Shown here: positions 1 to 64,000 of the stretch, in pieces
Layout: each line of letters starts with the position of its first letter
Position numbering within the stretch: position 1 is the stretch's first letter
From: Microbacteriaceae bacterium VKM Ac-2855
GTDB lineage: Bacteria; Actinomycetota; Actinomycetes; Actinomycetales; Microbacteriaceae
Reading direction: 5' to 3'
DNA: 64,000 nt
Assembly: GCA_013204985.1 (NCBI GenBank)
Contig: JABMLG010000003.1
Span: 434,001-498,000, forward strand
Made by a program: the position numbers and the translations under genes
Notes under the pieces: generated by a model
What the model was told of the DNA's origin: nothing
The model's input: the letters and a program-made list of their open reading frames with translations, nothing else
Database searches by the model: none

Positions 1-1431
1 GAGATCGTCGCCGACGGTCCTGCGACCGAGAACGGCGAGCTCGCGCTCGGCAAGAACCTGCTCGTCGCGTTCATGCCGTGGGAGGGTCACAACTTCGAGG
101 ACGCGATCATCCTCAGCCAGAACCTGGTGAAGGACGACGTCCTCTCCTCGATCCACATCGAGGAGTACGAGGTCGACGCCCGCGACACCAAGCTCGGCAA
201 GGAGGAGATCACCCGCGATCTGCCCAACGTCAGCCCCGAGCTTCTGGCCGACCTCGACGAGCGCGGCATCATCCGCATCGGCGCCGAGGTCCGTCCCGGC
301 GACATCCTCGTCGGCAAGGTCACGCCCAAGGGCGAGACCGAGCTGTCGGCCGAGGAGCGCCTGCTCCGCGCGATCTTCAACGAGAAGAGCCGCGAAGTGC
401 GCGACACCTCGCTGAAGGTTCCCCACGGTGAGCAGGGCACCATCATCGGTGTCAAGGTGTTCGACTCGCAGGACGGCGACGACGAGCTCGGCTCGGGCGT
501 CAACCAGCGCGTGGTCGTCTACATCGCCCAGAAGCGCAAGATCACCGAGGGCGACAAGCTCGCGGGCCGTCACGGCAACAAGGGCGTCATCTCGAAGATC
601 CTCCCGGTCGAGGACATGCCGTTCCTCGCCGACGGAACTCCGGTCGACATCGTTCTGAACCCGCTGGGCGTCCCCGGCCGAATGAACTTCGGCCAGGTCC
701 TCGAGATCCACCTCGGATGGATCGCCAAGCAGGGCTGGAAGGTCGAGGGCAACCCCGAGTGGGCTGCTCGTCTGCCCGAGCACGCCCGTGAGGCCGTCGC
801 CGGTACCAAGGTCGCCACCCCCGTCTTCGACGGCGCGGCGGAGGAGGAGCTGGCGGGTCTGCTGGACTCGACGACGGTCACTCGCGACGGCGACCGCCTG
901 ATCGGTTCCTCGGGCAAGACCCAGCTGTTCGACGGCCGCTCCGGCGAGCCGTTCCCGGACCCGGTCTCGGTCGGCTACATGTACATCCTGAAGCTGCACC
1001 ACCTCGTGGACGACAAGATCCACGCGCGTTCGACGGGTCCGTACTCGATGATCACGCAGCAGCCCCTGGGTGGTAAGGCGCAGTTCGGTGGACAGCGCTT
1101 CGGCGAGATGGAGGTGTGGGCCCTCGAGGCCTACGGTGCCGCCTACGCGCTGCAGGAGCTGCTCACGATCAAGTCCGACGACATCCTGGGCCGCGTGAAG
1201 GTCTACGAGGCCATCGTCAAGGGTGAGAACATCCAGGAGCCGGGCATCCCCGAGTCCTTCAAGGTCCTCATCAAGGAGATGCAGTCGCTCTGCCTGAACG
1301 TCGAGGTGCTGTCCGCGGACGGCACGGCGGTCAGCCTGCGCGACACGGATGACGAGGTCTACCGCGCCGCGGAGGAGCTCGGAATCAACATCTCCAGCCG
1401 CTTCGAGTCGTCCTCCGTCGACGACATCTAA
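1..1431 (+). CDS. rpoB: DNA-directed RNA polymerase subunit beta, C-terminal part
   Basis: The reading frame is open from base 1, so the gene begins upstream of the window and only about 476 C-terminal codons are present. The product is the beta subunit of RNA polymerase, which forms one half of the active-site cleft. Visible family signatures are the GHNFEDAI segment near the start, the [12 protein letters not shown] stretch, and the [19 protein letters not shown] segment of the beta clamp and switch region. The protein ends in an acidic SSVDDI tail. The rifampicin-resistance region lies upstream and cannot be read here. It is followed after 85 bp by rpoC on the same strand, the usual rpoBC operon. 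Confidence 0.99.
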
Positions 1432-1516
1432 GGGCGTGCCGAGGAATCGGCGATGACCACCTCAAGACTTCCGTCCTCCGGAACGAGGACATCTGTTTTC
1501 CGACAAGGAGAAAACA

Positions 1517-5416
<3,900 letters not shown>

Positions 5417-5433
5417 TCACGCACCACACGTCG

Positions 5434-5471
5434 AGGGGCTCTCTCGGATCGTCGGATCCGGGGGAGCCCCT
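5434..5471 (+). terminator. Terminator-like hairpin after rpoC
   Basis: AGGGGCTC pairs perfectly with GAGCCCCT, with a smaller nested CGGATC/GATCCG hairpin in the loop. It lies 18 bp after the rpoC stop. There is no T tract, as is common for high-GC terminators, so function is inferred from position and stem strength. Confidence 0.6.
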
Positions 5472-5744
5472 TCGGCGTACCCGGTCGGTCCCATCCGGCG
5501 CTCACCGTAGCCATTGCGTGCGGATGCGGAGCGGTCGCGGCCAGCCGCGGCATCCGCTCGCTATCGTGGTCGCAGTCGCGGGACGTCAGTGCGGCTCGGC
5601 CAGCCGAGCAAAATTCCGACGCGTCGGCCCCCCTTCGGGACTGTTCTCCCCGGCGAGCCCTCCGCGATGATCGATGGGGCCCCGCCTCGTCGGTCCCCAC
5701 CCGAATGGATCGCGACGGGTACGAACCGGTGAGGTAACGCGCGG
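5472..5744. other. Non-coding gap between rpoC and the lipase-like gene
   Basis: No gene is supported here. The stretch holds a GCGGATGC/GCATCCGC inverted repeat at 5520-5553 and a GAGGT ribosome-binding sequence just before the start at 5745. No convincing promoter could be assigned. Confidence 0.5.
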
Positions 5745-7043
5745 ATGAGATTCGTGGTCGCGTCCGCTACGGCGTTCCTGCTCGCGCTGGTCCTCGTGGT
5801 GGCGGGAGCGACCCCGGCCCGAGCCGATGCGGCTGCCTCGGTGCTGCCCGAATCCTGTGGTGTCGCCCAACGCGCGCCGGTTCTCGAGAGCGACCACGTC
5901 GATCCCGCCGCGTCGGCCACCGCTGCGACGGTGCCGATCCTGATGGTGCACGGCTGGTTGGGCACGGCGACGCACGACGAGTCGCGCACGGGAGCGTTCT
6001 CGCAGTTCGTCGCCGACGCGACTCCCGCATCGCGATCGCTGATCGGGATGCTGCAGAGCATCCCCGGCGCCGCCGTCTACACCTTCGACTACCGCTCGCT
6101 CGCAGCCCGCTGGGTGACCGACCCCGGCATCGGCGACGCTCTCGCGGTGTCGCTGCACTGCCTGACCGCCGCTTCCGGCACTCGGGCCATCGTGGTGGCG
6201 CACTCCATGGGCGGTCTCGCCACGCGCGAGGCTCTCGCCCAGTCGGTGGACGGCATCGCAATCGCCTCCGTCGTCTCGGACGTGGTCACGTTCGGCACGC
6301 CCAACACCGGCTCGGCTTTGGCCGCGTCGCTGTCGCAGACCGTCAGCGCGATCGACCTCTTCGCGCCCGGTGGAGCCCTGGCGGGCGGCCGATTGGGGCT
6401 CAGTGCGCTGCTGCAACTCTGCGGCGCCGCGTTCACGCGCGACGCCGACCTGGCCAGCGGATGCTCGGGTGTACCCACGGTCGACGCCTTCGCCTCGGAG
6501 GCGGGGATCGCGCTGCGGTCGGGTTCTCCTGAGATCGCCGCGCTGCCGCCGTGGCCGAGCGCTGTGCACGTGGTCGCACTGGCCGGCGACGTGCGGATCC
6601 CGCTGCTGGATGCGCTCGCGGCGGCCCTCGGGCTGTCGTCGACGGGTGATCCGCAGACGGGGGAGCGGACCGTATCGCTCGGTGATGTCGTGGTGGGCAC
6701 GGCGTCCGCCGAGGCGGGCGTCGACGAGCGCCATGTGGTCACCTGCACCGGGTCGCTCGCCGACGGTTTCGAGGACAGCCTGTGTCAGCACGCCAATCTG
6801 ATGCGGAACCCGGTGCTCGCAGGCTGGGCCACCGAGGCCGTCGCGCAGGCCGTTGCGAACGATCGCTCGAGTGCACCCGCGATGCGCGCGGGGCGTGTAG
6901 GCCCAGCCAGGACCGGCTCCGCTGCGACCGGCTCCGCCGCGACCGGCCCCGCCGCGACCGGCCCCACCATCGGCGAGGAGCATTCACTAGAGTGGGGGCG
7001 CACCCGCTCCCTCACATCGATCACGCTGAGACGACTACCGTGA
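5745..7043 (+). CDS. Exported alpha/beta-hydrolase, lipase-like
   Basis: A 432-residue protein with a signal peptide (hydrophobic stretch about 8-22, then ATPARA-D at the predicted cleavage site). The body is an alpha/beta hydrolase: the oxyanion-hole motif VHGW is near residues 68-71 and the nucleophile elbow is AHSMGG with Ser154. This matches triacylglycerol lipases and esterases that act outside the cell; the substrate cannot be read from sequence. Start ATG has GAGGT nearby upstream. The last 60 codons are unusual: a four-times repeated 15-nt unit encodes TGSAA/TGPAA repeats followed by a basic tail that looks non-globular. The stop codon overlaps the start of the following TetR gene, suggesting translational coupling. 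Confidence 0.85.
   Translation: MRFVVASATAFLLALVLVVAGATPARADAAASVLPESCGVAQRAPVLESDHVDPAASATAATVPILMVHGWLGTATHDESRTGAFSQFVADATPASRSLIGMLQSIPGAAVYTFDYRSLAARWVTDPGIGDALAVSLHCLTAASGTRAIVVAHSMGGLATREALAQSVDGIAIASVVSDVVTFGTPNTGSALAASLSQTVSAIDLFAPGGALAGGRLGLSALLQLCGAAFTRDADLASGCSGVPTVDAFASEAGIALRSGSPEIAALPPWPSAVHVVALAGDVRIPLLDALAAALGLSSTGDPQTGERTVSLGDVVVGTASAEAGVDERHVVTCTGSLADGFEDSLCQHANLMRNPVLAGWATEAVAQAVANDRSSAPAMRAGRVGPARTGSAATGSAATGPAATGPTIGEEHSLEWGRTRSLTSITLRRLP
6911..6967 (+). repeat. 15-nt tandem repeat inside the 3' end of the lipase-like gene
   Basis: Four consecutive copies of a GACCGGCTCCGCTGC-type unit, the last one partial, differing at one or two positions. In the hydrolase frame it encodes a TGSAA repeat. 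Copy number may vary between strains because 15 is a multiple of three. Confidence 0.8.
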
Positions 7044-7819
7044 CCCTCGCTTCCCGTCACTCCGACAGCCGCCCGTCGGGTCGGCTGAGCCAGAGCGAGG
7101 CGCGCGACCGCCTGATCTCCGCAGCCTTCGGCACGCTCGGCCGCGACGGGATCCACCTGAGCGTGAACCTCCTCGGCTACGAAGAGCTCATCCGCGCGTC
7201 CGGCGTGCCGCGCAGCACCGCGTATCGGCTCTGGGGCTCGAAGGAGGAGTTCTTCGAGGCCGTTCTCGCGGCGATCCCCTCGATGTCGGCGGCGCAGCGC
7301 GACCAGTCCGGTTCGCTGGCGATCGCGGCGCGGTCGATCGAAGCGATGCAGTCCGAGCTGGCCACACCGGCGGGCCGTCGCGCGATCCTGCTCGAGACCA
7401 TCCGGGCCGCGGTGTCGCATCACTCCGAGACCGTCACGACGACGCAGGAGTGGCGCAACTGGATCGCCCTGTCCGTCGCCCTCGGGACCCTGACCGATTC
7501 GGTGCGCGAGCAGGTCACCGCCGAGTTGCGCGAGCAGGAGAACGACCGGATCGACGCGATGGCGGCCTTCTACCGACGGGTGGCGACCGTCTTGGGCCTG
7601 CGGCTGAAGCCCGAGTTCGGCGATGACTTCCGCATCCTGTCGATCGGCACCGGTGCTTTCCTCGAGGGGCTCGGCATCGTACGAGGGGTCGTCCCCGACG
7701 ACGCGACTCGCCGATTCGTCGTCGACGATTCCGAGTGGAGCCTGGCCGCGATCGGTTTCTCGGCGCTCTTCGACCGGTTCGTCGAGCCCGACCCGGAGTG
7801 GCGCGGCTTCGCCCGCTGA
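7040..7819 (+). CDS. TetR-family transcriptional regulator (first of three)
   Basis: A 259-residue repressor-like protein. The N-terminal DNA-binding helices span roughly residues 20-70, with the recognition-helix signature GVPRSTAYRLW followed by GSKEEFF, the usual TetR layout. The C-terminal all-helical domain would bind an effector and dimerise; the ligand is unknown. The GTG start overlaps the hydrolase stop by 4 nt (GTGA), so it is probably translated from the same mRNA. It shares the GVPRS-x-YR-x-W recognition helix with the two following TetR genes, which suggests a local family expansion. It could control the hydrolase or itself. Confidence 0.85.
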   Translation: MTLASRHSDSRPSGRLSQSEARDRLISAAFGTLGRDGIHLSVNLLGYEELIRASGVPRSTAYRLWGSKEEFFEAVLAAIPSMSAAQRDQSGSLAIAARSIEAMQSELATPAGRRAILLETIRAAVSHHSETVTTTQEWRNWIALSVALGTLTDSVREQVTAELREQENDRIDAMAAFYRRVATVLGLRLKPEFGDDFRILSIGTGAFLEGLGIVRGVVPDDATRRFVVDDSEWSLAAIGFSALFDRFVEPDPEWRGFAR

Positions 7820-8078
7820 GCGTCCCGATGGGACATGAGGTCCACTTTTTTGCGTCCGCGGTCGACGCCGTCTACGGTCGAGGGAGGTCGATGGGGCGGC
7901 CTATCCGGGGGGATCGGGCATGCGGCCCGCGACGGCGAGAATCGCCCGAGCGGGCCGCTGCTCCGCTGAGGCGGCCGGCGCGATCCGATGTACCCGACGG
8001 GCGAGGGATAGGCTGAGGATCAGTCGCACTCTTCGACCCGAGTGCGGTGTCCCGCCGTCTCGGTCGCCCGGAGTTCTC

Positions 8079-8846
8079 ATGGATGTCGACCCGCCCGCCG
8101 TGCCGCGGCGTAACGCCCGCTTCTCGAAGGCCGAGGTGCGCGCCCGAGTGCTCGAGCACGCGATCGGCATCATCGACCGCGAGGGCGTGCGGATGAGCGT
8201 GGGGCATCTGCGCTTGGAAGACATCATCCGCGACGTCGGCGTGCCGCGCAGCACCGTCTATCGCGTGTGGCCGAGCCGCCAGGACTTCTACGACGAGCTG
8301 ATCGCCGCCGTGCCCAATCGCACTCTGCCGGGACGACTCGACCGCGACGCCCTGAACACCGGCGACGCACTCGTGCACCGGCACGAGGCCGATCTCGCGA
8401 CCGCGGAGGGGCGCCGCTCGGTGCAGATGCACGCCCTCGCCGTGGCCGTGCAGGCGAACTACGACAACACCTTCGCGTCGATCCCGTGGCGCAACTTCGT
8501 GGCCGTCGCCGCGTCTCTGGACGCGCAGACGGATGACGACATCCGCTCGGCGATCGAGGACGCACTACGCCGGCGCCAGCTGCATTTCGTCGACAACATG
8601 GCGAAGTACTACGAGCACGTGTTCCAGGAACTCGGCCTCCGCCTGCGTCCCGAGGTCGGGCTCGACTTCCCGCAATTCGCGACGGCCCTCGCTGCGTACA
8701 TCGAGGGGCTCTGCATCGCGCGTCTCGTGGTGCCCGAGCTGGTCACGGGGCCTATCCGCCCGGAGGGGCCGGCAGAACACACCCTCGCGATCACGGGTTT
8801 CGCCGCGCTCTACGACGCGTTCAGCGAGGCGATCACGCCGGAGTGA
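8079..8846 (+). CDS. TetR-family transcriptional regulator (second of three)
   Basis: A 255-residue protein with an N-terminal helix-turn-helix (about residues 20-75, recognition helix GVPRSTVYRVW, then PSRQDFYDEL) and a helical ligand-binding C-terminal half. ATG at 8079 was chosen because it follows a CGGAG ribosome-binding sequence and matches the N-terminal length of its neighbours; the frame is open further upstream without homology to the family. A TAGGCT box at 8009-8014 could be its promoter -10 element. Its last 14 bp overlap the 3' end of the third, convergent TetR gene. Effector and targets are unknown. Confidence 0.85.
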   Translation: MDVDPPAVPRRNARFSKAEVRARVLEHAIGIIDREGVRMSVGHLRLEDIIRDVGVPRSTVYRVWPSRQDFYDELIAAVPNRTLPGRLDRDALNTGDALVHRHEADLATAEGRRSVQMHALAVAVQANYDNTFASIPWRNFVAVAASLDAQTDDDIRSAIEDALRRRQLHFVDNMAKYYEHVFQELGLRLRPEVGLDFPQFATALAAYIEGLCIARLVVPELVTGPIRPEGPAEHTLAITGFAALYDAFSEAITPE

Positions 8847-9690
8847 GGCCGGTGCCATCCGCCGGATCGTCGGCCGAGTCGGTGTCGTGGTCCTCCTCGA
8901 GCACGATCGGTCCGTCGACACCGAAATCGTCGATCATGCCGTCGATCACCGAACGGATCGTGTACGCGGCGAGATGCCACTCCACCTGCTCGCCGTCCAG
9001 ACCCGGGGCCTCGACGTAGGCATCGAGCGCCGATGTCGAATTGCGGATGCGGGACGCAACGCCCTCCACGATCATCGCGGTGAGCGCAGCAATCTGGTCA
9101 GGCGTGCATCCGGGCTTCAGCGTGACGCCGTAGCGACGGATCATGTCGCGGTAGAACGCCGCCATTCGCTGGGCGAAGCGTGTTTCGATGCGCTCCACGA
9201 CCGCCGATACCGCCGCGTGCGCCGGTCCGTCCGGAATGGAATCGAGCGATGTGAAGAGGGTGTTGTACGAGACCCACTCGACGGATTCGCTCAGGTGGTG
9301 GAAATTGATCGTCGTACCGACACGGATCATCTCGTGCACCACGGCGCGACGCCCGACCGCCGTGTCCATGCGCTCGAGGTTGTCCTGGTAGACGTGCGTC
9401 ATCGCGACGATCGCAGTCGGATCGAAGCCGTCGGAATAGCGCTCGGCACTGAAGACCTCGCCGATCAGGTCGGCGACGAACTCTTCGCGCGTGCTCCAGA
9501 TCCGGTAGACGGAGCTGCGAGGTACCCCGGCCTTCTTGATGTACTCCTCCATCGGGAGATGATCGAAGCTCACCGTCAGGCCGTCGCGCGCGACCACATC
9601 GCGTGCGGCCGCGATCATGCGGACGCGGACCTCCTCGGCGGGGATCCGCTTCGCTCGTTTGGTCGGTGCTGAAGCGGCGATCTCGTGCAT
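8833..9690 (-). CDS. TetR-family transcriptional regulator (third of three)
   Basis: A 285-residue protein on the opposite strand with the same recognition-helix pattern (GVPRSSVYRIW, then STREEF) at about residues 50-75, and a helical C-terminal effector domain. The start at 9690 (MHEIAASAP) keeps a short basic N-terminus before the first helix; an alternative start 26 codons upstream adds sequence that does not resemble the family. It converges with the second TetR gene and their coding ends overlap by 14 bp. A C-terminal acidic tail (EEDHDTDSADD) is peculiar to this copy. Ligand and target operator are unknown. Confidence 0.8.
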   Translation of the reverse strand: MHEIAASAPTKRAKRIPAEEVRVRMIAAARDVVARDGLTVSFDHLPMEEYIKKAGVPRSSVYRIWSTREEFVADLIGEVFSAERYSDGFDPTAIVAMTHVYQDNLERMDTAVGRRAVVHEMIRVGTTINFHHLSESVEWVSYNTLFTSLDSIPDGPAHAAVSAVVERIETRFAQRMAAFYRDMIRRYGVTLKPGCTPDQIAALTAMIVEGVASRIRNSTSALDAYVEAPGLDGEQVEWHLAAYTIRSVIDGMIDDFGVDGPIVLEEDHDTDSADDPADGTGLTPA

Positions 9691-9873
9691 GGTGCTACCG
9701 AGGGTAATGCTGTTCGCCTGTGCGACGGATCGACCGCGCGGGAGAGAACCTGAGACGGTATGTCTCATGCTCTTTCCCTGTGCATCCTCGAAGCGCTAGC
9801 TTTCGGTTCGACCGCGAACCCGAAGCGCGGAGTGAGGCCGCGGAACCCGAAGCCGCGGTGAAAGGTTGCCGCC

Positions 9874-10632
9874 GTGGTCCAGCTCCAAGGTTTCAGCGTC
9901 GCCGTCGTCGACGGTCTCGCCATCGAGCGTGCCGCGCTCTGCGCGCTGCTGCGCTCCGCCCTGCCGGAGGTGACCGTGTACGCTCCGGCGGTACGGTCCA
10001 GCGAGCAGCGTCCGGAGGGGATTGTCGCGCCGGTCGCGATCCTCGGCGCGGACTCGGATCCGTCCGCACGCGTCTCGATCGCGATCGTCGATCTGGACGC
10101 GGTACCCGCCGCGGAACTCGGGGCGCGGCTGAGCGAGTTCGCCGCCGAGTACGCCGCCCTCGTCGTGCTGTCGGCCACGATTCCTCTCGACGCGGTGCGT
10201 GCGATCCTGCGCGCCGGGCTGGGCGCATTCGTCTGGAAAGGCGACGAGGCGAGCGATCTGATCGCCGCGATCGTCTCCGTCGCCTCCGGGCGCACGTGGA
10301 TCTCGGAATCCGCCCGAGGTCGCTTCCTCCTCGCGGCCGACGACCGGCGTCCCGTGCTGAGCCCTCAGGAGAGCCGCGTCATGCGCTCCTACGGTGCCGG
10401 CAGTGCGGTCAAGATCGTCGCCGAGGAGATGCGGATCGCCGAGCACACCGTGCGCACGTACATCAAGCGCATCAGGGCCAAGTACCTGGAGGTCGGCGTG
10501 CCGCTCGAGTCACGGGTCGACTTCTACCGCCACCTGCACGATCACGACGTCGCTGTCCGCGTCGGCCGCGGCGGGATGCGGGCCGTGTCGCAGCAGGGCG
10601 GCGACCCACTCGTCGAATCCGTCGCCTCCTGA
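9874..10632 (+). CDS. LuxR/NarL-type response regulator with weak receiver domain
   Basis: A 252-residue protein. Residues 1-130 resemble a receiver domain, with an early acidic position in VVDG, the candidate phospho-acceptor in IVDLD (Asp73 or Asp75) and a lysine at 122, though the fold is diverged. Residues 161-225 form a LuxR-type helix-turn-helix (LSPQESRVM, then AEEMRIAEHTVRTYIKRIR). No partner histidine kinase is next to it, so it is an orphan regulator. GTG at 9874 follows GAAAGG. Its final 123 bp overlap the end of the convergent methyltransferase gene. Two further genes of this kind lie at 45904 and 46601. Confidence 0.8.
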   Translation: MVQLQGFSVAVVDGLAIERAALCALLRSALPEVTVYAPAVRSSEQRPEGIVAPVAILGADSDPSARVSIAIVDLDAVPAAELGARLSEFAAEYAALVVLSATIPLDAVRAILRAGLGAFVWKGDEASDLIAAIVSVASGRTWISESARGRFLLAADDRRPVLSPQESRVMRSYGAGSAVKIVAEEMRIAEHTVRTYIKRIRAKYLEVGVPLESRVDFYRHLHDHDVAVRVGRGGMRAVSQQGGDPLVESVAS

Positions 10633-11286
10633 CGCGAGGAGGACCGCGTTCCCGGCGCTGCGTCCAGCGATCACGTCCGCGGCGGCGACCAGGCTGGTAT
10701 GCGGAAAGCGACGCGCGAAACCGGCCCGCCAGGCGCGCGCGAGGGGGAGTCCGGCCTCGTCGGCGACGTTGACCAGCACCAGACCGGCGGGAGCGACGCG
10801 GTCGGCGAGAAGAGCGATGAATCCGTCCTCCAGGAGAGACGCCGGCACATCGGTACCGACGTAGACGTCCACCACGATGACATCGAAGGGTGCGCCGTCC
10901 GGCAGTGGACCGCGTGCGTCCCCGTGCCGGATGTGCAGCGACGTTCCCACGGGCAGCGGTGCGTGTTCGAGCGCGAAGTCGAGCAGACCGGCCTCGGACT
11001 CCACCACGTACTGCTCCGACCCCGGACGCGTCGTCGCGGCGTAGCGCACCAGAGTCAGGCCACCGCCGCCGAGATGGAGGATCCGCAACGGGGCGCCGGG
11101 GGGTGCCATCGCGTCCAGCGCGTAACCGATCCTCCGCACGTATTCGAGCGCGAGGTCACCGGGATCGCCCACATCGACGTGCGATTGCTCGCTGCCGTCG
11201 ACGGTCACGACGAAGGCGCCCTCACGGAACGGATCGGGCGTCCATCCCGCGAGCCGTCCGCTCGGGAGTCGCCGTGAGACCTGCAC
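10510..11286 (-). CDS. Spermidine-synthase-like SAM-dependent methyltransferase fold protein
   Basis: A 258-residue protein with a Rossmann fold of the spermidine synthase/SpeE-like family: the nucleotide-binding turn is ILHLGGGGLT (about residues 89-98), followed by an acidic residue (YVVESE) and a DVIVVDVYVG strand. Polyamine synthases use decarboxylated SAM, but many actinobacterial members of this family have no demonstrated polyamine activity, so only the fold is claimed. There is no membrane part. The GTG start sits 6 nt after a TAGCGT box (11298-11293), consistent with a leaderless transcript. The 3' end overlaps the LuxR-type gene by 123 bp. Confidence 0.75.
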   Translation of the reverse strand: MQVSRRLPSGRLAGWTPDPFREGAFVVTVDGSEQSHVDVGDPGDLALEYVRRIGYALDAMAPPGAPLRILHLGGGGLTLVRYAATTRPGSEQYVVESEAGLLDFALEHAPLPVGTSLHIRHGDARGPLPDGAPFDVIVVDVYVGTDVPASLLEDGFIALLADRVAPAGLVLVNVADEAGLPLARAWRAGFARRFPHTSLVAAADVIAGRSAGNAVLLASGGDGFDEWVAALLRHGPHPAAADADSDVVIVQVAVEVDP

Positions 11287-11292
11287 CCACCA

Positions 11293-11298
11293 ACGCTA
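11293..11298 (-). promoter_or_regulatory. -10 box, probable leaderless promoter of the spermidine-synthase-like gene
   Basis: TAGCGT on the minus strand, 6 nt before the GTG start at 11286. No Shine-Dalgarno sequence is present. Confidence 0.5.
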
Positions 11299-11345
11299 AC
11301 GGCAGTGGCCGCATCGGGGGAGGGCGCGGGCCGGTCCTGGTCGGC

Positions 11346-11351
11346 TAGTGT
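11346..11351 (+). promoter_or_regulatory. -10 box, probable leaderless promoter of the HAD-like gene
   Basis: TAGTGT, 7 nt before the ATG at 11359. No Shine-Dalgarno sequence is visible. It faces the divergent box at 11293-11298. Confidence 0.5.
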
Positions 11352-11358
11352 GGTCGGC

Positions 11359-11856
11359 ATGCCCGTGCTGATCCTGCTCGACGTCGACGGCGTCCTCAAT
11401 CCGCATGTGGTGAGCGATCGCCGCCGTGGCGGCCACCGACTCGTGCTCGAGCCCGAACGGGCCGAGCTGGTGCGCCGCCTCGCCGCCGTCGGCACGATCG
11501 TCTGGGCGACGACCTGGCCGCCTCCGCTCACGAGCGTGCTCGCGCAGGACCTCCGCCTCCCTTCCGCCACCGAAGCGATCACGTTTGACGGCGGACTGCC
11601 GCGCGATGCCCGCTTCCCAGGACACACCGGCAAGCTGCAACCCGTCGCGCACTGGCTCGATCGCGCGATCGCCCGTGGCATCGCGTTCGACGAAGTCGTC
11701 TGGATCGACGACAACCTGCGCCAGGACGCGCTCGAGTGGGCCGAGCTGCAGCCCTATCCGGTGCATGTGCTCGTACCGGATGCGGCTGTCGGGATCACCT
11801 CCGCCGAGGTCGCCGAGATCGAGGCGGTGCTCGAAGCCGGAGCCTCGACCGTCTGA
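11359..11856 (+). CDS. HAD-like hydrolase domain protein
   Basis: A 165-residue protein that begins LILLDVDGVLNP, the DxD nucleophile/acid-base motif of the haloacid dehalogenase superfamily (Asp8 and Asp10), and has a late acidic pair in WIDDN typical of motif IV. It is short, with no large cap domain, so the substrate is likely to be exposed, such as a phosphoprotein or nucleic acid end. Similar small proteins are usually annotated only as hypothetical HAD-domain proteins. The start is supported by the TAGTGT box 7 nt upstream. It is divergent from the methyltransferase-like gene with a 72-bp intergenic region. Confidence 0.75.
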   Translation: MPVLILLDVDGVLNPHVVSDRRRGGHRLVLEPERAELVRRLAAVGTIVWATTWPPPLTSVLAQDLRLPSATEAITFDGGLPRDARFPGHTGKLQPVAHWLDRAIARGIAFDEVVWIDDNLRQDALEWAELQPYPVHVLVPDAAVGITSAEVAEIEAVLEAGASTV

Positions 11857-12049
11857 TCCGCCGGTCGGAGTCCCACCGCCGAGGCCGTGTGGCCCGTAAC
11901 AAGGGGTCATGCGGCGATGCGGCCGCGGCGGACTGGTTACGGTGGCGGGAGACTCCCGCACAGCCTGCACCTGGAGTCACGACTCCCCGCGTCGATCGCG
12001 CCCTGTACCGATGGGCGCCGATCGCGCCCCGCACCGAAGGAATCACACC

Positions 12050-12913
12050 GTGACGAACCGCTCGTTCACGACCATGGGACGCATCGTCCTGGTCGGCATC
12101 GCCGCAGCATCCGCCCTCGCTCTCTCCGCCTGCTCGGCGGCCTCCACCGACGACGTCGTCTCGGGCTCGGGCTCGACCAGCGAGGCGACCGGCTCCGGTA
12201 CATCGCTCGCCGACATCCAGGAGGCGGGCGTCCTCACCATCGGCACCGAGGGCACCTATTCGCCGTTCACGTATCACGCGGACGGCGGCACGGGTGAACT
12301 CACCGGCTACGACGTCGACGTGATCACGGCCGTCGCGGACAAGCTCGGCGTGAAGCCGGAGTTCGAGGAGACGCAGTGGGACGCGATCTTCGCCGGTCTC
12401 GACGGCGGTCGCTTCGATCTCATCGCGAACCAGGTCTCCATCACGGATGAGCGCACGGCCAAGTACGACTTCTCGGAGCCGTACACCGTCAGCCCCGGCG
12501 TGGTCATCGTGAACAAGGACAACAGCGACATCACCTCGCTCGCCACGCTCTCCGGCAAGACCACGGCGCAGTCGCTCTCGAGCAACTGGTACGAGCTCGC
12601 GCAGGAGAACGGCGCGAACGTCGAGGCCGTCGAAGGCTGGGCGCAGTCGATCGCGCTGCTCGAGCAGGGCCGCATCGACGCGACGCTGAACGACAAGCTG
12701 ACCTGGCTCGACTGGGCGAAGAACAACGCCGATGACGCCGTGAATCTGAAGGTCGCCGCGACAACGGACGACAAGTCGGAGAACGCTTTCGTCGTCGCGA
12801 AGGGCTCGGACGACCTCGTCGCCGCCATCGACGACGCGCTCGACGAACTGCGCGCCGACGGCACGCTCGCCTCGATCTCCGAGAAGTACTTCGGCGAGGA
12901 CGTCTCCCAGTAG
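12050..12913 (+). CDS. Amino acid ABC transporter substrate-binding lipoprotein
   Basis: A 287-residue solute-binding protein (family 3, PF00497 type). The signal peptide ends in a lipobox with Cys28 (ALSACS), so it is anchored to the outer face of the membrane. The mature domain starts after a Ser/Thr-rich linker and shows LTIGTEGTYSPFTY and the GYDVDV segment that contact the amino acid. With the next two genes it forms a complete polar amino acid importer; family resemblance favours L-cystine (TcyA-like), but specificity cannot be proved from sequence. GTG at 12050 follows GAAGGA. Confidence 0.9.
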   Translation: MTNRSFTTMGRIVLVGIAAASALALSACSAASTDDVVSGSGSTSEATGSGTSLADIQEAGVLTIGTEGTYSPFTYHADGGTGELTGYDVDVITAVADKLGVKPEFEETQWDAIFAGLDGGRFDLIANQVSITDERTAKYDFSEPYTVSPGVVIVNKDNSDITSLATLSGKTTAQSLSSNWYELAQENGANVEAVEGWAQSIALLEQGRIDATLNDKLTWLDWAKNNADDAVNLKVAATTDDKSENAFVVAKGSDDLVAAIDDALDELRADGTLASISEKYFGEDVSQ

Positions 12914-12940
12914 GGAGGGTCGGGGCCGAGGAGAGCGCAG

Positions 12941-13606
12941 ATGCAGTCCACGTGGGATCTCTTCCTGAGGTCTTTCTGGCCGATCCTGTCCGGCGGGCTT
13001 GTCGGAACCATCCCGCTGGCACTGGCGTCGTTCGTCCTCGGTCTCGTCATCGCGCTGGCGATCGCCCTCATGCGGCTCTCGCCGGTGCGCATCGTCTCGC
13101 TGATCGCGCGGTTCTACATCTCGGTCATCCGCGGCACACCGCTGCTGGTGCAGCTCTTCGTGATCTTCTACGGGCTGCCCAGCCTCGGCCTCAAGATCGA
13201 CCCGTGGCCGAGCGCGATCATCGCGTTCGCGCTCAACGTCGGCGGCTACGCGGCCGAGGTGATCCGCGCCGCGATCCTCAGCGTGCCGAAGGGTCAGTGG
13301 GAGGCCGGACACACGATCGGGATGAGCCGAGCGCTGACGCTGCGGCGGATCATCCTGCCGCAGGCTGCTCGCGTCTCGGTCCCACCGCTTTCGAACACGT
13401 TCATCTCGCTGGTGAAGGACACCTCGCTCGCCTCCTTGATCCTGGTGACCGAACTGTTCCGGCAGGCGCAGAAGATCGCGACCGCCTCCAGCGAGTTCAT
13501 GCTGCTGTACATCGAGGCCGCGCTGATCTACTGGCTGATCTGCCTCGTGCTCTCGAGCGGACAGAGCCTGCTCGAGAAGAGATTGGACCGCTATGTCGCC
13601 CACTGA
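12941..13606 (+). CDS. Amino acid ABC transporter permease
   Basis: A 221-residue membrane protein with about five transmembrane segments and the HisM/GlnP-type permease domain. The cytoplasmic EAA loop that docks onto the ATPase is visible (QWEAGHTIGMSRALTLRRIILPQA, in two parts). It begins 27 bp after the binding protein and ends inside the ATPase gene start, indicating one operon. The length is typical for the single-permease, homodimeric cystine/polar amino acid class (TcyB-like). GAGGAG lies just upstream of the ATG. Confidence 0.92.
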   Translation: MQSTWDLFLRSFWPILSGGLVGTIPLALASFVLGLVIALAIALMRLSPVRIVSLIARFYISVIRGTPLLVQLFVIFYGLPSLGLKIDPWPSAIIAFALNVGGYAAEVIRAAILSVPKGQWEAGHTIGMSRALTLRRIILPQAARVSVPPLSNTFISLVKDTSLASLILVTELFRQAQKIATASSEFMLLYIEAALIYWLICLVLSSGQSLLEKRLDRYVAH

Positions 13607-14378
13607 TGCCCCCGCGGATGCGGGCACGGTCATCTCCGTCCGAGGGCTCCGCAAATCGTTCGGCGCGAACGAGGTGCTCAAGGGCATCGACCTCGAGGTC
13701 GGCCGCGGCGAAGTGATCGCCCTGATCGGGCCGTCCGGATCGGGCAAGACCACCGTGCTCCGTTCGCTCAACAGCCTCGAGGTGCCCGACGGGGGCACGG
13801 TCGCACTGTCGGGCGGCCTGACGATCGACTTCGGCCGGGCCGTGCCCAAGCGGCAGCTGACCGCGCTGCGCGACCGCTCGGCGATGGTCTTCCAACACTT
13901 CAATCTGTTCCCGCACAAGACCGTGCTGCAGAACGTGATCGAAGGTCCGGTGCAGGTCCAGAAGCGTCCGGTCGCCGCGGCGAAGGCGGATGCGGAGCGC
14001 CTGCTCGACCGCGTCGGGCTGCTCGCGAAGCAGGACGCGTATCCGTTCGAACTCTCTGGCGGGCAGCAGCAGCGCGTCGGCATCGTGCGTGCCCTGGCGC
14101 TCAAGCCCGAACTGCTGCTCTTCGACGAGCCCACCTCGGCGCTGGACCCCGAGCTCGTCGGTGACGTGCTCACCCTGATGAAGGAACTCGCTCAAGAGGG
14201 CTGGACGATGGTCGTGGTCACCCACGAGCTGGAGTTCGCGCGCACCGTCGCGACCGAGGTCGTGTTCATGGCCGACGGTGTCGTCGTCGAACGCGGCGTG
14301 CCCAACCAGGTGCTGAAGGACCCGCAGCAGCCGCGAACGCAGCAGTTCTTGCATCGCATCCTGAACCCGCTGGACTGA
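13593..14378 (+). CDS. Amino acid ABC transporter ATP-binding protein
   Basis: A 261-residue ATPase that powers import. The Walker A motif GPSGSGKTT is at residues 46-54, the Q-loop follows in MVFQHFNLFPHKT, the signature is LSGGQQQR, and Walker B reads LLLFDEPTSALDP, with the switch histidine in VVTHE. All catalytic residues are present. It overlaps the permease by 14 bp. The closest family type is the cystine importer ATPase TcyC/TcyN, inferred from the QVQKRP segment. A long palindrome follows at 14445-14517. Confidence 0.92.
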   Translation: MSPTDAPADAGTVISVRGLRKSFGANEVLKGIDLEVGRGEVIALIGPSGSGKTTVLRSLNSLEVPDGGTVALSGGLTIDFGRAVPKRQLTALRDRSAMVFQHFNLFPHKTVLQNVIEGPVQVQKRPVAAAKADAERLLDRVGLLAKQDAYPFELSGGQQQRVGIVRALALKPELLLFDEPTSALDPELVGDVLTLMKELAQEGWTMVVVTHELEFARTVATEVVFMADGVVVERGVPNQVLKDPQQPRTQQFLHRILNPLD

Positions 14379-14444
14379 GTCTCTTCCGCTCTCTCCTCGT
14401 TCCTCGTCGATCGCGCGCGGTCGGCTTCGCGACGGTGCCATCCT

Positions 14445-14517
14445 GCGAGGGACCCCTCCTGTGCACGCGGGACCCGCTCTGGGAGGGTCCCTGGCGCACA
14501 GAAGGGGTCCCTCGCAG
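14445..14517. repeat. Long nested palindrome, GAGGGACCC family, copy 1
   Basis: Two 21-nt arms (14445-14465 and 14497-14517) are complementary except at one position, and a second GGGACCC/GGGTCCC hairpin is nested inside (14470-14491). It lies 66 bp after the ABC ATPase gene and 70 bp before the next start. A related palindrome is at 44142-44211. It could act as a terminator or RNA-stabilising hairpin; there is no T tract. Confidence 0.85.
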
Positions 14518-14575
14518 CTCGGGGAGAAGCGGCACGGCGAGCGGCGCGCATCCCGACGCGGGTCGAACCCGTGCC

Positions 14576-14581
14576 TACAGT
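14576..14581 (+). promoter_or_regulatory. -10 box, probable leaderless promoter
   Basis: TACAGT, 6 nt before the ATG at 14588. The intervening GGAGGG touches the start codon, too close to act as a ribosome-binding site. Confidence 0.4.
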
Positions 14582-14587
14582 GGAGGG

Positions 14588-15226
14588 ATGAGCAGCGACG
14601 CAGAGACCCAGCGGATCGACGCCGCCGAGACGCAGCGCACGCGGGAATACGTGTGGCCGACCATCGATCCCGGTCCGGACGCCCGCACCACAGTCCTGCC
14701 CGAGACCCGGCCCCCGGCCGCGACACCTCTCGGTCCGGTCGAACCGGAGCCCGTGCCACGCCGCCGCGGCAACCGTAGCGCGGGTCTGCTGATCGCCCTG
14801 CTCGCCACCGCCGTCTACTTCGTGATCGACCTCGCCGCGGTCGCCGCCCTCCGGATGCTGCAGACCGGAGATCCTTTCGCGGACGCGGCCCTCGCACTCG
14901 CCACCGCACCGGCCGTCCTCGCTCCGACCCTCGGCTTCGCGATCGCTCTGGCCGTGATCGTGCTCCTGGTCGACCGGGCAGGCTGGTGGGCCTACGTGCT
15001 CGGCGGCTTCCTCGTCGCCGTCGTCTGCGCCGCGTCCGCGATCGTAGGCCTGTGGATCGAGAATTTCGGCCTCGTCGTACCGACGGCGGATGCTCTGCGC
15101 GCGTTCCTGGGGGACACCGTTCTGATCCCGTTCGCACTCGCCGCCGCTGTCGTCGCCCGCGAGGTCACGGTGTGGGCGGGCGCCTGGATCGGCGCACGCG
15201 GTCGCCGACTCCGACTCCGACCATGA
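14588..15226 (+). CDS. Membrane protein of unknown function
   Basis: A 212-residue protein. The first 60 residues are hydrophilic, with threonine-rich repeats of the form ETQRIDAAETQRT and a proline-rich stretch, then RRRGNRS and four predicted transmembrane segments up to the basic C-terminus. No domain was recognised. The N-terminal TPT/ETQRT-rich segment could be a phosphorylation target, which is speculation. It overlaps the next membrane-protein gene by 4 nt (ATGA), so the two are probably co-translated. The start is supported by a TACAGT box 6 nt upstream; an earlier in-frame ATG would run through the palindrome. Confidence 0.7.
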   Translation: MSSDAETQRIDAAETQRTREYVWPTIDPGPDARTTVLPETRPPAATPLGPVEPEPVPRRRGNRSAGLLIALLATAVYFVIDLAAVAALRMLQTGDPFADAALALATAPAVLAPTLGFAIALAVIVLLVDRAGWWAYVLGGFLVAVVCAASAIVGLWIENFGLVVPTADALRAFLGDTVLIPFALAAAVVAREVTVWAGAWIGARGRRLRLRP

Positions 15227-15720
15227 CCACGGAGGGCCGCAACGCGAACCTCGGCTACGGCATCGCGCTCGCCGCTTTCGCGGGCTTCCTCTACCTCGCG
15301 CTGGTGGTGTGCGCGTTCGGAGTGATCAGCCTGATCGCCGACATCGACGTGATCCCCGATCGCTCCGTCGGCCCGATCGTCGGCCCCGTGATGACGGCGA
15401 TCGCCGTGATCGCCACGATCGTGTCGATGATCACCCTCGCCGCTCGACCCACCGTGATGCGCATCCTCCCTCCAGCGCTCGTTGCGGGACTCGCGATCTA
15501 CCTTCTTTTCCTTCTCAGCGGGGGAGCGATGTACGCGGGCGGTACCGGCGACGCCGTCAGCATCCTCGTCTTCGCGGCGGAGCAGGCTCCTCGCCCGTTC
15601 GCCATCGCGGTCGGTGTGCTCTGCGCCGCCGTGCACATCGTGTTCCTCCTGCTGCTGGCCCGCCGCGACGCCGGCGGCACGCCGCCGCACTGGGGTTGGG
15701 AAGGCGACGAGCGGGAATAG
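15223..15720 (+). CDS. Small four-helix membrane protein of unknown function
   Basis: A 165-residue integral membrane protein with four predicted transmembrane segments (around residues 13-35, 48-68, 78-98 and 120-140) and a short charged C-terminal tail containing the GGTPPHWGWEGD segment. No known domain was identified. Its start overlaps the stop of the preceding membrane-protein gene by 4 nt, a strong sign of co-expression. The str operon promoter lies only 35 bp after its stop codon. Confidence 0.7.
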   Translation: MTTEGRNANLGYGIALAAFAGFLYLALVVCAFGVISLIADIDVIPDRSVGPIVGPVMTAIAVIATIVSMITLAARPTVMRILPPALVAGLAIYLLFLLSGGAMYAGGTGDAVSILVFAAEQAPRPFAIAVGVLCAAVHIVFLLLLARRDAGGTPPHWGWEGDERE

Positions 15721-15754
15721 GCGTGTTCGTTCACCGTGAGCGGACGCCTCGCGG

Positions 15755-15783
15755 TTGACCGACCCCGTCATCCCCCGTAATAT
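15755..15783 (+). promoter_or_regulatory. str operon promoter (rpsL)
   Basis: TTGACC, 17-bp spacer, TAATAT: close to the housekeeping sigma consensus. The transcript probably begins at the GGTGT of 15790, giving a leader of about 278 nt before rpsL. Confidence 0.8.
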
Positions 15784-15789
15784 TCTTCT

Positions 15790-16067
15790 GGTGTGCGCTT
15801 TGTCGTGCGCCGAAACCGTGCCCTCCGCGAGGAGGACGTGCGATCGTCGCGGCAGTTCGCTCTACCGGATCCACCAGGATCCGCGGGTTCGCTCATCGAG
15901 CGGCCCCCACGGCATACCCGATCTCATTCCTTCCGACTCGCGCGAGCGCGTCGGGCTGCGTGCAGGCCGGGTCCAGATGAACTCGGATGCCCGTCCCCTC
16001 AGGGCGCGTAGCCGAATGTCGAACATCACCCACGCTGTCACCGTGCAGCATCACAAGGAGCAAATCA
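15790..16067 (+). other. Long 5' leader of the str operon
   Basis: The leader opens with GGTGTGCGC, able to fold with GTGCGCC into a 5'-terminal stem-loop, followed by a CCGCGA/TCGCGG stem that contains GTCGCGG at 15846-15852. Similar elements occur in the infA and rplM leaders. An AAGGAG ribosome-binding site is at 16055-16060. No gene is supported inside it. Confidence 0.55.
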
Positions 16068-16442
16068 GTGCCAACGATTCAGCAGTTGGTCCGTAAGGGA
16101 CGCTCGCCCAAGGTCACCAAGACCAAGGCGCCCGCCCTGAAGGCCAACCCCCAGCAGCGCGGCGTGTGCACGCGCGTCTACACGACCACGCCGAAGAAGC
16201 CGAACTCGGCTCTTCGCAAGGTCGCCCGTGTCAAGCTCTCCAACGGCACCGAGGTCACCGCCTACATCCCCGGCGAGGGCCACAACCTGCAGGAGCACTC
16301 GATGGTGCTCGTCCGCGGCGGTCGTGTGAAGGACCTCCCCGGTGTGCGTTACAAGATCGTTCGCGGCGCCCTGGACACCCAGGCCGTCAAGAACCGCAAG
16401 CAGGCTCGCAGCCGCTACGGCGCGAAGATGGAGAAGAAGTAA
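16068..16442 (+). CDS. rpsL: 30S ribosomal protein S12
   Basis: S12, 124 residues, sits at the decoding centre of the small subunit and controls accuracy. The streptomycin-relevant loops are visible and wild type in appearance: [13 protein letters not shown] with the lysine equivalent to K43, and [13 protein letters not shown] with the lysine equivalent to K88. The start is GTG 8 nt after AAGGAG, matching the conserved N-terminus [11 protein letters not shown]; a longer frame upstream is not conserved. First gene of the str operon; its stop overlaps rpsG by one base. Confidence 0.99.
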
Positions 16443-16912
16443 TGCCTCGCAAGGGACCCGCTCCTAAGCGCCCCGTCGTTGCCGATCCGGTATACGGTGC
16501 GCCCATCGTCAGCCAGCTGGTGAACAAGATCCTGCTCGACGGCAAGAAGGGCCTGGCCGAGCGCATCGTCTACGGTGCCCTCGAAGGCGTCGCCGCGAAG
16601 AACGGTCAGGACGCCGTCGTCACGCTCAAGAAGGCGCTCGACAACGTGCGCCCCACCCTCGAGGTCCGCAGCCGCCGCGTCGGTGGCTCGACCTACCAGG
16701 TGCCCGTCGAGGTCAAGCCGCACCGCGCGAACACCCTCGCGCTGCGTTGGTTGACCAGCTACGCCAAGGCTCGTCGCGAGAAGACGATGACCGAGCGTCT
16801 GCAGAACGAGATCCTCGACGCGTCCAACGGCCTCGGTGCCGCTGTGAAGCGTCGTGAGGACACCCACAAGATGGCCGAGTCGAACAAGGCCTTCGCGCAC
16901 TACCGCTGGTAA
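16442..16912 (+). CDS. rpsG: 30S ribosomal protein S7
   Basis: S7, 156 residues, is the primary binder of the 3' major domain of 16S rRNA and forms part of the mRNA exit channel. Typical features are the N-terminal [10 protein letters not shown], the central [14 protein letters not shown] hairpin and the C-terminal [15 protein letters not shown]. The TAATG overlap with rpsL implies translational coupling. Downstream, where fusA normally follows closely, there are 310 bp with four tandem repeats. Confidence 0.99.
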
Positions 16913-16943
16913 CCACTCGCTGGTTCCCCAGCAGGCGGTATCG

Positions 16944-17131
16944 GTTTCCGCCTGGAAGCCGACTTCGTCGGTTCCCACGCGGGGGCATCAGTTTCCGTCT
17001 GGAAACCGACTCCGTCGGTTCCCACGCGGGGGCATCAGTTTCCGCCTGGAAACCGACTCCGTCGGTTCCCACGCGGGGGCATCAGTTTCCGTCTGGAAAC
17101 CGACTCCGTCGGTTCCCATGCGGGGGCTGCC
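16944..17131 (+). repeat. Four tandem 47-nt repeats between rpsG and fusA
   Basis: Units start at 16944, 16991, 17038 and 17085, each exactly 47 nt. Every unit can fold in two competing ways: GTTTCC pairs with GGAAAC across a 4-nt loop, or GGAAACCGAC pairs with GTCGGTTCCC across TCC. Most differences between copies fall in loops or make G-U pairs. The 47-nt period is not a multiple of three, so it is not coding. The rest of the 310-bp gap (16913-17222) holds only the fusA ribosome-binding site GGAGGA. Confidence 0.92.
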
Positions 17132-17222
17132 TCACCAGCACCACCCCGTCGAGTCGGGTCCGGGCCACGAGCCCGGATCCGACCCGCCGGTTCTCCCTCA
17201 TTCTTACTTTCGGAGGAACTCC

Positions 17223-19337
17223 GTGGCACAAGATGTGCTCACCGACCTGAACAAGGTCCGCAACATCGGCATCATGGCCCACATCGATGCCGGCAAGACC
17301 ACCACGACCGAGCGCATCCTGTTCTACACGGGTATCACGCACAAGATCGGTGAGGTCCACGACGGCGCTGCCACGATGGACTGGATGGCGCAGGAGCAGG
17401 AGCGTGGCATCACGATCACCTCCGCCGCCACGACGTGCTTCTGGAACAAGAACCAGATCAACATCATCGACACCCCGGGCCACGTCGACTTCACGGTCGA
17501 GGTCGAGCGCTCGCTGCGCGTGCTCGACGGTGCGGTCGCCGTCTTCGACGGCAAGGAGGGCGTCGAGCCCCAGTCCGAGACCGTCTGGCGTCAGGCCGAC
17601 AAGTACGACGTCCCCCGCATCTGCTTCGTCAACAAGATGGACAAGCTGGGCGCCGACTTCTACTTCACGGTCGACACCATCATCAAGCGCCTCGGCGCCA
17701 AGCCGCTGGTCATCCAGCTCCCGATCGGCGCGGAGTCCTCCTTCGAGGGTGTCATCGACCTGGTCGAGATGCGCGCGCTCACCTGGCGCGGCGACAGCAA
17801 GGGTGACGTCCAGTTGGGCGCCAAGTACGAGATCGAGCCGATCCCGGCCGACCTGCAGGAGAAGGCGGACGAGTACCGCCAGAAGCTGCTCGAGACCGTC
17901 GCCGAGACCAGCGACGAACTCCTCGAGAAGTACTTCGGCGGCGAAGAGCTGACCGTGGCCGAGGTCAAGGCCGCGATCCGCAAGCTGACCGTCAACTCGG
18001 ACATCTACCCCGTGTTGTGCGGTTCCGCTTTCAAGAACCGTGGCGTGCAGCCCATGCTCGACGCGGTCGTCGACTACCTCCCCTCCCCGCTCGACGTGCC
18101 GGCCATCGAGGCCCACGACGCGCGCGACGAGGAAAAGGTCGTCATGCGTCACGCCGACGCCACCGAGCCCTTCTCGGCGCTCGCCTTCAAGGTCGCGGTG
18201 CACCCGTTCTTCGGTCGCCTCACCTACGTGCGCGTCTACTCCGGCAAGCTCGACTCCGGTGCCCAGGTCATCAACTCGACCAAGGGCAAGAAGGAGCGCA
18301 TCGGCAAGATCTTCCAGATGCACTCCAACAAGGAGAACCCGGTCGACTCGGTCACCGCCGGTCACATCTACGCGGTCATCGGCCTCAAGGACACCACCAC
18401 CGGTGACACCCTGAGCGACCCCAACGCGCAGGTCGTGCTCGAATCGATGACCTTCCCGGAGCCCGTCATCGAGGTCGCCATCGAGCCGAAGACGAAGGCC
18501 GACCAGGAGAAGCTCGGTACCGCGATCCAGAAGCTCGCGGAAGAGGACCCCACCTTCCGCACCGAGCAGAACCAGGAGACCGGTCAGACGGTCATCAAGG
18601 GAATGGGCGAGCTGCACCTCGACATCCTGGTCGACCGCATGAAGCGCGAGTTCAACGTCGAGGCCAACGTCGGCAAGCCGCAGGTGGCCTACCGCGAGTC
18701 GATCAAGCGCTCGGTCGAGAAGTACGACTACACGCACAAGAAGCAGACCGGTGGTTCCGGCCAGTTCGCGAAGGTCCAGATCTCCATCGAGCCGATGGCG
18801 GTCGAGGCCGACAAGTCGTACGAGTTCGTGAACGCCGTCACCGGTGGTCGCATCCCGCGCGAGTACATCGGGTCGATCGATGCGGGCATCCAGGATGCGA
18901 TGCTCGTCGGCGTTCTCGCCGGCTACCCGATGGTGGGCGTCAAGGCGACCATCGTCGACGGTGCGGCGCACGATGTCGACTCCTCCGAAATGGCGTTCAA
19001 GATCGCCGGCTCCATGGCGTTCAAGGAGGCGGCTCGTAAGGCGCAGCCCGTCCTCCTCGAGCCGCTCATGGCCGTCGAGGTCCGCACGCCCGAGGAGTAC
19101 ATGGGCGACGTCATCGGCGACCTCAACTCGCGCCGTGGCATGATCCAGTCGATGGAGGACGCTTCCGGCGTCAAGGTCATCCGCGCGAACGTGCCGCTGT
19201 CCGAGATGTTCGGCTACATCGGCGACCTGCGCTCGAAGACCTCGGGCCGCGCCGTGTACTCGATGACGTTCGACTCCTACGCCGAGGTCCCCAAGGCCGT
19301 GGCCGAGGAGATCGTTCAGAAGAACAAGGGCGAGTAG
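17223..19337 (+). CDS. fusA: Elongation factor G
   Basis: EF-G, 704 residues, is the GTPase that drives translocation and, with recycling factor, ribosome splitting. G1 is [10 protein letters not shown], the switch II motif DTPGHVDF, and NKMDKLGA is G4; domains II-V follow with normal length. The GTG start at 17223 has GGAGGA 6 nt upstream and matches the family N-terminus [21 protein letters not shown]. The frame remains open upstream through the 47-nt repeats, but that extension is not conserved and lacks a ribosome-binding site. Confidence 0.99.
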
Positions 19338-19358
19338 TCCACACCACTTGAGGCGGCT

Positions 19359-19387
19359 TTGGCCGCTGCAAGAACACCTGGTAGGGT
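19359..19387 (+). promoter_or_regulatory. Possible tuf promoter
   Basis: TTGGCC, 17-bp spacer, TAGGGT. Actinobacterial tuf genes are often transcribed from an extra promoter between fusA and tuf, which fits this 205-bp gap. Confidence 0.4.
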
Positions 19388-19433
19388 CGTGCGGGTTTGA
19401 TGCCGCGTACAGCGAAGCGAAACCCGTACGACC
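19385..19433 (+). other. Inverted repeat in the fusA-tuf gap
   Basis: GGTCGTGCGGGTTT and AAACCCGTACGACC can form a 14-bp stem with one G-U pair and a 21-nt loop. It overlaps the candidate promoter, so it may be an operator-like site or an attenuator of fusA read-through; the sequence does not decide. Confidence 0.5.
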
Positions 19434-19542
19434 TCTGCCGGTAACATATCTACACAAAACCACCGCAAGTCCTCCTGAAACGCGTGCCCACTCGGCGCGC
19501 GCCGCCGGATCACTTGCAGCTAAGTCCTGAGGAGGACCCACA

Positions 19543-20736
19543 GTGGCTAAGGCCAAGTTCGAGCGGACCAAGCCGCACGTAAACATCGGAACCATCGGTC
19601 ACGTCGACCACGGCAAGACCACGCTGACCGCTGCGATCTCGAAGGTTCTCGCCGACACGTACCCGTCGGCCACCAACGTCCAGCGCGACTTCGCGTCGAT
19701 CGACTCCGCTCCCGAGGAGCGCCAGCGCGGCATCACGATCAACATCTCGCACGTCGAGTACGAGACGCCGAAGCGCCACTACGCGCACGTCGACGCCCCC
19801 GGTCACGCCGACTACATCAAGAACATGATCACCGGCGCCGCTCAGATGGACGGCGCGATCCTCGTGGTCGCCGCCACCGACGGCCCGATGGCTCAGACCC
19901 GCGAGCACGTCCTCCTCGCCAAGCAGGTCGGCGTGCCGTACCTGCTCGTCGCCCTGAACAAGGCCGACATGGTCGATGACGAGGAGATCCTGGAGCTCGT
20001 CGAGCTCGAGGTCCGCGAGCTGCTGGCTTCGCAGGGCTTCGATGGCGACAACGCCCCCGTCGTCCGCGTCTCGGGCCTCAAGGCTCTCGAGGGCGACGCT
20101 GAGTGGACCAAGTCCATCCTCGAGCTCATGGACGCGGTCGACGAGTCGATCCCGGACCCGGTGCGCGACAAGGACAAGCCGTTCCTGATGCCGATCGAGG
20201 ACGTCTTCACGATCACCGGTCGTGGAACCGTCGTCACGGGCCGCGCCGAGCGTGGCACCCTCGCGCTCAACTCCGAGGTCGAGATCGTCGGCATCCGCCC
20301 GACGCAGAAGACCACGGTCACGGGTATCGAGATGTTCCACAAGCAGCTCGACGAGGCCTGGGCCGGCGAGAACTGTGGTCTGCTCCTCCGCGGCACCAAG
20401 CGCGAGGACGTCGAGCGCGGCCAGGTCGTCGTCAAGCCGGGTTCGGTCACGCCGCACACCGACTTCGAGGGCACCGCGTACATCCTGTCGAAGGATGAGG
20501 GTGGGCGTCACAACCCGTTCTACGCGAACTACCGTCCGCAGTTCTACTTCCGCACCACCGACGTCACCGGCGTCATCACGCTGCCCGAGGGCACCGAGAT
20601 GGTCATGCCCGGCGACACCACCGACATGACGGTCGCGCTGATCCAGCCGATCGCCATGGAGGAGGGCCTCGGCTTCGCCATCCGTGAGGGTGGACGCACC
20701 GTGGGTGCCGGTACGGTCACCAAGATCATCAAGTAA
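19543..20736 (+). CDS. tuf: Elongation factor Tu
   Basis: EF-Tu, 397 residues, carries aminoacyl-tRNA to the ribosome. G1 is GHVDHGKTT, switch [10 protein letters not shown], and NKADM provides guanine specificity; the three domains are complete and of normal length. The GTG start is 7 nt after TGAGGAGG. It closes the str operon and is followed at 20755-20794 by a strong terminator. In many relatives rpsJ follows next; here a 3.9-kb accessory segment intervenes. Confidence 0.99.
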
Positions 20737-20754
20737 GTCCGCTTACTGATCTCC

Positions 20755-20794
20755 GAGATGGGGGTCGTCCGCTTCGGTGGGCGGCCCCCATCTC
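20755..20794 (+). terminator. Terminator after tuf
   Basis: GAGATGGGGG pairs with CCCCCATCTC, extended by GTC/GGC pairs around a CGCTTCGG-type loop, and is followed by TGTTTC. It is 18 bp after the tuf stop. Confidence 0.85.
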
Positions 20795-20808
20795 TGTTTC
20801 TGCCGCCG

Positions 20809-20868
20809 CGCTGTCGTTTTCGCCGCGCGCTGGCGTTTTGCCACCCGCGCGTGGACTTTGTGACAGCG
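20809..20868. repeat. GCTGTCGTTTTC palindrome family, copy A (degenerate)
   Basis: Same outline as the copies at 23057, 24187 and 31397: CGCTGTCGTTTTC on the left, a CCGCGCGC core, and TGACAGCG on the right, but with several arm mismatches. It starts 14 bp after the tuf terminator and ends 7 bp before the next start codon. Confidence 0.7.
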
Positions 20869-20875
20869 TGGCGTG

Positions 20876-21634
20876 ATGGGTTTCGTCAAAGAGCGAGCGG
20901 ATGAGGCCGAGGGCTTCTTCGAGTGGGAGGCAGCCGGCCTGGCGTGGCTCGCGGCCGCCGGGGGAGCGCAATGCGTCGAGGTGCTGAGCGTCCGACCGTC
21001 ACGCATCGTCCTCGATCGTCTGACCTCGGTGCGTCCGACCGCCGCCGCCGCGCGCTCGTTCGGCACGGATCTGGCTCGCACGCACGATGCGGGAGCCGAG
21101 GCCTTCGGCTCACCGTCGCCGATGTGGCGCGGCCCGGCCTACATCGGCAGTCGACGGATGCCTTGCGTACCGACGCTCACGTGGGGTGCGTTCTACGCGG
21201 AGCAGCGCATCCGCCCCTTCCTCGATGTCGCCGAGGCCGCGGGGAACCTGACGCCGATGGCCCGCCGTACCGTCGAGGACGCCTGCGACCTGATCGCGTC
21301 GGGGCGCTTCGACGATCCCGCGCCTCCCGCTCGACTGCACGGCGACCTCTGGGCCGGCAACGTCATGTGGACGCCCGCCGGCGTCGTGCTGATCGATCCG
21401 GCCGCGCACGGTGGTCACCGCGAGACCGACCTCGCCATGCTCGCTCTCTTCGGGGCACCGTTCCTGGAGCAGATCCTGGCCGGCTACGAGGCCGCGCATC
21501 CGCTGCCATCGGGCTGGCGGCAGCGTGTGCCGCTGCACCAGATGCACCCGTTGGCCGTGCACGCGGCGGGCCACGGGCCGAGCTACGGCGCACCTCTCGA
21601 ACGGGCCGCGTTGTCAACCCTCGCGTCCGCGTGA
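20876..21634 (+). CDS. Fructosamine-kinase-like phosphotransferase
   Basis: A 252-residue protein of the fructosamine kinase/ketosamine-3-kinase family within the aminoglycoside phosphotransferase fold. The catalytic loop HGDLWAGN (His155, Asp157) and the metal-binding DPAAHGGHRETDLAM segment are intact; the N-lobe starts EWEAAGLAWL. Family members phosphorylate sugars attached to amines, releasing glycation adducts, but low-molecular-weight substrates are also known. The start is uncertain: ATG 20876 and GTG 20873 are adjacent and neither has a ribosome-binding site, because palindrome copy A ends just upstream. It is the first gene of the insert between tuf and rpsJ. Confidence 0.85.
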   Translation: MGFVKERADEAEGFFEWEAAGLAWLAAAGGAQCVEVLSVRPSRIVLDRLTSVRPTAAAARSFGTDLARTHDAGAEAFGSPSPMWRGPAYIGSRRMPCVPTLTWGAFYAEQRIRPFLDVAEAAGNLTPMARRTVEDACDLIASGRFDDPAPPARLHGDLWAGNVMWTPAGVVLIDPAAHGGHRETDLAMLALFGAPFLEQILAGYEAAHPLPSGWRQRVPLHQMHPLAVHAAGHGPSYGAPLERAALSTLASA

Positions 21635-21704
21635 GCGTTCGCCCAGGAGGGATGGGCAGACTGGGCGCAGATGTCCCGCACAGGACCCTGACGAAGGAGC
21701 AACG

Positions 21705-21917
21705 ATGGTCGATTTCGGACGCCTCGCCGGCAAGGCGAGCGAGTTGTTGAACAACCCCAAGACGCAGGATGCGTTGAAGAGCGAGAAGGCCGAGAAGGTC
21801 TCCGACACGGTGCTCGAGAAGGGTGGCGCTCTCGCCAGCAAGCTCACGGGCGGCACGTACGACCAGAAGATCGAAGAGATCAAGGCGAACGCCGACAAGC
21901 GCATCGGCAACGAATAA
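21705..21917 (+). CDS. Small MT0933-type antitoxin-like protein
   Basis: A 70-residue, lysine- and glutamate-rich, probably largely helical protein. The layout (short DFGRLAGKASELL start, KLTGGTYDQKIEEIKANADKRI end) resembles the MT0933-like antitoxin family of actinobacteria, a family named from a proposed toxin-antitoxin pair whose function is not well established. A clear GAAGGAG lies 5 nt before the ATG. No toxin-like gene is adjacent: the neighbours are a fructosamine-kinase-like gene and topoisomerase IB. It may therefore be a solitary stress-type protein. Confidence 0.65.
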   Translation: MVDFGRLAGKASELLNNPKTQDALKSEKAEKVSDTVLEKGGALASKLTGGTYDQKIEEIKANADKRIGNE

Positions 21918-22075
21918 CGTTCGCTCCAGAGGGGCACAGCCGTGTTCGCGCGACTGGGCCGCCTCGATGCGGAGGATTTCGACCGAACAGGGCCGACCCG
22001 AGTCATCGGGTCGGCCCTTCGCGTACGCCGGATGCTCACGCCGGTCAAGCCTCGGCGTGCTCCCGAGCCGCTCCG

Positions 22076-22081
22076 TAGGGT
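22076..22081 (+). promoter_or_regulatory. -10 box, probable leaderless promoter of topoisomerase IB
   Basis: TAGGGT, 6 nt before the GTG at 22088, with no recognisable ribosome-binding site. Confidence 0.5.
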
Positions 22082-22087
22082 CGAAGG

Positions 22088-23044
22088 GTGCGACTTCGAC
22101 GAACGGACTCCTCCGGGCGCGGCTTTACGCGAGTACGTGCCGGTACAGGCTTCAGCTACCGCGATGCGCGGGGCGCCACGGTGTCGGATGCCGAGCTGCG
22201 GGCCCGCTTCGATGGGCTCGGCATCCCGCCGGCCTGGCGCGATGTCTGGATCGCCCCCTACCCGAACGGACACATCCAGGCGACGGGTGTCGATGCGGCC
22301 GGACGACGCCAGTACATCTACCACCCGACCTGGCGTGAGCAGAAGGATCGGATCAAATTCGACCGCTCCCTGCGGCTCGCCGAGTCGCTGCCCGGCGCCC
22401 GCCGCGGTGTGACCCTCGCCCTTCGTTCCGACGGAGCGACGCGGGAGCGTGCTCTAGCAGCGGCCTTCCGGATGCTCGACACCGGGTCGCTTCGCATCGG
22501 CAGCGAGCGCTACGCGAAGGAGCACGGCAGTATCGGCCTCTCGACGCTGCTCTGCGCCCACGCGAGTACGCACGGTGATCGGGTGGCCCTGGCCTTTCCG
22601 GGAAAGAGCCACCAGGCCTGGACGAGCGAGATCCTGGACGCCGATCTTGCGGCCTTCATCCGCTCCTTGAAGCGGCGGGGGCCCAACGCCCGGCTGTTGG
22701 CGTACCGGGACGGCTGCGAGTGGCATCCGCTCGCGGCGACCGAGATCAACGAGTTCGTGCGCGAGCGCGCCGGCGGCGACTTCTCGGCGAAGGATTTTCG
22801 CACGCTGCACGGGACCATCGCTGCCGGCGTGAGCCTCGCCCGCACGGGCTTCCAGCCCACGGTGCGAGCGCGCAACGCGGCGATCACCCAATCGATGCGC
22901 GACGCCGCGGCGGTTCTGGGCAACACCCCGGCGATCGCCCGGGCGAGCTACGTCGATCCCCGCCTGCTCGACCACTATCGCGCCGGTGAGATGCTGGACC
23001 CGGGCCGCCCCGAGTCCTCCCTCCGCGCCCTCCTCTTCGAGTAG
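22088..23044 (+). CDS. DNA topoisomerase IB (poxvirus-like)
   Basis: A 318-residue type IB topoisomerase that relaxes DNA supercoils through a 3'-phosphotyrosyl intermediate. Catalytic elements are present: the arginine in LRIGSERYAKEHGSIGL, the arginine and histidine in DFRTLHGT, and the nucleophile Tyr288 in the SYVDP motif. The N-terminal domain carries the GIPPAWRDVWIAPYPNGHIQ-type segment usual for bacterial members (shown in part). The GTG start is supported by a TAGGGT box 6 nt upstream. Bacterial TopIB genes are typically accessory and scattered, fitting its place in the insert between tuf and rpsJ. Palindrome copy B follows 12 bp after the stop. Confidence 0.92.
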   Translation: MRLRRTDSSGRGFTRVRAGTGFSYRDARGATVSDAELRARFDGLGIPPAWRDVWIAPYPNGHIQATGVDAAGRRQYIYHPTWREQKDRIKFDRSLRLAESLPGARRGVTLALRSDGATRERALAAAFRMLDTGSLRIGSERYAKEHGSIGLSTLLCAHASTHGDRVALAFPGKSHQAWTSEILDADLAAFIRSLKRRGPNARLLAYRDGCEWHPLAATEINEFVRERAGGDFSAKDFRTLHGTIAAGVSLARTGFQPTVRARNAAITQSMRDAAAVLGNTPAIARASYVDPRLLDHYRAGEMLDPGRPESSLRALLFE

Positions 23045-23056
23045 CCCTCCCTCCGC

Positions 23057-23118
23057 GCGCTGTCGTTTTCACCGCGCGCGGGTGTTTTGCCTGCAGCGCG
23101 CGGTGAAAACGACAGCGC
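23057..23118. repeat. GCTGTCGTTTTC palindrome family, copy B
   Basis: Perfect 23-bp arms (23057-23079 and 23096-23118) around a 16-nt loop; flanking CTCC/GGAG bases extend the pairing. It is located just after the topoisomerase stop codon. Confidence 0.93.
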
Positions 23119-23243
23119 CGTAGGAGGGTGCACGGTGTGTCGGCGAGCGCGTCGGTTCCTCCACAGGCACGGATAAGCCGAGAAGTTCGCAGATCAGGCC
23201 CTCGCGCCTTCGAGCGCAGCTGGGGCCGTGCGAGCCTCTCGGA

Positions 23244-24182
23244 ATGAAGCCGATCGCAGCCCGTCCGAATGGACTCCTCACGTCCTCGACCTTCGAGATC
23301 CGCGGGATGGATCCTCGGCGGCTGCGTCGAGGAGTCGCGGCCGGTGACTACGTGCGGATCAAGAAGGGCGCCTATTGCGCGGCGGATGAATGGGCCGCCA
23401 TGTCGGCTCTGGAGCGCCACATCATGCTCGTTCATGCCGTTGCGGAGTCCAATCCGGATGTCGTCTTCTCGCACTGGTCGGCCGCGGCGCTGCGAGGCCT
23501 CCCGATTTTCGGTCGATGGCCGGCAGAGGTGCACGTCCTCGAGCAGCGGACCGACGGCGGTCGGTCCGAACCGTACGTGCGCAAGCACTGCCTCGGCTAC
23601 CGGGAGAACGAGATCGAGACCATCGATGGAGCCCTGCGACTCACCACGTCGTTGCGTACCGCGATCGACATGGGAGCGGGGTCCTCCTTCGAGACCGCGG
23701 TCATCCTGATGGATGCCGCGCTGCATCGTGACGACTTCACGCGCTCGGACCTGGTGCAGCGGCTCGCGGAGGCGAAGCCGCATCGCGGCGGACGTGTCCT
23801 CGCCCGCGCCGGACGATTCTCGGACGGTCTTTCGGAGAGCCCGGGCGAATCGCTCAGTCGCGTGCGCATCCATCAACTCGGCTTCCCGCAGCCGGAGTTG
23901 CAGAAGGAGCGGGTCTGGCCCGACGGTCGCGTGGAGCGGCCGGACTTCGACTGGCCCGCTTTCCGGCTGATCGGGGAGTTCGACGGGAAGGGCAAGTACC
24001 TCAAGCCGGAATACCTGGGGTCGATGACACCGGGGGAGGCGGTCTACGCCGAGAAGCGTCGGGAGGACCGCTTCCGCTCGGTCGGAGACGGGTGCGCGCG
24101 CTGGGGCTGGCCCGAGCTGATGCAGCCGGACCTGCTGGCCCGGATTCTGCTGGATGCAGGGCTGTCACGTCAGCATCTGTAG
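23244..24182 (+). CDS. AbiEi-like N-terminal domain protein with nuclease-like C-terminal segment
   Basis: A 312-residue protein. Residues 1-60 look like the winged-helix antitoxin-type domain seen in AbiEi proteins (RGMDPRRLRRGVAAGDYVRIKKGAY). The middle has the FSHWSAAALRGLP segment usual in that family. Near residues 232-253 there is a pattern resembling a PD-(D/E)xK nuclease core: P-D-F-D, then IGEFDGKGKY. Similar proteins in Micrococcales are called hypothetical or AbiEi-family; neither antitoxin nor nuclease activity is shown. No cognate AbiEii toxin is adjacent. The gene stands alone between palindrome copies B and C, like a cassette. The ATG lacks a good ribosome-binding site. Confidence 0.7.
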   Translation: MKPIAARPNGLLTSSTFEIRGMDPRRLRRGVAAGDYVRIKKGAYCAADEWAAMSALERHIMLVHAVAESNPDVVFSHWSAAALRGLPIFGRWPAEVHVLEQRTDGGRSEPYVRKHCLGYRENEIETIDGALRLTTSLRTAIDMGAGSSFETAVILMDAALHRDDFTRSDLVQRLAEAKPHRGGRVLARAGRFSDGLSESPGESLSRVRIHQLGFPQPELQKERVWPDGRVERPDFDWPAFRLIGEFDGKGKYLKPEYLGSMTPGEAVYAEKRREDRFRSVGDGCARWGWPELMQPDLLARILLDAGLSRQHL

Positions 24183-24186
24183 CAGC

Positions 24187-24248
24187 TGCGCTGTCGTTTT
24201 CACCGCGCGCGGGTGGCATGCCTGCTGCGCGCGGTGAAAAGGACAGCA
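24187..24248. repeat. GCTGTCGTTTTC palindrome family, copy C
   Basis: Left arm 24187-24210 and right arm 24227-24248 pair with one mismatch (AAAAGGACAG in place of AAAACGACAG). It begins 5 bp after the stop of the AbiEi-like gene. Confidence 0.9.
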
Positions 24249-24644
24249 CAACAGGGGAAAAGTCGCGACACGCCCGGGTTGCATGGACCCCGGATGTGTG
24301 CGAAACTTCTGTAGTTCAAAATTTCCGTTGCGTGAGCGGATCCGGCCTGGCCGAGATCAGCTCAGACCAGCGGGACACTGCCAGTGCAGTGCATGAGCCA
24401 GACCGCGTTCGCGTGGGTCGGCGCAGGCGGCGGGTAGCAGAACGAAACAACCGACAACTCTACGGGCTCTCCGACTGTCGTGCGTTCTGCGTGCGACTTC
24501 CGAAGCGCCCCGGAGGATCCGGTTCTCGACAGAAGAACATGCGGTGCGCCACCAGGAGCACCGAGCGTTTAGACGCCGCGTCCAATGCGATGGAGTCCCA
24601 CAGGACTGCACGTAAGACGCAATAACAAGAGAGCGAGTACTCAC
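24249..24644 (+). other. Upstream region and leader of the S10 operon
   Basis: About 396 bp without a supported gene. It contains an A/T-rich patch around 24300-24330 that may hold the S10 promoter, but no -35/-10 pair with good spacing could be assigned. A weak purine-rich AAGAGAG precedes rpsJ. Confidence 0.4.
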
Positions 24645-24953
24645 ATGGCGGGACAGAAGATCCGCATCCGACTGAAGTCGTACGACCACGAGGTCATCGA
24701 CACGTCGGCCCGCAAGATCGTCGACACGGTGACCCGTGCCGGTGCAACGGTCGTCGGCCCCGTGCCGCTGCCGACGGAGAAGAACGTCATCTGCGTGATC
24801 CGTTCTCCTCACAAGTACAAGGACAGCCGCGAGCACTTCGAGATGCGCACGCACAAGCGTCTGATCGACATCATCGACCCGACCCCCAAGGCCGTCGACT
24901 CGCTCATGCGTCTCGACCTGCCGGCGGACGTCAACATCGAGATCAAGCTCTGA
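24645..24953 (+). CDS. rpsJ: 30S ribosomal protein S10
   Basis: S10, 102 residues, head of the 30S subunit; it also binds NusB in antitermination. The whole protein is conserved in length and ends with the usual [11 protein letters not shown] at 24645 was chosen over an in-frame start 20 codons upstream because [19 protein letters not shown] is the family N-terminus. First gene of the S10 operon (rpsJ-rplCDWB-rpsS-rplV-rpsC-rplP-rpmC-rpsQ), 22 bp before rplC. Confidence 0.99.
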
Positions 24954-24975
24954 GCGGGATAGGACAAGAGAAATC

Positions 24976-25644
24976 ATGACTGTCACCGTTTCCCCCACCA
25001 CCAAGACCTCCAAGGGTCTGCTGGGCACGAAGCTCGGCATGACGCAGGTCTGGGACGAGAACAACAAGCTCGTTCCCGTCACCGTGATCGAGATCGCTCC
25101 GAACGTCGTGACCCAGGTCCGCACGGAGGAGAAGGACGGCTACTCGGCCGTGCAGATCGCCGCCGGTGCCATCGACCCGCGCAAGGTCAACAAGCCTGCC
25201 GGTGGTCACTTCGACGCCGCGGGTGTCACCCCCCGTCGCCACCTCACCGAGGTCCGCACCTCCGACGCCTCCGAGTACTCGGCCGGCCAGGAGCTGACCG
25301 TCGGCGCCGTCTTCGAGGCCGGCACCAAGGTCGACGTCGTCGGCACCAGCAAGGGCAAGGGCTTCGCCGGTGTTATGAAGCGTCACAACTTCAAGGGCGT
25401 CTCCGCTTCGCACGGTTCGCACCGCAACCACCGCAAGCCGGGCTCCATCGGTGCCTCCTCGACCCCGAGCCGTGTCTTCAAGGGCATGCGCATGGCCGGT
25501 CGTATGGGTGGCGAGCGCGTCACCGTGCTCAACCTCAAGGTGCACTCCGTCGACACCGAGAAGGGTCTGCTGCTCGTCAAGGGCGCCGTCCCCGGTGCGC
25601 GTGGCCGCCTCGTGTTCGTTCGCAACGCCGTGAAGGGAGCGTAG
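24976..25644 (+). CDS. rplC: 50S ribosomal protein L3
   Basis: L3, 222 residues, one of the first proteins in 50S assembly, with a long finger reaching the peptidyl transferase centre. Typical segments are [12 protein letters not shown] at the N-terminus, the [16 protein letters not shown] loop and the [13 protein letters not shown] finger base. It follows rpsJ closely with an AAGAG ribosome-binding site and precedes rplD by 5 bp. Confidence 0.99.
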
Positions 25645-25649
25645 TTTCC

Positions 25650-26297
25650 ATGGCTACCCTCAACATCGTCGACGCCCAGGGCGCTCAGACCGGTACGGTC
25701 GAGCTCCCCGCCGAGCTCTTCGACGTCCAGACCAACGTCCCCCTCATCCACCAGGTCGTCGTGGCCCAGCTCGCCGCGGCGCGCCAGGGTACCCACAAGA
25801 CCAAGAACCGTGGTGAGGTCTCCGGCGCCGGCCGCAAGCCGTTCAAGCAGAAGGGCACCGGCCGCGCCCGTCAGGGTTCGATCCGCGCCCCGCACATGAC
25901 CGGTGGTGGTGTCGTGCACGGCCCGACACCCCGCAACTACGCGCAGCGCACCCCCAAGAAGATGATCGCCGCGGCTCTGCTCGGTGCCCTCTCCGACCGC
26001 GCTCGCGGTGCCCGTCTCCACGTCGTCGAGTCGCTCGCCATCGGCGAGACCCCGAAGACCAAGGATGCGATCAACCTGCTCAACACCATCGCGACGTCGA
26101 AGCACGTCCTGGTGGTCCTCGAGCGCGATGACTTCATCGCCGAGCTGTCGCTGCGCAACATCCCGACCGTGCACATCCTGCCGTTCGACCAGCTGAACGC
26201 GTACGACGTGCTCGTCTCCGACGACATCGTCTTCTCGAAGGGCGCCCTCGAGGGCTTCATTGCGAGCAAGACCAAGAAGGAAGAGGTTTCCGCATGA
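25650..26297 (+). CDS. rplD: 50S ribosomal protein L4
   Basis: L4, 215 residues, lines the nascent-peptide exit tunnel. The extended tunnel loop is visible ([22 protein letters not shown], read here in two parts) with the macrolide-relevant lysine and glycine region intact. It overlaps rplW by 4 nt (ATGA), the usual coupling in this operon. No C-terminal extension is seen. Confidence 0.99.
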
Positions 26298-26602
26298 CTC
26301 AGTCGGCCGCCTTCAACAAGGACCCGCGCGACATCATCATCTCGCCCGTCGTCTCCGAGAAGTCCTACAGCCTGATCGACAACGGCAAGTACACCTTCGT
26401 GGTGGACCCCCGCTCGAACAAGACCGAGATCAAGCTCGCCATCGAGAAGATCTTCGGAGTCGAGGTCGCCTCGATCAACACCCTGAACCGTCAGGGCAAG
26501 ACCCGCCGCACCAAGTTCGGCACCGGCAAGCGCAAGGACACCAAGCGCGCGATCGTCACGCTGAAGTCCGGATCCATCGACATCTTCACGAGCGTCGGCT
26601 AA
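26294..26602 (+). CDS. rplW: 50S ribosomal protein L23
   Basis: L23, 102 residues, sits at the tunnel exit and docks trigger factor and SRP. The family core [15 protein letters not shown] begins near residue 15 and the [16 protein letters not shown] loop follows. Translation is coupled to rplD through a 4-nt overlap; rplB starts 28 bp downstream after its own ribosome-binding site. Confidence 0.99.
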
Positions 26603-26630
26603 GGCCCCGGAAGCGTAGAGGAACAAGACA

Positions 26631-27470
<840 letters not shown>

Positions 27471-27482
27471 GAGTAACGGAAG

Positions 27483-27764
27483 ATGCCTCGCAGTCTCAAG
27501 AAGGGCCCCTTCGTTGACGACCACCTGCTTCGCAAGGTGTTCACGGCCAACGAAGCCGGCAACAAGAACGTCATCAAGACCTGGTCGCGCCGTTCGATGA
27601 TCATCCCCGCCATGCTGGGACACACCATCGCCGTGCACGACGGTCGCAAGCACATCCCCGTGTTCGTGACCGAGACCATGGTCGGCCACAAGCTCGGCGA
27701 GTTCGCCCCTACTCGGACCTTCCGCGGTCACGAGAAGGACGACAAGAAGGGCCGTCGCCGCTGA
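27483..27764 (+). CDS. rpsS: 30S ribosomal protein S19
   Basis: S19, 93 residues, in the 30S head next to the A-site finger bridge. The whole sequence matches the family from [16 protein letters not shown] to the basic C-terminus [12 protein letters not shown]. It follows rplB by 12 bp with GGAG upstream, and rplV begins 25 bp later. Confidence 0.99.
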
Positions 27765-27789
27765 CGCGGCGACGTGAAGGAGGAAAGAA

Positions 27790-28155
27790 ATGGTGGAGTC
27801 GATCGCCCGCGTGCGACACATCCGCGTCACCCCCCAGAAGGCTCGCCGCGTCGTCAACCTGATCCGCGGTAAGCAGGCTCAGGAGGCCCTGGCCATCCTG
27901 AAGTTCGCCGAGCAGGGCGCTTCGGAGCCCGTCTACAAGCTGGTGGCTTCGGCCATCGCGAACGCTCGTGTCAAGGCCGACGCCTCGAACGAGTACCTCG
28001 ACGAGCAGGACCTCTACGTGTCCAGCGCCTTCGTCGATGAGGGAACCACCCTCAAGCGATTCCAGCCCCGTGCTCAGGGTCGTGCCTTCCGCATCAACAA
28101 GCGCACCAGCCACATCACGGTTGTGCTGGCCACTCCTGAGGAGGGGACCAAGTAA
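27790..28155 (+). CDS. rplV: 50S ribosomal protein L22
   Basis: L22, 121 residues, contributes the beta-hairpin that lines the exit tunnel near the macrolide site ([19 protein letters not shown] region, residues about 84-102). A strong AAGGAGGAAAG ribosome-binding site precedes the start. Its stop codon shares one base with the rpsC start (TAATG). Confidence 0.99.
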
Positions 28156-28910
28156 TGGGTCAGAAAGTAAACCCCTACGGTTTCCGTCTGGGAATCACGA
28201 CCGACCACGTGTCGCGTTGGTTCTCCGACAGCACCAAGAAGGGCCAGCGTTACAGCGACTACCTCGCGGAGGACGTCAAGATCCGTCGTCTCCTCGCGAC
28301 GCAGCTCGACCGTGCGGGCGTCGCTCGCATCGAGATCGAGCGCACCCGTGACCGCGTCCGCGTCGACATCCACACCGCCCGTCCGGGCATCGTGATCGGT
28401 CGTCGTGGCGCCGAGGCCGAGCGCATCCGCGCCGACCTCGAGAAGCTCACGGGCAAGCAGATCCAGCTGAACATCCTCGAGGTCAAGAACCCCGAGGCCG
28501 AGGCTCAGCTCGTCGCGCAGGGTATCGCCGAGCAGCTCTCCGCTCGTGTGGCTTTCCGCCGCGCGATGCGTAAGGGTCTGCAGGGCGCGCAGCGCGCCGG
28601 CGCCAAGGGTGTCCGCATCCAGGTCTCGGGCCGCCTCGGCGGCGCGGAGATGTCGCGCTCGGAGTTCTACCGCGAGGGTCGCGTGCCGCTGCACACCCTT
28701 CGCGCGAACATCGACTACGGCTTCTACGAGGCCAAGACCACCTTCGGCCGCATCGGCGTGAAGGTCTGGATCTACAAGGGCGACATCACCAACAAGGAAC
28801 TCGCCCGCGAGCAGGCCAACACCAAGCCGCGTAGCGACCGTAACGACCGTCCGCGTCGTGCCCCGCGCCAGCAGGCCGAGGCGCCCGTCGCAGCAGGAGT
28901 TGAGGCATAA
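28155..28910 (+). CDS. rpsC: 30S ribosomal protein S3
   Basis: S3, 251 residues, part of the mRNA entry pore with helicase activity. The KH domain motif [14 protein letters not shown] is visible near residues 77-91. The C-terminal 35 residues form a basic, proline- and arginine-rich tail ([15 protein letters not shown]) typical of actinobacterial S3. Coupled to rplV by a one-base overlap; rplP follows after 2 bp. Confidence 0.99.
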
Positions 28911-28912
28911 CC

Positions 28913-29331
<419 letters not shown>

Positions 29332-29332
<1 letters not shown>

Positions 29333-29664
29333 TGGCTCTCGGATCCAAGGAGCTCGCACCCACCGAGCTCGACACCTTCGAAGACGAGCGTCTCGTCACC
29401 GAGCTGAAGAAGGCCAAGGAAGAGCTGTTCAACCTGCGCTTCCAGTCGGCCACCGGCCAGCTCGACACCAACGGCCGCCTGCGTGCCGTCAAGCGCGACA
29501 TCGCCCGCATCTACACGGTCATCCGTGAGCGCGAGCTCGGTATTCGCGCCACCCCCGCACCCGTCGAGGCTCCGGCCAAGGCGGAGAAGAAGGCCCCCAA
29601 GGCGAAGAAGGCCGACAAGGCCGTCGACGCTCCGGCGGCTGACACGAATGAGGAGGCCAAGTAA
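29332..29664 (+). CDS. rpmC: 50S ribosomal protein L29 with C-terminal extension
   Basis: L29 at the tunnel exit. The conserved helical hairpin occupies residues 1-75 ([14 protein letters not shown] and the [14 protein letters not shown] segment). At 110 residues it is much longer than the usual 60-80 because of an alanine/lysine/proline-rich C-terminal tail ([19 protein letters not shown]). Such tails occur in actinobacterial L29, where they may bind rRNA or be disordered. One-base overlaps on both sides tie it to rplP and rpsQ. Confidence 0.97.
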
Positions 29665-29978
29665 TGGCAACGGCTAACGAAACCGCCGGCCACGAGTCGG
29701 CCGCTCACGATGTGAAGGCTGCGGACGCCCGCGGCTACCGCAAGACCCGTCGTGGCTACGTCACGAGCGACAAGATGGAGAAGACCATCGTCGTCGAGGT
29801 CGAAGACCGCGTGAAGCACCCCCTGTACGGCAAGGTCATCCGCCGCACGTCGAAGGTCAAGGCTCACGATGAGCTGAACGCCGCCGGCATCGGCGACCTG
29901 GTCGTCATCAGCGAGACCCGTCCCCTGAGCGCCTCCAAGCGCTGGCGCCTGGTCGAGATCCTCGAGAAGGCCAAGTAG
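29664..29978 (+). CDS. rpsQ: 30S ribosomal protein S17
   Basis: S17, 104 residues, a 30S body assembly protein with an OB fold. The core begins at about residue 25 ([19 protein letters not shown]) after an N-terminal extension rich in alanine, glutamate and histidine that is not part of the standard domain. The C-terminal [17 protein letters not shown] is typical. Last gene of the tightly packed S10 block; rplN starts 35 bp downstream. Confidence 0.98.
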
Positions 29979-30013
29979 GCCTCGCGGGCTACTTGAGTTA
30001 GTAGGAGAAGAAC

Positions 30014-30382
30014 ATGCTGCAGCAAGAATCCCGGGTCAAGGTCGCCGACAACACGGGTGCGAAGGAACTGCTCACCATCCGCGTTCTCGGGGGCTCCGGC
30101 CGTCGTTACGCGGGTCTCGGTGACATCATCGTCGCCACCGTCAAGGACGCCATTCCCGGTGGAAACGTCAAGAAGGGCGATGTGGTCAAGGCCGTCATCG
30201 TCCGTACCGTCAAGCAGACCCGTCGTTCCGACGGTTCGTACATCAAGTTCGACGAGAACGCCGCCGTGATCCTGAAGAACGACGGGGACCCCCGCGGTAC
30301 CCGTATCTTCGGACCGGTCGGTCGCGAGCTTCGCGACAAGAAGTTCATGAAGATCGTCTCGCTGGCACCGGAGGTTATCTAG
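30014..30382 (+). CDS. rplN: 50S ribosomal protein L14
   Basis: L14, 122 residues, at the subunit interface. [20 protein letters not shown] and the C-terminal [12 protein letters not shown] are diagnostic. It starts the spc block; the ribosome-binding site AGGAGA is 5 nt upstream. rplX follows after 2 bp. Confidence 0.99.
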
Positions 30383-30384
30383 TC

Positions 30385-30744
30385 ATGGCCAAGATCAAGA
30401 AGGGTGACCTCGTCCAGGTCATCTCGGGCGCTACCCAGGCCCGCGGCGGAGATCGCGGCAAGCAGGGCAAGGTCCTCGAGGTCCTGGTCGAGCGCAACCG
30501 CGTCGTCGTCGAGGGTGTGAACTTCGTCAAGAAGCACAACCGCGTCGGCCAGTCGCAGCGCGGCTCGAAGGAGGGCGGCATCGAGACCATCGAGGCCCCC
30601 ATCCACATCTCTAACGTCGCACTCGTCGACCCCAAGACCAAGAAGCCGACCCGCGTCGGACACCGCAACGTGTCCGTCACGAAGGACGGCGTGACCAAGA
30701 CGGTTCGCGTTCGTTACGCGAAGTCGTCCGGCGAGGAGCTGTAA
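30385..30744 (+). CDS. rplX: 50S ribosomal protein L24
   Basis: L24, 119 residues, initiates 50S assembly. The KOW motif [16 protein letters not shown] is at the N-terminus. Slightly longer than the classical 104 residues, with the usual actinobacterial C-terminal part ending SSGEEL. Overlaps rplE by one base. Confidence 0.99.
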
Positions 30745-31325
30745 TGGCGGACACCGCTACGGCTGAGAAGGCTCAGCCGCGCCTCAAGGCGAAGTACAAG
30801 GCCGACATCGTTCCCGTTCTCAAGGAGCAGTTCGGTTTCGGCAACATCCACCAGGTCCCCGGCCTGGTCAAGGTGGTCGTGAACACCGGTGTCGGCGAGG
30901 CCGCCCGCGATGGCAAGATCATCGACGGCGCCATCAAGGACCTCACCGCGATCACCGGCCAGAAGCCGCAGGTCACGAAGGCCCGCAAGTCCATCGCGCA
31001 GTTCAAACTGCGTGAGGGCCAGGCCATCGGCGCACACGTCACCCTTCGCGGCGACCGTGCGTGGGAGTTCCTGGATCGTCTCGTGAACGTGGCGCTGCCC
31101 CGTATCCGTGACTTCCGCGGCCTCTCGGACCGTCAGTTCGACGGCAACGGAAACTACACCTTCGGTATCACCGAGCAGTCGATCTTCCACGAGATCGATC
31201 AGGACCGTATCGACCGCGTGCGTGGCTTCGACATCACCGTCGTGACCACCGCGAAGACGGATGACGAGGGCCGCGCGCTGCTCAAGCAGCTCGGCTTCCC
31301 GTTCAAGACGGCCGACAACAACTAA
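30744..31325 (+). CDS. rplE: 50S ribosomal protein L5
   Basis: L5, 193 residues, binds 5S rRNA and contacts the P-site tRNA. The conserved [22 protein letters not shown] and [17 protein letters not shown] segments are intact. In most bacteria rpsN follows directly; here rplE is followed by a strong intrinsic terminator (31344-31389) and a palindromic repeat, so it is the end of a transcription unit. Confidence 0.99.
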
Positions 31326-31343
31326 GGTCCTTCGACCTCGAGG

Positions 31344-31389
31344 GCTGTCGCTTCTCCTCCATCCGTGGGGGAGGAGCGGCAGCTTTTTT
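31344..31389 (+). terminator. Intrinsic terminator after rplE
   Basis: GCTGTCGC...CTCCTCC pairs with GGAGGAG-CGGCAGC and is followed directly by TTTTTT, the only clear T-tailed terminator inside a ribosomal protein operon of this window. Confidence 0.93.
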
Positions 31390-31396
31390 GTGTCGG

Positions 31397-31454
31397 GCTG
31401 TCGTTTTCACCGCGCGCGGGTGGCGTGCCACCCGCGCGCGGTGAAAACGACAGC
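31397..31454. repeat. GCTGTCGTTTTC palindrome family, copy D (perfect)
   Basis: A 58-nt perfect palindrome: 28-nt arms with a 2-nt centre (GT). It is the best-preserved copy and lies 8 bp after the rplE terminator. Confidence 0.95.
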
Positions 31455-31475
31455 GCAGGGGCACGCAACTCGTAC

Positions 31476-31505
31476 TTGTCCGGCATCCGCGCCATAGCGT
31501 ATGAT
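31476..31505 (+). promoter_or_regulatory. Promoter for rpsH and the second half of the spc operon
   Basis: TTGTCC, 18-bp spacer, TATGAT. The predicted start near 31514 gives a leader of about 147 nt that opens with GGC and a GCGCG/CGCGC hairpin. With the upstream terminator, this makes rpsH-map an independent transcription unit. The remaining part of the 335-bp gap between rplE and rpsH is this leader; no rpsN gene is present. Confidence 0.75.
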
Positions 31506-31660
31506 CGGACGCTGGCTTGCCATGCGCGTTCGCGCGCGTACAGGCCGCAGTCCCGCGGTCACGCGGGGCGAATGGGCACCGGCCACCGTCGGTGCCGTCA
31601 CACCACAGGTCGGCCCCGGTGTACCGGGAGTCGAAACCAGGCGAAAGGCACCATCAGCTC

Positions 31661-32059
31661 ATGACCATGACTGATCCGGTCGCAGATCTGCTGACCAGAA
31701 TCCGTAACGCCAACTCGGCGCATCACGACTCCATCACCCTCCCGGGCTCGAAGCTCAAGGCGCACATCGCCGAGATCCTCAAGCTCGAGGGTTACATCGC
31801 CGACTGGAAGGTCGAGGAGGCGCGCGTCGGTACGGCGCTCACCATCTCCCTCAAGTACGGCCCGAACCGCGAGCGTTCGATCGCGGGCATCAAGCGCGTG
31901 TCGAAGCCCGGCCTGCGCGTCTACGCGAAGTCCACGGAGATCCCGAACGTCCTCGGTGGCCTCGGCGTCGCAATCCTGTCCACCTCAAGCGGGCTCCTCA
32001 CGGACCGCCAGGCCGTCAAGAAGGGCGTAGGTGGGGAAGTCCTCGCCTACGTGTGGTAA
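31661..32059 (+). CDS. rpsH: 30S ribosomal protein S8
   Basis: S8, 132 residues, a central 16S rRNA binder. [23 protein letters not shown] is the standard actinobacterial N-terminus, which fixes the ATG at 31661 rather than the longer upstream frame. The C-terminal [13 protein letters not shown] is invariant in the family. First gene after the break in the spc operon; rplF starts 6 bp after the stop. Confidence 0.99.
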
Positions 32060-32065
32060 TCACAC

Positions 32066-32602
32066 ATGTCGCGTATTGGAAGACTCCCCATCGAGATCCC
32101 GGCGGGCGTCGACGTCTCCGTCGCCGACTCCGTGGTCACCGTCAAGGGCCCCAAGGGTGAGCTGACCGTCTCGGTCGCCAACCCCATCGAGGTCACCGTC
32201 GAGGCCGGTTCGGTCATCGTCACCCGTCCGAACGACGAGCGCGAGTCGCGCTCGCTGCACGGCCTCACCCGTACCCTCATCGCGAACGACATCATCGGCG
32301 TGACCCAGGGCTACACGAAGGGCCTCGAGGTCGTCGGTACCGGTTACCGCGTCGTCGCGAAGGGCTCGGACATCGAGTTCGCTCTCGGCTTCTCGCACCC
32401 CGTGCTCGTCACCCCGCCTGCGGGCATCTCGTTCACGGTCGAGGGCAACAACAAGCTCACCGTGCACGGCATCTCGAAGCAGGCCGTCGGTGAGGCGGCC
32501 GCCAACATTCGTAAGATCCGCAAGCCCGAGCCCTACAAGGGCAAGGGCGTGCGCTACGCCGGCGAGGTCGTTCGCCGCAAGGCCGGAAAGAGCGGTAAGT
32601 AA
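32066..32602 (+). CDS. rplF: 50S ribosomal protein L6
   Basis: L6, 178 residues, two tandem similar domains near the factor-binding centre. [17 protein letters not shown] and the C-terminal [21 protein letters not shown] are diagnostic. Normal length; 2 bp before rplR. Confidence 0.99.
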
Positions 32603-32604
32603 TC

Positions 32605-32976
32605 ATGGGTCTCGGAACCAGAGGAAAGAGCAAGTCGGCTGCACGCAGCCGCCGTCACGACCGTCTTCGCAAGAAGGTCGTCGGATCCGCCGAGCGTCCC
32701 CGTCTCGTCGTGAACCGGTCCGCCCGCCACGTCTTCGTCCAGATCGTCGACGACGCCCAGGGTCGTACCCTCGCGTCCGCATCGACGCTCGAGGCCGATC
32801 TTCGCGTGTTCGAGGGTGACAAGACCGCCAAGGCCCGCAAGGTCGGCGAGCTCGTCGCCGAGCGCGCGAAGAAGGCCGGAGTCGAAGCGGTCGTCTTCGA
32901 CCGTGGAGGCAACAAGTACGCCGGTCGCGTCGCCGCGATCGCCGATGGAGCACGAGAGGCAGGGCTCAACCTGTGA
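32605..32976 (+). CDS. rplR: 50S ribosomal protein L18
   Basis: L18, 123 residues, binds 5S rRNA with L5 and L25. The arginine-rich N-terminus ([14 protein letters not shown]) and the C-terminal [21 protein letters not shown] are typical. Overlaps rpsE by 4 nt (GTGA). Confidence 0.99.
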
Positions 32977-33677
32977 GCGCCGCAGAGAACAAGGAACCCG
33001 AGGTCGCCGCTGTGTCGGAGGCCCCCGTCGAGACCGCTGCGTCCACGCAGCCGCAGCAGGAGGCTCGCGAGCCTCGCCGCGGCGGCCGTGACCGCAACCA
33101 GGGTGGCCGCGACCGCGGTGGCCGTGACGCCGAGAAGAGCCAGTTCCTCGAGCGCGTCGTGACCATCAACCGCGTGTCGAAGGTCGTCAAGGGTGGTCGT
33201 CGCTTCAGCTTCACCGCGCTCGTCGTCGTCGGCGACGGCAACGGACTCGTGGGTGTCGGCTACGGCAAGGCCCGCGAGGTCCCGACCGCCATCTCCAAGG
33301 GCGTCGAGGAGGCGAAGAAGAACTTCTTCCGCGTCCCGCGCGTCGGCTCGACCATCCCGCACCCCGTCCAGGGTGAGGCCGCTGCGGGCGTCGTCCTGCT
33401 GCGTCCGGCCGCTGCCGGTACCGGTGTCATCGCCGGTGGTCCCGTCCGCGCCGTGCTCGAGTGCGCCGGCATCCACGACGTCCTGAGCAAGTCGCTCGGT
33501 TCGTCGAACACCATCAACATCGTTCACGCGACCGTCGAGGCTCTTCAGCAGCTCGAGGAGCCGCGCGCCGTCGCCGCCCGTCGAGGTCTCGACTTCGACC
33601 AGGTCGCTCCGGCCCGTCTCATCCGTGCCGAGGCCGACGCCCTCGCCGCCGCGTCCAACGCGAAGGCAGGTGCCTGA
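32973..33677 (+). CDS. rpsE: 30S ribosomal protein S5 with N-terminal extension
   Basis: S5 of the decoding region. The double-stranded RNA-binding core starts at about residue 50 ([21 protein letters not shown]) and the [14 protein letters not shown] loop, site of spectinomycin and ram changes in other bacteria, looks normal. The total length of 234 exceeds the usual 165-200 because of a 50-residue N-terminal extension rich in Ala, Glu and Arg-Gly ([16 protein letters not shown]), probably disordered. GTG start overlaps rplR; one-base overlap with rpmD. Confidence 0.98.
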
Positions 33678-33859
33678 TGGCCCAGCTCAAGGTGACCCAG
33701 ATCAAGTCCAAGGTGAGTGAGAAGCAGTACCAGCGCGACACGCTGCGCTCCCTCGGGCTCCGCAAGATCGGTCAGTCCGTCGTCCGTCCCGACGACGCGC
33801 AGAACCGCGGATACGTGAAGACCGTCGCCCACCTGGTGAAGGTCGAGGAGATTGACTAA
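33677..33859 (+). CDS. rpmD: 50S ribosomal protein L30
   Basis: L30, 60 residues, a small non-essential 50S protein. [19 protein letters not shown] and [14 protein letters not shown] are the family signature. It shares one base with both neighbours (TGATG with rpsE, TAATG with rplO). Confidence 0.99.
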
Positions 33860-34410
33860 TGGCTGAGAAGAACGAGGCCGCCGAGGTCGAGACGCCCAAG
33901 AAGGCGTCGACCAAGAAGGCCACTACGAAGGCTGCTGCAGCCGAGACCGTGAGCGACGCCCCCGTCGCCCGCGAGCAGGTTCTCAAGGTGCACCACCTCC
34001 GTCCGGCCGCGGGCGCCAAGAAGGCGAAGACCCGCGTCGGCCGTGGTGAGGGCTCCAAGGGTAAGACCGCCGGTCGTGGAACCAAGGGTACGAAGGCTCG
34101 TTACCAGGTCCGCGTCGGATTCGAGGGTGGCCAGATGCCGCTGCACATGCGTACACCGAAGCTGCGCGGGTTCAAGAACCCGTTCCGCGTCGAGTACCAG
34201 GTCGTGAACCTCGAGAAGCTGGCCGAGCTGTACCCGGCCGGCGGTGACGTCACCATCGGCGACCTCGTCGCCAAGGGTGCCGTTCGCAAGAACGAGAAGG
34301 TCAAGGTTCTCGGTTCGGGCGACATTGCGGTTAAGCTGAACGTCGCGGTCGACAAGGTCTCCGGCTCCGCCGAGCAGAAGATCGTCGCTGCGGGCGGCTC
34401 CATCAAGTAG
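33859..34410 (+). CDS. rplO: 50S ribosomal protein L15 with N-terminal extension
   Basis: L15, a late 50S assembly protein. The conserved part starts near residue 38 ([25 protein letters not shown], in two pieces) and contains the [16 protein letters not shown] segment. The first 37 residues are an alanine/lysine/glutamate-rich addition not found in the classical protein (total 183 versus about 147). It is followed by a 103-bp gap with an 18-bp perfect hairpin before secY. Confidence 0.98.
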
Positions 34411-34426
34411 CAGGCCCCAGCTTGTC

Positions 34427-34476
34427 GGTCGAGCTTGCCACGCGAATCCCTCGGGGAGCGCGTGGCAAGCTCGACC
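34427..34476. repeat. 18-bp perfect inverted repeat between rplO and secY
   Basis: Arms 34427-34444 and 34459-34476 (GGTCGAGCTTGCCACGCG and its complement) are perfect, with a 14-nt loop. It begins 16 bp after the rplO stop and ends 37 bp before secY. It could attenuate transcription or set the mRNA ratio between ribosomal proteins and SecY. Confidence 0.85.
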
Positions 34477-34513
34477 TGTATCCGCACCAAAACCGAGCAG
34501 GAGACCTTAGGCA

Positions 34514-35836
34514 GTGTTTGGCGCCGTAGCGCGGATCTTCCGCACCCCCGACCTTCGTCGCAAGATCGGGTTCACCCTCGCGATCGTGGCGATCTTCCGG
34601 TTGGGATCCTTCATCCCCGCCCCCTTCGTCGACTTCAGCGCCGTTCAGGCCTGTCTCGCGGGCAATCAGAACACCTCCGGCCTCTATGAGCTGGTGAACC
34701 TCTTCAGCGGTGGAGCCCTGCTCCAGCTGTCGATCTTCGCGCTCGGCATCATGCCGTACATCACGGCGTCGATCATCGTGCAGCTGCTGCGCGTGGTCAT
34801 CCCTCACTTCGAGACGCTGTACAAGGAGGGGCAGTCCGGCCAGGCCAAGCTGACCCAGTACACGCGCTATCTCACCATCGCCCTCGGTGTGCTGCAGTCC
34901 ACCACCCTCATCACGGTCGCCCGATCGGGCGCCCTCTTCGGCCAGTCCAGTGTCGCCGAGTGCTCGACGTTGATCACGAGCGACGCCTGGTACGCCATCC
35001 TGCTGATGGTGATCACCATGACCGCCGGTACCGGCTTGATCATGTGGATGGGTGAGCTGATCACCGAGCGCGGCATCGGCAACGGCATGTCCCTGCTGAT
35101 CTTCACGTCGATCGCCTCCACCTTCCCGAACTCGCTGTGGTCCATCGCTCAGGCGAAGGGCTTCGAGACCTTCCTGCTCGTGTTGGGCATCGGCCTGCTC
35201 CTCGTCGTCGCCGTTGTGTTCGTCGAGCAGTCGCAGCGGCGCATCCCGGTGCAGTACGCCAAGCGGATGGTCGGACGCCGCACGTTCGGCGGCAACAACA
35301 CCTACATCCCGATCAAGGTGAACATGGCGGGCGTGGTCCCGGTCATCTTCGCGTCGTCGTTGCTGTACCTGCCCGCGCTGATCGCGCAGTTCAACCAGCC
35401 CGCTGCCGGCCAGGAGCCGCAGGCCTGGGTCACCTGGATCACGAACTACCTGACCAAGGGCGATCACCCGCTGTACATGCTGCTGTACTTCCTGCTCATC
35501 GTCGGTTTCACGTACTTCTACGTCGCCATCACGTTCAACCCGGACGAGGTCGCCGACAACATGAAGAAGTACGGCGGCTTCATCCCCGGCATCCGCGCGG
35601 GTCGTCCGACGGCCGAGTACCTGAACTACGTGCTCACCCGGGTGACGCTGCCCGGTTCGATGTACCTCGGTCTGATCGCTCTCGTACCGCTCGTCGCGTT
35701 GGCGCTCGTGGGAGCCAACGCCAACTTCCCCTTCGGTGGCACGTCGATCCTCATCATCGTGGGTGTCGGCCTCGAGACGGTGAAACAGATCGACTCGCAG
35801 CTGCAGCAGCGGCACTACGAAGGGCTCCTCCGATGA
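34514..35836 (+). CDS. secY: Preprotein translocase subunit SecY
   Basis: SecY, 440 residues, ten transmembrane helices, forms the protein-conducting channel of the Sec system. The plug and lateral-gate regions are present and the cytoplasmic loops carry the usual [13 protein letters not shown]-type sequence (here [21 protein letters not shown]). GTG start after GGAG. Overlaps adk by 4 nt, the standard secY-adk-map arrangement. Confidence 0.99.
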
Positions 35837-36459
35837 CGACAGCTCACGCCGGCTTCCGCCTCCTCCTCATCGGCCCTCCCGGTGCGGGCAAGGGCACTCA
35901 GGCGCAGCGCCTCGCCGAGATCCTGTCCGTGCCGGCCGTCTCGACGGGCGACATCTTCCGGAGCAACGTGAAGAACGAGACCGCGCTCGGCCTCGAGGCG
36001 AAGGGCTACCTCGACGCCGGCAAGTACGTGCCGGACGCGTTGACCAACGCGATCGTGCACGACCGCCTGCAAGAGGCGGACGCGTCGACCGGCTTCCTGC
36101 TCGACGGCTACCCGCGTACCGCGGAGCAGGTGCACGAGCTGGACCGCATCCTCGCGGGCGACGGCAACAGCCTGGACGCCGTGGTGCAGCTGGTCGCCGA
36201 CACCGACGAGGTCGTCGCTCGTCTGCTCAAACGCGCCTCCGAACAGGGTCGCAGCGACGACAGCGAGGACGTCATCCGTCACCGTCTGGCCCTCTACGAG
36301 GAGCAGACCGCGCCCCTGATCGATATCTACGCGGCCCGCGGTCTCGTGGTGGTCGTCGACGGCCTCGGTGCGGTCGATGAGGTCACGGATCGCATCGTCA
36401 CTGCCCTTGAGGGACACAGCGTCGGTCGACTCATCGACGACTCGTCCTCGGTCGCGTAG
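35833..36459 (+). CDS. adk: Adenylate kinase
   Basis: Adenylate kinase, 208 residues, interconverts ATP + AMP and 2 ADP. P-loop [10 protein letters not shown] at residues 14-23, AMP-binding STGDIFR and the LLDGYPRT segment are present. It is the short-LID type with no zinc cysteines, and the C-terminus is about 15 residues longer than usual for this class. ATG overlaps the secY stop; ATG is preferred because the P-loop is then at the normal distance from the N-terminus. Confidence 0.98.
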
Positions 36460-36471
36460 GGCACCGTTGCG

Positions 36472-37320
36472 GTGAACCTCCGTTCGTCGATCTACAAGAC
36501 GCCGGCGCAGTTGCGGTTGATGCTCGCGCCCGGACTCGCAACCGCGGCCTCGCTCGACGCGGTGCGCGCCGCGATCCGCCCCGGCGTCACGACCCTCGAA
36601 CTGGACGCACTCGCCGAGGCTGCGATCGTGGCCCTCGGCGGTCATTCGAACTTCAAGCTGGTACCGGGCTACCACCACACGATCTGCTCGTCCGTGAACG
36701 ACGAGGTGGTGCACGGCATCCCAGGCGGCCGGGTGCTGGAGCCGGGCGACATCATCTCGATCGACAGCGGTGCCGAGATCGACGGCTGGAACGGCGACTC
36801 CGCCATGACCATCGTTCTGCCCGACCCGTCTCGGACGGACGAGGTCGCGCGGCGCGAGCAGCTCTCGCGGGTCACCGAGCAGTCGATGTGGCACGGTATC
36901 GCCGCCCTCGCATCCGCTCGGCATCTCAACGAGGTGGGCGATGCGATCGAGAGCTACATCGAGTCGCAGGATCCCTCGCCGTGGGGTGCCGACTACGGGA
37001 TCCTCACTGACTACGTGGGGCACGGCATCGGTCGCTCGATGCACGAGGCGCCGCCCGTCTTCAACTACCGCGTCAAGCAGCGCGGACCCGAGGTGAAACC
37101 CGGACTGGTCGTCGCGATCGAACCGATGGTGACCGGCGGCTCCGCGGACACGCAGGTACTGGAGGACGACTGGACGGTTTCGACCGTCGACGGCAGCATG
37201 GCCAGCCACTGGGAGCACTCGGTCGCGGTGCACAAGGACGGCATCTGGGTGACGACTCTGGCCGACGGGGGAGCAGCGGGGCTGGCGCCGTTCGGGATCG
37301 CGCCGACGCCGTTCGCCTGA
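36472..37320 (+). CDS. map: Methionine aminopeptidase, type I
   Basis: Removes the initiator methionine from nascent proteins. 282 residues. The five metal ligands are visible: Asp98 and Asp109 (SIDSGAEIDGWNGDSA), the histidine in GHGIGRSMHEAP, and glutamates in VAIEPMV and WEHSVAV; the substrate-side histidine is in EVVHGIPG. GTG start 12 bp after adk. A 25-bp perfect hairpin lies between its 3' end and the convergent mtlR-type gene. Confidence 0.98.
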   Translation: MNLRSSIYKTPAQLRLMLAPGLATAASLDAVRAAIRPGVTTLELDALAEAAIVALGGHSNFKLVPGYHHTICSSVNDEVVHGIPGGRVLEPGDIISIDSGAEIDGWNGDSAMTIVLPDPSRTDEVARREQLSRVTEQSMWHGIAALASARHLNEVGDAIESYIESQDPSPWGADYGILTDYVGHGIGRSMHEAPPVFNYRVKQRGPEVKPGLVVAIEPMVTGGSADTQVLEDDWTVSTVDGSMASHWEHSVAVHKDGIWVTTLADGGAAGLAPFGIAPTPFA

Positions 37321-37385
37321 GGTCCACATCAGGGCGGTGCGCCGCGCCGACGCACGGACTCGCGACTCGGCGCTGCGCGCGCGCA

Positions 37386-37451
37386 GTCTCCGGGTTGCCG
37401 TTTCTTTGACGCTCGCTGGCGCTCGTGTCAAAGAAACGGCAACCCGGAGAC
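37386..37451. repeat. 25-bp perfect inverted repeat between map and the mtlR-type gene
   Basis: Arms 37386-37410 and 37427-37451 are fully complementary with a 16-nt loop. It touches the mtlR-type stop codon (37453) and lies 65 bp after map, so it probably serves as a bidirectional terminator between convergent genes. Confidence 0.9.
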
Positions 37452-37452
37452 G

Positions 37453-39369
37453 CTACTGATCGATGACTCTGACCAGTTCTTCGATGAAGGTGGAGAAGTC
37501 GGTCGAACGGCGGATGAGTTGCTGCACCTCGGCCCGCTCGATGAAGACCTCGACGAACTGGTCGAACACGCTCTGGAAGGTGCTGCGACCGGCGGAGGAG
37601 AACGCGATCATCGCGATCACGTTCACCCGTTGCTCGCCCCAGTCCATCGGGGTGTCGTTGACGACGATGGCGATCGAGGTGCGCTTCGCGCTCATGGTCA
37701 TCGCGTGCGGCACGGCGAGATTGTCGGTGAACGCGGTCGAGCTCATCCGCTCGCGTTCGATCGCGCCATCGACGTACTCGGGGTCGATGATGCCTTGCGC
37801 GACCATCCGGTCGCCGAGCATCCGGATCATCGCCTGCTCGTTGCGAGCGTGCACGTTGCGGAAGAACAGCGATTCGTCGAAGAACAGCAGCAGCTCGTCC
37901 TTGATCTGCGCCCGGCGTCGGTGCCGGCGGACCCGGCTGATGGCTCGGCGCACGCCCTCGATGTCGTGATCCGAAAGGAACGGCTGTACCACGACGACAT
38001 TGTCGGGCAGGGGCCGCTCATCGATCGTGGTGATGACCACATCGGCGGTGAGCCTGGTCCAGTCCACATCGCTGCGGGTGATGAGTGAACGCACCTCGAC
38101 CTCGGTGCCCAGGGCGCGCTCCACGCGGTGGCGCAACATGTGCGCCAGATCGTAATAGTTCGGGCAGACGATGACGCACGAGAGCCGTTCCTCCCGACGT
38201 GACACGCGCTCGAGGAAGGAGCCGACGTGCAACGCGATGTACGCGATCTCGTCGTCGTTGATCGAGATGCCGCGAAGGCGTTGCAGCCGGCTCGCGATGA
38301 ACACGGCGATCTCGTACGTCATCGGGTAACTGGTCTTGATCGAGCGCGTCAACGGATTGCGCGAGTAGCTGCCGTCCGAGGCGCGGGCGATCAGATTGGT
38401 CACGTGCAGGGCGAGGCGCACGATGAAGCCCTCGTCGTCGAGGTCGACGAGGTACTCCTCGCTGACGCGCGTGACGATCGTGCGTACGACGGCCAGGTCG
38501 TCGGGGTCGACATAGTTCTCGACGACATCGGCCACCGGCTCGTTCTGCCCGGGGGTGGCGACGCGCGTGGTCATCAGGATCGCCAGTTGAGCGAGATCGG
38601 CATCGGTGAGGTGCGTTGTGAAATGCTTCTCGACCAACTCGGCGAGGTCGCGAGCCAGCTCCCCGTGCAACGCCGAGATCTCGCGGGGCGCCTCGCCCTC
38701 GCCGACACCCTTCTCGGCTCGATCGACTGCGATCGCGATGTGAAGCAGCACGCTGTTCACACCGTATTCGTTGATGTAGTAGCCGCGCGACTCGAGCAGC
38801 TCGAGCAGTTCGGTCTTGAAAGCCCCCAGACCCTGGGACTCGAATTCGCGCTGCACGTCCTCCAGGGTGAACACACCCTGAGCGCTCTCGTCGCGGAACA
38901 TCCGCGAGATCAGCCGCCGGCGGTTGTCCTCTCCGCCGTCGAGTCGAACCGTCGAGCCTCGCCGCCACACGGTCAGTCCGGCTTCGTCCGCCAGCACCTT
39001 CACCCGCCGGAGGTCGTTCTCGACCGTGGACTCGCTCACGAAGAGCGTTTCGGCGAGGTCGTGCAGGTCGAGACCTTCAGGCGCGTCAGTCAAGCGACGC
39101 ACGATGCTGTACAGACGGTCGCGCGGAGTGTCGGCCTCGGCGTCACGAGGGCGGGCGGAGGCGAGGTATCCCGAATATGCCTCGCGCGCGATCCGGTATC
39201 CGTTCGCCGACGATTCGATCAGTTCGACCGGGGAGGAGGCTTTCACAGCGGTGACGTAACTGCGGACGCTCCGCGTGGTGACGCCGAGACGGTCGGCCAG
39301 TTCGTGCGCCGTCACCCAGCCGTCGGCGCGGGAGAGGTACTCCAGCAGACGTTCGCGGTTGTCAGGCAT
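37453..39369 (-). CDS. PRD-containing transcriptional activator of the mannitol locus (MtlR-like)
   Basis: A 638-residue modular regulator. In order: two N-terminal helix-turn-helix domains (about 1-55 and 85-140), two PTS regulation domains (about 190-290 and 295-400), a IIB-like domain with a cysteine in CVIVCPNYYD, and a IIA-like domain with the phosphorylatable His555 in NLAVPHAMTM. Such proteins (MtlR, LicR) sense PTS flux: phosphorylation by HPr at the PRDs activates, phosphorylation at IIB/IIA inhibits. The ATG at 39369 has GGAGTG upstream; the longer upstream frame is unlikely. Divergent from the IIB-ptsH-ptsI-mtlA-F-D genes, its probable targets. Confidence 0.88.
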   Translation of the reverse strand: MPDNRERLLEYLSRADGWVTAHELADRLGVTTRSVRSYVTAVKASSPVELIESSANGYRIAREAYSGYLASARPRDAEADTPRDRLYSIVRRLTDAPEGLDLHDLAETLFVSESTVENDLRRVKVLADEAGLTVWRRGSTVRLDGGEDNRRRLISRMFRDESAQGVFTLEDVQREFESQGLGAFKTELLELLESRGYYINEYGVNSVLLHIAIAVDRAEKGVGEGEAPREISALHGELARDLAELVEKHFTTHLTDADLAQLAILMTTRVATPGQNEPVADVVENYVDPDDLAVVRTIVTRVSEEYLVDLDDEGFIVRLALHVTNLIARASDGSYSRNPLTRSIKTSYPMTYEIAVFIASRLQRLRGISINDDEIAYIALHVGSFLERVSRREERLSCVIVCPNYYDLAHMLRHRVERALGTEVEVRSLITRSDVDWTRLTADVVITTIDERPLPDNVVVVQPFLSDHDIEGVRRAISRVRRHRRRAQIKDELLLFFDESLFFRNVHARNEQAMIRMLGDRMVAQGIIDPEYVDGAIERERMSSTAFTDNLAVPHAMTMSAKRTSIAIVVNDTPMDWGEQRVNVIAMIAFSSAGRSTFQSVFDQFVEVFIERAEVQQLIRRSTDFSTFIEELVRVIDQ

Positions 39370-39542
39370 GAGGGGCACTCCAGACGAGCGGATCAGGATC
39401 ATCGTCGAGCCCGGTTGACGGGCCCCGCTCATCCGCACGAAATACACGTTTCCTCGGAGAGTCAATCATCTCCGTGCCCGGGTCGGAAATCGCCGCGCTC
39501 GCGGAGACCGCCCCGGTGAGATGTGAAAGTGCTGAACGCTGT

Positions 39543-39560
39543 TTTCCGCGCCCGCGGAAA
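39543..39560. promoter_or_regulatory. Candidate operator in the mtlR/PTS divergent region
   Basis: An 18-bp perfect palindrome, TTTCCGCG-CC-CGCGGAAA, in the 264-bp region between the divergent regulator and IIB genes. It could bind the MtlR-type activator or a global sugar regulator. No promoter boxes could be assigned with confidence. Confidence 0.45.
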
Positions 39561-39633
39561 GTTCTCTGCTGGCCGGGGGAGGCCTTCGCATCCGATGATT
39601 CAATGAGTACCGACCGGGCGCAAGGAGGCGATC

Positions 39634-39972
39634 GTGGTGCAGAAGATCCTGATCGTCTGCGGAGCAGGCGCGTCGAGCACGTTCCTCGCTCATCGCATGC
39701 GTGCGGGGGCGCGGAGCCGCGGCCTCGACGCCTCGATCCGTGCCGAAAGTCTGGCGGCTCTCGCCGATTCCCTCGCGGGTGTCGACGTGGTGCTCGTCGG
39801 CCCTCATCTCGCTTCCCGGTTCGACGAGATCCGCCACCTGGCGGCGAACGTCACCCACTCCGTCGCACTCCTCCCCGAGGACGTGTTCGGAGCGCGCGGC
39901 GCCGATGTCGCGTTGGACACGGTCGTATCCCTCCTCTCCGCCGAGGCGGCCCGGTCGGGATCCACCGAGTAG
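39634..39972 (+). CDS. Orphan PTS IIB protein, lactose/chitobiose type
   Basis: A 112-residue cytosolic IIB subunit. The phosphocysteine is Cys9 in ILIVCGAGASS, and the VVLVGPHLASRFDEI segment matches the LLGPQ part of chitobiose/cellobiose IIB proteins. It is a different IIB family from the one fused to MtlA downstream, and no IIC or IIA of the same class is present in the window. It may serve a IIC encoded elsewhere or act as a phosphate-responsive regulator. AAGGAGG precedes two possible GTG starts (39634 and 39637). Confidence 0.8.
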   Translation: MVQKILIVCGAGASSTFLAHRMRAGARSRGLDASIRAESLAALADSLAGVDVVLVGPHLASRFDEIRHLAANVTHSVALLPEDVFGARGADVALDTVVSLLSAEAARSGSTE

Positions 39973-40024
39973 TCGCGACCATCGGGTCGCGGATGACGAA
40001 ACACCAACCACAAGGAGAACGTTC

Positions 40025-40291
40025 ATGGTCGAGCGCACCGTATCGGTAGCTTCATCCAAGGGCCTGCACGCCCGCCCCGCCTCGCTGTTCAGCCAGGCCG
40101 CTGCGAAGTCGGGCCAGAAGGTCCAGGTGCAGAAGTCGGGCGGCAAGGCCGTCAACGCCGCCTCGATCCTCGGCATCATCTCCTTGGGTATCGAGTTCGG
40201 CGACGAGATCACCCTCTCCGTCGAGGGCGACAACGAGCAGGCCGTGCTCGATGAACTGGTCGAGTTCTTGGCGACCGACCATGATGCGTGA
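40025..40291 (+). CDS. ptsH: Phosphocarrier protein HPr
   Basis: HPr, 88 residues, receives phosphate from enzyme I on His15 (GLHARPAS) and passes it to IIA proteins. A serine at 47 in NAASILGI occupies the position of the regulatory Ser46 of low-GC Gram-positive HPr; whether it is phosphorylated in this lineage is unknown. AAGGAG sits 7 nt before the ATG. It is separated from ptsI by 358 bp containing tandem repeats. Confidence 0.97.
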   Translation: MVERTVSVASSKGLHARPASLFSQAAAKSGQKVQVQKSGGKAVNAASILGIISLGIEFGDEITLSVEGDNEQAVLDELVEFLATDHDA

Positions 40292-40327
40292 CGCGTGACG
40301 CGTAGCGTCACGAAAGGCGGCAGCCCT

Positions 40328-40540
40328 CACGCGAGCACCTGCGAACCGTAACGGCGACCCTCAATGGGTCGCATCAAGGCTTCCGCCCCTCACGCAAGCA
40401 CCTGCGAACTGTAACGGCGACCCTCAATGGGTCGCATCAACGCTTCCGCCCTTACGGCGCAACCTGCGAAACGTAACGGGGTCGCATCAAGGCTTCCGCC
40501 CCGAAGGCGCAACCGGCAATCCGTGACGGCGACCCTCACC
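40328..40540 (+). repeat. 63-nt tandem repeats between ptsH and ptsI
   Basis: Two full copies (from 40328 and 40391) are followed by a copy lacking about 12 nt and a diverged partial copy. Each full unit carries a perfect GCGACCC-TCAAT-GGGTCGC hairpin. The rest of the 358-bp ptsH-ptsI gap has a GTGACGC/GCGTCAC hairpin right after ptsH and an A/C-rich stretch before the ptsI ribosome-binding site GAGAGGA; no gene is seen. Confidence 0.88.
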
Positions 40541-40649
40541 GGACACGCACCACGCCCTGCCGCAGCCCCGACCGCATCCGCTCCCACAGCCGGACACACC
40601 AACCGCTGCACGCTTCAACGACGAGGCAGCACGAGAGGAACCAACAGCT

Positions 40650-42341
40650 ATGACCCTGTCCACGCCCCAGACCGCCTACGCTTCCGCGAAGCTGCAGGGC
40701 ACCGGTGTCGGACGCGGGCTCGCGCTCGGCCCCGTCATCCGGATGCCCGATCCGTTGCCTGCTCCCGCCGAGACTCCGAGCACCCGCACGATCGCGCAGG
40801 AGGAGGAGCGCGCCGTCGCGTCGCTCTCCGCCACCGCGGCGACGATCCGGCATCGCGGTGAGCGTGCCGGTGGTTCGGCGAAGGACGTCCTCGACGCGCA
40901 GGCACTCATGGCGGAGGACCCCTCGCTCGCCGACGACGTCTCCGCTCGGATCGCCGACGGCAAGACGGCCGAGCGCGCCGTGTTCGAGGCGTTCGCCGGT
41001 TTCCGCGATCTGCTGGTCGCGATGGGCGGCTACATGGCCGAGCGCGCCACCGACCTCGATGATGTGGCGCAGCGCGTCGTTGCGCACCTGCAGGGCGTCT
41101 CGGCGCCGGGTGTTCCCGAATCGGACACCCCGTTCATCCTGGTCGCCCGCGATCTCGCACCGGCCGACACGGCGCTGCTCGACCTGAACAAGGTCCTCGG
41201 TCTCGTCACCAGCGACGGCGGACCCACCTCGCACACGGCGATCCTCGCCCGCGAGAAGTCGATCACCGCGATCGTCGGCACCTCCGGTGCCCTCGATCTG
41301 CGCGATGGGCAGCTGGTCATCCTCGACGCCACCACGGGCGTCGTCACCGTGAACCCGTCCGACGTCGAGATCAACACGGCGAAGGATGCGATCGCCGAGC
41401 GCGAGGCGCTCCTGGCAGCGCCGATCGTGCCGGGTGCGCTCGCCGACGGCACCACGGTGCCTCTCCTGGCGAACCTCGGTTCGGCCGACGGCGCGCTGCC
41501 GGCCGTCGAGCTGGGGGCCGAAGGCGTGGGCCTGTTCCGCACCGAGTTCCTGTTCCTCGACGCGAAGAGCGCGCCGACCGTCGCGGAGCAGCAGGAGCAG
41601 TACATCAAGCTCCTGCAGGCCTTCCCAGGCAAGAAGGTCGTCGTGCGAGCGTTGGACGCCGGCGCCGACAAGCCGCTGAGCTTCCTCAATGACGAGCCGG
41701 AGGAGAACCCGGCGCTGGGTCTGCGCGGCCTGCGCGCGCTCCGCGCCAGCGAGCAGATCCTCCGCGATCAGCTCACCGCCTTGGCGAACGCGGACGCCGC
41801 GACCGACGCGGACCTCTGGGTCATGGCGCCGATGGTCGCGACCGTCGACGAGACCCGCTACTTCGTCAACATGGCCCGCGAACTCGGGATCAAGACGGCG
41901 GGCGTGATGGTGGAGGTGCCCTCCTCCGCTCTGCTCGCGGACCGCATCCTGGCGGTGGCCGACTTCGCGTCGATCGGTACGAACGACCTCACGCAGTACA
42001 CGCTCGCGGCCGACCGGCTGCTCGGATCGGTCTCGGCCTATCAGGATCCGTGGCACCCCGCGGTGCTCCGCCTGGTCGGTGAGGTCGGCCGGGCCGGCGC
42101 GGCACTGGGCAAGCCGGTCGGTATCTGTGGAGAGGCAGCCGCGGATCCGCTGCTCGCCGTCGTACTCGTCGGCCTCGGCGCGACGAGCCTCTCGATGTCG
42201 CCGGCGGCACTCGCCGACGTCCGTGCCGAGCTGTCCGAGCACACGCTCGAGCAGGCTCAGCACTTCGCGGAGCTGGCCCTCGCGGCCGACAGCGCCGCCG
42301 CCGCCCGCACCGCCGTCACCGAGGCCATCACGGCTCGCTGA
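40650..42341 (+). CDS. ptsI: Phosphoenolpyruvate-protein phosphotransferase, enzyme I
   Basis: Enzyme I, 563 residues, takes phosphate from PEP onto His195 (GGPTSHTAI) and hands it to HPr. The N-terminal HPr-binding helical domain, phosphohistidine domain and C-terminal PEP-binding barrel are all present; the catalytic cysteine is in GICGEAAADP. Its presence beside HPr and the mannitol genes makes this locus a complete PTS. A CGGAGGGGC/GCCCCTCCG hairpin follows at 42358-42384. Confidence 0.98.
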   Translation: MTLSTPQTAYASAKLQGTGVGRGLALGPVIRMPDPLPAPAETPSTRTIAQEEERAVASLSATAATIRHRGERAGGSAKDVLDAQALMAEDPSLADDVSARIADGKTAERAVFEAFAGFRDLLVAMGGYMAERATDLDDVAQRVVAHLQGVSAPGVPESDTPFILVARDLAPADTALLDLNKVLGLVTSDGGPTSHTAILAREKSITAIVGTSGALDLRDGQLVILDATTGVVTVNPSDVEINTAKDAIAEREALLAAPIVPGALADGTTVPLLANLGSADGALPAVELGAEGVGLFRTEFLFLDAKSAPTVAEQQEQYIKLLQAFPGKKVVVRALDAGADKPLSFLNDEPEENPALGLRGLRALRASEQILRDQLTALANADAATDADLWVMAPMVATVDETRYFVNMARELGIKTAGVMVEVPSSALLADRILAVADFASIGTNDLTQYTLAADRLLGSVSAYQDPWHPAVLRLVGEVGRAGAALGKPVGICGEAAADPLLAVVLVGLGATSLSMSPAALADVRAELSEHTLEQAQHFAELALAADSAAAARTAVTEAITAR

Positions 42342-42357
42342 CCTCCCCCGACCCGGC

Positions 42358-42384
42358 CGGAGGGGCGCGATCAGTGCCCCTCCG
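42358..42384 (+). terminator. Terminator-like hairpin after ptsI
   Basis: CGGAGGGGC pairs perfectly with GCCCCTCCG across a 9-nt loop, 17 bp after the stop; no T tract follows. Confidence 0.6.
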
Positions 42385-42534
42385 ACCGCACCACGCACCA
42401 GTACAACCCTCACCAGTACCACCCGTCATCCCCCACCCCACGGGCGCCGCTCCCCGAAAACGTCACGGCAGCGCCCCGCCACACCGGCCCTCGGCCGTCC
42501 TCGACCCTTCACCTGAGAAAACGGAGTTATACCC

Positions 42535-44079
42535 ATGACAACGACGTCACCAGCGGCGGCACGCGGAGGAGCCCGCGTCCACGTGCAGAAGTTCGGCACC
42601 TTCCTCTCCGGAATGGTGATGCCGAACATCGCCGCCTTCATCGCTTGGGGTCTCATCACGGCCCTCTTCATCCAGACCGGTTGGTTGATGACCTTCTTCG
42701 GCCTCGACGCACCCTGGGTGCAGGTCCTCGGTGGTTGGAGCACCGATCCCGACGTCACCAACGTCGGCCTCGTCGGCCCGATGATCACCTACCTCCTGCC
42801 GCTGCTCATCGCGAACACCGGTGGCCGTATGGTCTATGGCGCCCGCGGTGGCGTGGTCGGCACGATCGCGACGATGGGCGTCATCCTCGGCGCCGGGATC
42901 CCGATGTTCATCGGTGCCATGATCGTCGGCCCCGGTTCCGCGTGGATCATGAAGCAGATCGACAAGATCTGGGACGGCAAGATCAAGCCCGGCTTCGAGA
43001 TGCTCGTCAACAACTACTCCGCCGGCATCGTCGGTATGGTCTTGGCGCTGATCGCCTTCGGCGGAATCGCGCCGATCATCTCCTGGCTGACCGCTCGTCT
43101 GGGTGACGGTGTCGACTGGCTGGTGAACCTCGGTCTGCTGCCGGTCACCTCGCTCTTCATCGAGCCGGCGAAGATCCTGTTCCTCAACAACGCGATCAAC
43201 CAAGGCGTGCTCACCCCTCTCGGCGTGCAGCAGGCGGCCGAGCAGGGCAAGTCGTACCTGTTCCTCCTCGAGGCGAACCCCGGCCCCGGCATGGGTGTTC
43301 TGCTCGCCTTCGCGATCTTCGGTGTCGGCGCAGCCCGCGCCTCCGCTCCCGGCGCAGCGCTGATCCACTTCGTCGGTGGCATCCACGAGATCTACTTCCC
43401 GTACGTCCTGATGAAGCCTGCACTGCTCGCCGCCGTCATCCTCGGTGGTGCGACCGGTGTCGCCACCAACGTGACCTTCAACTCGGGCCTGCGTGCTCCC
43501 GCATCTCCGGGATCGATCATCGCCGTCTTGATCCAGACGGCCAGCGACAGCTACGTCGGCGTGATCCTGTCGGTGATCCTCTCGATGGCGGTCTCGTTCG
43601 TGGTCGCCTCGGTGATCATCCGTGCGAACCGCAAGCGCGACCTCGAGGCCATGGCCGAGGGTGACGACGCTCTGGCCGCAGCCGTCGCCGCGAACGCCCA
43701 GAACAAGGGCAAGGAGAGCTCCGTCGGCTCTCTGCTGGGTACGGGTGCCGGTGCTCCTGCAGCGGGCGCGTCCACGGCCACCGCGACCCAGGTGAAGAAC
43801 ATCGTCTTCGCCTGCGACGCCGGCATGGGATCGTCCGCGATGGGCGCCTCCGTGCTTCGCAACAAGATGAAGAAGGCCGGATTCGAGGATGTGACGGTGG
43901 TCAACAAGTCCATCGCGTCGCTCGAGGACAACGTCGACCTGGTCATCACGCAGAACGAACTCACCGAGCGCGCTCGCCAGAAGACGCCGAACGCGATCCA
44001 CGTGTCGGTCGACAACTTCATGAACAGCCCCAAGTACGAAGAGGTCGTCGCCCTCGTCGCGGAGCAGCACGGCAAGTAG
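42535..44079 (+). CDS. mtlA: Mannitol-specific PTS permease IICB
   Basis: A 514-residue integral membrane transporter. The IIC domain (about residues 15-365) includes the signature GGIHEIYFPYVLMKP; a Gly/Ala-rich linker leads to the IIB domain with phosphocysteine Cys427 in FACDAGMGSSAMGAS. It imports mannitol and phosphorylates it to mannitol-1-phosphate. Unlike E. coli MtlA, the IIA domain is a separate protein (mtlF), the usual Gram-positive arrangement. CGGAG is just upstream. A 70-bp palindrome separates it from mtlF. Confidence 0.96.
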   Translation: MTTTSPAAARGGARVHVQKFGTFLSGMVMPNIAAFIAWGLITALFIQTGWLMTFFGLDAPWVQVLGGWSTDPDVTNVGLVGPMITYLLPLLIANTGGRMVYGARGGVVGTIATMGVILGAGIPMFIGAMIVGPGSAWIMKQIDKIWDGKIKPGFEMLVNNYSAGIVGMVLALIAFGGIAPIISWLTARLGDGVDWLVNLGLLPVTSLFIEPAKILFLNNAINQGVLTPLGVQQAAEQGKSYLFLLEANPGPGMGVLLAFAIFGVGAARASAPGAALIHFVGGIHEIYFPYVLMKPALLAAVILGGATGVATNVTFNSGLRAPASPGSIIAVLIQTASDSYVGVILSVILSMAVSFVVASVIIRANRKRDLEAMAEGDDALAAAVAANAQNKGKESSVGSLLGTGAGAPAAGASTATATQVKNIVFACDAGMGSSAMGASVLRNKMKKAGFEDVTVVNKSIASLEDNVDLVITQNELTERARQKTPNAIHVSVDNFMNSPKYEEVVALVAEQHGK

Positions 44080-44141
44080 TCGCCGTCGCCACCGCTGCGC
44101 TCGCGGAGCGGGCGGCGAGTAGCGAACCATCAGTAACAGCC

Positions 44142-44211
44142 ACGAGGGAACCCGTAGTGTGCGAGGGGGTCGGTCATGACCGACTCCCGCGTGCACAACG
44201 GGTTCCCTCGT
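44142..44211. repeat. 70-bp near-palindrome, GAGGGACCC family, copy 2
   Basis: Two 34-nt arms around a 2-nt centre, with five mismatches. The outer part (CGAGGGAACCC...TGTGC) resembles the element at 14445-14517. It lies between mtlA and mtlF and may lower read-through or stabilise the mtlA message. Confidence 0.85.
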
Positions 44212-44239
44212 TGTCTCCCACTCCACGGAAGGACATGAC

Positions 44240-44674
44240 ATGAGCGACGTGCTCACCATCGGACAGATCAACGCCGCGGGTTCCGCGACCACCAAGGACG
44301 AGGCGATCCGCGAGGCCGCGGATGTGCTGGTCGCAGCCGGCGCGGTCACGGAGGCGTACTACGACGCGATGCTCGCCCGGGAGGCGACCGTGTCGACGTA
44401 CATGGGCAACCTGCTCGCGATCCCGCACGGCACGAATGACGCGAAGGATGAGATCAAGGCCTCAGCGCTCTCCTTCACCCGTTACGCGTCCCCGATCGAC
44501 TGGGACGGCAACGAGGTGAAGTTCGTCGTCGGCATCGCCGGTGTGAACAACGAGCACCTCGAGATCCTCTCCAAGATCGCGATCATCTTCTCGGAGGACG
44601 ACGAGGTGCAGAAGCTGCTCGACGCTCCCGACCAGGCCGCGCTGTTCGCCCTGCTGAGCGAGGTCAACGAGTAA
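44240..44674 (+). CDS. mtlF: Mannitol-specific PTS IIA component
   Basis: A 144-residue IIA protein of the fructose-mannitol family; it accepts phosphate from HPr on His63 (AIPHGTND) and passes it to Cys427 of MtlA. Full family length. GGAAGGA precedes the ATG. The stop codon shares a base with the mtlD start, so the two are translationally coupled. Confidence 0.96.
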   Translation: MSDVLTIGQINAAGSATTKDEAIREAADVLVAAGAVTEAYYDAMLAREATVSTYMGNLLAIPHGTNDAKDEIKASALSFTRYASPIDWDGNEVKFVVGIAGVNNEHLEILSKIAIIFSEDDEVQKLLDAPDQAALFALLSEVNE

Positions 44675-45813
44675 TGAAGGCCGTCCACTTCGGCGCAGGC
44701 AACATCGGTCGCGGCTTCGTCGGATTGATCCTGCACAACGCCGGCTACGAGATCGTCTTCGCCGATGTGAACGCCGAGCTCATTGATGCGATCAAGGCCG
44801 CGACGAGCTACACGGTGCACGAGGTCGGCGATGAGCCCTCGTCCGAGGTCGTCGACGGATTCCGCGCCCTGAACTCGGGGTCGGAGGAGGAGGCGCTGAT
44901 CCACGAGATCGCGACCGCCGACATCGTCACGACGGCGGTGGGCCCGACGATCCTTCGCTTCGTCGCCCCGGTGATCGCGAAGGGGTTGGCGGCGCGCGAC
45001 GCATCCCTGCCGCCGCTCGCGGTGATGGCGTGCGAGAACGCGATCAACGCGACCCAGATCCTCGCGACCGAGGTGGCCTCGAATCTCAGCCCCGAGCAGT
45101 GGGAGCAGCTGCGCGCGCACGCGATCTTCGCCGATACCGCCGTCGACCGGATCGTGCCCAACCAGGCGCCCGGTCAGGGGCTCGACGTGACCGTCGAGAC
45201 CTTCTACGAGTGGGTCATCAACGCCACGCCGTTCGGTGACACGGTGCCGAGCATCCCGGGTGCGACGTTCGTGGAGGACCTGGCGCCCTTCATCGAGCGC
45301 AAGCTCTTCACGGTGAACACCGGGCACGCCACCGCGGCGTACTTCGGTTTCGCGGCCGGGAAGCACAAGCTCTCGGACGCCCTGGCGGATGCTGAGGTGT
45401 ACGCGGCGGTGAAGGCCGCCCTCGAGGACACCAAGAGGCTCGTGGTCGAGAAGCACGGCTTCTCGGACGAGCAGCAGCAGGCCTATCTGGAGAAGACGCT
45501 GAAGCGCTTCGCCAACCCGTACCTCACCGATACGGTCGACCGGGTCGGACGCCAGCCGCTGCGTAAGCTCTCACGGCACGAGCGGTTCATCGCTCCCGCC
45601 GCCGAGCTCGCCGAACGCGGTCACACGCCCAGCGGCCTCCTCGCCGCCATCGGCGCCGCGCTCCGCTTCGACGTTCCATCGGACCCGCAGAGCGTCGAGC
45701 TCAAGGAGAAGCTGGCGACGCTGACACCAGAGGAGTTCGTCTCCGAGGTCACGGGGCTGCCGACGGAGCATCCGCTCTACGCCCAGGTGCTCGCGGTGAT
45801 CGTCGCGGCCTGA
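44674..45813 (+). CDS. mtlD: Mannitol-1-phosphate 5-dehydrogenase
   Basis: A 379-residue NAD-dependent dehydrogenase that converts mannitol-1-phosphate to fructose-6-phosphate. The N-terminal dinucleotide motif is HFGAGNIGRGFVG; the catalytic domain has the ERKLFTVNTGHATAAYFG segment with the conserved lysine and histidine. It completes the mannitol pathway and ends at a strong terminator (45830-45857). Confidence 0.97.
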   Translation: MKAVHFGAGNIGRGFVGLILHNAGYEIVFADVNAELIDAIKAATSYTVHEVGDEPSSEVVDGFRALNSGSEEEALIHEIATADIVTTAVGPTILRFVAPVIAKGLAARDASLPPLAVMACENAINATQILATEVASNLSPEQWEQLRAHAIFADTAVDRIVPNQAPGQGLDVTVETFYEWVINATPFGDTVPSIPGATFVEDLAPFIERKLFTVNTGHATAAYFGFAAGKHKLSDALADAEVYAAVKAALEDTKRLVVEKHGFSDEQQQAYLEKTLKRFANPYLTDTVDRVGRQPLRKLSRHERFIAPAAELAERGHTPSGLLAAIGAALRFDVPSDPQSVELKEKLATLTPEEFVSEVTGLPTEHPLYAQVLAVIVAA

Positions 45814-45829
45814 TCGATCGCTCGGAAGC

Positions 45830-45857
45830 GGGGCCGGTCTCTTCGGAGGCCGGCCCC
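45830..45857 (+). terminator. Terminator after mtlD
   Basis: GGGGCCGG pairs with CCGGCCCC, extended by CTC/GAG around a TTCG loop, followed by GTCGTTT. It is 16 bp after the mtlD stop. Confidence 0.85.
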
Positions 45858-45903
45858 GTCGTTTCGACCGGGGCCGGGCTTCGCTGCGACGACCCGCGCA
45901 CGT

Positions 45904-46512
45904 TCAGAGGGCCGGGAACAACCAGCCGTCGTCGATCAGTGCCGCTCGCAGCTTCATCCGTGTCGAGACGTCGATGTCGTGTTCGCGGTAGTGCGCCCGG
46001 GTGCGGGAGAGGTGCCGTCTGATCGTCTGTTCCTGCAACCCCATCATCGAGCCCAGCGACGATGCCGACGGCGCGGAACGACCGCAGTAGAGGCAGGCGA
46101 TCTGCAGCTCGCGGTCGGTCAGCTCGACCTGATCCGGTGCGGGGGCGGGCAGGGGGAGGACCTCGTGGTGCAGGATCCGCTCGACGAGGGTGTCGAGCCC
46201 GTCGGCGGCCCGCACGATGCCGACGGCTCCCGCCTCGAGCAGCCGCCGCTCGTGAGCCGGCGACGGCGCACCGAGGATCGCGATCGGAGCCACATCCAGT
46301 GCGGCGAGAGCGCGCGCCTTGAGGGCCGCCGGAACATGGTCGGTCAGCTCGGCCCGGAAGACCGTCACGTCCGACAATCGAGCCCACGACTGCGAGTACT
46401 CCGCCCAGCTCGTAGCCGTCACCCGCAGTTCCGCGGATCCGGCGGTACGAGGCAGAGCGAGCGCCAGTGCTCCGCGGACGAAGGGGAGATCGTCCACGAC
46501 ATCAACGATCAT
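45904..46512 (-). CDS. LuxR-type orphan regulator with degenerate receiver
   Basis: A 202-residue protein. It starts like a receiver domain (IVDVVDDLPFVRGAL) but lacks a clear phospho-acceptor aspartate on the third strand. The C-terminal LuxR helix-turn-helix begins at LTDRELQIACLYC, and the recognition helix region reads LQEQTIRRHLSRTR. No kinase is adjacent. The start is supported by a TAGGCT box 6 nt upstream (leaderless). Divergent from a second LuxR-type gene 88 bp away; the two may share regulation. Confidence 0.75.
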   Translation of the reverse strand: MIVDVVDDLPFVRGALALALPRTAGSAELRVTATSWAEYSQSWARLSDVTVFRAELTDHVPAALKARALAALDVAPIAILGAPSPAHERRLLEAGAVGIVRAADGLDTLVERILHHEVLPLPAPAPDQVELTDRELQIACLYCGRSAPSASSLGSMMGLQEQTIRRHLSRTRAHYREHDIDVSTRMKLRAALIDDGWLFPAL

Positions 46513-46518
46513 GCCGGA

Positions 46519-46524
46519 AGCCTA
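46519..46524 (-). promoter_or_regulatory. -10 box, probable leaderless promoter of the minus-strand LuxR-type gene
   Basis: TAGGCT on the minus strand, 6 nt before the ATG at 46512. Confidence 0.5.
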
Positions 46525-46600
46525 ACGGACCTCGGTGTCGCTGCCCGACGAGCATCCCGTTCGCCCGACGACCGGTATGGTCGCTGCCGAGGAGGTGCGT

Positions 46601-47248
46601 ATGTCCGCCCCGACCCAGTCGATTCCCGATGTCTCCGTCATCCACCCCTCGCGACTCGAAGCGGAGTCGATCGCGCTCTTCATGCGTCGCGAGGCGCGAG
46701 GTCGCCCTGCCGTCGAAGTGCTGCACGGCGACCGTCCGTGGCGCGAAGCGGCGGGCCGGGTCGTGATCGTCGACCGAGCGAGCGAGCGCCCTTCACTGCT
46801 GCCGATGGTGGTGCGCGAACTCACCGAGCGTGACGCCAAAGTGGTTCTTCTGGTGGGCGCCAGCGCCGACCCTGTTGCGCAGGCCGGGCGCTTCGCCGGA
46901 GCCTACGCGGTCGTCGAGGAGAAGGCGCCGCTGAGCGCTCTTCTGGATGTCGTCGAACACGGACTCGCCGGACACCTGCGTCGGCGCGACGTCTTCGGCG
47001 AGGCCTGGCAATCGTCGCTCTCCTCCCGTGGTGACGGCCTCACGCCGCGAGAGCGCTCCGTCGTCGAACTGATGGTGTCGTCGGAGGAGCCGTCGATCGA
47101 CGAGATCGCGACCGAGCTGGGTATGAGCCCGCACACCGTGCGCGTCCATCTCGCGAACGTCCGCAAACGTCTCGGTGGGGAGCGCGCGAAGAACCGCGTG
47201 TCGTTGCGACGCGCGCTCGAGGAGCACGGCTGGATCGATCCGCTCTGA
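46601..47248 (+). CDS. LuxR-type orphan regulator with degenerate receiver
   Basis: A 215-residue protein with a receiver-like N-terminal half (VSVIHPSRLEAESIALF; VIVDRASERPS) and a canonical LuxR helix-turn-helix from about residue 150 (LTPRERSVVELMV, ATELGMSPHTVRVHLANVRKRL). ATG 46601 was chosen because GAGGAGG is 5 nt upstream; an earlier in-frame GTG at 46535 lacks a ribosome-binding site. Divergent from the gene at 45904-46512 and followed by a bidirectional terminator. Targets unknown; the exported protein and signal peptidase downstream on the other strand are candidates. Confidence 0.78.
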   Translation: MSAPTQSIPDVSVIHPSRLEAESIALFMRREARGRPAVEVLHGDRPWREAAGRVVIVDRASERPSLLPMVVRELTERDAKVVLLVGASADPVAQAGRFAGAYAVVEEKAPLSALLDVVEHGLAGHLRRRDVFGEAWQSSLSSRGDGLTPRERSVVELMVSSEEPSIDEIATELGMSPHTVRVHLANVRKRLGGERAKNRVSLRRALEEHGWIDPL

Positions 47249-47300
47249 ATTCGACGGACGGCGGTGCTGGGTTCGACCGACGATCGCGGGGAACGACGAA

Positions 47301-47336
47301 GGCGGGCGCCCTCCGACGGATCGGACGGCACCCGCC
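47301..47336. terminator. Bidirectional terminator between convergent genes
   Basis: GGCGGGCGCC pairs with GGCACCCGCC, with TCCGA/TCGGA continuing the stem. It lies between the ends of the LuxR-type gene (47248) and the exported protein gene (47354). Confidence 0.8.
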
Positions 47337-47353
47337 TCGGCGGTGAATCGTGA

Positions 47354-47989
47354 CTAGACGATCGGGGTCGCGGTGCCGGCGTAGACGACGGTGCCCGCGC
47401 CGAAGATGACGGTGCCGACACCGAACACGTTGAGGTCCCAGGACAGCGTGACCGGGCAGGTGATCGAGATCAGGCCGGGGAGGCCGACGAGGATCACGTT
47501 CAGCGTGACGGTGATCTTGGTCGGGCGCACCGGGTTGCTGTTCGCGAGGTACACGCCGTTCGGGAAGTCGATGTCCGAGAACAGGAAGGCGCCGGGCAGG
47601 GTGCCGATCTGGCCGAAGGTGCCCGTACCGGTGCCGAGCCCAGTGCCGACGTGCGTGGTGCTGTCGCTCATGGTCAACGTCGCCGACGTGACCACCGAGG
47701 TGTAGAGCGGGCGGAAGAGCGTCAGGTCGCAGCTGGTCGAATCCAGGCCGAGGGCTCCGGCGAAGACCAGAGCGGCCTTGTTACCGAGAACGACGGCTTC
47801 GGTCGTGACCGCACCGAGCACACCCGGCTTGAGGCAGGTGGGGCAGACGGGGGTCGAGGCAGCGGCGGCCGGAGCGGCGGACGCGGCGACGACGGCGGGC
47901 ACGGTCCAGGCGGCGCCCTTGATCAGGGTGCGGCGGCCGCGGCTGGTGACGGCCTCGTGCTGTACGGGGGGAACGGTGTTGTTGTCCAT
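47354..47989 (-). CDS. Exported protein of unknown function with twin-arginine signal
   Basis: A 211-residue protein. Residues 1-45 form a Tat-type signal: basic region SRGRRTLIK, hydrophobic stretch and AAAAS near the cleavage site. The mature part is glycine-, threonine- and valine-rich, likely beta-structured, with four cysteines (CPTC near its start, one in STSCDL, one in ITCPV), so disulfides are possible. No domain was recognised. GAAAGG precedes the ATG. The next genes upstream on the same strand encode a thiol-redox membrane protein and signal peptidase I, which suggests folding or processing partners. Confidence 0.7.
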   Translation of the reverse strand: MDNNTVPPVQHEAVTSRGRRTLIKGAAWTVPAVVAASAAPAAAASTPVCPTCLKPGVLGAVTTEAVVLGNKAALVFAGALGLDSTSCDLTLFRPLYTSVVTSATLTMSDSTTHVGTGLGTGTGTFGQIGTLPGAFLFSDIDFPNGVYLANSNPVRPTKITVTLNVILVGLPGLISITCPVTLSWDLNVFGVGTVIFGAGTVVYAGTATPIV

Positions 47990-48151
47990 CGAATGGCCTT
48001 TCTCGTCCGACGCGAGCGGTTCGGCGCTGGCGACGGCTAGGTCGGGGAGAGGTGTTCGAGATGAACGCTCTCACGATCGTTCGCGTCCCCGCCTTCATTG
48101 GGTCGAGAAGACTAATCAATCAGGGTCAGCTGCGTACCCTGATGAACCCCG

Positions 48152-49162
48152 TTACGACGCGTTCCGTACCCCGGTCCCCGGCTCATCGAAGAAGCCCGGT
48201 CGGAGCACCTGCGCCTCGATCGCGACCTCGCCCGCCACCCAGCCGGAACCGAGCGGATGCGCGGCGTCGAGGTAGACCGCGCCGGGGGTGCCCTGCAGGC
48301 CGAGCCGGCGAGCGGTGACGCGACGCGGGTCGTAGAGGGCGTGCGGAGCCAGCGGCGCGTACACCTCGTAGTCGGCGACGTCCTCCGGTGAGCCGAGGAA
48401 CACCGGCTGGAGATCGTCCCCCTCGCGCAGGCCGTGCGGCCACCAGCGGAAGCGCTCCACCAGGCTGTGGCAGGAGGAGCAGTCGAGCGAGAAGAACACC
48501 AGGTGCGTGGGTGGTGTCGTGTACTCCGCGAGGTCGATGCTCTCGCCGTCAGCGGTGAACAGAACGAGGGGGGCGTCGTCGTGCGCGGGTGCGGGCGCGG
48601 GCGCGCCAGCGGGTGCGGCGTGGAAGGCGCTGCCGGGGGTCGCCGGCGGGGTGGTCTTGTTGCGGTGGATCACGAGTACTCCGATCACGAGAGCGGTCAG
48701 GATGAGGGGCACGAACGGGGCGCCGAGCAAGCGCGCGCCGAATTCGGCGGGGGAGTCGGCGGCGAACAGCCCCGTGGCCGACAGTGCGAGGAAGACCGCG
48801 TTGCGAACGACGGTGGCGCGCGTCATGCGGGCATCGCCGAGACCGCCGAAGCATTCGCAGTCCACGTCTTCCGGCAGGCGGCTCGCTCGAATGGAGACCA
48901 CGAGGAAGACGAGGTACAGCACCGTCGCTGCGACGAGCGGGGGCAACTGCCATGGCGCGGGCGCGATCACGATCACGAGACCCAGCACGATCTCACCCAC
49001 TGGGAACAGGCGCGAGAACACGCGAGTCCGCCGCAGCGCAGCGGGTACGCCGAGTGCGGCGAGGCTCTGGTGGAAGGCCGCCGTTCGACCGAGCTTCAAC
49101 ACACCGCTGGCGAGGAGCACGCTCCCGGCGAGCCACGCGGCCACGGTCAGGGCGATCGTCAC
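48152..49162 (-). CDS. MauE/DoxX-like membrane protein fused to thioredoxin-like domain
   Basis: A 336-residue protein. The N-terminal half has four or five transmembrane segments with a DCECFGGLG loop, as in MauE-family redox membrane proteins. After a proline/alanine linker the C-terminal half looks like an extracytoplasmic thioredoxin/TlpA-type domain with the active-site pair C228-S-S-C231 and a cis-proline candidate in QGTPGAVY. It probably transfers electrons to or forms disulfides in exported proteins. GTG start at 49162 follows GAGGAC; an upstream in-frame extension overlaps lepB and is not plausible. 73 bp downstream of lepB. Confidence 0.78.
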   Translation of the reverse strand: MTIALTVAAWLAGSVLLASGVLKLGRTAAFHQSLAALGVPAALRRTRVFSRLFPVGEIVLGLVIVIAPAPWQLPPLVAATVLYLVFLVVSIRASRLPEDVDCECFGGLGDARMTRATVVRNAVFLALSATGLFAADSPAEFGARLLGAPFVPLILTALVIGVLVIHRNKTTPPATPGSAFHAAPAGAPAPAPAHDDAPLVLFTADGESIDLAEYTTPPTHLVFFSLDCSSCHSLVERFRWWPHGLREGDDLQPVFLGSPEDVADYEVYAPLAPHALYDPRRVTARRLGLQGTPGAVYLDAAHPLGSGWVAGEVAIEAQVLRPGFFDEPGTGVRNAS

Positions 49163-49235
49163 GTCACGTCCTCCTCGGGGATGTCCAGGTCCGGTTCCGC
49201 AGATACAACACGTAGCGGTCGTCGATGTTCCCGGC

Positions 49236-49988
49236 TCAGCGGGTGATGCTCGGGTCCTCGCCGCCGACGACCTGCCAGCGGGTGAGTGGCCAGGCCACGG
49301 CGAACACACGGCCGACGATGTTGCCCTCCTGCACCACCTTCACACAGCCGTCGATCGGTCCGGGAGTGCCTCGGCAGTTGCCCAACGAGTCGTTCGAGTT
49401 CGACCGATGATCGCCGAGCACGAAGACCGTGTTGTCCGGAACCGTGTACTCGTCGAAGCAGCGCGCGGATGCGGGGCTGCTGTCGCAATCCAGGGAGCCG
49501 ACCTCGAAGGCGAAATCCTCGAACACGTAGGTCTCGTCCAGTGGCACGCCGTCGACGAGGACCCGGCCCTGGGCGTCGCAGCAGGAGACCGTCTGACCGG
49601 CGACGGCGATCACGCGCTTGACGAGGAACTGTTCGTGCGACGGGCCGATGCTGGCCACGTCGCCGAAGTACTTGATCGCCTCGCTGAGCGGATTCCCGAC
49701 GGTGTCGGTGCGGCCCCACGCGTCGTCGCGGGAGAACACGACGACCTGGCCCGTGTGCACCGGCCCCTGCAGCTTCGCGGTGCGGTCGACGAGAATCCGG
49801 TCGCCGAAGAAGCCGCCGCCCTGGAGAGTGTTCTCCATGGAGCCGGAGGGCACCGTGTACACCTTGACGAAGAAGTTCTGCAGCAGGGCGATGAGCACAA
49901 CGGCGACGATGACGCTGACGACGGGATGCGAGTACCAGCGCCGCTTCGACCGGGTGGAACCGGTGGCTCCGTTGGATTCCTTCGACAC
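49236..49988 (-). CDS. lepB: Signal peptidase I
   Basis: A 250-residue type I signal peptidase. One transmembrane helix (about 22-40) is followed by catalytic Ser50 in PSGSMENTL and Lys124 in FLVKRVIA; box E (GDHRSNSNDSL) is intact. It cleaves signal peptides on the outer face of the membrane. Two extra cysteine pairs (VSCCDA, CDSSPASARC) suggest disulfides. GTG start after AGGGA. It probably shares a transcript with the MauE-thioredoxin gene. A TAGGCT box at 50028-50033 may be its promoter. Confidence 0.95.
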   Translation of the reverse strand: MSKESNGATGSTRSKRRWYSHPVVSVIVAVVLIALLQNFFVKVYTVPSGSMENTLQGGGFFGDRILVDRTAKLQGPVHTGQVVVFSRDDAWGRTDTVGNPLSEAIKYFGDVASIGPSHEQFLVKRVIAVAGQTVSCCDAQGRVLVDGVPLDETYVFEDFAFEVGSLDCDSSPASARCFDEYTVPDNTVFVLGDHRSNSNDSLGNCRGTPGPIDGCVKVVQEGNIVGRVFAVAWPLTRWQVVGGEDPSITR

Positions 49989-50027
49989 GGCCGTCCCTGC
50001 TTCCCGGCCCCGATCGGGCCGAGTGAC

Positions 50028-50033
50028 AGCCTA
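50028..50033 (-). promoter_or_regulatory. Possible -10 box of lepB
   Basis: TAGGCT on the minus strand, about 40 bp before the GTG at 49988; no good -35 was found. Confidence 0.35.
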
Positions 50034-50135
50034 AGCCGTGGTCGCCCCGCGGGCCCCGAGGTGTCTCGCGGACGCGACACGCCGGTGACGCCCGGATCCG
50101 CCGCCACCCAGGTGGCGCATCCACGGATTCTCGCG

Positions 50136-50141
50136 TAGTAT
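50136..50141 (+). promoter_or_regulatory. -10 box of the infA operon
   Basis: TAGTAT, with the probable start at GGTGT (50150). The -35 region is weak. The leader of about 118 nt begins with GGTGTTTGCGC, which can pair with GCGCACC, and carries a CGCGAC/GTCGCG stem ending at 50218. Confidence 0.55.
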
Positions 50142-50267
50142 CGATCCTTGGTGTTTGCGCACGCTTCGGCATGCCCGCGCACCCGCTGCGAGCACTCGCT
50201 CGCGACAGGATCGTCGCGGAAACATTCGCACGACCAGTACACAACAATTCTGAACGACAGTGAGGCT

Positions 50268-50489
50268 ATGGCCAAAAAAGACGGTGTCATCGAAATCGAA
50301 GGTGCGGTTGTCGAGGCGCTCCCCAACGCGATGTTCCGCGTGGAGCTGACCAACGGACACAAAGTTCTCGCCCACATCTCGGGCAAGATGCGTCAGCACT
50401 ACATCCGCATCCTCCCGGAGGACCGCGTGATCGTGGAGCTGAGCCCTTACGACCTGACCCGCGGCCGGATCGTCTACCGCTACAAGTAG
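50268..50489 (+). CDS. infA: Translation initiation factor IF-1
   Basis: IF-1, 73 residues, an OB-fold protein that blocks the A site during initiation. [26 protein letters not shown] and the C-terminal [11 protein letters not shown] are diagnostic. The shorter start is chosen because MAKKDGVIE is the family N-terminus. It heads the alpha-operon block infA-rpmJ-rpsM-rpsK-rpoA-rplQ. Confidence 0.99.
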
Positions 50490-50586
50490 ACGTTCGCTCG
50501 CCCCCGTTCGGCAGCGTGTGTTCTGTAAGGAACGGCCCCGGTAATTCCGCCGAGGTACGACGCCAGCGAAAGCAAGGAAAAGAACA

Positions 50587-50703
50587 ATGAAGGTCAACCC
50601 CAGCGTCAAGCGCATCTGCGACCACTGCAAGATCATCCGTCGTCACGGCAACGTGATGGTGATCTGCAGCAGCAACCCGCGCCACAAGCAGCGCCAGGGC
50701 TAA
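50587..50703 (+). CDS. rpmJ: 50S ribosomal protein L36
   Basis: L36, 38 residues, a zinc-binding 50S protein. The zinc ligands Cys11, Cys14, Cys27 and His33-region are present (CDHC, then [14 protein letters not shown]), so it is the zinc-containing form. It lies 97 bp after infA and 182 bp before rpsM; an AAGG-type ribosome-binding site precedes the ATG. Confidence 0.98.
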
Positions 50704-50885
50704 GCGCCCGCTCGCGGATCCTCGGATCCGTGCACGACCGCCGTCGAGTCCGCTCGGCGGCACATCCCGCAGCATCAGAAATCGCGCTGCATCCGTTCAG
50801 CGGATGAACGGCGAGGACACCTTCGGTTGGAGGCCGAAGCACCGGTGCTGCACCACACCTCCACTCACTCACAGGAGAAGCCACC

Positions 50886-51266
50886 ATGGCACGTCTGGCA
50901 GGAGTAGACATCCCGCGCGAGAAGCGCGTGGAGATCGCACTGACCTACATCTACGGTGTTGGCCGCACTCGCGCGCTCAAGACCCTCGCAGACACCGAGA
51001 TCGACGGGAACATCCGCGTCAAGGATCTGACCGACGACCAGCTCGTCGCTCTGCGCGACTACATCGAAGGCAACTACAAGGTGGAGGGTGACCTCCGCCG
51101 CGAGGTCGCCGCCGACATCCGCCGCAAGGTCGAGATCGGCTCCTACGAGGGCATCCGCCACCGTCGTGGCCTCCCGGTCCGTGGACAGCGCACCAAGACG
51201 AACGCTCGTACCCGTAAGGGCCCGAAGCGCACCGTCGCCGGCAAGAAGAAGGCCGGCCGCAAGTAA
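50886..51266 (+). CDS. rpsM: 30S ribosomal protein S13
   Basis: S13, 126 residues, in the 30S head forming bridges to the 50[23 protein letters not shown] (shown in part as the family start) and the basic C-terminus [17 protein letters not shown] are standard. CAGGAG is 7 nt upstream. The preceding 182-bp gap holds two short hairpins (around 50714 and 50820) but no gene. Confidence 0.99.
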
Positions 51267-51296
51267 GCGGGCGACACGGACTAAGAGGAGAACACA

Positions 51297-51695
51297 TTGG
51301 CTACCCCCAAGTCGGCCGCTCGTAAGCCGCGCCGCAAGGAAAAGAAGAACATCGCTGTGGGCCAGGCCCACATCAAGTCGACGTTCAACAACACGATCGT
51401 CTCGATCACCGACCCGTCCGGTGCCGTCATCAGCTGGGCCTCGTCCGGTGGAGTCGGCTTCAAGGGCTCGCGCAAGTCGACGCCGTTCGCCGCTCAGCTC
51501 GCTGCCGAGTCGGCCGCGCGCCAGGCTCAGGAGCACGGCATGAAGAAGGTCGACGTCTTCGTCAAGGGCCCGGGTTCGGGTCGCGAGACCGCGATCCGCT
51601 CGCTCCAGGCCGCCGGCCTCGAGGTCGGTTCGATCAACGACGTCACCCCGCAGGCGCACAACGGTTGCCGCCCGCCGAAGCGTCGCCGCGTCTAA
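51297..51695 (+). CDS. rpsK: 30S ribosomal protein S11
   Basis: S11, 132 residues, lines the 30S platform near the mRNA exit. Core segments [20 protein letters not shown] and the C-terminal [15 protein letters not shown] are invariant. The start is TTG with AGAGGAG 6 nt upstream. In many actinobacteria rpsD follows; here the next gene is rpoA after 133 bp containing a strong hairpin. Confidence 0.99.
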
Positions 51696-51707
51696 GTGCA
51701 CCATGAT

Positions 51708-51748
51708 CCGCCGAGCGGGCATCCGACACCGGGTGCCCGCCTCGGCGG
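51708..51748 (+). terminator. Hairpin between rpsK and rpoA
   Basis: CCGCCGAG-CGGGCA pairs with TGCCCG-CTCGGCGG (14 pairs, one bulge), followed by CATTTCTTTC. It may terminate part of the rpsM-rpsK transcripts. A second 7-bp hairpin (ACGTGTC/GACACGT, 51789-51810) sits just before the rpoA ribosome-binding site. Confidence 0.65.
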
Positions 51749-51828
51749 CTCACGCATTTCTTTCACAACTTCATACCTCGATAAACGCACGTGTCATATA
51801 GCGGACACGTGATCGAAAGGAATCAACA

Positions 51829-52815
51829 GTGCTTATCGCACAGCGCCCGACGCTCACCGAGGACAACATCTCGGAGTTCCGTTCCCGCTTCGTCATCGAG
51901 CCCCTCGAGCCCGGCTTCGGCTACACGCTCGGCAACTCCCTGCGTCGCACCCTGCTGTCGTCCATCCCCGGCGCGGCCGTCACGAGCATCCGCATCGACG
52001 GCGTCCTGCACGAGTTCACGACCGTTCCCGGTGTCAAGGAAGACGTCACCGAGATCATCCTGAACATCAAGGGTCTGGTCGTCTCTTCGGAGCACGACGA
52101 GCCCATCACCGCGTACCTGCGCAAGCAGGGTGCCGGTCAGGTCACCGCAGCCGACATCTCGGCCCCGGCCGGTGTCGAGATCCACAACCCGGAACTCGTC
52201 ATCGCGACCCTGAACGACAAGGCGAAGTTCGAGCTCGAGCTCACCATCGAGCGTGGCCGCGGCTACGTCTCGGCGACCCAGAACCGCAGCGAGTTCTCGG
52301 AGGCGGGCCAGATCCCGATCGACTCCATCTACTCGCCGGTGCTCAAGGTCACCTACCGCGTCGAGGCCACCCGTGCCGGCGAGCGTACCGACTTCGACCG
52401 CCTCGTGGTCGACGTCGAGACCAAGCCGGCGATCACGCCTCGCGACGCCATCGCCTCTGCCGGTCGCACGCTGACCGAGCTGTTCGGTCTCGCTCGCGAG
52501 CTGAACAACGCGGCCGAGGGCATCGAGATCGGCCCTGCGCCGGTCGACGCCGTGCTCTCGACCGAGCTGTCGATGCCCATCGAGGACCTCGACCTCTCGG
52601 TGCGCAGCTACAACTGCCTCAAGCGCGAGGGCATCAACAACGTCAATGAGCTCGTCGCCCTGTCGGAGACGCAGCTCATGAACATCCGCAACTTCGGTCA
52701 GAAGTCGGTGGATGAGGTCAAGGAGAAGTTGACGGAACTCGGCCTGTCGCTCAAGGACTCGGTTCCCGGGTTCGACGGTGCCCACTTCTACAGCTACGAC
52801 GACGAGAGCATCTAG
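51829..52815 (+). CDS. rpoA: DNA-directed RNA polymerase subunit alpha
   Basis: Alpha subunit, 328 residues, scaffold for RNA polymerase assembly. The N-terminal dimerisation domain has the [18 protein letters not shown] signature; the C-terminal domain (from about 250) has [17 protein letters not shown] and the helix-hairpin used for UP-element and activator contacts. GTG start after AAAGGA. rplQ follows after 58 bp. Confidence 0.99.
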
Positions 52816-52873
52816 GCCTCTTCGCTTCGCAGCCTGAGACCTACTGACACCCCTTTAGTACTGGAGTAAATCA

Positions 52874-53389
52874 ATGCCTAAGCCCACGAAGGGCCCCCGC
52901 CTCGGAGGCGGCCCCGCACACGAGCGTCTGCTGCTCGCGAACCTGGCTGCCGCCCTGTTCACGCACAAGAGCATCAAGACGACCGAGACCAAGGCCAAGC
53001 GCCTTCGTCCGCTCGCCGAGCGTCTGATCACCTTCGCCAAGCGTGGCGACCTGCACGCCCGTCGTCGCGTTCTCGCGACGATCGGTGACAAGGGCGTCGT
53101 GCACGAGCTCTTCACCGAGATCGCGCCGCTCGTCGCCGAGCGCGAGGGTGGCTACACCCGCATCACCAAGATCGGCCCCCGCAAGGGCGATAACGCGCCC
53201 ATGGCCGTGATCGAGCTCGTTCTCGAGCCCGTCACCCCCAAGGTCAAGAAGTCGACCAAGGTTGCCGCTGCTGCTCCGGTCGAGGCGCCCGTCGAGGACG
53301 CCCCGGTCGAGGACGCAGCCGTCGAGGAGGCGCCCGTCGAGGACGCTCCCGTCGAGGACGCGCCGGTCGCCGAAGAGGCCGCCAAGTAG
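52874..53389 (+). CDS. rplQ: 50S ribosomal protein L17 with C-terminal repeat tail
   Basis: L17 at the tunnel exit side of the 50S. The conserved domain spans residues 1-122 ([38 protein letters not shown]). A further 45 residues form an acidic, alanine/valine/proline-rich tail built on repeats of [14 protein letters not shown], making 171 residues in total. The tail is probably disordered. A perfect 14-bp terminator follows. Confidence 0.98.
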
Positions 53390-53420
53390 TACTCGCTTCG
53401 GGCAGCAGCTCGGAAGCCGC

Positions 53421-53454
53421 GAAGCCCCCGTCTCCAGATCGAGACGGGGGCTTC
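53421..53454. terminator. Terminator after rplQ
   Basis: GAAGCCCCCGTCTC pairs perfectly with GAGACGGGGGCTTC across a 6-nt loop. It separates rplQ from the convergent acyltransferase gene and can work in both directions. Confidence 0.88.
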
Positions 53455-53503
53455 GTTGTGCTCGCGCGGAACGCGGATGCGGGGCGGACGGCGCCGGGCG
53501 AGG

Positions 53504-53548
53504 TTCGGCGCCGGACGGTTCAGCGCCGGACGGTTCAGCGCCGGAACG
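53504..53548. repeat. 15-nt tandem repeat at the 3' end of the acyltransferase gene
   Basis: Three units of TTCAGCGCCGGACGG type overlap the stop codon of the convergent gene (53535). Slippage here could move the stop and change the C-terminus. Confidence 0.6.
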
Positions 53549-55571
53549 GGGCGAGCCCCTGGGCCGCTTCTGCCGTGAGCTCGCCCGCCGGCGGCAGGGA
53601 GTCGAGCGCCGTGCGGATACCGTCGGCGTAGATCCGTCCGCCGGACGGGCCGGGGTGGATGCCGTCGTCGGCCAGGTAGTCGGGATGCGGGGCGATCGCA
53701 GCGCTCCAGTCGGAGAGGGCGACGTTGCGGTGCGCATCGTCGAAGGCTCGCAGGGTCGCGTTCACCTCCTCGGTCCACGGTCGCGCGGCGTGCACGGTGA
53801 CCACCACCATGTTGCGGCTCGGGCCGAGGAGGTCCCGGATCTGTTCCAGCGTCGCGAGATCGATGCTGCCGTTGGTGCCGAGGCCGAGCACGAGGGTGCC
53901 GCGGAGCGCCCCGGCGGCGTCGAGCGCGCGTACGATGTCGGGCGCGGCGCTCAACTGCCGCGACACCGCGGCGTCGATGGCGATCTCGGGCAGCGCCGAC
54001 TGCAACTCCGGCGCGGAAGCGAGCATGACCGAGTCGCCGACGGCGGTGATCGTCGCGCCCAGCGGATCCGTGGTCGGGGTGGGCGCGAGCGTGGCGCTCG
54101 GCACGGTGGTCGGAGTCGTCTCGCTCGAGGTCGGTGCGGGCGCGGACGTGTCGGTGGCCGTCGGAGTCGGCGACGGCGTCTCGCGCAGCGGTGCTGGAAC
54201 GCTCGGGGCGGCATCGGCCGGTGCGGCCGCCACCGGCGATGCGGACGCGACGGCGCGTGCACCCCGTTCGATCACGCGTTGTGCCGATGTCTGCTCCGGT
54301 GCCCCGGCCACCGCGAGGCCGGTCCCCGCGAGGGCCGCGAACAGGAGGAGCCAGGCCGTGACGGCCAGTCCGAGACCTCGATGGGCTCGACTGAACCCGA
54401 TCCGGCTCAGCGTGATCGGCGCGCGCAAGCCGTGCCGTCGGATGGGCTGCTCGATGACGGAGTACGACAGCGCCGCGACCGCGACGGTCAGAGCGAGCGC
54501 CGTGATGGCGGGGAGGAGCGGAACGGCTCGACCGAGTTCCGTCGCGCCCAGCACGGACTGTGCGATGACCAGTAGCGGCCAGTGCCAGAGGTAGAGACCG
54601 TAGGAGCGTCGGCCGATCCAGCGCAGCGGACGCACGTCGAGGGCCCTCCCCAGGAGCGCACCCGGGAGAGTCGCCGCCCAGACGACGACGGCCGCGAGCA
54701 CGCTGCCGAGTACGAGCCCGCCGCGATAGGTGAACGGATCGCGCTCGTCCAGAACCGTGCTGAGCGCGATCAATCCCACCAGCGCGAGGATGCCGACCCA
54801 CGGTGCGTGCACCCGGTTCATCCGTTGCAACGCCGACTCGCCCTCGTCGAGGTCGAACGGCCGCACGAAGCTGATGCCGATTGCGAGAACCGCACCGAGC
54901 GCCAGCCCGAAACTGTGCGTGTCGCTGCCGAAGTAGACCCGCGTCGGGTCGTCGCCGGGGCTGTACAGGGCAGCCATCGCGATGGCGGAGGCGACGGCGG
55001 CGACGCCGATCACGGCCAGCTGGAAACCGCGACGCGGCAGCATCGCCAGGCCGAGCAGGGCCACGGGCCACAGCAGATAGAACTGCTCCTCCACCCCGAG
55101 CGACCACAGATTGCGGAACAGCTCGGGAGCGGTCTGATCGACGTAACTGGAGCCGGCGGCGATCGAGAGCCAGTTGCCGCTGAAGGTCGCCAGCCCGAGC
55201 AGCTGGCGCCCGATGCCGACCAGCAGATCGCCCCCGACGAGGCCGGCCAGGCTCGTGGCCACGAGTGCCAGGACGGCGAGCGCGGGAAGGAGACGTCGAG
55301 CCCGGCGCCGCCAGAAGGCGACCAGGTCGATCCGGCCCGTCGCCTCGCGCTCGTTGAGCAGCAGGCGCGTGATCAGGAATCCGCTGATCACGAAGAACAG
55401 GTCGACCCCGAGGAATCCGCCCACCAGCGCGCCGGGGAAGAGGTGGTAGACGATCACGGCGATCACGGCCAGGGCCCGCAAGCCGTCGAGTCCGGCGAAA
55501 TGCGCTCGCGTCGGAGAACCCGATGGCGCGCGGCGATCGGGGTGGGCGGATGCGGGGGAGTGCGGCGGCAT
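53535..55571 (-). CDS. Membrane acyltransferase (OafA/YrhL type) with C-terminal SGNH domain
   Basis: A 678-residue two-domain enzyme. Residues 20-370 are the acyltransferase-3 membrane domain (ten or more helices) starting FAGLDGLRALAVIAVIVYHL, with the LWSLGVEEQFYLLWP motif. A proline/threonine-rich linker leads to an SGNH hydrolase-like domain: VGDSVML (block I), GLGTNG (block III) and DDGIHP (block V with the Asp-His pair). Such proteins O-acetylate cell-surface polysaccharides or peptidoglycan. The gene interrupts the usual rplQ-truA neighbourhood on the opposite strand, and its ATG has no good ribosome-binding site. Confidence 0.9.
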   Translation of the reverse strand: MPPHSPASAHPDRRAPSGSPTRAHFAGLDGLRALAVIAVIVYHLFPGALVGGFLGVDLFFVISGFLITRLLLNEREATGRIDLVAFWRRRARRLLPALAVLALVATSLAGLVGGDLLVGIGRQLLGLATFSGNWLSIAAGSSYVDQTAPELFRNLWSLGVEEQFYLLWPVALLGLAMLPRRGFQLAVIGVAAVASAIAMAALYSPGDDPTRVYFGSDTHSFGLALGAVLAIGISFVRPFDLDEGESALQRMNRVHAPWVGILALVGLIALSTVLDERDPFTYRGGLVLGSVLAAVVVWAATLPGALLGRALDVRPLRWIGRRSYGLYLWHWPLLVIAQSVLGATELGRAVPLLPAITALALTVAVAALSYSVIEQPIRRHGLRAPITLSRIGFSRAHRGLGLAVTAWLLLFAALAGTGLAVAGAPEQTSAQRVIERGARAVASASPVAAAPADAAPSVPAPLRETPSPTPTATDTSAPAPTSSETTPTTVPSATLAPTPTTDPLGATITAVGDSVMLASAPELQSALPEIAIDAAVSRQLSAAPDIVRALDAAGALRGTLVLGLGTNGSIDLATLEQIRDLLGPSRNMVVVTVHAARPWTEEVNATLRAFDDAHRNVALSDWSAAIAPHPDYLADDGIHPGPSGGRIYADGIRTALDSLPPAGELTAEAAQGLAPFRR

Positions 55572-55928
55572 GGAGGAGGCTCGATTCGATCGGGCGGATC
55601 AACGGTAAGCCGTGCAGGGGGCGTCGCCCGGTACCCACACCGGCCGTGCGCCACATGGGATGCGGCGGATGCCGCCCTGTCGCTCCGTCACCGCCTTCAT
55701 GAGGTCGATCCTGCACGTGGTTGGGCTCGGGCCGAGGGGCGGCAGCGGGGGGCGCGCTTCCTGCAGCGTCGACAGCGATTCCTGCATTATCGACCGCACA
55801 CTCGTGCAGCGTCGACCGCGAAATCCCGGGCAAGGACCGCAGGATTCCCGGCGAAGCCGCACGCACCAGCGGCAGCGGCAGCGGATGCGACGGCGACGGC
55901 GACGGGCTGCGGGATACACTCGACGATC
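55572..55928. other. Non-coding gap between the acyltransferase and truA
   Basis: A 357-bp divergent intergenic region. It holds a 43-bp-spaced direct repeat of TGCAGCGTCGAC (55762 and 55805) and, at its right end, the TACACT box of truA. No gene is supported. Confidence 0.45.
55915..55920 (+). promoter_or_regulatory. -10 box, probable leaderless promoter of truA
   Basis: TACACT, 8 nt before the GTG at 55929; neither candidate start has a ribosome-binding site. Confidence 0.4.
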
Positions 55929-56858
55929 GTGCACGACGTTCCTCCGCCCCCGGCTGACATGGTGCGGCTCCGGCTGGACCTCTCGTACGACGGATCCGGG
56001 TTCTCCGGATGGGCGAAGCAGCCCGGTCTTCGCACGGTGCAGGGTGTGCTCGAGGAAGCCCTCGCACTGCTGTTCCGGCGCGAGTCGCCGGCGCCTCGAC
56101 TCACCGTCGCGGGACGCACCGATGTGGGGGTGCACGCGGTCGGTCAGGTGGCGCACCTCGATCTGACCTCCGCGCAGGCGCGAGCGCTCGCCTCCCGCGC
56201 TCGCGGACCGGTGATCGGTGACGGCTCGCTGCTCACCGTGGTCCCGGTGCTGCTGCGGCGACGGATCAACGGCATCCTCGGCCAGTACTCGGATGTCATC
56301 ATCGAGCACTGCACGGTGGCCGCCGAGGGTTTCGACGCGCGCTTCTCCGCCCTCTGGCGTCGCTACGAGTACCGCATCGCCGACGAGGCCGCGAGCCGCG
56401 ACCCGCTGCTCCGGCACAGCACGGCCTGGCTCTCGGGCGAGCTGGACGGCGAGGCGATGGACGCAGCGGCTCACTCGCTGCTCGGACTGCACGACTTCCG
56501 GTCGTTCTGCAGACCGCGCGTCGGTGCGACGACCATTCGGATGCTGCTCGATTTCGCCTGGCGGCGCGACGAGCGGAACGTGTTGGTGGCGACCGTCCGC
56601 GCGGATGCGTTCTGCCACAGCATGGTGCGCGCGCTCGTCGGCGCGTGCGTCGCCGCGGGCGAGCGCAGCGAGGACACGCTCGACGTGGTGGCACTGCGCG
56701 ATGCCGCCGAGCGCACGAACGCGTTCCGCGTCATGCCGGCGCGCGGGCTGAGCCTGATCGAGGTCGGTTATCCTGACGACTCGGCTCTGGCCGAGCGCGC
56801 GGCCCTCACCCGGGCCCGGCGCAGCGTGGATCCCTTCGACGAGAAGAGCCCGGATTGA
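55929..56858 (+). CDS. truA: tRNA pseudouridine(38-40) synthase
   Basis: TruA isomerises uridines 38-40 in tRNA anticodon arms. 309 residues. The catalytic Asp65 is in AGRTDVGVHA, preceded by the DLSYDGSGFSGWAKQPG start and followed by the RRYEYRI and SFCRP segments usual in TruA. GTG 55929 is chosen because of the TACACT box; ATG 55959 (MVRLRLDLSYDG) is an equally plausible start ten codons later. The long frame upstream is non-homologous. Four-nt overlap with the following lipoprotein gene. Confidence 0.95.
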   Translation: MHDVPPPPADMVRLRLDLSYDGSGFSGWAKQPGLRTVQGVLEEALALLFRRESPAPRLTVAGRTDVGVHAVGQVAHLDLTSAQARALASRARGPVIGDGSLLTVVPVLLRRRINGILGQYSDVIIEHCTVAAEGFDARFSALWRRYEYRIADEAASRDPLLRHSTAWLSGELDGEAMDAAAHSLLGLHDFRSFCRPRVGATTIRMLLDFAWRRDERNVLVATVRADAFCHSMVRALVGACVAAGERSEDTLDVVALRDAAERTNAFRVMPARGLSLIEVGYPDDSALAERAALTRARRSVDPFDEKSPD

Positions 56859-57427
56859 GATCGTTCCGCCGTCCCGCCGCCCTCGCCCTGCTCGTAGCGC
56901 TCGCTCTCACCGGCTGCGCGGCGCCGACGAGTCTGGACATCCCGATGGGATCAGACGCACCCACGGTCGAGGTGACACAGACGCCGACGCCGACCTTCTC
57001 GAATCCGGTCGTCGCGCCATCGGCCGACGCGCCCGGAACGATCGACTGCGCGACGGCGCTCTCTCCCGAGGCCCTCGGCGAGCAGCTCGGTTTCCCCGCC
57101 GACTACGCGAAGCTCACGGCCGGCAGCGGTGTCGGAACCTGCATCTACACGATCGGCAGCGGAAACGCGGGGATCACCGTGAACTGGGTCTGGACCACCA
57201 TCGCGCCCGCGGATCTCGTCAAGGGATGGCCGGCCGATGCGACACCCGTCGCGTTCGGCGACGCGGCAGCGATACAGATCCCGGCGTCCGACTCCGGACA
57301 GCCGACGAACTTCCAGGCGCTCGCCGGGAACGTGCAGATGACGCTCTCGGCCTTCGTGGGGGACCAGGCGCATCTCGAAGCGTTCGCCCGGACGTTCTAC
57401 GCGGCACTCGGTATCGTCGTCGCCTGA
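56855..57427 (+). CDS. Lipoprotein of unknown function (first of a pair)
   Basis: A 190-residue secreted lipoprotein: hydrophobic signal followed by the lipobox ALTGC with Cys21, then a Thr/Pro-rich linker and a compact C-terminal domain with two cysteines (TIDCATAL, GTCIYTIG) that could form a disulfide. TTG start overlaps the truA stop by 4 nt, so it depends on truA translation. The domain LT-x-GSG-x-GTC-x-YTI is repeated in the next gene, showing tandem duplication. No function can be assigned. Confidence 0.75.
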   Translation: MRSFRRPAALALLVALALTGCAAPTSLDIPMGSDAPTVEVTQTPTPTFSNPVVAPSADAPGTIDCATALSPEALGEQLGFPADYAKLTAGSGVGTCIYTIGSGNAGITVNWVWTTIAPADLVKGWPADATPVAFGDAAAIQIPASDSGQPTNFQALAGNVQMTLSAFVGDQAHLEAFARTFYAALGIVVA

Positions 57428-57482
57428 GCCCGAACATCGATCGCGATCCGCCTGTCGCCGCATCATCGAAAGAGAGAAGCCC

Positions 57483-58103
57483 ATGGTGGGTAGAAGATTG
57501 CTGCCGGTCGTCGTCCTGACGGCGGTTCTCGCGTTGGCCGGATGCGGGCAAGCGGGGAGCATCGACATCCCGGCCGGTGCCGGCGAATCGAGCGTTCCCG
57601 CGCCGACGGATGCCGAGACTCCGGAGTCCGCGGCGCCGGAGACCACCGCTGCGGAGGCGACGACGCCGACGGCCGAGCCGGAGCCGACCGTTGCCGGCCC
57701 GGCAACGATCGATTGTGCGGCGACGCTGCCGGTGCAGGAGATCGAATCCGATCTGGATCTGCCCGAGGACTTCGTCACCCTCACCGACGGCAGCGGCGCG
57801 GGTACGTGCTCCTACACGATCGCGGGCAACGGTTCGGCGATCCAGATCGCGTGGCGATCGACGACGGAGACGAGCGCCGCGCTGTCGACGGAGTGGACGG
57901 ACAACGGCGCGACCGCGATCGACTTCGGAGAGGCCGCCGCACTGCAGTTGCCGACGGATGCGACCGCGGTGGCGGGCCAGCCCGCGGCACTGCAGGTACT
58001 CGCGAGTGGGATCCAGGTCTCGGTGTTCACGTACGTCGGCGGTCGGGGCGAGCTCGAGTCCTACGCGCAGGCGATCTACGCCGCGCTGGGGATCACCGTC
58101 TGA
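57483..58103 (+). CDS. Lipoprotein of unknown function (second of a pair)
   Basis: A 206-residue paralogue of the preceding lipoprotein: lipobox ALAGC with Cys21, a longer Thr/Pro/Glu-rich linker (residues 30-75), then the same domain with TIDCAATL, GTCSYTIAG and a C-terminal YAQAIYAALGI that mirrors FARTFYAALGI in the first copy. GAGAGAAG precedes the ATG, 55 bp after its sister. Both are likely anchored on the outer face of the membrane; ligand and partner are unknown. Confidence 0.75.
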   Translation: MVGRRLLPVVVLTAVLALAGCGQAGSIDIPAGAGESSVPAPTDAETPESAAPETTAAEATTPTAEPEPTVAGPATIDCAATLPVQEIESDLDLPEDFVTLTDGSGAGTCSYTIAGNGSAIQIAWRSTTETSAALSTEWTDNGATAIDFGEAAALQLPTDATAVAGQPAALQVLASGIQVSVFTYVGGRGELESYAQAIYAALGITV

Positions 58104-58178
58104 ATCCGGATGAGGTCGTCAGGGCCGGATCACCGGTGAGGGGGTCGACGAGCCGTGACGGCCTCGACGGACTCGCGG

Positions 58179-58208
58179 TTGTGTCAGCGGTGGTTCGTCC
58201 GGTAGTCT
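58179..58208 (+). promoter_or_regulatory. Promoter of rplM-rpsI
   Basis: TTGTGT, 18-bp spacer, TAGTCT. The predicted start is GGTGT at 58217; the leader begins GGTGTCTGCGC, which can pair with GCGC and CACC downstream, and has a CGATTCC/GGAATCG stem that includes GTCGCGG (58285-58291). Confidence 0.65.
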
Positions 58209-58349
58209 CTCTCTTTGGTGTCTGCGCCATGCTGCGCGCACCCGAAGTTGAGCCCTCCACCGGTTCGATTCCGACGGCCCTCAGGTCGCGGGAATCGCCA
58301 CGGAGCGGGATTCACGAACTCCTCACTCCGACAAGAAAGCAGCACTACT

Positions 58350-58796
58350 GTGACTCGCACTTTTTCTCCGAAGCCGGCTGATGTCCAGCGCGACTGGGTC
58401 GTCATCGACGCCCAGGACGTCGTTCTCGGCCGTCTCGCCACCCACGCCGCAGCGATCCTGCGCGGCAAGCACAAGCCGACCTTCGCGCCGCACATGGACA
58501 TGGGTGACTTCGTCATCATCGTCAACGCGGAGAAGGTGGCCTTGACCGGCCAGAAGCTCCTGCAGAAGAAGGCTTACCGCCACTCCGGTTACCCGGGCGG
58601 CCTCTCGGCCACCACGTACGCCGAGCTGCTCGAGAAGAACCCGATCCGCGCCGTCGAGAAGGCGATCCGCGGCATGCTCCCGAAGAACTCGATCGGTCGC
58701 GCCCAGCTGACCAAGCTCAAGGTCTACACCGGCCCCGAGCACCCCCACGCCGCACAGCAGCCGAAGACGTACGTCTTCAACCAGGTCGCCCAGTAG
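58350..58796 (+). CDS. rplM: 50S ribosomal protein L13
   Basis: L13, 148 residues, an early 50S assembly protein. The [16 protein letters not shown] segment and the [10 protein letters not shown] loop are typical. GTG at 58350 gives the standard N-terminus [15 protein letters not shown]; the longer frame upstream overlaps the leader. Followed by rpsI after 53 bp, the conserved rplM-rpsI pair. Confidence 0.98.
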
Positions 58797-58849
58797 GCTC
58801 CGGCCCTCCTCACACTCACAGACTTCGAAGACAAAGGATCACCTACACC

Positions 58850-59335
58850 GTGGCGAAGATCGCAGACCAGATCGACGTGGCTCCCGAGAGCTACTCCACC
58901 GAGACCCCGGCTTCCGAGGCGCCCGCCGCGCCCCGCGCCGTTCTCAACGTCTCCGGCGCAGCCGTGGGCCGACGCAAGCAGGCCATCGCCCGCGTGCGCC
59001 TCGTCCCGGGCTCCGGAACCCTCACCGTGAACGCCCGCGAGTTCGCGGACTACTTCCCGAACAAGCTGCACCAGCAGCTCATCACCGACCCGTTCAAGGT
59101 CCTCGACCTCATCGGCTCGTACGACGTCGTCGCGAAGATCACCGGTGGTGGCCCCTCCGGCCAGGCCGGCGCCCTGCGCCTCGCCATCGCCCGCGCCCTG
59201 AACGAGATCGACCGCGAGAACAACCGCGCGATCCTGAAGAAGGCGGGCTTCCTCACCCGCGACGCGCGCGTCATCGAGCGCAAGAAGGCCGGTCTCAAGA
59301 AGGCTCGTAAGGCGTCGCAGTTCTCGAAGCGCTAG
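58850..59335 (+). CDS. rpsI: 30S ribosomal protein S9 with N-terminal extension
   Basis: S9, whose C-terminal tail reaches the P-site tRNA (ends QFSKR, the invariant arginine present). The core starts near residue 40 ([17 protein letters not shown]). The 161-residue length includes about 35 extra N-terminal residues rich in Ala, Glu and Pro, common in actinobacteria. GTG start; an AAAGGA is located upstream. Confidence 0.98.
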
Positions 59336-59382
59336 TCGTGGAGGGTCGCTCCGGCGGCCCGATCGACGAGTTCGCTCGAGAA

Positions 59383-59388
59383 TAGACT
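59383..59388 (+). promoter_or_regulatory. -10 box, probable leaderless promoter of glmM
   Basis: TAGACT, 7 nt before the ATG at 59396; no ribosome-binding site lies between. Confidence 0.5.
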
Positions 59389-59395
59389 GCCCGCT

Positions 59396-60745
59396 ATGGC
59401 ACGACTGTTCGGAACCGACGGCGTCCGTGGCCTCGCGAATCGCGAGGTCACGGCCGACCTGGCTCTCAAGCTCGCTCAGGCGGCCGCCCGCATCCTCGGT
59501 GCGGCCGCCCGCGGCGAGGGCCGGCGTCCCGTCGCCGTCCTGGCCCGCGATCCCCGGATCTCGGGCCAGTTCATCTCCGCCGCTGTTGCGGCGGGGCTCG
59601 CGAGTGCGGGCGTCGACGTCTTCGACGCGGGAGTGATCCCGACCCCCGCCGCCGCCTACCTCATCGCCAACATCGATGCAGACTTCGGCGTGATGATCTC
59701 GGCGTCGCACAACCCGGCGCCCGACAACGGCATCAAATTCTTCGCGGCCGGCGGCCGCAAGCTCCCCGACGAGACCGAAGACCGCATCGAAGCGGCCCTC
59801 GGCGTGCCGTCTCTGACGCCCACCGGTGCCGATGTGGGGCGCATCCGCCGATTCTCCGACGCCGAGGACCGCTACGTCGTGCACCTGCTCGGCTCTCTCG
59901 AGAATGTGCGGCTCGACGGCCTGCACGTGGTCATCGACTGCGCCCACGGCGCCGCGGCCGGCATCTCGCCCGAGGTCTTCACGGATGCGGGCGCGACCGT
60001 CACGGTGATCGGAAACGATCCCGACGGCATCAACATCAACGACGGCGTGGGGTCGACCCACCTCGACCACGTGGCCGCCACGGTTCTCGCCGTGGGCGCC
60101 GACATCGGTATCGCACACGACGGCGACGCCGACCGCTGCCTGGCGGTCGACGCCGACGGCACGACGGTCGACGGTGACCAGATCATGGCCATCATCGCCA
60201 ACTCGATGAATCGTCGTGGTGCGCTGAAGGACAACACGCTGGTCGCGACGGTGATGAGCAACCTCGGTCTCAAACTCGCGATGGAGGATGCGGGCATCCG
60301 AATCGTCGAGACGCGCGTGGGTGACCGCTACGTCCTCGAGGCCATGAACGAGGGTGCCTACTCCCTCGGGGGTGAGCAGTCGGGTCACGTGATCATGAGC
60401 GATTACGCGACCACGGGCGACGGCATCCTCACTGGACTGCAATTGGCTGCCGAGATGGCCCGGACGGGCAAGACCCTGGCCGAACTGGCCGGCATCATGA
60501 CCGTGTATCCGCAGATCCTCGTCAACGTGCGCGGTGTCGCGCGCGAGGGCGTCCACGGCGACACGGTCCTCGCCGCGGCGGTGGCGGATGCGGAGGCCGA
60601 GCTGGGCTCGGACGGCCGTGTTCTGCTGCGTCCCTCGGGCACCGAGCCGATGGTGCGCGTGATGGTGGAGGCGAAGACCCAGGCGGTCGCGGACCGCCTC
60701 GCCCACGCGCTCGCCGCCGTCGTGCTGGAGCGCCTCGCCGTCTGA
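59396..60745 (+). CDS. glmM: Phosphoglucosamine mutase
   Basis: GlmM, 449 residues, converts glucosamine-6-phosphate to glucosamine-1-phosphate for UDP-GlcNAc and peptidoglycan. The phosphoserine is Ser104 in [10 protein letters not shown]; the metal loop DGDADR and the sugar-binding GGEQSGH are intact. The start fits the family N-terminus [11 protein letters not shown]. Its pathway partner glmS lies at 62144 after coaA. A G-rich tandem repeat follows its stop. Confidence 0.97.
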
Positions 60746-60780
60746 CCCGCGTCGACCGGTTCGCGCCCGGCCCTGGTGGG

Positions 60781-61100
60781 TCGGGGTGGTCGCGGAGCGT
60801 CCGTTTCGGGGCCGTGCGGGGGCGGTTCGCGTCAACCCGGATTTTGCCGTCGGTGGGGTGGCGGTCGGGGTGGTCGCGTACCGTCCGTTTCGGGGCCGTG
60901 CGGGGGCGGTTCGCGTCAACCCGGGTTTTGCCGTGGGTGGGGTGAGGGTCGGGGTGGTCGCGGAGCGTCCGTTTCGGGGCCGTGCGGGGGCGGTTTGCGT
61001 CAACCCGGGTTTTGCCGTCGGCGGGGTGAGGGTCGGGGTGGTCGCGGAGCGTCCGTTTCGGGGTCGTGCGGGGGCGGTTCGCGACAACCCGGGCTTCGAC
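60781..61100 (+). repeat. 84-nt G-rich tandem repeats between glmM and coaA
   Basis: About 3.8 copies with exact 84-nt spacing (the CGTCCGTTTCGG block recurs at 60798, 60882, 60966 and 61050). The plus strand has repeated G-runs, including GGGTGGGGTGAGGGTCGGGG at 60935-60954, which satisfies the G-quadruplex pattern. The repeat fills the 383-bp gap between convergent genes. Frames through it stay open only because 84 is divisible by three and stop codons are rare; no gene is called. Confidence 0.9.
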
Positions 61101-61128
61101 CGAGCCGGGCCCGGGCGGCGGCGGCGGT

Positions 61129-62073
61129 TCAGATCTTGCGGAGCAGGATGCTCGACACGGCGTGGTCCGCCTGCTTGCGCAGTACCAGGCTGGCTCGCGA
61201 GCGCGTGGGCCGCACGTTCTGCACCAGGTTCGGTTCGTTGATCGACCTCCAGATGCCGGCGGCCCGTTCCCGCGCCTCGGCTTCCGTGAGCGACGCGTAT
61301 CGGTGGAAGTACGAGCGCGGATTGGCGAACGCCCCCTGCTGCAGCTTGAGGAAGCGTTCCTCGTACCAGCGCGCGATGTCGGATGTGCGCGCGTCGACGT
61401 AGATCGTGAAGTCGAAGAGGTCGCTCACGGCGAGGCCGTTGCCCGGCGCCGGCGGTTGCAGCACGTTCAGGCCCTCGACGATCAGCACGTCGGGTCGACG
61501 CACCACGATCTCCGCGTCCGGGATGATGTCGTAGCTGAGGTGGGAGTAGAACGGCGCACGCACCTCCGCGGCTCCGCCCTTCACCTCCGAGACGAATCGC
61601 AGCAGCGCCCTGCGGTCGTACGACTCCGGGAACCCCTTGCGACTCATCAGGCCGCGCCGCTCGAGCTCCGCGTTCGGAAAGAGGAAGCCGTCGGTCGTGA
61701 CGAGTTCGACCCGGGGAGTGTCGTCCCAGCGGGCGAGCAGCTCGCGGAGCAGGCGCGCGATCGTCGATTTGCCGACCGCGACGGATCCGGCCACGCCGAT
61801 CACGAACGGAGTGGCCTGCGCGCGCTCGCCCAGGAAGGTACTGGTGGCGCGGTGCAGCTGGCGGGCGCCCATGGCGTAGAGGCTCAGCAGGCGCGAGAGC
61901 GGCAGGTACACCTCGGCCACCTCGCTCAGCGAGAGCCGGTCGCCCAGTCCGCGCAACTGCACGACCTCGGTCTCGGTCAGCGGCTGCTCCGTGTTTCGGG
62001 CCAGTTCGGCCCAGTCGGCCCGAGGGATCTCGACGAACGGCGTCGGATGCGGATCGCGCGCGGACAGGGGCAT
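61129..62073 (-). CDS. coaA: Pantothenate kinase, type I
   Basis: CoaA, 314 residues, phosphorylates pantothenate, the first and regulated step of coenzyme A synthesis. The Walker A motif [12 protein letters not shown] is at residues 93-104, and the [11 protein letters not shown] and RKGFPESYD segments are family signatures. It is the CoA-inhibited prokaryotic type. Divergent from glmS, with a TAGGCT box 8 nt before its ATG; its 3' end faces the 84-nt repeats. Confidence 0.97.
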
Positions 62074-62081
62074 GAGACAAC

Positions 62082-62087
62082 AGCCTA
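62082..62087 (-). promoter_or_regulatory. -10 box, probable leaderless promoter of coaA
   Basis: TAGGCT on the minus strand, 8 nt before the ATG at 62073. Confidence 0.45.
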
Positions 62088-62130
62088 GGGCCGCCCGGGA
62101 GGGCGCTCAGGCAGCGCCGTCGCCGAAGGT

Positions 62131-62136
62131 TAGGAT
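62131..62136 (+). promoter_or_regulatory. -10 box, probable leaderless promoter of glmS
   Basis: TAGGAT, 7 nt before the ATG at 62144, with no ribosome-binding site. Family conservation independently fixes this start, because Cys2 must become the N-terminal residue. Confidence 0.55.
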
Positions 62137-62143
62137 TCTCCTC

Positions 62144-63991
62144 ATGTGTGGAATCGTTGGATACGTCGGCGAGCGCGACAGCCTCGGCGTCCTTCTCGGT
62201 GGTCTCAAGCGGCTCGAGTACCGGGGTTACGACTCCGCCGGCGTCGCGGTGATCGATGCGGATGGGCAGCTCGAGACGCGCAAGCGCGCGGGCAAGCTCA
62301 AGGTGCTCGTGGAGGACCTGGAGGCGTACCCGCTGGCCGTCGGCACCACCGGCATCGGGCACACCCGCTGGGCGACGCACGGCGGCCCGACTGACCGCAA
62401 CGCGCATCCGCACCTGGGTGATGACGGCAAGCTCGCCCTCATCCACAACGGCATCATCGAGAACTTCCAGCCTCTCAAGGAGGAGCTGCTCGCCGACGGC
62501 TTCAGGTTCGAGAGCGAGACCGACACCGAGGTCGCCGCGCACCTGATCGGCCGGGAGTACCGCCGCACGCACGACCTCGTGCTGGCCTTCCAGACCGTCG
62601 TGGCGCGCCTCGAGGGGGCGTTCACCCTGCTCGCTCTGCACCAGGACCAGCCCGGCGTGGTCGTCGGCGCCCGGCGCAACTCGCCGCTCGTGATCGGTCT
62701 CGGCGACGGCGAGAACTTCCTCGGCTCGGACGTCGCCGCCTTCGTCGAGTACACCCGCAAGGCGGTCGCGATCGGGCAGGACCAGATCGTCACGATCACG
62801 CCGCACGCCGTCACCGTCACCGACTTCTTCGGCAACGCGGTCGAGACGGAACCGTTCGACATCGCCTGGGACGCCGCCGCGGCGGAGAAGGGCGGCTGGT
62901 CAAGCTTCATGGCGAAGGAGATCACCGAGGGCCCGGAAGCCGTCGCGAACACGCTCCGCGGTCGGCTGACCGATGGTGTGATCGCGATCCCTGAACTCGA
63001 AGGCCTCGACGAGATGCTCGCCGGCATCGATCGGATCACCGTGATCGCCTGCGGTACTGCGGCGTACTCGGGCATGGTCGCCAAGTACGCGATCGAGAAG
63101 TGGGCGCGGATCCCGGTCGAGGTCGAGCTCAGCCACGAGTTCCGCTACCGCGACCCGGTACTGACGGCGAAGACGCTCGTGATCTCGATCAGTCAGTCCG
63201 GCGAGACGATGGACACGCTGATGGCGGTCAAGTACGCGCGCGAAGCCGGTGCGAAGGCTCTGAGCGTCTGCAATACGCAGGGCGCGACGATCCCGCGCGA
63301 GTCGGATGCGGTGATCTACACCCACGCCGGTCCCGAGGTCGCGGTCGCCTCGACCAAGGCGTTCGTCGCTCAGATCGCGGCGCTGTACCTCTTCGGCCTG
63401 CACCTCGCGCGCATCCGCGGCACCCTCGACGCGGCCGAGATCGCCGCGCACGCCGCCGAACTGCACGCGATCCCCGCCAAGCTGTCGCAGGTCCTCGACG
63501 CGCAGCCCGCGATCGCCCAACTCGCCGGATGGATGGCCGACACCCGCGCCGTGCTCTTCCTCGGTCGCCACGTCGGGTTCCCGGTCGCTCTGGAAGGCGC
63601 CCTGAAGCTCAAGGAGCTCGCCTACATCCACGCGGAGGGCTTCGCGGCCGGCGAGCTCAAGCACGGCCCGATCGCGTTGATCGAGCCGGGCCAGGTGGTC
63701 TTCGTGATGGTGCCCAGCCCGATCGGCTCGTACGAGCTGCAGCGCAAGGTGATCTCGAACATCCAGGAGATCAAAGCGCGCGGCGCCCGGGTGATCGCGA
63801 TCGCCGAGCAGGGGGACACCGCGGCGATCCAGATCGCCGACGAGGTGATCCCGATTCCGCTGGCAGACCCGATGTTCGAGCCGCTGCTCGCGGTCACTCC
63901 GCTGCAGATGTTCGCGATGGAGCTCGCCACGGCCAAGGGCCTCGACGTGGACCAGCCGCGCAATCTCGCCAAGTCGGTCACGGTCGAGTAG
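62144..63991 (+). CDS. glmS: Glutamine-fructose-6-phosphate aminotransferase (isomerising)
   Basis: GlmS, 615 residues, makes glucosamine-6-phosphate from fructose-6-phosphate and glutamine. The catalytic Cys2 (MCGIVGYVG) heads the glutaminase domain, with HTRWATHG and the HNGIIENF segment; two SIS domains follow (SISQSGETMDT; ALKLKELAYIHAEGF) and the C-terminal KSVTVE tail is normal. No glmS ribozyme precedes it: the 5' region is only a few bases long. It links the mannitol pathway product to cell-wall amino sugars. Confidence 0.98.
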   Translation: MCGIVGYVGERDSLGVLLGGLKRLEYRGYDSAGVAVIDADGQLETRKRAGKLKVLVEDLEAYPLAVGTTGIGHTRWATHGGPTDRNAHPHLGDDGKLALIHNGIIENFQPLKEELLADGFRFESETDTEVAAHLIGREYRRTHDLVLAFQTVVARLEGAFTLLALHQDQPGVVVGARRNSPLVIGLGDGENFLGSDVAAFVEYTRKAVAIGQDQIVTITPHAVTVTDFFGNAVETEPFDIAWDAAAAEKGGWSSFMAKEITEGPEAVANTLRGRLTDGVIAIPELEGLDEMLAGIDRITVIACGTAAYSGMVAKYAIEKWARIPVEVELSHEFRYRDPVLTAKTLVISISQSGETMDTLMAVKYAREAGAKALSVCNTQGATIPRESDAVIYTHAGPEVAVASTKAFVAQIAALYLFGLHLARIRGTLDAAEIAAHAAELHAIPAKLSQVLDAQPAIAQLAGWMADTRAVLFLGRHVGFPVALEGALKLKELAYIHAEGFAAGELKHGPIALIEPGQVVFVMVPSPIGSYELQRKVISNIQEIKARGARVIAIAEQGDTAAIQIADEVIPIPLADPMFEPLLAVTPLQMFAMELATAKGLDVDQPRNLAKSVTVE

Positions 63992-64000
63992 GCATGCGGA

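Follow-up and report, generated by a model that had tools for sequence, protein, structure and literature searches.

The stretch of DNA analysed here, hereafter the window, comprises 64,000 nucleotides from Microbacteriaceae bacterium VKM Ac-2855 (genome G000) and holds four copies of one palindrome of 58-66 bp, termed family A, with 58-bp cores at 20810-20867, 23059-23116, 24190-24247 and 31397-31454. This frequency is far above chance: a 21-nt arm, searched with at most 3 mismatches, finds 7 matches in the window versus 0.00 expected from shuffled sequences. All four copies are intergenic, 73, 14, 7 and 71 nt past a stop codon for copies 1 to 4, respectively, as judged with a simple in-house gene caller, and copies 1 and 4 are preceded by what appears by eye to be a terminator-like hairpin. 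A preliminary description of this DNA, which had reported four copies, two of them perfect, each located behind a stop codon or a terminator, is borne out in these respects. Two boxes 19 bp apart can be discerned in copy A1, at 20810-20821 and 20829-20840. A search of positions 20700-31700 against Rfam gave no match. The features are listed in Table 1.

Table 1. Palindromes and associated gene in the window (positions are those of the window)
Feature	Position	Strand	Remarks
Palindrome copy A1	20806..20871	none	tuf-FN3K spacer; right arm decayed, 8 mismatches
Palindrome copy A2	23055..23120	none	23-bp arms, perfect; the bracketed gene lies 125 nt downstream
Palindrome copy A3	24186..24251	none	7 nt past the stop codon of gene 23244-24182
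Palindrome copy A4	31393..31458	none	rplE-rpsH spacer; perfect 28-bp arms
Bracketed gene	23244..24182	+	312 aa; winged helix of AbiEi type, with a C-terminal part that is a homolog of DUF559/MTES_1575 (Vsr-like nuclease) domains in relatives
Whole cassette, palindrome-gene-palindrome	23055..24251	+	end-to-end 71% identity to a unit in G012
Family B palindrome	14443..14517	none	own gene, of the same protein family, at G000:C20:517562
Family C palindrome	37386..37451	none	own gene, of the same protein family, at G000:C26:30711

The preliminary description had further proposed that copies 1 to 3 delimit blocks inserted between tuf and rpsJ, and that copy 4 marks a break in the spc operon. As worded, neither proposal is borne out by comparison with the genus. 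Except for gene 23244-24182, the genes between tuf and rpsJ recur, as does the rplE-rpsH gap, in 14-15 of 15 genus genomes, the rplE-rpsH spacer itself being present in all 15. The FN3K-like gene, the MT0933-like gene, the topoisomerase IB DNA (whose matches in 14 of the 15 genomes denote DNA homology only) and the rplE-rpsH spacer follow the same order in relatives devoid of the palindrome. Because this order is kept without any palindrome, and because ordinary host genes lie between other pairs of copies, the palindromes cannot be read as insert boundaries for most of the region. The idea of recombination sites that delimit cassettes stands for a single segment, the one between copies 2 and 3, whose gene occupies the tuf-rpsJ site in only 3 of the 15 genomes.

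Outside the window, family A is a dispersed repeat, with 46 sites in G000 (0 for the reversed pattern) and about 20 in one sister species. Of 15 genus genomes, only G000 and G012 carry it; a search allowing at most 2 mismatches found none in the other 13. In line with the REP-like character suggested earlier, 45 of the 46 sites are intergenic, and 38 have a stop codon no more than 150 nt away. Over 45 copies, the flanking consensus reads CYGC before the core and GCRG after it. Copies are somewhat clustered, 7 neighbouring pairs being at most 3.3 kb apart versus 1.45 expected. Genes resembling those for ADH, carbonic anhydrase and glyoxalase, as read by eye from their translations, lie between other family A pairs; a reading of such host genes as cargo was considered and set aside. 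Like MITEs and insertion sequences, the system has inverted-repeat ends and non-autonomous copies; unlike them, it shows no target-site duplication (around 45 copies, flanking direct repeats were not clearly more frequent than in shuffled pairs), and its two arms are joined at exactly 58 bp in 43 of the 46 sites rather than forming separate element ends. A full-length insertion sequence with family A ends was sought and rejected: besides a match at C1:64193, set aside as chance, the only one-armed site is C1:685745, which lies 605 bp from another family A copy. It adjoins what appears to be a transposase remnant.

Gene 23244-24182 is tightly bracketed by copies 2 and 3. Its product matches the AbiEi_4 model of Pfam (E 7e-7) and the AbiEi model of PADLOC (E 3.7e-13, residues 4-173), and so resembles the AbiE type IV toxin-antitoxin system in its winged helix and adjoining region. 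In that system, the inverted repeats upstream of the AbiEi gene are a known binding site of AbiEi. The resemblance ends with an added nuclease-like C-terminal region, with palindromes on both sides and genome-wide, and with a cassette of one gene (in-house gene caller), flanked by topoisomerase IB and rpsJ; an AbiEii nucleotidyltransferase is found neither within the cassette nor as a neighbour. Since only one gene lies between the palindromes, the cassette contains no partner methylase or toxin. In the C-terminal region, the nuclease profile PF18741 is matched by 8 of 22 aligned members, and PF04480 by 6 of those 8. All 8 belong to another subgroup, and neither profile matches the window protein or its closer relatives. 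Sequence search (approximately residues 57-280) and conserved residues link the window protein to the profile-matching members: E202, R206, D234, E245 and D247 are invariant or nearly so in the alignment, and this E, R, D, E-x-D pattern extends the likeness to DUF559/REase_MTES_1575 to members without a profile match. For the window protein the assignment is indirect: its C-terminal region is a putative relative of the Vsr/DUF559-like PD-(D/E)XK nucleases, and its DNA cutting is predicted. A PDB search returned matches only at E 0.8-1, an NCBIfam search a single weak and irrelevant match, and a search of viral contigs no confirmed relative. In a few named plasmid matches, members of the gene family carry the annotation hypothetical protein, AbiEi family antitoxin or DUF559. 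MTES_1575 has been described within a large multidomain protein (PMC3710099); we found no description of DUF559/MTES_1575-type genes with palindromic repeats in the open-access literature. In the sister species G012, a homolog of the entire cassette occupies a different site, and the palindromes share in the 71% DNA identity.

Of the genomes searched, 71 of 90 at family level and 78 of 198 at phylum level contain homologs of the window gene. When flank similarity of at least 20 was scored in both orientations, the two flanks matched each other for 37 of 72 target genes, compared with 2 of 157 control genes, all from G000, and 6 of 2000 permuted pairs. One of the two positive control genes is the window gene itself. 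The 72 loci form a non-random sample that includes orthologs, composed of the best matches of 28 family-level genomes (28), loci of the genus search (24) and loci picked from a list (20); a split gene of G012, counted as two hits, was left out. With either orientation accepted, the score was reached at 52 of the 72 loci (0.9% of 1500 permuted pairs) and, in the phylum set, at 15 of 28 (0 of 1500). At a looser threshold, the flanks share a repeat, usually palindromic, at 67 of 99 loci, and no shared repeat was detected at the remaining 32; L293 was left out of this analysis. Some flank windows began at the profile match instead of the start codon, which masked the pair of L212; this pair scores 29 once its window is corrected, but the counts do not include it as a pair. 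Among the 32 homologs with no shared repeat is an orthologous group in G002, G004 and G008 that lacks palindromes.

The pairing is specific to each gene. Within genomes, 28 of 41 own pairs were similar and none of 152 cross pairs. Across genera, the palindromes of related proteins have no sequence in common, not one of 2032 cross-genus pairs attaining a similarity score of 16; for that reason, a correlation between protein and palindrome divergence (Mantel r 0.13, p 0.0005) is set aside as support. These unrelated palindromes share a single architecture, in which each arm has two direct boxes at a distance of 19 bp: an internal repeat appears at a shift of 19 only (mean 4.86 of 9 versus 3.02, sd 0.18), with 14 of 49 palindromes scoring 7 or more.

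For the families tested, genomes with the matching gene have the palindrome in abundance, and in others it is rare or absent. The two carriers of the family A palindrome are the two genus genomes with an A-type gene. Family E is abundant only in G012, with 126 matches, and G002, which are those of the 15 with an E-type gene (56% identical). The palindrome of the G522 gene has 71 matches in its own genome, 0 in 10 other genomes and 9 in G594, whose own genes stand outside the comparison. Family C gives 173 arm matches in G000 and also occurs in tandem and inverted arrays. For family F, the two flanks of the gene do not match each other, and a 300-kb sample of G000 that left out the gene of family G contained no family G palindrome. 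Across a syntenic block of 128 kb, 11 of the 13 element-bearing spacers of G000 are occupied in G012 too, mostly by another family (Fisher p 6e-8, counted on this one contiguous block with the in-house gene caller).

We lean, if cautiously, towards the view that the palindromes serve the AbiEi-type/nuclease-like gene that they bracket as its unit of recognition and dispersal. The winged-helix module would bind the boxes, two per arm at 19-bp spacing, in the way that AbiEi binds inverted repeats; a characterised AbiEi with the same module binds inverted repeats extending to 23 bp in its own promoter (PMC3985639). The Vsr/DUF559-related region, if an active nuclease, may cut at its own palindrome, close by, or at a target; repair or strand transfer would then put new copies into intergenic spacers near gene ends. 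The same route might, on rare occasions, place a whole palindrome-gene-palindrome cassette. The logic would be that of REP/RAYT, carried out by an unrelated enzyme. That the protein recognises and spreads its own palindrome is what we infer; what is observed is that gene and palindrome are paired, specifically for each gene and repeatedly across the phylum, that several palindromes are dispersed, and that the palindromes have a common box architecture. Weighing against this view are the missing target-site duplication in family A, the 32 of 99 homologs with no shared flank repeat, the results for families F and G, the indirect nuclease assignment of the window protein and the lack of common sequence among palindromes across genera.

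Several other explanations have to be weighed. An unlikely one is that the palindromes are operators of an AbiEi-type autorepressor: gene-side copies would control the gene, dispersed copies would form a regulon or titration sites, and the nuclease-like region would serve otherwise. Inverted repeats are the sites through which AbiEi represses its own promoter (PMC3985639), copy A2 stands 125 nt ahead of the start codon and every gene has a private palindrome, all as expected of operators. However, the second copy lies directly past the stop codon, the neighbouring genes are divergent for only 6 of the 46 copies and convergent for 14, and 13 of 15 genus genomes do without the palindrome, with at most 2 mismatches allowed. 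We regard it as still less probable that the palindromes act as terminators, or as hairpins that stabilise mRNA, and are maintained at gene ends, where any hairpin would suffice and the bracketed gene would be incidental. The nearness of 38 copies to stop codons and the occupation of the same spacers by different families in G000 and G012 would fit, whereas there is no T enrichment at +1 to +8 past the core over 45 copies (0 to 4 of 45 at +1 to +4; 2 to 10 of 45 at +5 to +8), copies 1 and 4 already follow a hairpin judged terminator-like by eye, and a need for hairpins leaves the family-specific bracketing of one gene family unexplained.

It is also improbable that DNA is cleaved by the protein wherever its palindromes are missing or unbound, so that dispersed copies would act as immunity or addiction sites in self/non-self discrimination. 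The AbiEi-like profile, the nuclease-like profiles in relatives and the private palindromes speak for such a system; against it, the cassette has a single gene and hence no partner methylase or toxin inside, and 32 of the 99 homologs persist although no flank pair was detected for them. Least probable, to the point of being scarcely credible, are classical REP elements moved by a RAYT, a Y1 tyrosine transposase. Their size, intergenic dispersal and two-sided bracketing of one gene (PMC2817692) do fit. As with REP/RAYT, short intergenic palindromes occur in many copies and several families per genome, at least family C forms tandem and inverted arrays, and a gene lies between two copies of its own family, one of them right past its stop codon, although not in all homologs (37 of 72 strictly, 67 of 99 more loosely). 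Unlike REP/RAYT, the palindromes are longer, with boxes at 19-bp spacing, and the GTAG or CGTC foot is absent from the consensus around family A copies. The REP-associated tyrosine transposase that the preliminary description had suggested looking for was not found in G000 (no Y1/HUH enzyme; PF01797 without a match, the same search being positive in 5 of 14 control genomes), and a RAYT was rejected as the mobilising enzyme; the associated gene is of another kind, an AbiEi-type gene with a DUF559/Vsr-like region.

Returning to a protein that spreads its own palindrome, the recurrence of one layout in many related bacteria, with a different hairpin for each gene, suggests a self-spreading repeat system not previously described, and we found no report of such a gene-palindrome system in the open-access literature. 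In its widest form, which we offer tentatively and hold to be slightly short of an even proposition, AbiEi-nuclease fusion genes would constitute an Actinomycetota-wide class of repeat systems, each gene bracketed by and spreading a private palindrome with 19-bp-spaced boxes. Such a class would be an independent, REP/RAYT-like solution, with rival families contending for the same intergenic sites and displacing one another there, whole cassettes among them.

If this is true, it would assign both a partner and a role to a gene family that is very common in actinobacteria, and an origin to many unexplained hairpin repeats in actinobacterial genomes. Each gene and its palindrome make up a directly testable protein-DNA pair, and the gene-specific palindromes would provide ready data on the specificity of a DNA-binding protein family. 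Moreover, the system would supply a second, non-homologous case from which to learn how dispersed bacterial palindromes spread, why they settle at gene ends and whether the host comes to benefit from them.

Many genes of the AbiEi-type protein family are bracketed by palindromes, each gene by its own kind. Homologs of the window protein occur in 13 of 15 genus, 71 of 90 family-level and 78 of 198 phylum-level genomes, with seven matches to the protein family in G000, the genome containing the window, six of which had their flanks examined. Pairing was scored by local alignment of a gene's two flanks in both orientations, with a threshold of 20. A two-orientation score of at least 20 was reached by 37 of 72 target genes. 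Of 157 G000 control genes, 2 did so, one of them the window gene, as did 6 of 2000 permuted pairs. The other passing control, a gene between two A palindromes, was read by us as zinc-dependent alcohol-dehydrogenase-like. When either orientation was accepted, 52 of 72 target genes passed (permuted pairs, 0.9% of 1500), as did 15 of 28 loci from the phylum search (permutation, 0/1500). A looser score gave a flank pair at 67 of 99 loci, 49 of which yielded a palindrome of 46-84 nt. The downstream palindrome was often found at most ~70 nt from the stop codon, or overlapping the gene end. The pairing is also gene-specific: in 11 multi-gene genomes, a gene's own two flanks matched for 28 of 41 genes, versus 0 of 152 comparisons across genes. 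Two results count against general pairing, namely the 32 of 99 homolog loci with no flank pair by the looser score, and the lack of palindromes at the orthologous gene group of three genus genomes (G002, G004 and G008).

Coordinates of palindromes, family genes and other repeats (C, contig and L, fetched locus, of G000)
Feature	Location	Flanks or remarks
Palindrome A1	window 20806-20871	
Palindrome A2	window 23055-23120	
Palindrome A3	window 24186-24251	
Palindrome A4	window 31393-31458	
Window gene, AbiEi-type	window 23244-24182 (+); C20:457244	palindrome A both sides (A2, A3)
Family gene	C20:517562	palindrome B both sides
Family gene	C26:30711	palindrome C both sides
Family gene	C24:123678	palindrome G both sides
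Family gene	C26:211624	flank repeat in one orientation
Family gene F	C12:636929	no flank repeat
Passing control gene	L043 3089-4303	
Two A sites	L033 2445-3107 (G000:C1:685745-686407)	
Palindrome ACGAGGGAACCC...	window 44142-44211	
Tandem 47-bp unit	window 16915-17149	near start of long open frame 16854-19337
Inverted repeat, 50 bp	window 34427-34476	similar one at orthologous place in sister species G012
Repeat, roughly 50 nt	window 40304-40528	four imperfect copies
Tandem array	window 60778-61096	three overlapping 151-nt repeats, 84-nt spacing

The four palindrome copies claimed in the preliminary description were all confirmed at the positions given there, and shuffled sequence yielded none. 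Family A has a core of 58 bp with arms of 21 nt each, and reaches ~66 bp once a consensus CYGC/GCRG extension is counted. Single-strand folding gave a nearly continuous hairpin in three of the four window copies, A1 being less complete (z, -4.1 to -10.5). Among 44 family A copies, the arm halves differed by 1.41 mismatches versus 1.72 when shuffled, a value that 2000 shuffles equalled and never bettered. The apex is asymmetric, since its halves agree more poorly than shuffled halves (3.39 versus 2.80 mismatches, sd 0.17). Across genera, 0 of 2032 palindrome pairs reached a similarity score of 16. The common feature is architectural: in 49 palindromes, the outer box recurs in its own arm displaced by exactly 19 bp (on average 4.86 of 9 positions match versus 3.02, sd 0.18), with at least 7 matches in 14 of the 49 versus 0 to 2 at other shifts from 12 to 30. 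In family A, 19 was likewise the best shift among 12 to 27, and both boxes are plain in A1. Such spacing suits multimeric binding of a protein on one DNA face.

Several palindrome families are dispersed, and their dispersal tracks the matching gene. In G000 (4.71 Mb in 26 contigs), the family A arm had 85 matches with up to 3 mismatches and its reversed pattern none; these make up 46 sites, one chance match removed. Both arms, with up to 4 mismatches, were spaced at exactly 58 bp in 43 of the 46, and at 38 sites a stop codon was at most 150 nt away. By our own gene caller, 45 of 46 were intergenic; the flanking genes were co-directional at 25 sites, convergent at 14 and divergent at 6, and convergent spacers, with those 14 sites, made up just 5.4 of the 37.6 kb of spacer sequence sampled. 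At up to 2 mismatches, the palindrome was found in 2 of 15 genus genomes, G000 and its closest carrier relative G012, the same two that carry an A-type gene. Of 398 family-level genomes, 3 had it, the third with one single-arm match. Searching the named collection for the exact arm gave 19 stretches, 18 from Microbacteriaceae bacterium VKM Ac-2854 and one, with one arm, from a Streptomyces MAG. Family E had 126 matches in G012, 42 in G002, 2 in G003, 1 in G011 and 0 in the 11 other genus genomes; an E-type gene is present in G012 and G002, 56% identical between them. Family C had 173 matches in G000 and 11, all imperfect, in G012, with none in five other genus genomes searched; G012 has a 66% identical counterpart of the C gene that carries a different palindrome. 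The palindrome of the gene examined in the distant genome G522 had 71 matches there, 9 in G594 of the same family and 0 in 10 other genomes. In 400 kb of G073, the palindromes of four of six query genes had one to three extra matches each. No family G palindrome was found in a 300-kb sample of G000 excluding its own gene. G073 also has a family of palindromes of roughly 75-130 bp with ACGACGGAGATT arms, in six copies in 400 kb (loci L271, L272, L273, L278, L281 and L283), which differs from the palindromes at the G073 genes under study.

The palindromes had been proposed to delimit inserts between tuf and rpsJ and, in the fourth copy, a break in the spc operon. Upstream of rpsJ, tuf, an FN3K-like gene (partial match in G003) and an MT0933-like gene are present in 15 of 15 genus genomes, and topoisomerase IB DNA lies between tuf and rpsJ in 14. 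Thirteen of these 15 genomes have no family A palindrome. The insert reading thus fails for the tuf-rpsJ genes generally and holds for the window gene, the only one varying there (3 of 15 genomes: G000, G012 and G002). The rplE-rpsH spacer, found in 15 of 15, speaks against the operon break. Target duplications, whose presence the preliminary description had proposed to check, were not found around family A copies.

Sites are shared between sister species, and several of them hold different families. In a contiguous syntenic block of ~128 kb with 68 spacers, an element is present in 13 spacers of G000 and 15 of G012, 11 being common (Fisher p 6e-8). All four family A sites of the block are E in G012, a B site has another palindrome, a C site has B plus a further palindrome, and two sites have the same or a similar palindrome in both. 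Unlike the dispersed families, the ACGAGGGAACCC... palindrome keeps its sequence and place in G012; it was entered as unshared in the spacer count, and may act as a regulatory site for the gene downstream. At the B gene locus of G000, six relatives carry a family member that is differently flanked; flank identity is 84-87% up to about 12 nt from the palindrome on one side, and returns about 30-100 nt past it on the other. This locus aligns at 88% between genus genomes G001 and G005, yet the boxes differ in both flanking palindromes (GAGGGAACCCC versus GAGACGTCC). The palindrome-gene-palindrome unit of the window has 71% DNA identity end to end with a unit elsewhere in G012, whose gene is broken into two frames; the window's own site is occupied in G012 by a different member of this gene family, with the unrelated family E palindrome on both sides. 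The two A sites of L033 are separated by about 550 bp, which we take to resemble a decayed transposase gene; the orthologous place in G012 has a palindrome-gene-palindrome arrangement.

The product of the window gene, 312 aa long, contains an AbiEi winged-helix module (Pfam AbiEi_4, E 7e-7; PADLOC AbiEi, E 3.7e-13, residues 4-173). An alignment of 22 members splits into two subgroups, one with the C, D and G genes and the other with the window protein and B, E and F. REase_MTES_1575 matched eight members, all in the former, six of which also matched DUF559; neither matched in the window protein's subgroup. A sequence search ties the two over about residues 57-280. E202 and R206 are invariant in both, and D234, E245 and D247 nearly so, a pattern that we take to be PD-(D/E)XK-like. 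The data establish the pairing, its gene specificity, the dispersed state of several families and the common architecture; that the protein is a nuclease that binds, cuts and spreads the palindromes is inferred.

A REP/RAYT-like way of life, run by an unrelated enzyme, would fit best. A RAYT gene has an inverted REP on either side, two in all, often close to the stop codon or immediately behind it (PMC2817692); CGTC-type REPs are described as having no associated transposase (PMC3733652). The logic is parallel to that of the bracketed AbiEi-type genes, but the enzyme and the palindrome architecture differ. A characterised AbiEi recognises an inverted repeat of 11 bp, which can be extended to 23 bp, in the promoter of its own gene (PMC3985639). 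The palindromes may also be operators, terminators or self/non-self sites, roles that could be combined with the REP/RAYT-like one. A search of the open-access literature, which may miss subscription papers, turned up no account of palindromic repeats associated with AbiEi/DUF559 genes in such pairs. Because the enzyme and the palindrome architecture match none of the named repeat systems tested, we regard the AbiEi-type gene and its palindrome as a new category of system, one whose logic has a known parallel.
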